Shown here: positions 1-20,685 of the stretch, piece by piece
How the letters are laid out: each line of letters begins with the position of its first letter
Numbering within the stretch: position 1 is the first letter of the stretch
NCBI GenBank assembly: GCA_002780065.1
Contig: PEWQ01000011.1
Span: forward strand, 1-20,685
Length of the DNA stretch: 20,685 nt
From: Candidatus Hydrogenedentes bacterium CG07_land_8_20_14_0_80_42_17
GTDB lineage: Bacteria; UBA8481
Direction of reading: 5' to 3'
Notes under the pieces: generated by a model
What the model was told of the DNA's origin: nothing
What the model saw: only the letters and a program-made list of their open reading frames with translations
The model's database searches: none
Program-made: the position numbers and the translations under genes

Positions 1-304
1 ATCTATTGTAAGCGAAGAGGAATCTCCTCTCAAAAATTCTGCAGTAACTTTTATTTCATTTATTATTTTTGGTTTCATTCCTTTAGCCGCTTATGTTGTT
101 TCACGTTTTGTTCCTGTATTCGGAGAAAATACTTTTATGGTCGCATCGTTTCTAACAGGAGTAACGCTTTTTATTCTCGGCTCGTTGAAATACAGGTTTA
201 CACTCCGCAATCCTTTTGTTTCAGGATTGGAAATGCTTATTGTCGGTGGACTTGCCTCTGGCGCTGCATACTTGATTGGAATACTTCTCTCAGGATTGGC
301 GTGA
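1..304 (+). CDS. VIT1/CCC1-family metal ion transporter, C-terminal part (5' end outside window)
   Basis: The open frame starting at base 2 gives about 100 residues and ends with TGA at 302-304. It is very hydrophobic, with three likely membrane helices. The ending (GLEMLIVGGLASGAAYLIG, then LLSGLA) and the middle section FGFIPLAAYVV followed by FLTGVTLFILGSLKYR match the end of the VIT1/CCC1 family. In that family these helices belong to an iron/manganese transporter that moves metal out of the cytosol. The N-terminal half lies before the window, so substrate and full length cannot be judged. The last codons lie in a 16-bp sequence repeated at 1247-1262 (see findings). Family call is by sequence pattern only. 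Confidence 0.75.
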   Translation, partial: SIVSEEESPLKNSAVTFISFIIFGFIPLAAYVVSRFVPVFGENTFMVASFLTGVTLFILGSLKYRFTLRNPFVSGLEMLIVGGLASGAAYLIGILLSGLA

Positions 305-305
305 T
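290..305. repeat. 16-bp direct repeat, left copy, overlapping the transporter stop codon
   Basis: The sequence tcaggattggcgtgat occurs here and again, identically, at 1247-1262. The left copy covers the last four sense codons and the stop of the VIT1/CCC1-type gene. The two copies bracket the hicAB islet, as expected for a duplication made on insertion or by recombination at an attachment-like site. Similarity continues weakly past the repeat (aaattct followed by ttcg on both sides). Confidence 0.6.
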
Positions 306-380
306 GAAATTCTGATTCGTGCTCGACAGATTATGATTTGGGATTAGGATTTGGTTTGAGACCTTCGCCCTGCCAGTCGC

Positions 381-436
381 CAGAACGTGTGAAATAATTG
401 AAAATTCACCACAGAGTATGCGATAGGGGCGAACCT
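381..436. repeat. Half copy of a palindromic intergenic repeat, upstream of hicA
   Basis: This stretch aligns with the left half of the palindrome at 1052-1152. Both share cagaacgtgt, an A/T run, ttcaccacag and gggcgaacct. The right half of the palindrome is absent here; the hicA promoter region begins immediately after gaacct. The hicAB genes therefore sit between two copies of the same repeat half in direct orientation. Confidence 0.6.
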
Positions 437-445
437 AAATAATAT

Positions 446-480
446 TTGACAAATGATATTATTGTGATATCACACTATCC
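446..480 (+). promoter_or_regulatory. Candidate hicAB promoter and operator palindrome
   Basis: A consensus -35 box TTGACA lies at 446-451. A -10-like TATCAC at 468-473 follows after 16 bases; it matches only moderately. The -10 region overlaps a perfect 10-bp palindrome, GTGATATCAC, at 464-473. TGATAT occurs at 454-459 and 465-470. HicB antitoxins commonly repress their own operon by binding inverted repeats at the promoter, so this palindrome is a reasonable operator candidate. No binding is shown. A start near 480 would leave only a very short leader before hicA. Confidence 0.4.
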
Positions 481-486
481 TATATT

Positions 487-681
487 ATGCCTCGGAAAAT
501 ACGACAACTTATTGCAGATTTGGAAAAGGCTGGGTATGTCAATAGAGGAGGCAAGGGTAGCCACAGGAATTTCTTACATCCTAAGTGTCCTTATGTTGTT
601 CGCTTGTCAGGGAACCAAGGGGAAGATGCATTGCCCTATCAGGAAAAAGCCGTAAAACGGGCATTAAAGGAGATTCAGTAA
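487..681 (+). CDS. hicA: HicA family toxin (mRNA interferase)
   Basis: This is a 64-residue basic protein with the HicA pattern: an N-terminal helix (KIRQLIADLEKAGYV) followed by GGKGSHRNFLHP. His26 in KGSHRNF matches the conserved HicA catalytic His. The family folds as a small double-stranded-RNA-binding-like domain and cleaves mRNA when its antitoxin is lost. The length is normal for HicA. The ATG at 487 has no recognisable Shine-Dalgarno sequence and lies just after the candidate promoter, so translation may start on a very short leader. The TAA stop shares one base with the ATG of hicB (TAATG at 679-683), so the two genes are translationally coupled. Confidence 0.88.
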   Translation: MPRKIRQLIADLEKAGYVNRGGKGSHRNFLHPKCPYVVRLSGNQGEDALPYQEKAVKRALKEIQ

Positions 682-1019
682 TGAGCAAAAAAAAGAGCAA
701 TGATTACCTCAAGATTGTGGAGTGGTCTGAAGAGGATCAGTGTTATATTGGGATGGCACCAGGTTTGATTTTGGGTGGTGTACACGGGAAGAATCAGAAA
801 AAGGTTTTTAATGAACTGTGTAAAGCAGTGGATGAAGCCGTACAACTACTTCGAAGAGAAGGAAGACCGCTTCCAGTTACGATGGCAAGAAAGAAGTTTT
901 CAGGGAAAATAGCACTTAGAATTCCGCCTCAATTGCATAAAGTTCTTGCCGGAAAGGCATTCCAAGAGGGTAAGAGTGTCAATAAGCTGATACAGCATAA
1001 ATTACAACGAGCCATATAA
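681..1019 (+). CDS. hicB: HicB family antitoxin with C-terminal DNA-binding domain
   Basis: This 112-residue protein begins with a partly degraded-RNase-H-like HicB domain (DYLKIVEWSEEDQCYIGMAPGL, then VFNELCKAVDEAVQLL, residues about 8-60). It ends with a HicB_C ribbon-helix-helix segment (residues about 74-112: KIALRIPPQLHKVLAGKAF, then SVNKLIQHKL). Such proteins neutralise HicA by direct contact and repress the operon through the C-terminal domain. The chosen start at 681 has a good ribosome site, AAAGGAG at 666-672 with 8-base spacing, and follows the TAATG overlap with hicA. An upstream in-frame start at 585 would lie inside hicA and is unlikely. Confidence 0.87.
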   Translation: MSKKKSNDYLKIVEWSEEDQCYIGMAPGLILGGVHGKNQKKVFNELCKAVDEAVQLLRREGRPLPVTMARKKFSGKIALRIPPQLHKVLAGKAFQEGKSVNKLIQHKLQRAI

Positions 1020-1051
1020 TGACTGCATCCACACGGAATTGGCAATGCGTC

Positions 1052-1152
1052 AGAACGTGTAAAAAAATAATTTTTCACCACAGATAATGTGGTATGGGCG
1101 AACCTATGTGTTCGCCATGAACTCCGTGGTGAATTTTTATTTCATACGTTCT
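1052..1152. repeat. 101-bp imperfect palindrome (MITE/REP-like) downstream of hicB
   Basis: The ends are inverted repeats: agaacgt at 1052-1058 against acgttct at 1146-1152. Inside, ttcaccac at 1074-1081 pairs with gtggtgaa at 1126-1133. A central hairpin pairs ggcgaac (1097-1103) with gttcgcc (1110-1116). It has no coding capacity. The left half is repeated at 381-436. The architecture is that of a non-autonomous palindromic element; it would form a long hairpin in RNA read through hicB and might act as a transcript end, though no U-tract follows. Confidence 0.65.
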
Positions 1153-1161
1153 CAGCTATGG

Positions 1162-1244
1162 GTGGTAGCCGCAGGCTTATTCCTGCGTGACAATCGTAAA
1201 GTGTGATGTGGGTGCAATGTGGTAGCCGCAAGCTTTAGCCTGTA
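1162..1244. repeat. Two tandem REP-like units
   Basis: The 12-mer gtggtagccgca occurs at 1162-1173 and 1219-1230, 57 bp apart. Each copy is followed by a variant of aggctt/aagctt and then a cctg-containing segment. In the first unit CGCAGG (1170-1175) pairs with CCTGCG (1182-1187) around a 6-base loop; the second unit has lost part of that pairing. These look like short repetitive extragenic palindromes. No gene lies between hicB and the ccs operon; this repeat cluster fills most of the gap. Confidence 0.55.
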
Positions 1245-1246
1245 CT

Positions 1247-1262
1247 TCAGGATTGGCGTGAT
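1247..1262. repeat. 16-bp direct repeat, right copy
   Basis: This is an identical copy of tcaggattggcgtgat at 290-305. Together the copies bracket 941 bp holding the half repeat, hicAB, the palindrome and the REP-like units. The right copy is non-coding, whereas the left copy is part of the transporter gene. Confidence 0.6.
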
Positions 1263-1295
1263 TGCGATTTAAATTCTACTTCGAATTTGATCAGG

Positions 1296-1883
1296 TCATG
1301 ATTTTGATTTAGACATTAGATAATCGATTGTTTTATTCATCTCTTCAGCTTCCATCGTCCCGGGTTTCAATTCGATAAATCTCTTCCAATGCTGAATTGC
1401 AAGACCGGTATCACTGAGATTGTGGAATGCGATTATGCCGGCGCGATAATGCAACTCAGCATTGTCGGGCTCGGTGACCAATGCTTTGCCCAATGCCGCA
1501 TAAGCTTTCTTTGCTATTCCAAGCCTCCCGTAGAGCACACTGGCAACCATCAGAGTGGCAGTATCTTCAGCTATTATCGATGCCTTGGATATGTTTGCTT
1601 CAGCAAGATCAGTGTCTCCAATAGCAATCTGATAAGTTGAAAGAGCTAACAGTGCGTCAAGATCCTCACCGTTTTCATTCAGCCGTTTAATGAGAGCCGT
1701 TATTTGTGGAGGAACTTCCTTTCCATTTTTTCTAAATGCCAGTTCGTGCGGATTTAAAAGAAGCTCATCGATGCCAGCACTTATTGACGGTCGCTTGTAT
1801 TGCTTTGCCGCATAGAATAACATTGCTATGACCACCACGGCAAAAATGCACCATACAACAGTAATCTTTTTATTGACGTTCAT
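1296..1883 (-). CDS. Membrane-anchored TPR protein of the cytochrome c biogenesis operon
   Basis: This 195-residue protein has an N-terminal signal anchor (residues about 8-24, ITVVWCIFAVVVIAMLF) and a periplasmic part containing tetratricopeptide-like helices: about 85-110 (IGDTDLAEANISKAS), 115-138 (GRLGIAKKAYAALGKAL) and 140-180 (AELHYRAGIIAFHN through LAIQHWKRFIELKPG). The layout resembles NrfG/CcmI-like TPR proteins that hold apocytochrome c for heme ligation. It is the last gene of the minus-strand ccs operon, starting 10 bases after the CcsB-type gene, with AAGGAG just before its ATG. The exact role is inferred from position; TPR sequence alone does not fix a partner. Confidence 0.7.
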   Translation of the reverse strand: MNVNKKITVVWCIFAVVVIAMLFYAAKQYKRPSISAGIDELLLNPHELAFRKNGKEVPPQITALIKRLNENGEDLDALLALSTYQIAIGDTDLAEANISKASIIAEDTATLMVASVLYGRLGIAKKAYAALGKALVTEPDNAELHYRAGIIAFHNLSDTGLAIQHWKRFIELKPGTMEAEEMNKTIDYLMSKSKS

Positions 1884-1893
1884 TTATTCTCCT

Positions 1894-2916
1894 TTATGCG
1901 TACGAATGCAGTCCTGACAGAAAATAATTAACTCCAAAATATGTGAAGACAACAATTACAAAGCCGATCACAGCAAGCGCAACCGTCCATCTGCCTCTCA
2001 AACCGGCAACTATCCTTGAGTGAAGATATGCCGCGTAAATTAACCAGGTAATCAGCGCCCATGTCTCCTTCGGATCCCATGACCAGTAGGTGCCCCAGGT
2101 CTCGTTTGCCCATACGGCTCCTGTGACTATTCCTAAAGTCATGAATGGAAATGAGAAGCGAATCGCCGTTTCGACAGCTTGGTCTATTTTGTCGAGCGGC
2201 GGCAAGATCGACAGAAGAGTTTTAGAGATCTTGCCGGAAAAAATTCCGGTTCCTATAGCAACGAGTAATGCTATTGAAAATGCTTTCGCATCAAGCGGTA
2301 TTCTGAACCTTGCTCGAATTCCTTCAATTGGTGCAAGAGCGTCGATTTTTGAGAGGATAAGATGCAACGCAAAATAGACTAAGGCACCTGTAATTAATCC
2401 TGCATTGACTGAACCGAACCACCGGCACGCTTTGCTGTTTCGATCGTCTTTTTCCTGAGCGAGAAGATAAAGCACTCCGAGCGCATAAGAAAAAGCCACT
2501 ACCGAGTAACCGATGAAATAGGAAACAACGTGTGCAAGAAGCCAATTGGATTTTAATGCGGGAATCAATGGACGCAATTCTATTTCACCTTGCAATTGAG
2601 CATATCCGAGAAAGAGAAGCGCGAGAGGAGAGGCGCCTGCTCCGGCAATAGGCATTTCGAGATACTTTTCGAGAATAAGAGTTGATACCACGATGAGCCA
2701 CGCAAAAAGAACTAAAGTTTCAAATGTGTTGGTGAAAGGAATTCTTCCGGCTTTAACGGTCATGATTCCTATTGCCGCAGTGTTGAAGACTCCGCCCAAT
2801 AGAAGAGCATAATAGCCTGTTTTACCGATATGCTCTTTTCTGGCTGAAAAAGCGGCAATATAAATTACAGTCGCCGCCAGATACATGACGAGTGCCGCAT
2901 TGAAAAGTAAACTCAT
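1894..2916 (-). CDS. ccsB: Cytochrome c biogenesis protein CcsA/CcsB type (System II heme exporter subunit)
   Basis: This is a 340-residue multi-pass membrane protein of the CcmC/CcsA heme-handling family. The tryptophan-rich WWD-type segment lies at residues 274-299 (WGTYWSWDPKETWALITWL). It is flanked by candidate heme-ligand histidines: His129 in LLAHVVSYFIGY and His337 in the terminal FGVNYFLSGLHSYA. The early NTFETLVLFAW motif is also typical. In System II this protein with ResB carries heme to the outer face and joins it to CXXCH motifs. Its ATG overlaps the end of resB by 4 bases (ATGA at 2913-2916), so they are translationally coupled. Naming differs between lineages (CcsA, CcsB, ResC). 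Confidence 0.9.
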   Translation of the reverse strand: MSLLFNAALVMYLAATVIYIAAFSARKEHIGKTGYYALLLGGVFNTAAIGIMTVKAGRIPFTNTFETLVLFAWLIVVSTLILEKYLEMPIAGAGASPLALLFLGYAQLQGEIELRPLIPALKSNWLLAHVVSYFIGYSVVAFSYALGVLYLLAQEKDDRNSKACRWFGSVNAGLITGALVYFALHLILSKIDALAPIEGIRARFRIPLDAKAFSIALLVAIGTGIFSGKISKTLLSILPPLDKIDQAVETAIRFSFPFMTLGIVTGAVWANETWGTYWSWDPKETWALITWLIYAAYLHSRIVAGLRGRWTVALAVIGFVIVVFTYFGVNYFLSGLHSYA

Positions 2917-4274
2917 TCCTTTCCTCCTGCCATTTTTAATTCCGATTCTTTCACTAAAGTCATAAACCAGTTCCTTGCATCTCTATGAGCATGATATGTC
3001 CAGGACGATGCAACAAGAATTTTTTTTCCATTTTCATTTTTCACTAATGCCCAAACTTTGCGATGCGAAAAGAAAAATATGAAAGAGACACCGATAAGAA
3101 GCACGATAAAGCCGGTATATACAACGGGAACACCGGGATCTTTAGCGGCTTCGAGCACGGTGTATCGAAAACCCTCCTGATCATAACTGGATTGATAGAA
3201 TCGCCATCCGGCAAAGTCGAGCGGATGATTGACTCTTACAGTTTTTCTTCCAACCGGCTGATTGCCGGATATAACAACTATTTCGGAAATCCAATCTTTT
3301 GGAGGATTGTTAGGGTCGATTAAATATCGGAGAGAAATTCCTGAAGAGGTTGTGATAGGTTTTTCATCAGGAAAGAGAAAAACCTTTTCTTTGGCAATGC
3401 CATTTTCAATAATCGAGACCTGCATGATCGGTGAGATAAAATCTTTTGAACGCTCAACAATTTTGTCATTTTCAAAAACTGCATCCGGATATATTGCATC
3501 AACATGAATAGAATACTTGCCGTCAGGAGAAGATAGCTCACTGCCGATATCAACGGTTTTTCTTTCGGATTCATTTATGCCAGGAGAAGATATTTCGAGA
3601 TCACTGTAATATTCCATTTTGAAATCATCTAGCGCAAGAGCAAATGGGAGTTTTTTTTCACTGCCGTTTCGAAGATGCACAGTATCGTTCATTGCACCTT
3701 CTTCTATTATTATGCTTCCCTTTTCACTCCAAAGCCTGCCCATTACCGCTCCGATAATGATTATGATGAATCCAATATGCGTTATGAAGAACGCCCAGTG
3801 GCTGTAGCGGTGCTTCTCCGCAACAAGCATTTTTACTCCATTCTCTTCCAGAGTTCTTATCTCAAATCCTTTTTCATTTAGAGTTTGAGAAAAATTATCG
3901 AAGGATGTTTTCGAGGCGTCTAAAGTTACAGACGGAGTCATGGAAAGAATTTCGTTTTTATTTTTGATAGGCTCAGATGATTTAATAGAGTTCATTGTTT
4001 TCGGAAGCCAGTTGATTCCGCAGAGTAACGAGTTGGCAACCAGCAAAGCGAGCAGAGTGTTGAACCATTTTGTTCCATACATCTTGCCGGCATGCAGATC
4101 GAATGTTTCCGCTACTTTCATTACAACAGGTCCGAAGGTGCGAATGTATGCAGATTCGTCTGCTTCGCTTCCGAGGTCAAGAAACGTTCCAATGCCGGAA
4201 ACTATAGCGATAATTAGAAGAAGAGCTATGGCAAACTCCATCGAGGAGAGAAAAGAGATTGATCGCTTAAACAT
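2913..4274 (-). CDS. resB: Cytochrome c biogenesis protein ResB/Ccs1 family
   Basis: This 453-residue protein has the usual ResB plan. An N-terminal helix carries the family signature (LSSMEFAIALLLIIAIVSGIG). A second helix (WFNTLLALLVANSLLCGI) and a third (HWAFFITHIGFIIIIIGAVMG, starting with a His) follow. Then comes a large periplasmic domain of about 200 residues ending with HPLDFAGWRFYQSSY, and a last helix (VVYTGFIVLLIGVSFIFFF). ResB pairs with CcsA to form the System II cytochrome c synthetase and probably presents apocytochrome. It starts 3 bases after the upstream TPR gene and overlaps the CcsB-type gene. ResB and CcsB are separate here, not fused as in some lineages. Confidence 0.9.
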   Translation of the reverse strand: MFKRSISFLSSMEFAIALLLIIAIVSGIGTFLDLGSEADESAYIRTFGPVVMKVAETFDLHAGKMYGTKWFNTLLALLVANSLLCGINWLPKTMNSIKSSEPIKNKNEILSMTPSVTLDASKTSFDNFSQTLNEKGFEIRTLEENGVKMLVAEKHRYSHWAFFITHIGFIIIIIGAVMGRLWSEKGSIIIEEGAMNDTVHLRNGSEKKLPFALALDDFKMEYYSDLEISSPGINESERKTVDIGSELSSPDGKYSIHVDAIYPDAVFENDKIVERSKDFISPIMQVSIIENGIAKEKVFLFPDEKPITTSSGISLRYLIDPNNPPKDWISEIVVISGNQPVGRKTVRVNHPLDFAGWRFYQSSYDQEGFRYTVLEAAKDPGVPVVYTGFIVLLIGVSFIFFFSHRKVWALVKNENGKKILVASSWTYHAHRDARNWFMTLVKESELKMAGGKE

Positions 4275-4277
4275 TTA

Positions 4278-4811
4278 TTATTTGTTGAGTTCTGCTTTTA
4301 AAGCTTCTACTGCCTTTTTTGCCATTTCAGACTTTGCACCCATCGGTTCGACCTTTAAATATTTCTCGAAGTATTCAATGGCTTTGTTATTGTCTCCGGA
4401 TTCATGCATTGCGAGTACTGCCATTTCGAAAAGTGCTCCAGGATGATTGGCGTTTATAGATAGAGCCTTTTTTAGATCGCTTTCAGATTCTTCGGCTTTG
4501 CCGAGTCTGCGTTTTTGACGGGCAACTTCGACTAGCTTGTCGATATTTTTGGGGTCTGCGGCTAACTCTTTTTCAGCCGCCGCTAGCTCTTCAGGTGAAG
4601 CCTGCTCCATCGACATCCCGGATGAACTTTGATTCATTGCAGAGCTGTCTGTATTCATCGGACAGGTTGCGGACATAGCTCCTGAACTCATCATTGAATG
4701 AGCATTATTCTCAACCGGTTCCAGATTGTTCTTCGGCACTGCCGCCCAATAACCGATTCCGATTCCAACCAATAATGCCGCCGCAAGTAATAATGCATTG
4801 TTTCTTGTCAT
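4278..4811 (-). CDS. Signal-anchored TPR protein with Met/Ser-rich linker, first gene of the ccs operon
   Basis: The 177-residue protein starts at ATG 4811 (MTRNN), preceded by AAGGAG at 4819-4824 with 7-base spacing; an in-frame ATG seven codons upstream lies before that ribosome site and is less likely. Residues 5-22 form a signal anchor. Residues 38-68 are rich in Met and Ser, with one His and one Cys (H38, M40, M41, M46, C50, M52, M59, M66, M68). Residues about 72-175 form TPR-like helices (EELAAAEKELAADP, ALFEMAVLAMHESGDNNKA, IEYFEKYLKVEP). As the lead gene before resB it is probably a periplasmic apocytochrome-handling factor. The Met-rich stretch could bind copper or heme, but that is speculation. 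Confidence 0.7.
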   Translation of the reverse strand: MTRNNALLLAAALLVGIGIGYWAAVPKNNLEPVENNAHSMMSSGAMSATCPMNTDSSAMNQSSSGMSMEQASPEELAAAEKELAADPKNIDKLVEVARQKRRLGKAEESESDLKKALSINANHPGALFEMAVLAMHESGDNNKAIEYFEKYLKVEPMGAKSEMAKKAVEALKAELNK

Positions 4812-4967
4812 AATAAGACTCCTTATTTTCAAAATTGATTCACTATTATTTCATTAAATCTCATTAAGTAAATAAATTTTAGTGTAGCTTTTCACTACGG
4901 CTTGCTAACGTGCAAGTTAAAAACATAAGAGCTTGTGGTTTTTGCTTTGATTATTATTTGTTAAAGA

Positions 4968-4973
4968 TATTAT
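4968..4973 (+). promoter_or_regulatory. Candidate -10 box upstream of the octaheme cytochrome gene
   Basis: TATTAT at 4968-4973 follows TTGATT at 4947-4952 with a short 15-base spacer, about 50 bases before the ATG at 5023. The rest of the divergent 211-bp intergenic region shows one small inverted repeat, CTTGC (4901-4905) with GCAAG (4912-4916). That repeat lies between the ccs operon and this gene and could be a shared regulator site. Both calls are weak. Confidence 0.25.
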
Positions 4974-5022
4974 GTTCACTGGAATAGTGGTAAATATTTT
5001 ATTTGAAGGAAAGGAGTTCATC

Positions 5023-6410
5023 ATGCAAAAAAAATATGGAATAATAAATCGTGCAACGATTTTTTTTGGGATGACTTTTTTGATTGTGTTTCTAATTGCA
5101 GTTACTCAGTCGAGTATTCTGGGCTCTACTACAGAAGAATCGGGAAATCCGAAGAATAGAATTGTATTGCATGTCATACTTCTAGGACGCCGGTGATAGT
5201 TCAGCAGTGGCGCGAGAGCCTGCATTCAAAGATCGGAACCGGCTGTATTGAATGTCACGGAGCCGATTCTTCAGATTCTGATGCATTTATGCATAATGGA
5301 AATTTAATTGCTACTATAGTGACCCCAAAAGATTGCGCTGTTTGCCATAAAGAGATAGCCGATGAATTTCAGACAAGCCATCACGCTCGCGCCGGCGAGA
5401 TTCTCGGTTCGCTCGACAATGTTCTTGGCGAAGTAGTAGAAGGATTACCGGCCGCCGCAAACGGATGCCAGCAATGTCATGGAACAAAGGTGAGATTTTT
5501 ATTCACTGATACAGGTGCAGTTCGACGTGATACTTCAGGCAAATTACTTTTTGACCCTGCAACATGGCCGAATACAGGAATGGGACGAATGAATCTGGAT
5601 GGTTCACGCGGAAGCTGTTCAGCCTGCCATTCGCGCCATACTTTTTCACGCAAGATGGCGCGCTCACCGGAAGTTTGCGGAAAGTGTCATATGGGGCCTG
5701 ACCATCCTCAAGCTGAAATATACAATGAATCGAAGCACGGAATAGCGTTCAACTCTCAGCGCGATTCAATGAATATGAATTCGGAAACTTGGATAGCTGG
5801 AGTGAACTACAGTGCGGCTCCTACATGTGCTACGTGCCATATGAGTGCTACACGCAATCAGCCGGTTACTCATGATGTTGGCAAACGCATTTCATGGACG
5901 CTTAGACCTGTTATCTCACAAAAGCTTGAGAATTCCGATTCACGCCGTGATTCGATGAAGGATGTTTGCGCCGCGTGCCACTCTTCGAATTTCGTTAGTT
6001 CTTTTTATGTTCAATACGACAATGCTGTAAATCTTTACAATGAGAAATTTGCTCGCCCGGCGCAGGAAATAATCGCGGCTTTGAAAGATGCAGGGAAGCT
6101 TACTCCGACGCAGTTCGACGAAAAGATGGAATGGATATATTACGAATTATGGCACCATGAGGGCCGGCGGGCTCGAATGGGAGCTTCGATGATGGGACCG
6201 GATTACACTCAGTGGCATGGCTTCTACGAGGTTGCGAAGAATTTTTACACGGAATTTTTGCCTGAAGCTGAACGTCTTGCACAAGGCACTTCTGCTCAAT
6301 CTGTAATAGAGGAGATTAAAAATCGTGATGACAACAAATGGCTTCGCGGACTTCCACCGGAAGAGCGTGAACGAATTATGCAATTCTATCGTCAAAGATA
6401 CGGTCAGTAA
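5023..6410 (+). CDS. Octaheme c-type cytochrome, hydroxylamine oxidoreductase (HAO) family, interrupted by a one-base frameshift
   Basis: The gene starts at ATG 5023 with AAGGAG at 5011-5016 and encodes an N-terminal export helix. That first frame stops at 5194-5196. The heme-binding body is in another frame, open from 5160 to 6410. It holds eight CXXCH motifs: CIACH (5163), CIECH, CAVCH, CQQCH, CSACH, CGKCH, CATCH, CAACH. HAO-like signatures include PKDCAVCH, TWPNTGMGRMN, GSCSACHSRH, CGKCHMGPDHPQ, APTCATCHMSAT, WHHEGRRARMG and MMGPDYTQWHGFYEV. No CXXCK motif is present, which argues against octaheme nitrite reductase. Family members oxidise hydroxylamine or, in epsilonproteobacterial types, probably reduce nitrogen compounds; direction cannot be read here. 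Starting at GTG 5193 would give 405 residues, without signal peptide or first heme. The gene is divergent from the ccs operon that would mature it. Confidence 0.8.
5157..5163 (+). other. Frameshift junction in the octaheme cytochrome gene
   Basis: Upstream of here the signal-peptide frame is open. In the heme-body frame a TAG at 5157-5159 blocks any upstream reading, and the first heme codon TGT begins at 5163. Joining the two requires a -1 shift, equal to one lost base, between about 5157 and 5163. The local sequence (aatagaattgta) has no homopolymer and no classic slippery heptamer. Confidence 0.75.
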
Positions 6411-6446
6411 GAATAGTGTAACCGGAGTTCGGAGTGTAATATTATT

Positions 6447-6670
6447 TTATCTATTGATATTATTTATGCCGTATCGCTCCAATTTTCGGTAAATTGTTGT
6501 TCTGTCAATTCCGAGTCTGCGGGCTGAAATGCAGTTTTTACAGCTTCATACGCATTAGATGCAGTATAAATATTCCAGCCTTCTTCAGACAATAAAGCTG
6601 AAAGACTATCACGTATGACAGCTTCATCATCTACGATAAGAATTGAAATTTCTGATTTAATCTCGGACAT
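6447..6670 (-). pseudogene. Remnant of an NtrC-family response regulator (internal deletion)
   Basis: From ATG 6670 (AAGGTG just upstream) the frame encodes the start of a receiver domain: ISILIVDDEAVIRDSLSALL, then EEGWNIYTASNAYEAVKTA. It carries the acidic DD pair but ends before the phospho-acceptor Asp. The frame then turns to unrelated residues and stops at 6464. In a second frame the same bases encode ISARRLGIDRTTIYRKLERYG, ending with TAA at 6447-6449. That is the typical C-terminal Fis-type helix-turn-helix of NtrC-like sigma-54 activators. So a deletion has removed the rest of the receiver, the AAA+ domain and the linker, joining both ends out of frame near 6534. Such regulators normally have about 450 residues. 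It may once have controlled the adjacent cytochrome gene. Confidence 0.8.
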
Positions 6671-6805
6671 CGATTCACCTTATATAAGAATATCTTTTCA
6701 TAAGAAATTGGCAAATAAAAATAAGCTACCGGATATAATGGATTTTTTGAATTACTAGATATTATGATATGCTGAGAGTATGAAACGAAAAAAAGAGGAT
6801 ACTTT

Positions 6806-7912
6806 GTGCGAAAAAAATTAATTCTTATTACGTTTGGAATTGTGTTTGGCTTTTTGATTTCAGAATTGATTTTGAGGCTTATCTTCCCTTTGCCGGATAT
6901 TCAGGCTACAAGAGGAATGTATATTTCTGATTCAACTTTAGCTTATAGAATGCGCCCGAACTTTTCATATTTAGGAGAGAGTTTGAATCAATTTGGCTTT
7001 AGAGGGCGAAATTGGGACGAGGATACAGAAATTAGGCATATCGCTTTTTTTGGCGATTCGTTTACATTTGGAACCGGAGTTGACAAATATAGTTTCACTT
7101 TTTCTAAAATAATTGAAAACGAATTGAACAAAAAAAATATTTTGGATAAAAAAATTGAGATTATAAATTTTGGAACCCCGGGATATTCAACGATTCAGGA
7201 AAAATTATTATATGAAAATGCAAAGAGATCTTTGTTTGCAAAGTTTAATCCTGAAATTGTTTTATTATTTTTTTTTCTAGGTAATGATGCTCACGATAAT
7301 GCAACCGGAAATCTTTTTGTTCAGGTTATAGACGGTAATTTAGCGACATATCGGCCTTCGTGGGTGAGATTGAAGCTAGATCCGCTTTTAGGCAAGCTTG
7401 AGTTATATTCGTGGAGCAGGATTATTTTTAGAAAATTGAGATCCCTTTGGCAGAAACAACACAGCAAAGAAGAATTCAATGAAGTTGCTCAGAACGATGC
7501 ATTCTCTATGCTGAGAAAAGATTATGTGAGTCGTGATCCATGGAAAAAAGGCTGGTTAGAAACCGCAAAAACAATTTCTTTATGGAAAAAAAGTTGTGAC
7601 GAAGATTCAAAAATATTTGCGATCGTTATGATTCCTGATTTAGTGCAGATAGATGAGTCATTACAATTGAATATTGCAAAAAAAAATGGCATTAGTTCAG
7701 AAGAGTATGACACTATGCTGCCCAATCGAAAGATTACAGAGATTGCAAATACAAACGGAATCCCGTATCTGGATTTAACGCCTGAAATGAAAAGATGCTC
7801 AGAACCTTCGCGGCTTTATATTCCGCTTGACGGGCATTTTTCTGAAGAAGGCCATAAAATTATTTCGCAACCAGTTGAAAATTTCATAGCTACCATAATT
7901 AGAAATAAATAA
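6806..7912 (+). CDS. SGNH/GDSL-type hydrolase-like protein with N-terminal membrane anchor
   Basis: The 368-residue protein starts at GTG 6806 with AGAGGA about 7 bases upstream. Residues 4-27 form a membrane anchor or signal. The SGNH blocks are visible: block I FFGDSFTFG with nucleophile Ser85; block II NFGTPGYSTIQE with its Gly; block III FLGNDAHDN with GND; and block V PLDGHFSEEGH with the Asp/His pair near the C-terminus. This set suggests an active esterase, acyltransferase or deacetylase acting outside the cytosol on an unknown lipid or polysaccharide substrate. The gene is clearly more A/T-rich than the fdh operon. It ends 41 bases before the glutamate dehydrogenase gene and may be co-transcribed. 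No function beyond the fold is claimed. Confidence 0.75.
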   Translation: MRKKLILITFGIVFGFLISELILRLIFPLPDIQATRGMYISDSTLAYRMRPNFSYLGESLNQFGFRGRNWDEDTEIRHIAFFGDSFTFGTGVDKYSFTFSKIIENELNKKNILDKKIEIINFGTPGYSTIQEKLLYENAKRSLFAKFNPEIVLLFFFLGNDAHDNATGNLFVQVIDGNLATYRPSWVRLKLDPLLGKLELYSWSRIIFRKLRSLWQKQHSKEEFNEVAQNDAFSMLRKDYVSRDPWKKGWLETAKTISLWKKSCDEDSKIFAIVMIPDLVQIDESLQLNIAKKNGISSEEYDTMLPNRKITEIANTNGIPYLDLTPEMKRCSEPSRLYIPLDGHFSEEGHKIISQPVENFIATIIRNK

Positions 7913-7919
7913 ATTGATA

Positions 7920-7947
7920 TTGACGTTTTAAATACAAAGTTCAAAAT
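7920..7947 (+). promoter_or_regulatory. Possible promoter giving a near-leaderless glutamate dehydrogenase mRNA
   Basis: TTGACG at 7920-7925 is followed after 16 bases by CAAAAT at 7942-7947. Transcription would then begin within a base or two of the ATG at 7954. This would explain the absence of a ribosome-binding site, but the -10 match is poor and the gene could also be read from upstream. Confidence 0.2.
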
Positions 7948-7953
7948 AAATTT

Positions 7954-10900
7954 ATGGACAACTTAAAGAAACAAAAGCTTGTATTAGCAAAAAAAAGTTC
8001 TGTAATTTCGGATAACTCTGCAAATTCTATAGCAGATGTTGCGTCTCAGCTAAAATCTCTTTCACAGGGAAATGCTCTGCCGTCTTCGCTAATGAAGAGC
8101 TGGCTCCACGTGCTAGATTGCATCAGTAAATGGGAAGAACAACTTGAAGAGTATTTGAATACTCGCTATGGATCTAGAGGGAAAAAACTCTACTCAAAAT
8201 ATCGAGGTGCGTTTGGAGAATCATATCAGGTTATGGTGACGCCGGAACAAGCGGCTGAAGATATTTATGATCTCGAAGCTTCAGAAGGAAAACTTTTTAT
8301 TAGTTGGGGGAAAACTCAAAAAACTGAAAAAATTTCGATTCTTAAAATTTTCAGTCCTTTGAGCAAATTGCCTATTTCAAGAGTGACGCCGGTTCTGGTT
8401 CACTTTTCATTTATTGTTGAAGATGAAAGTTCATTCGAAATCAAGACTGCTAAGTCTGCAGTTTTTTTACATATATTCAAGATTAGATTGTTAAACGGAA
8501 ACATTATTGACAATAATGAAATGGGGAAAATGATTGCCGATTGCATACGCGAAGCTCTTGAAGAAAAGACGGTTCATGATTCTCTGAATACATTGATGAT
8601 TACTGCGGGATTGGCCACAAAAGAATTGGAGCTCCTCAGAACTATCAGAAATTACGCGCGGCAGATATCGGCGTTGCCTGCTAGAAGTGAAGCAAACAAT
8701 ACTTTGATTTCGCATCCTGAGGCTTCGAAACTGCTTGTTCAGATATTCTCTTCAAAATTTTCGCCTGATAATTCCAAACGTAAAAATCTTGATCATTTGA
8801 TAAATAGATTTATGCAGTATCTTTCTTCTGTGACCTCTATTGACGAAGATCGAACGCTGAGAGTTTTCTTCAATGTGATAGAGTCTGCATTGCGGACGAA
8901 TTATTTTCTTCCTGAGTCAAAGACAATTGCCATAAAGCTTGATTGCTCGAAGATATACCGAATGCCTGAGCCAAGACCGTGGCGTGAGATTTATGTTTAC
9001 GGCGGCAAAGTTATGGAGGGCTGTCATCTTCGCGGAGGCCCTGTTGCGAGAGGCGGGATCAGATGGTCTGAAAGGCCTGCGGATTTCAGAACTGAAATTC
9101 TTGGTTTGATGAAAACTCAAATAACTAAAAATGCTCAGATTGTTCCTACCGGTGCTAAGGGCGGATTTGTGGTGAAACGCCAGTGCGACAAAAATAACTT
9201 TTTTGCCGAAGTTGAATCATGCTATCGGCTTTTGATTTCCTCTTTGCTTGAAATTCAGGATAACCTCGATAATAACGGAAAAGTAATTCATCAGGCAAAT
9301 GTTGTTGCTTATGATGGAGATGATACTTATCTCGTTGTTGCGGCTGACAAAGGCACTGCATCTTTTTCAGATGTTGCTAATGAGTTGTCTAAACGATACG
9401 GGTTTTGGCTTGGAGATGCATTTGCTTCAGGAGGCTCGAACGGCTTTGATCATAAGATAGAAGGCATTACAGCTAAAGGCGCATGGACTTCAGCAGAAAG
9501 GCATTTTAGGGACCTTGGCAAAAATATTGCAAAAGAAACTTTTATTGCAGTCGGAATCGGAGATATGTCCGGTGATGTTTTCGGAAATGGAATGTTGCTT
9601 TCGAAAAACCTTAAGCTGATAGCGGCTTTTGATCACCGCGATATTTTTATAGACCCTGACCCTCATCCGACAAAGTCGTTAGCTGAAAGAAAACGTCTCT
9701 TCAATTTGAAACGTTCCTCATGGCAGGATTACAACAAAAAATTATTGTCGAAGGGCGGTTGCGTTTTTTCTCGAGCTAAGAAGAGTTTAGCTCTTTCAAT
9801 CGAAGCACGTAAAGTTTTGGGCATATCCGAAACTTCAATCGACCCTGACAGCCTTATCAGAGCTATTCTTTCTGCAAATGTTGACCTGCTTTACAACGGA
9901 GGCATAGGAACTTACGTCAAGGCAGGTCATGAACATAATTCTGAAGTTGGTGATCCTCAAAATGATTCAGTCAGAATCAGCGCGGGAAATTTGCATGCTA
10001 AAATAGTTGTTGAGGGAGGTAATCTTGGATTCACTCAAGCAGCTAGAATTGAATACGCTTTGAACGGAGGAAGGATATACACGGACGCGATCGATAATTC
10101 AGCCGGAGTGGATTTGTCTGATCACGAAGTTAATCTGAAGATTCTTTTGGACGGTTCGAGAAAATATAATTCGAAGACTCGTAGTTCGTTACTGAAAAAG
10201 TTTAAGAGTTCTATAATCGACGATGTGCTTTCAGATAATTATGAACAGACATTGGCTGTTGCGCTCGATGAAATAAGGTCTAGGCGCCGCCTTACGCCAT
10301 TTGCAAATACGATTGCGGATCTGGAAAAAAGAGGAATATTGAATTCCCAGTTGGAAGGTCTGCCCGATCCGGATGAATTACGGGATAGGTTGAAAGAAGG
10401 TGTCGGACTCACTAGACCCGAACTCTCTGTTTTGCTCTCGTATGCCAAGATCGATACGAAAGCCCGCCTTTATGATTCTCCGATTACGCATAAACATTAT
10501 TTGGATGATTTTATGCCGCTCTATTTTGCTCCGGAAATCAGAAGAGAATTAGGTTCTGAGATATTCAAACACAAACTCAAAGACAATATACTTGTGACCG
10601 TTCTTACCGATAGGCTGGTGAATTTGCATGGCTCTACGGTCATTTATAGAATGACCTCAGAATTGGGTTTGTCTGCTTCGCGCGTCTCGGAATGCTTGAT
10701 AGTTGCAAGCGAGGCACTTGATATTAAAACTCTTAAAAAAGAAATATGCAGGCTAGATGGAAAAATTCCTTCGTCGATTCAATATGAAGAATTAATCAGA
10801 CTCGAAGAATCTGTAGTTCTTGCGGCAAGGTGGCTAGTCCGAAACGCTCCCGACCTAAGAAACAAATTGCAAAAAACAATTGAAACTTATCGCGCTCTTC

Positions 10901-11412
10901 CTTCGAAATTCAGCAAATTTTTGAAAAATATTCTGCCTGAACGAGATCGAAATGTGATGGAGCAATCTGCGGAGTGTAAAGTATCTCTGGGTATTGAGCG
11001 CAGTTTAGCGGAAAAACTTTCTTTTTATGAACACGTTCCAACTATGCTCGATGCATTTGCACTCTCAAGAAAATATAATTTATCTTTGCATTCTTCTGCG
11101 AAGACTCTTTATGAAGTGGGAGATATGCTTAGATTGGGATACCTCATTGAACAGATAAGAGCGCTTCCTGCCAGAACAGATTGGGATTATTCAGCCGCCG
11201 CTGATGTGGTGGCTGACTTGAGGCGTTCGAGAAGACGGATTGCTTCGCGGCTTATGGAACTCTCTATGAATATAGACAGCTACTGTAAGGAGAGATATCG
11301 CTCCACGGCTAACCTGCAGTCTTCGATAGCACGTATTGAAAGCGAAAAACCTGATTCAGTGTCTTCTTACATAGTTATCTCGAATCAACTGCAGAATCTA
11401 GCATCTTTGTAA
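7954..11412 (+). CDS. NAD-dependent glutamate dehydrogenase, large type
   Basis: The 1152-residue protein converts glutamate to 2-oxoglutarate and ammonium with NAD. The catalytic core carries signatures of the bacterial large NAD-GDH family: PRPWREIYVYG near residue 340, EGCHLRGGPVARGGIRWSER, FRTEILGLMKTQ, and the PTGAKGGF loop with Lys402. The dinucleotide-domain segments follow: NVVAYDGDDTYLVVAADKGT from residue 449, GDAFASGGSNGFDHK, and GIGDMSGDVFGNGM at 534-547. The long C-terminal region (about 720-1152) also fits the family. Bacterial relatives often have about 1600 residues; here the core begins roughly 450 residues earlier, so the N-terminal extension is largely missing. The ATG has no Shine-Dalgarno. 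Cytoplasmic; probably supplies or drains ammonium from amino acid use. Confidence 0.88.
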   Translation: MDNLKKQKLVLAKKSSVISDNSANSIADVASQLKSLSQGNALPSSLMKSWLHVLDCISKWEEQLEEYLNTRYGSRGKKLYSKYRGAFGESYQVMVTPEQAAEDIYDLEASEGKLFISWGKTQKTEKISILKIFSPLSKLPISRVTPVLVHFSFIVEDESSFEIKTAKSAVFLHIFKIRLLNGNIIDNNEMGKMIADCIREALEEKTVHDSLNTLMITAGLATKELELLRTIRNYARQISALPARSEANNTLISHPEASKLLVQIFSSKFSPDNSKRKNLDHLINRFMQYLSSVTSIDEDRTLRVFFNVIESALRTNYFLPESKTIAIKLDCSKIYRMPEPRPWREIYVYGGKVMEGCHLRGGPVARGGIRWSERPADFRTEILGLMKTQITKNAQIVPTGAKGGFVVKRQCDKNNFFAEVESCYRLLISSLLEIQDNLDNNGKVIHQANVVAYDGDDTYLVVAADKGTASFSDVANELSKRYGFWLGDAFASGGSNGFDHKIEGITAKGAWTSAERHFRDLGKNIAKETFIAVGIGDMSGDVFGNGMLLSKNLKLIAAFDHRDIFIDPDPHPTKSLAERKRLFNLKRSSWQDYNKKLLSKGGCVFSRAKKSLALSIEARKVLGISETSIDPDSLIRAILSANVDLLYNGGIGTYVKAGHEHNSEVGDPQNDSVRISAGNLHAKIVVEGGNLGFTQAARIEYALNGGRIYTDAIDNSAGVDLSDHEVNLKILLDGSRKYNSKTRSSLLKKFKSSIIDDVLSDNYEQTLAVALDEIRSRRRLTPFANTIADLEKRGILNSQLEGLPDPDELRDRLKEGVGLTRPELSVLLSYAKIDTKARLYDSPITHKHYLDDFMPLYFAPEIRRELGSEIFKHKLKDNILVTVLTDRLVNLHGSTVIYRMTSELGLSASRVSECLIVASEALDIKTLKKEICRLDGKIPSSIQYEELIRLEESVVLAARWLVRNAPDLRNKLQKTIETYRALPSKFSKFLKNILPERDRNVMEQSAECKVSLGIERSLAEKLSFYEHVPTMLDAFALSRKYNLSLHSSAKTLYEVGDMLRLGYLIEQIRALPARTDWDYSAAADVVADLRRSRRRIASRLMELSMNIDSYCKERYRSTANLQSSIARIESEKPDSVSSYIVISNQLQNLASL

Positions 11413-11747
11413 TTTTTTGCGCGGATGCAGTAAGTGGGGGCTGTGTTGGGTAAGTGTGGTCAGAATTTTAAAGTTCAATTACAGCTCTGCGGTTTTGTTT
11501 ATACCATTTAGAATTAGTTCCTAATACCTTTTGAAATAATTGCAATTGTGAAATATAGCGCCACTTTTTTATTTGCAATTTATTCTATAGGAATTTATTT
11601 AGTTAATATGTTGCAATTCTCAACATATAAAAATCAGTGCTTAATCTAAATTTAAAATAAAATTACTATTGACATATAATTAAAATAATACTTTTATCTT
11701 ATACAGGAGATGTTAAATTGATAACAAATCAAAAGGAGGATTTACTT
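11413..11747 (+). promoter_or_regulatory. 335-bp gene-free region upstream of the porin/fdh operon, with candidate promoter and repeated operator-like sites
   Basis: I see no gene here. TTGACA at 11669-11674 is followed after 17 bases by TTTTAT (11692-11697), a fair sigma-70-type promoter with a leader of about 45 bases. Upstream, TTGCAATT occurs three times, at 11540-11547, 11573-11580 and 11611-11618. The first sits in the palindrome AATTGCAATT (11538-11547). The third sits in an inverted repeat ATGTTG-N7-CAACAT (11608-11626). These are reasonable regulator-binding candidates. The glutamate dehydrogenase gene shows no clear hairpin terminator at the left edge. Confidence 0.4.
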
Positions 11748-12854
11748 ATGATTCGGGATTTAATTGTTTGCATTATGGTGACGATGGTGGTTGCGTCCTC
11801 TGCGCTTGCAGAGACTGTCAATAGCAAGCTGAACACTACCATCTATGGGTTCATACAAGGAGACGTTATCTACTCAACCGATGATCCTGCCGATATAGGA
11901 CGATCAATTAATAATCGTCGGACGACACCTACACAAGGAGACCTAAATTTTTCGGCGCAATATACTCGATTAGGACTCAATATCAATGCCCCGACTCGAG
12001 GAGATTGGAATGTTCTCGGCAATGTGGAGATTGACTTTGCCAATGCACCCACAACATCGAATCCAAATCTTCGACTTCGACATGGATATGTGCAAGCTAA
12101 AAATGGTTCATTTGGTTTACTTGTCGGTCAAACATGGATGCTCTTAGCCCAGCAAAATCCGAATACAATCAATTACAACGGATATCTGGGCAGGGCAGGA
12201 AACCTGTGGTCACGGTATCCCCAGGTTAGATTCAGTGGTTACCTCGACAAGTTTACGCTCGAAGGAGCGGTCTTGAAGATGACCAACGACAATAATACTG
12301 CCACCGCGCATTCGTTAACGGAAGAACCTCGATATCAAGCTCGACTCGCTTACAAAGGAGATCTTTTTGGTATTAAGAATGCTTTAATTGCTGTTGGAGG
12401 CGACATAGGAAAATACGGACTCTCAACAGGACCGACTGAGATTGCCGCCAAATCCCATGCAGTTGCCGCTGAAATGAATTTGCCTATAAATAGACTTACG
12501 CTGAACGGCGAGATCTTCTGGGCAAAAAATGAATCACTACTTTTGGGGTCGTGTGGAGTTAATCCCACTTCCAAAGATTCGGATATTACTTCGCTTGGAG
12601 GATACATCAATATTAACTACAAGATATCCGACAAGCTCTGGATGAATGTAGGATACGGCTCAGAAGAAAACAAAGCCGAAAAAATTGCCGTTAATTCAGC
12701 TCGACAAAATACGGTCATATTCGGTAATATCGGCTACAAATTAACAAGTGACCTATCGTTAATTGGAGAATACACATGGAACGAAACCAATTTCAAAGGA
12801 TTCGATAAATTAAGCAACAATCGATATCAGTTTGCCGTCAAGTACGATTTCTAA
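11748..12854 (+). CDS. Outer-membrane porin (DcaP-like beta-barrel)
   Basis: The chosen ATG at 11748 has a strong AAAGGAGG just upstream. It gives 368 residues with a classic signal peptide (MIRDLIVCIMVTMVVASSALA, cut before ETVNSK). The mature part alternates polar and aromatic residues as in barrel strands and ends in YQFAVKYDF, whose terminal Phe is the usual outer-membrane assembly signal. The segments LRLRHGYVQAKNGSFGLLVGQTW and NLWSRYPQVRFSGYL (each read as one stretch) are like those of DcaP-type trimeric porins. It lies 22 bases before fdhE and appears to lead the formate dehydrogenase operon, so it may let formate or another small anion through the outer membrane; that is inference. 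An in-frame TTG at 11718 is less likely. Confidence 0.75.
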   Translation: MIRDLIVCIMVTMVVASSALAETVNSKLNTTIYGFIQGDVIYSTDDPADIGRSINNRRTTPTQGDLNFSAQYTRLGLNINAPTRGDWNVLGNVEIDFANAPTTSNPNLRLRHGYVQAKNGSFGLLVGQTWMLLAQQNPNTINYNGYLGRAGNLWSRYPQVRFSGYLDKFTLEGAVLKMTNDNNTATAHSLTEEPRYQARLAYKGDLFGIKNALIAVGGDIGKYGLSTGPTEIAAKSHAVAAEMNLPINRLTLNGEIFWAKNESLLLGSCGVNPTSKDSDITSLGGYININYKISDKLWMNVGYGSEENKAEKIAVNSARQNTVIFGNIGYKLTSDLSLIGEYTWNETNFKGFDKLSNNRYQFAVKYDF

Positions 12855-12876
12855 TGTTCTCTAAAGGGAAACGACG

Positions 12877-13680
12877 ATGAGAGAACTGAACTGTATTCTC
12901 GATGATATTGACGTTTATCAAAAGCGGATAAACGGGAGTGCTCAGACGCCAAAAGAGATATTCACATTTCAGCGAGAGCTTTTAGCTATGCAACTTGCAG
13001 TTCTTAAAGAATATCCACTATCGTTGCCATCCAAAGAAGAGATTGTCTTACGGCTAAAGCGAGATAAAAGAATTTTGTCGCCGAAAGATTTCACCGAACC
13101 GTTATGGACAGAACTTTTAAACGTTACAAAAAAGATCGTCGAAGAGCAGTTGCCTGAAGCTATGCGCTCTGAAGCCTTTAATAAAGATGATATTTCTGCT
13201 TTCATCTGGCAACTTTCAGCTCGACCGATTGTTATGAGTCTTCGAAGTCAGGCTGAAGAAATTATTAGAAAGTGGAAAGACCCGAATTGTCCGGTTTGCG
13301 GCGGCGGCGCAACATTCAACAGGATTCGTGTTGAAGGAACGAGAACTCTCGCTTGCTCATGGTGCAATGCGGAATGGGGCTTCGAGCGATTTCGTTGCGC
13401 ATTTTGCGGAGAGAATGATTCGGATAAGTTCCGACATTGGATTCTGGAAGGGAACATTCCTTACCGAATCGAGTTATGTCATACCTGTCGGCATTATTTG
13501 AAAGTGCTTACGGAGGAGAAATTGCCTGAAGAGGAACGTGATGGGAGGAGACCTCTTTGGGTGGAGGATATAGGCACATTATTTCTTGATATTGCCGCAG
13601 AGAAAGCAGGTTTCCATCGTGATGGACTGCTTGGCTTGAGAGCAGGGAAAGTGGAAGAAGCTATCAGTTTAATGTCATAA
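12877..13680 (+). CDS. fdhE: Formate dehydrogenase accessory protein FdhE
   Basis: The 267-residue protein has an N-terminal helical region (about 1-130) and a C-terminal zinc/iron-binding part. Four CXXC pairs are visible, at C138/C141 (CPVC), C160/C163 (CSWC), C174/C177 (CAFC) and C201/C204 (CHTC). The order and the text around them (CPVCGG, LACSWCNAEW, RCAFCGE, ELCHTCRHYLK) match FdhE. FdhE binds the formate dehydrogenase catalytic subunit in the cytoplasm and is needed for its maturation before Tat export. The start at ATG 12877 follows AAAGGG. The gene stands 16 bases before fdhA, as expected for a dedicated chaperone. Confidence 0.9.
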   Translation: MRELNCILDDIDVYQKRINGSAQTPKEIFTFQRELLAMQLAVLKEYPLSLPSKEEIVLRLKRDKRILSPKDFTEPLWTELLNVTKKIVEEQLPEAMRSEAFNKDDISAFIWQLSARPIVMSLRSQAEEIIRKWKDPNCPVCGGGATFNRIRVEGTRTLACSWCNAEWGFERFRCAFCGENDSDKFRHWILEGNIPYRIELCHTCRHYLKVLTEEKLPEEERDGRRPLWVEDIGTLFLDIAAEKAGFHRDGLLGLRAGKVEEAISLMS

Positions 13681-13696
13681 AAGAAGGAGAAGGAGC

Positions 13697-16600
13697 ATGA
13701 AACAAAATGACCAAATAAATTTAAACAGAAGAGAGTTTCTTGGTCGGTCGCTTGGTGTCGGCGGAGCATGGATGTGTTGGGATCTTTTCGGTTGGTCTAA
13801 AGCAGAGGCAACAACTTATGCTGAAAGTTTTAAGCTCACCGATACAAAGGAGTCTCTCACCATCTGCCCATATTGCGGAGTTGGATGCGGTATGTGGGTT
13901 CACACCAGAGATAACAAAGTAGTGAACTTAGGAGGAGATCCTGACCATCCAATCAACGAAGGCGCACTTTGCAGTAAGGGCAATGCACTTCAGGAGATAT
14001 CGTGGAGCCCGCGCCGATTGCGTAAGGTGAAGTATCGTGCCCCAGGTAGTAGCACTTGGGTTGAAAAAGATATGTCATGGGCAATAGCTGAAATCGCTCA
14101 ACGCATCAAGAAGACGCGAGACGCGTCATTTCTGAAGACAGATGATGCAGGAACCACGGTGAACCGAACTGAAAATTTAGCTGTTATTGGCGGAGCATCG
14201 CTCGACAACGAAGAGTGCTATCTCATTTACAAGCTTACTCGTGCTCTTGGCGTGGTTTACTTCGAACATCAAGCGCGCGTCTGTCACTCTTCAACCGTCG
14301 GTGCTCTCGGCCCCTCCTTCGGCCGCGGTGCCATGACTAACCACTGGATCGATATCAAGAATGCGGATGTCGTCTTCATCATCGGCTCAAATCCTGCAGA
14401 GAACCATCCTATGAGCTTCCGCTGGATTACACGGGCGCGAGAAGAACGTGGAGCGAAAGTCATTGTAGCAGACCCGCGATTTACTCGATCTGCGAGCCTC
14501 GCTGATCTCTATGTTCGACATAGGCCCGGAACGGATATTGCGCTCATCAATGGGATGATCAATTACGCTCTGGAAAATAATCTCATTCATGAAGATTATG
14601 TTCGTGAATACACCAATGCATCATTTTTAGTGAATGAGGGATTTAAGTTTGAAGATGGACTCTTCACTGGCTATGACGCGGAGAAGCGTAATTACGATAC
14701 TGCAACATGGAATTATCAAAAGGATGCTACTGGTAATGTAATTCAAGACAAAACTCTTAAAAATTCGAGAACGGTTTTTTCTCTTCTTAAGGCGCATATG
14801 AGTCGTTACACACTTGATATGGTAAGCAAAGTTACCGGGGTTGACAAAGGGACACTGGATGAGATGTATAAGCTTTATTGCTCGACTGGCGCACCAGACA
14901 AGACAGGAACAATTCTCTATGCAATGGGTGCCACCCAGCATACTGTCGGAGTTCAGTACATTCGCGGTTATGCTATTCTTCAGTTATTACTTGGGAACAT
15001 AGGCGTGGCTGGTGGTGGCATCAATGCTATGCGTGGTGAATCTAATGTGCAAGGCTCTACGGATATGGCACTGCTTGCTCATCTCGTGCCGGGATATATG
15101 GCTATTCCAAATGTAGCTAAGCATCCAACACTAAAAGATTACCTTGAGAAAGAGACTCCAAAGACCGGCTACTGGATCAACAAACCGAAATTCTTTGTGA
15201 GCTTCTTGAAGGCTATGTGGGGCGATGCGGCAACTCAAGAGAACGACTTCTGTTATAATTATATGCCAAAGGTTGGGAAGGGATTTCAGGGAGCAGGTTA
15301 CTCGTGGCTCCCATTATTCGAGGCATTAGCAGGAGGGAACATTAAAGGAATGATGGTTTGGGGGATGAATCCTGCAGTTTCCAGTCCGAATGTAAATAAA
15401 GCTTATCGTGGATTCGAAAAACTCGAGTGGCTTGCGGCATTCGATCTATGGGAGACAGAAACTGCTTCTTTCTGGAAACGTCCAGGTGCTGATCCGTCAA
15501 AGATTCAGACTGAGGTTTTTCTTTTTCCTGCCGCGGCAAGTTTTGAAAAAGAAGGAAGCATAACAAACTCAGGTCGCTGGATACAATGGCGCACTGCCGC
15601 TGTACCACCGTTGGGTGAAGCTAAAAGCGACCTCTGGTACCTCAATGCGGTTCAACAGGAGCTTAGCAGATTATATGCTGCTGATGCTCAAGCTATATTC
15701 CCGGATCCAATTGTGAAACTCAACTGGGATTATGGCAAAGACGAGCCGGATGTACATCTTGTTGCGCGTGAAATCAACGGCTACACCGTAGCCGACAAAA
15801 AACAAGTTGCTAATTTTACGAAGCTAGCTGAAGACGGTTCAACTGCGTGCGGAAACTGGATATATTCTGGATTCTATCCGGGCTCAGAGAAGAAGGATAA
15901 TTTAGCGGCGCGGAGAGGAAAAGAGGATAAAAGCGGATTAGGACTTTATCCAATGTGGTCCTATGCATGGCCGGTCAATCGCAGAATTGTTTACAATCGC
16001 GCTTCTGCTGATCTTCTTGGAAGACCTTGGGACCCAAAACGGGAATTAGTCCGCTGGGACGTGGCTAAAGGTAATTGGGTCAATTCAGATGTACCTGACT
16101 TTGGCTGGAAAGATGCAAAGACAGGAGAGCAGATTCCTCCGGACAAATCCGGTTCGGCACCTTATATAATGTTGCCTGAACTAAAAGCCCGGCTCTTCGT
16201 TCCAAATGGTGTTGTGCGAGACGGCCCTTACACTGAGCACTATGAGCCACTCGAAAGCCCTGTTAAGAATCTTCTTTCATCTCAACAGAACAATCCTGTG
16301 ATCAAGATTTGGAAGACAGAGGGAAACGATGTAGCAGGAATTGATGACCCGAACTTTCCGTTGATTGCTACGACCTTTCGTCTCACCGAACACTGGCAGG
16401 CTGGAGCTATGACTCGAAACCTTTCGCTTCTGACAGAATTGATGCCTGAGATGTTTGTGGAGATGAGTCCTGAACTGGCATCGGCAAAAGGTATTGTGAA
16501 CGACGAATGGGTTTTGGTAGTAAGCGCTCGAGGCCAATGTCGGGCTAAAGCTAATGTATCACCGCGAATGAAAGCTGTTGAGCTCAACGGTGTGAAACAC

Positions 16601-16762
16601 GAAATGGTAGCGCTTCCATGGCACTTTGGCTATCAGGGATTAACTACAGGAGGACCTGCAGGAAATAATTACGCGATTAATCAGATTACTCCAAGTGTGG
16701 GAGACGCAAATACGATGATTCCAGAATACAAAGCTTTTCTCTGTGATGTAAGAAAGATATAG
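13697..16762 (+). CDS. fdhA: Formate dehydrogenase catalytic (alpha) subunit, Tat-exported, cysteine form
   Basis: The 1021-residue molybdopterin oxidoreductase oxidises formate to CO2. A twin-arginine signal (LNRREFLGRSLGVGG, Arg11-Arg12) directs it to the periplasm folded. A [4Fe-4S] site is formed by C57, C60 and C64 (CPYCGVGCG) and C92 (LCSKG). The active-site loop is HQARVCHSSTVGALGPSFGRG with Cys196 (TGT at 14282-14284). E. coli FdnG has selenocysteine at this position, so this is a Cys variant read without UGA decoding. GRGAMTNHW and IGSNPAENHP, which bind the cofactor, follow. The length is close to FdnG. The start has a strong AAGGAG site. It is followed by the Fe-S and membrane subunits. 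Confidence 0.93.
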   Translation: MKQNDQINLNRREFLGRSLGVGGAWMCWDLFGWSKAEATTYAESFKLTDTKESLTICPYCGVGCGMWVHTRDNKVVNLGGDPDHPINEGALCSKGNALQEISWSPRRLRKVKYRAPGSSTWVEKDMSWAIAEIAQRIKKTRDASFLKTDDAGTTVNRTENLAVIGGASLDNEECYLIYKLTRALGVVYFEHQARVCHSSTVGALGPSFGRGAMTNHWIDIKNADVVFIIGSNPAENHPMSFRWITRAREERGAKVIVADPRFTRSASLADLYVRHRPGTDIALINGMINYALENNLIHEDYVREYTNASFLVNEGFKFEDGLFTGYDAEKRNYDTATWNYQKDATGNVIQDKTLKNSRTVFSLLKAHMSRYTLDMVSKVTGVDKGTLDEMYKLYCSTGAPDKTGTILYAMGATQHTVGVQYIRGYAILQLLLGNIGVAGGGINAMRGESNVQGSTDMALLAHLVPGYMAIPNVAKHPTLKDYLEKETPKTGYWINKPKFFVSFLKAMWGDAATQENDFCYNYMPKVGKGFQGAGYSWLPLFEALAGGNIKGMMVWGMNPAVSSPNVNKAYRGFEKLEWLAAFDLWETETASFWKRPGADPSKIQTEVFLFPAAASFEKEGSITNSGRWIQWRTAAVPPLGEAKSDLWYLNAVQQELSRLYAADAQAIFPDPIVKLNWDYGKDEPDVHLVAREINGYTVADKKQVANFTKLAEDGSTACGNWIYSGFYPGSEKKDNLAARRGKEDKSGLGLYPMWSYAWPVNRRIVYNRASADLLGRPWDPKRELVRWDVAKGNWVNSDVPDFGWKDAKTGEQIPPDKSGSAPYIMLPELKARLFVPNGVVRDGPYTEHYEPLESPVKNLLSSQQNNPVIKIWKTEGNDVAGIDDPNFPLIATTFRLTEHWQAGAMTRNLSLLTELMPEMFVEMSPELASAKGIVNDEWVLVVSARGQCRAKANVSPRMKAVELNGVKHEMVALPWHFGYQGLTTGGPAGNNYAINQITPSVGDANTMIPEYKAFLCDVRKI

Positions 16763-16773
16763 GAGGCGCGAAG

Positions 16774-16845
16774 ATGATACTTTCAATTCAGTTCTGTTTG
16801 GTTGACGAACGCTTTTATACAAGAAGGAGGATGCTCGATGTCTAA
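16774..16845 (+). CDS. Possible 23-codon leader peptide between fdhA and fdhB
   Basis: An ATG at 16774 lies 7 bases after AGGAGG (16761-16766), which itself overlaps the fdhA stop. It opens a short frame that ends with TAA at 16843-16845, a few bases inside fdhB. The fdhB ribosome site AAGGAGG lies within this frame. Translation of the peptide could keep the 75-base gap open for ribosomes and couple fdhA to fdhB. The peptide (MILSIQFCLVDERFY and on) resembles nothing I know. It may simply be chance. Confidence 0.25.
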   Translation: MILSIQFCLVDERFYTRRRMLDV

Positions 16846-17644
16846 AGCATTTTTGATTGACTTAACTAAATGCATGGGTTGCCGTGCCTGCCAGGTCGCA
16901 TGCAAACGGTGGAATAATCTCGAGGCTGAACATACCTCTATGACTTCAGACTCGTGGACGAATCCATTTCGGCTTTCAGCTCGCACATGGACCCGGGTGG
17001 ATTTTACTGAGCTACAAAGTCCGCAGTATAAGGCAGGTATGAAGTGGGTATTTGCAAGGCGGCAATGTATGCACTGTTTACATCCTGCTTGTGTTTCTGC
17101 GTGCCCTGTTGGTGCATTTCGCAAGACTGATGAGGGACCTGTTGTTTATGACGCCCAAAAGTGCATAGGCTGTCGATACTGCATGGTATCTTGTCCATTT
17201 GGAGTGCCGGGTTTCGAGTGGGATAAGGGTTTGCTGGCGCAACCGCTAATAAAGAAGTGCAAGATGTGCGTCGATCGTTTAGGAGCAGGAATGGAGCCTG
17301 CATGTGTCAAGCACTGCCCGCCGCGCGCTACCATCTTTGGTGAGCGGGATGAGCTACTGGCAACAGCGAAAGAACGTATAGCAGCAAATCCCGATACATA
17401 CATCAATCATATCTATGGAGAGAACGAAGTTGGAGGGACATCGATGCTTTATCTTTCTTCGGTTCCATTTGAGCAAATCGGGTTTCCAAAGTTAGGGAGC
17501 GAAGCAGTGACGGTCAATACCGAAGCAGTTATGGAGAAGACATTGCCGTTCGCAGCCGCGTGGACTGTTATACTTGCTGCGACTTACGGTGTGGTCAAAT
17601 TCCGGGAGAGGACTAATCCGCAAGGAGAGGAGAAGAACCAATGA
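16838..17644 (+). CDS. fdhB: Formate dehydrogenase iron-sulfur (beta) subunit
   Basis: This 268-residue ferredoxin-like subunit passes electrons from the catalytic subunit to the membrane subunit. Cysteines for four [4Fe-4S] clusters are visible: C12-X2-C15-X2-C18-X3-C22; C77-X2-C80-X4-C85-X3-C89; C109-X2-C112-X2-C115-X3-C119; and C141, C144, C156, C160. A single C-terminal helix (residues about 235-253, TLPFAAAWTVILAATYGVV) anchors it in the membrane, as in FdnH. There is no separate signal; it probably rides out with the Tat-bearing alpha subunit. The start at 16838 follows AAGGAGG; the in-frame ATG at 16802 lies before that site. It overlaps the next gene by 4 bases (ATGA). Confidence 0.92.
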   Translation: MSKAFLIDLTKCMGCRACQVACKRWNNLEAEHTSMTSDSWTNPFRLSARTWTRVDFTELQSPQYKAGMKWVFARRQCMHCLHPACVSACPVGAFRKTDEGPVVYDAQKCIGCRYCMVSCPFGVPGFEWDKGLLAQPLIKKCKMCVDRLGAGMEPACVKHCPPRATIFGERDELLATAKERIAANPDTYINHIYGENEVGGTSMLYLSSVPFEQIGFPKLGSEAVTVNTEAVMEKTLPFAAAWTVILAATYGVVKFRERTNPQGEEKNQ

Positions 17645-18783
17645 ACTCTGAAAACAAAACATCTTCACCAACTATCTCCTTTAGTTGGACGATACTTATC
17701 ATTTTAATGGTTGCAGGATTTTTAACTACTGTTGCAAGGTTTATCTGGGGCATTGGCTCTATATCAAACTTGAACGATTCATACCCATGGGGATTATGGA
17801 TTAGTTTCGATCTTTTGTGTGGAATAGCACTGGCCGCAGGCGCATTTACCACTGCCGGAGGTGTTTACATTCTTGGATTTGACAAATTCAAGCCATTGTT
17901 GCGTCCTGCAATCCTAACCGGATTTCTGGGGTATCTTCTTGCTATTCTTGCTCTAGGTGTGGATCTTGGCAGACCTGAGCGTATCTGGCATCTAATCATC
18001 TATTGGAATCCGCACTCAGTGATGTTTGAAGTTGGCTGGTGTGTTATGCTTTACACTACAATATTAGCACTCGAATTCCTTCCTATGCCTCTTGAGAGAT
18101 TCGGTTTGAAAAAACCGCTCAGCATCATTCACAAATTCACAATACCTATCGTTATCGTAGGAGTAGTTCTCTCTACATTGCATCAATCATCGCTCGGGTC
18201 GCTCTTTCTAATTGTAGTAAATCGTTTGCATCCGCTTTGGCACTCGAAGTTACTTCCGCTCTTCTTCTTTCTAACCGCTGTTGCAGTCGGCCCTGCTGTC
18301 GTTGTCGTCGAGGCATACTTAAGTTCTCGTATCTTCAAACGACATTTCGAATTGGACCTACTGAGCCGAATTGTGAAAGTGATTCCAATGCTTCTCGGTC
18401 TCTATCTTGTGCTACGGTTTGGTGATCTGGTAATTGCAGGAAAACTCGGGGCACTCTTTACAGGAAGTTTATTGACTCTGCTATTCTGGATTGAAATCCT
18501 GATCGGAGTAGTTGCTCCAATCTATCTATTCTCGAAAGCTTCAGTGAGAGAAAATCAAACTTCTCTTGTAAAGACCTCGCTTCTCGTGATTATTGGAGTA
18601 GTGCTGAATCGTTTTAATGTGAGCCTTATTGCTATTGCAAGACCTGATGGTGCAACATACTTTCCTCATCTTCTTGAGTTCTGCATATCATTTGGCGTTA
18701 TTGCAGGAGGAATCTTCGTCTTCTGGCTTGCCGCTCGGTTTTTGCCGATCTGGGAAGTTAGTGATGACGCTAGTAAGGTGTAA
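17641..18783 (+). CDS. NrfD/HybB-type integral membrane subunit (quinone reductase) of formate dehydrogenase
   Basis: The 380-residue protein is nearly all membrane helices, about nine to ten. It belongs to the NrfD/PsrC/HybB family, with typical text such as YPWGLWISFDLLCGIALAAGA, GVDLGRPERIWHLI, and LHQSSLGSLFLI followed by HPLWHS. In such complexes this subunit, which has no heme, takes electrons from the Fe-S protein and reduces menaquinone or ubiquinone. Here it replaces the diheme FdnI-type cytochrome b subunit of E. coli. Its start ATG overlaps the fdhB stop (ATGA, 17641-17644), and its stop lies 2 bases before the Mob fusion gene, all signs of one operon. Confidence 0.88.
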   Translation: MNSENKTSSPTISFSWTILIILMVAGFLTTVARFIWGIGSISNLNDSYPWGLWISFDLLCGIALAAGAFTTAGGVYILGFDKFKPLLRPAILTGFLGYLLAILALGVDLGRPERIWHLIIYWNPHSVMFEVGWCVMLYTTILALEFLPMPLERFGLKKPLSIIHKFTIPIVIVGVVLSTLHQSSLGSLFLIVVNRLHPLWHSKLLPLFFFLTAVAVGPAVVVVEAYLSSRIFKRHFELDLLSRIVKVIPMLLGLYLVLRFGDLVIAGKLGALFTGSLLTLLFWIEILIGVVAPIYLFSKASVRENQTSLVKTSLLVIIGVVLNRFNVSLIAIARPDGATYFPHLLEFCISFGVIAGGIFVFWLAARFLPIWEVSDDASKV

Positions 18784-18813
18784 TTGTGTCCGACCTCACC
18801 AATTGTGTACGAC
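18782..18813 (+). repeat. Imperfect 13-bp tandem repeat at the start of the Mob fusion gene
   Basis: AATTGTGTCCGAC (18782-18794) and AATTGTGTACGAC (18801-18813) differ by one base and are offset by 19 bases. The first contains the GTG start codon. This may be a slippage duplication or a relic, and it makes the exact N-terminus less certain. Confidence 0.4.
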
Positions 18814-20006
18814 ATAATTGCAGACTAGTTGAGGGTGTTGGGCGGAGATCTGATTCTTTTACGCCTGATGCCGTCGATACAAAGATGTTGAAGAATGAAG
18901 TTGCGCGTTATGTGCCTGATATGCTTATGATCGGGGCATCAGGTAGTAAAATTGGGAAGACCCGATTTGCGTGCGAATTGCTCAGAACTTTCAGTAAACA
19001 ATTTTCTATCGATGGAGTAAAGGTAACGACCGTGCGAGAACGGAATGGAACATGTCCGCGTGGAGGTGCAGGCTGTGGCGTCTGCGGAAGTCTCTCAGGC
19101 AATTATGAGATTGTTGAGGAGCACGATGTTGCGGGCAGGAAGGATACGTCGAAACTGCTTTCTGCAGGTGCAAGGCGAGTGTTCTGGTTGAGAGCACACA
19201 GGGAGCATATTCAAGAGGGAGCGGTTGAGCTCGAAGAATGTCGAGGCTTTGGGAATCCGTGCATCTGCGAGTCAAATACCATGCGACTTGTAATTGAGCC
19301 AGGCATATTCCTTATGGTGACACAAGGTTCAACAATGAAGGATTCTGCTCGAGAGGTGCTGGGCTTTGCAGATCGCATTCTTACTATTGAAAAAGATAAT
19401 TTGAAGTTTGACCTTTCAACGATTTCATTTCGGGAAGGGAGCTGGCTTATTCGTGAAAGAGCTTCAGCCATTATTCTTGCCGGTGGGAAAAGTACTCGAA
19501 TGGGTAGCGACAAGGCTTTGCTTTCTATAAATGGGGTACCTCTTATCCGAAGTGCTCTTCAACAGTTAAGCCCTTCATTCTCCGAGGTATTGATAAGTTC
19601 AGCTACAACATCGCAGTATGGTTTCTGCGGTGCTCGTGTCGTTCCTGATAGTGAATCCAATCTGGGACCCATCGGAGGAATCGCTACGGCTATGGAGTCC
19701 GCAGTGAACGATGTTTGCTTTGTTGTTGCATGCGACATTCCCCGAATCTCGGTTCGAGTTTTGCGCAAGATGTTCCGTGCACTTTCCGGTGCTGATGGTG
19801 TTGTCCCAACCATTAAAGGCAAGATCGAACCACTCTTCGCGATATACACGAAACGTATGCTACCGGCGATACGCAAAGCGATTGCGTCTGGAGAGCGGAG
19901 AATAAGAATGGTCTATCCGGAGTGTCAGATTCGTTATGTTGAGATTGACGATCCGATCATCAACCTCAACACTCGTGAGGAGTATCGGAGATATTTAGAA
20001 ATGTAG
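18786..20006 (+). CDS. MobB-like P-loop domain fused to MobA (molybdenum cofactor guanylyltransferase)
   Basis: The 406-residue protein has two parts. Residues about 43-225 hold a Walker A loop, GASGSKIGKT (50-59), like MobB-type GTP-binding proteins. Unusually they also carry six cysteines: C90, C97 and C100 (TCPRGGAGCGVC), and C152, C159 and C161 (ECRGFGNPCIC). Residues about 226-406 are MobA: AIILAGGKSTRMGSDKALL for GTP binding, then CDIP with Asp317 as likely metal ligand, and NLNTREEY at the end. MobA adds GMP to molybdopterin to give the bis-MGD cofactor that formate dehydrogenase needs, so its place at the end of the fdh operon makes sense. GTG start 18786 follows AAGGTG by 5 bases. 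ATG at 18885 is a possible alternative start. Confidence 0.85.
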   Translation: MSDLTNCVRHNCRLVEGVGRRSDSFTPDAVDTKMLKNEVARYVPDMLMIGASGSKIGKTRFACELLRTFSKQFSIDGVKVTTVRERNGTCPRGGAGCGVCGSLSGNYEIVEEHDVAGRKDTSKLLSAGARRVFWLRAHREHIQEGAVELEECRGFGNPCICESNTMRLVIEPGIFLMVTQGSTMKDSAREVLGFADRILTIEKDNLKFDLSTISFREGSWLIRERASAIILAGGKSTRMGSDKALLSINGVPLIRSALQQLSPSFSEVLISSATTSQYGFCGARVVPDSESNLGPIGGIATAMESAVNDVCFVVACDIPRISVRVLRKMFRALSGADGVVPTIKGKIEPLFAIYTKRMLPAIRKAIASGERRIRMVYPECQIRYVEIDDPIINLNTREEYRRYLEM

Positions 20007-20027
20007 GGGCAGGTCATGCACCTGCCC
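20007..20027 (+). repeat. Hairpin after the fdh operon
   Basis: GGGCAGGT (20007-20014) pairs perfectly with ACCTGCCC (20020-20027) around a 5-base loop, starting one base after the stop of the Mob fusion gene. No run of T follows (gaatcgcaag), so it is not a canonical intrinsic terminator. It may protect the 3' end of the long fdh message or be another short palindromic repeat. Confidence 0.55.
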
Positions 20028-20073
20028 GAATCGCAAGTGTAATTGGGGAGACCAATTCTACACATGCTTTATC

Positions 20074-20157
20074 TGCCGAGGCCGGGACTTGAACCCGGAT
20101 GGAGTTGCCCCCGCTAGCTCCTGAAGCTAGTGCGTCTGCCAATTCCGCCACCTCGGC
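20074..20157 (-). tRNA. tRNA-Leu, anticodon CAG
   Basis: On the minus strand the cloverleaf is clear. The acceptor stem GCCGAGG pairs with CCTCGGC, followed by discriminator A. The D arm is GCG with CGC. The anticodon stem CTAGC/GCTAG holds the loop TTCAGGA, giving anticodon CAG. A long class II variable arm follows, and the T arm is CCGGG-TTCAAGT-CCCGG. Length is 84 bases. CCA is not encoded. It reads CUG leucine codons. It is transcribed towards the fdh operon; a tRNA next to repeats and an orphan toxin-antitoxin relic is a typical site for insertions, but I see no integrase. Confidence 0.95.
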
Positions 20158-20261
20158 TCTAATACAAATAATAACATGGAAAAATAAAAATTCCAGCATA
20201 TACCTCTTTCAGAATGTCATATCACGTTATATTATTATGATTGTGAGGTGTGGATACTTTT

Positions 20262-20477
20262 ATGAATTGCTATTTGACAGCAATAATTGAACGGGAAGAA
20301 GATGGCTTTGTTGCCGTTTGCCCTGAACTAGATGTGGCCAGCCAGGGAAAAACTATTGAAGAGGCAAGACGTAATTTAAGTGAAGCGTTGGAATTATTTT
20401 ATGAAACAGCTTCTTCAACTGAAATAAAGCAAAGATTTCTATCTTTGGGGTCAGGCTTGAACTTTTTTACTTTTTAA
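20262..20477 (+). CDS. HicB-like antitoxin domain protein, orphan with altered C-terminus
   Basis: The 71-residue protein has the short HicB domain: MNCYLTAIIEREEDGFVAVCPELDVASQGKTIEEA (described as one stretch from residue 1 to 35), then NLSEALELFYETASSTEIKQRF. Related short HicB proteins usually end with about a dozen more residues of the kind EV-VT-VEV-VG. Here the text changes after EIKQRF to LSLGSGLNFFTF and stops. No hicA follows downstream; instead there is a palindromic repeat. It therefore looks like the surviving antitoxin part of a hicBA pair whose end was replaced. GAGGTG at 20246-20250 is the only ribosome-site candidate. GTG 20250 is an alternative start four codons upstream. 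Confidence 0.65.
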   Translation: MNCYLTAIIEREEDGFVAVCPELDVASQGKTIEEARRNLSEALELFYETASSTEIKQRFLSLGSGLNFFTF

Positions 20478-20492
20478 CAATTTTACTGATTG

Positions 20493-20618
20493 CCGGACTC
20501 GTGCAAGTCGCATTTTTGAACCACGAAGACACAGAGACACTGAGATTTTTTATCTATTTTTTTCTCTGTGTCTCTGTAACTCAGTGGTTGCATTCCATAT
20601 CGACTTGCATGACTCCGG
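20493..20618. repeat. 126-bp imperfect palindrome (MITE/REP-like)
   Basis: The arms run from ccggactc at 20493-20500 to gactccgg at 20611-20618. The outer part pairs gtgcaagtcg with cgacttgcat. The inner part pairs accacgaagacacagagaca with tctgtgtctctgtaactcag-tggt imperfectly, around an A/T-rich centre. There is no coding capacity. It lies just downstream of the truncated HicB-like gene. Its sequence differs from the palindrome at 1052-1152. Confidence 0.65.
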
Positions 20619-20685
20619 TTACTAACCCAACTTCAACAGTTTGAAAAAAAGATAGGCTGTTTTCACCCTGTGGATAGTTGAAGTC

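Follow-up and report, generated by a model that had tools for sequence, protein, structure and literature searches.

A frameshifted octaheme cytochrome gene and its broken multiheme neighbours in a draft genome of Candidatus Hydrogenedentes

Introduction

Why should a gene for an eight-heme cytochrome be open from its first heme motif to its stop codon and have its export leader in another reading frame? The question is raised by a contig of Candidatus Hydrogenedentes bacterium CG07_land_8_20_14_0_80_42_17 (assembly GCA_002780065.1, contig PEWQ01000011.1, positions 1 to 20,685), which was analysed as a whole and is called the window here. Our literature search returned no description of this locus. 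The reading that we favour, at a probability of about 0.72, is a recent, locus-wide decay of a respiratory module, in which the octaheme gene is a recently inactivated copy and the lesions are those of one draft assembly. The context of broken neighbouring genes, which the original prediction, made from the letters of this stretch, could not see, is the new point of the present study.

Results and Discussion

Leader and hemes in two frames

The features of the cytochrome gene are as follows.

5023..5196, plus strand: leader frame, with ATG, export or membrane helix and NPKNR, then out of frame to a TGA (from the sequence and the list of open reading frames)
5158..5163, plus strand: interval of the one-base shift that separates the leader from heme 1 (TAG upstream; the TGT of CIACH begins at 5163)
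5160..6410, plus strand: octaheme cytochrome frame, with eight CXXCH motifs, PF13447 and the match to PDB 4qo5
5193..5195, plus strand: candidate GTG restart, overlapping the leader-frame TGA as GTGA and opening the reading frame 5193-6410

The leader frame has a good ribosome-binding sequence upstream of its ATG at 5023 (GAAGGAAAGGAGTTCATCATG; GAAGGAAAGGAG), begins MQKKYGIINRATIFFGMTFLIVFLIAVTQSSILGSTTEESGNPKNR, codes for a hydrophobic helix behind a positively charged start, then for ...STTEESGNPKNR, and stops at the TGA of 5194-5196. All eight CXXCH motifs (CIACH, CIECH, CAVCH, CQQCH, CSACH, CGKCH, CATCH and CAACH) share the second frame, which is closed on its 5' side by a TAG at 5157-5159 and runs open from 5160 to the TAA at 6408-6410, with 415 codons from CIACH onward and zero further stops. 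Joining the two frames amounts to a net loss of one base (or a gain of two) in 5158-5163; because the TAG stands in the cytochrome frame, a switch that keeps heme 1 has to fall at about this place, and the codon log-odds over the junction agree weakly with a passage from the leader frame to the cytochrome frame. The sequence and the reading frame list thus bear out what had been claimed at the outset, namely that leader and heme motifs lie in different frames, that the shift sits in 5157-5163 (now about 5158-5163) and that the downstream frame is free of stops. The same prediction had the protein split from both its signal peptide and its first heme. The leader is indeed lost, but heme 1 is in frame with hemes 2-8, and judging from the frames it would be lost only if translation restarted at GTG 5193.

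Ribosomes starting at ATG 5023 would yield only a 57-residue leader peptide, ending at the TGA of 5194. GTG 5193 would be the only possible conventional restart, and the GTGA overlap might permit a coupled one; its product would carry the motifs of seven hemes, have neither leader nor export signal nor heme 1, and stay in the cytoplasm. System II cytochrome maturation by CcsA-ResB attaches heme outside the cytoplasmic membrane, and since the CcsA-ResB encoded next door works there, such a chain should stay without heme. An exported chain with the leader fused to heme 1 is not encoded, as the two differ in frame, and the gene as written is therefore a broken copy and not a functional member of its family.

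Family and relatives

By its sequence the protein is an octaheme cytochrome c that lies nearest to IhOCC of Ignicoccus hospitalis and resembles hydroxylamine oxidoreductase (HAO) more distantly. The Pfam search returned PF13447 (Multi-haem_cyto, E 2.8e-28), and the best solved relative was IhOCC (PDB 4qo5; E 3.4e-46 with a single sequence and 4e-66 with a profile); HAO (1fgj), KsHAOr (6h5l) and HDH (6hif) gave weaker matches. Eight CXXCH motifs in one chain, in the HAO-type order, place it in the octaheme HAO-OCC superfamily. The predicted structure of the cytochrome was poor (mean pLDDT 54). IhOCC is the closest solved protein over most of the length and has the same order of the eight motifs; however, it has about 500 residues after heme 1, against about 415 here, where the loops are shorter and the gene is broken. 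HAO, KsHAOr and HDH belong to the same superfamily and their later hemes can be aligned, whereas their oxidative members carry a Tyr that is cross-linked to the catalytic heme 4. The alignments to 1fgj stop before the position of this Tyr. The earlier label "HAO-family" holds in a broad sense only, the closest solved relative being IhOCC and not HAO proper.

In all 29 full-length relatives (14 from whole genomes and 15 from named MAGs) the heme-1 motif stands in one open frame with its own N-terminus, and the relatives have a comparable hydrophobic leader in one piece with heme 1. Because these 29 keep leader and heme 1 together, we do not regard the break as a matter of chance. The invariant columns among relatives include all eight CXXCH motifs, and the C-terminal end has the conserved family motif LWHHEGRRARxG..GPDYTxWHG. 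Of 98 columns that do not vary in 20 relatives, the present protein departs from 1, as compared with 0-4 in intact copies; with no excess of odd substitutions downstream, the shift is either young or, less probably, not a real one. The comparison with orthologues that had been proposed for the residue between NPKNR and CIACH was also run. The relatives do not fix this residue, since the position before the first Cys of heme 1 varies freely among them (R, K, S, Q, A, T and others). Another octaheme remnant was seen at L013 (G032:C178, 1501-2035), with CLQCR at heme 1, residues about 99-334 missing and a changed frame.

The orthologues from Acidobacteria, Planctomycetota, Ignavibacteria and Spirochaetia MAGs (L022-L036) are 46-64% identical and share the eight hemes and the leader-heme 1 layout. 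Unlike the present copy they are whole genes, and several stand beside Rieske protein and cytochrome b (L024, L026), cytochrome b (L022) or a NapH-like ferredoxin with a NapC/NrfH-like cytochrome (L032), whereas here the neighbours are CcsA-ResB and the stump of a regulator. Such neighbours in the relatives point to a quinol-fed supply of electrons, which fits a reductase. Outside the anammox lineages, most bacterial HAO-like enzymes are inferred to act as reductases (PMC12758564). From family and gene neighbourhood, the intact protein was probably a terminal reductase of nitrite- or hydroxylamine-type substrates, membrane-anchored or exported. NrfA was looked for in this genome and not found.

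Damage in the adjoining genes

The octaheme break does not stand alone. Next to it, and on the adjoining contig C199, we found the following.

6447..6670, minus strand: stump of an NtrC-type response regulator (PF00072 residues 1-38 of 111; HTH_8 residues 25-42 of 42)
2..304, plus strand: C-terminal part of a VIT-family gene (PF01988), continued on C199 and broken there by a TAA
C199:437, minus strand: the TAA lesion of the VIT gene; the 30 codons that follow it contain no start codon
C199 1359-2746: outer-membrane barrel-like protein with a frameshift, the signal peptide in 1359-1637 and the body to 2746 in another frame (judged by eye; no family match)
C199 7500-9718: NapC-type 22-heme cytochrome with one TGA (7742) in place of a conserved Trp codon
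C199 12399-14585: multiheme cytochrome fused to a b561-type membrane domain, with a single TGA at 13029

The join between the two contigs lies within the VIT gene, where window bases 1-78 are the exact reverse complement of C199 bases 1-78. C199 belongs to this genome, since it carries the only phosphoglycerate kinase found there; it also has triosephosphate isomerase-like and phosphoglycerate mutase-like frames (judged by eye), TatC, and a multiheme electron-transfer cluster with multiheme cytochromes, an FeS protein and NrfD. The position of the TGA in the NapC-type gene is Trp in 7/7 nearest relatives (L197-L203), the genes of which are all free of stops, and the relatives of the multiheme-b561 gene are nearly all whole. 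Several multiheme genes of the C199 cluster are still open. The multiheme stretches are off the average in composition, which could also mark foreign or poorly assembled DNA.

The regulator stump joins the receiver residues 1-38 (6530-6670) out of frame to the Fis helix-turn-helix end (6447-6533); the minus-strand reading frame listed there (6464-6670) has 68 residues. Intact NtrC-type comparators are 450 aa long in the same-order genome G001 and 457 aa beside the octaheme gene of L029, by comparison with which about a kilobase is missing.

Proposed decay of the module and its controls

Taken together, at least six genes would be damaged in an unbroken multiheme electron-transfer region of ~42 kb, the broken set comprising the NapC-type 22-heme cytochrome, the multiheme-b561 protein, the outer-membrane barrel, the VIT transporter, the NtrC-type regulator and the octaheme cytochrome. 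The base lost between leader and heme 1 would have inactivated the octaheme gene, and from the number of lesions in the region we infer that selection on the module was relaxed recently; on these contigs the genes for housekeeping, for formate dehydrogenase and for cytochrome maturation are open. As in ordinary pseudogenisation of respiratory genes, there is one lesion per gene, a single functional module is hit and genes elsewhere are intact, but the process here is early, with most frames otherwise open, and is seen in one genome only. Against decay it may be said that no degradation can be seen in the cytochrome frame after the shift, and that the cytochrome-maturation genes and several multiheme genes are open.

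How much of the genome is damaged in this way? The assembly is a draft in 207 contigs with a completeness of 87%, and about 1.04 of its 2.39 Mb were scanned. For frameshifts, conserved proteins of one same-order genome were compared with the 1.04 Mb: none of the 93 conserved genes was frameshifted (0/93), and the scan recovered 84 of 93 planted single deletions (90%). Nonsense codons were sought, free of any reference, as in-frame stops flanked by strong coding signal, with a six-frame comparison against antisense shadows. Six candidates emerged from the 1.04 Mb, and the only two convincing ones were the C199 genes; the other four were two ordinary gene starts, one gene end (recR-like) and one antisense shadow. 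A frameshift scan without reference yielded 50 clusters; many of these were soon followed by a start codon, as is usual where one gene meets the next, and the scan was set aside. Six broken genes among roughly 28 in the region against 0/93 give about 1e-4 in Fisher's exact test, an indication and no more, since the scoring differed between region and control and the gene count of the region is rough (28-32). Thus six lesions fall in linked neighbours within ~42 kb, and no convincing damage was seen elsewhere in the scanned part. A search for plasmid sequences gave no match.

If the lesions are real, the region would offer a snapshot of a bacterium losing its multiheme-based respiration, in which the hit genes retain nearly all of their sequence, and those that serve to oxidise formate and to attach heme are whole. 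Since the hit genes remain nearly complete, the order of the losses may be tested by comparison of strains. Automatic annotation would then assign to this genome the functions of an octaheme reductase and an electron conduit, which it may have lost.

Competing explanations

The original prediction had left the choice between a recent break, a base-calling error and a tolerated shift. A recent break is what we favour, as part of a wider pattern with at least five other damaged genes in the adjoining ~42 kb. An assembly or base-calling error here and, independently, at the other lesions, with all genes whole in the cell, appears unlikely to us. The fully open and conserved downstream frame, the draft state of the genome and the A/T-rich context of both indels speak for it, and for the one base of the octaheme gene it may hold. 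However, in the same assembly 0/93 conserved genes are frameshifted, at a detection rate of 90% for planted deletions, there is no homopolymer at the shift site, and error leaves unexplained the three different nonsense codons in the adjoining genes and the deleted regulator, which is beyond base-calling error because it lacks about 1 kb and its two ends lie in different frames. An isolated base-calling error is accordingly less likely than decay of the locus. Draft genomes from mixed populations are consensus sequences, and intact and broken alleles might coexist with the broken one shown in the assembly, in accordance with the young appearance of the lesions; but the genome search showed no second allele, and such a mixture of strains seems improbable.

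The full exported protein could also be made by programmed ribosomal frameshifting or transcriptional slippage, possibly as a form of regulation. In favour of this, neither frame is interrupted before the junction, and the leader frame starts well. Nevertheless, the leader-frame codons there are AAT AGA ATT GTA, with no X-XXY-YYZ heptamer in 5158-5166; A or T runs of six or longer do not occur between 5082 and 6410; the only long runs, A8 (5027) and T8 (5060), precede the leader helix or coincide with its beginning, and slipping there would lead into the TAG at 5157; and none of the 29 relatives (0/29) has a split gene. The rescue by frameshifting entertained at the outset thus found neither a slippery heptamer or long homopolymer at the site nor a relative that uses it, and we consider it very improbable. 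Recoding of TGA as Trp or Sec was raised by the two in-frame TGA codons of the C199 genes and rejected on stop usage, Sec machinery and the TAA lesion: TGA is the commonest stop of the long reading frames (277 TGA, 248 TAA and 116 TAG; n=641), SelA was not found in the genome search, all matches to SelB were below the cut-off and resemble other translational GTPases, and the search for tRNA-Sec found none, the examined model matches being ordinary tRNAs. We also consider it very improbable that all lesions are bypassed in the cell, by frameshifting at 5158-5163 and readthrough of TGA and TAA in the neighbouring cytochrome genes, so that the whole module would be held off translationally and switched on under certain conditions.

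Other genes of the window

Two further groups of genes in the window are open.

1296..4832, minus strand: cytochrome c maturation group, all open, with TPR protein, ResB, CcsA and TPR protein (PF05140, PF01578 and TPR families)
12877..20006, plus strand: FdhE, formate dehydrogenase-N alpha, FeS subunit, NrfD and MobA-like protein, all intact

The formate dehydrogenase group is a possible electron source. Its alpha subunit (13697-16762) apparently has Cys where many have Sec (VCHSS), in keeping with the absence of detectable Sec machinery. A HicA/HicB-like toxin-antitoxin pair (487-1019) separates the VIT gene from the cytochrome c maturation group. A large NAD-glutamate dehydrogenase of 1152 residues is encoded at 7954-11412; it gave no match to the first ACT domains that the long bacterial enzyme has. 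An SGNH hydrolase (6806-7912) adjoins the regulator stump, and its best match among the genomes searched (27%; L099 10354-11547) lies beside the intact NtrC-type gene of G001.
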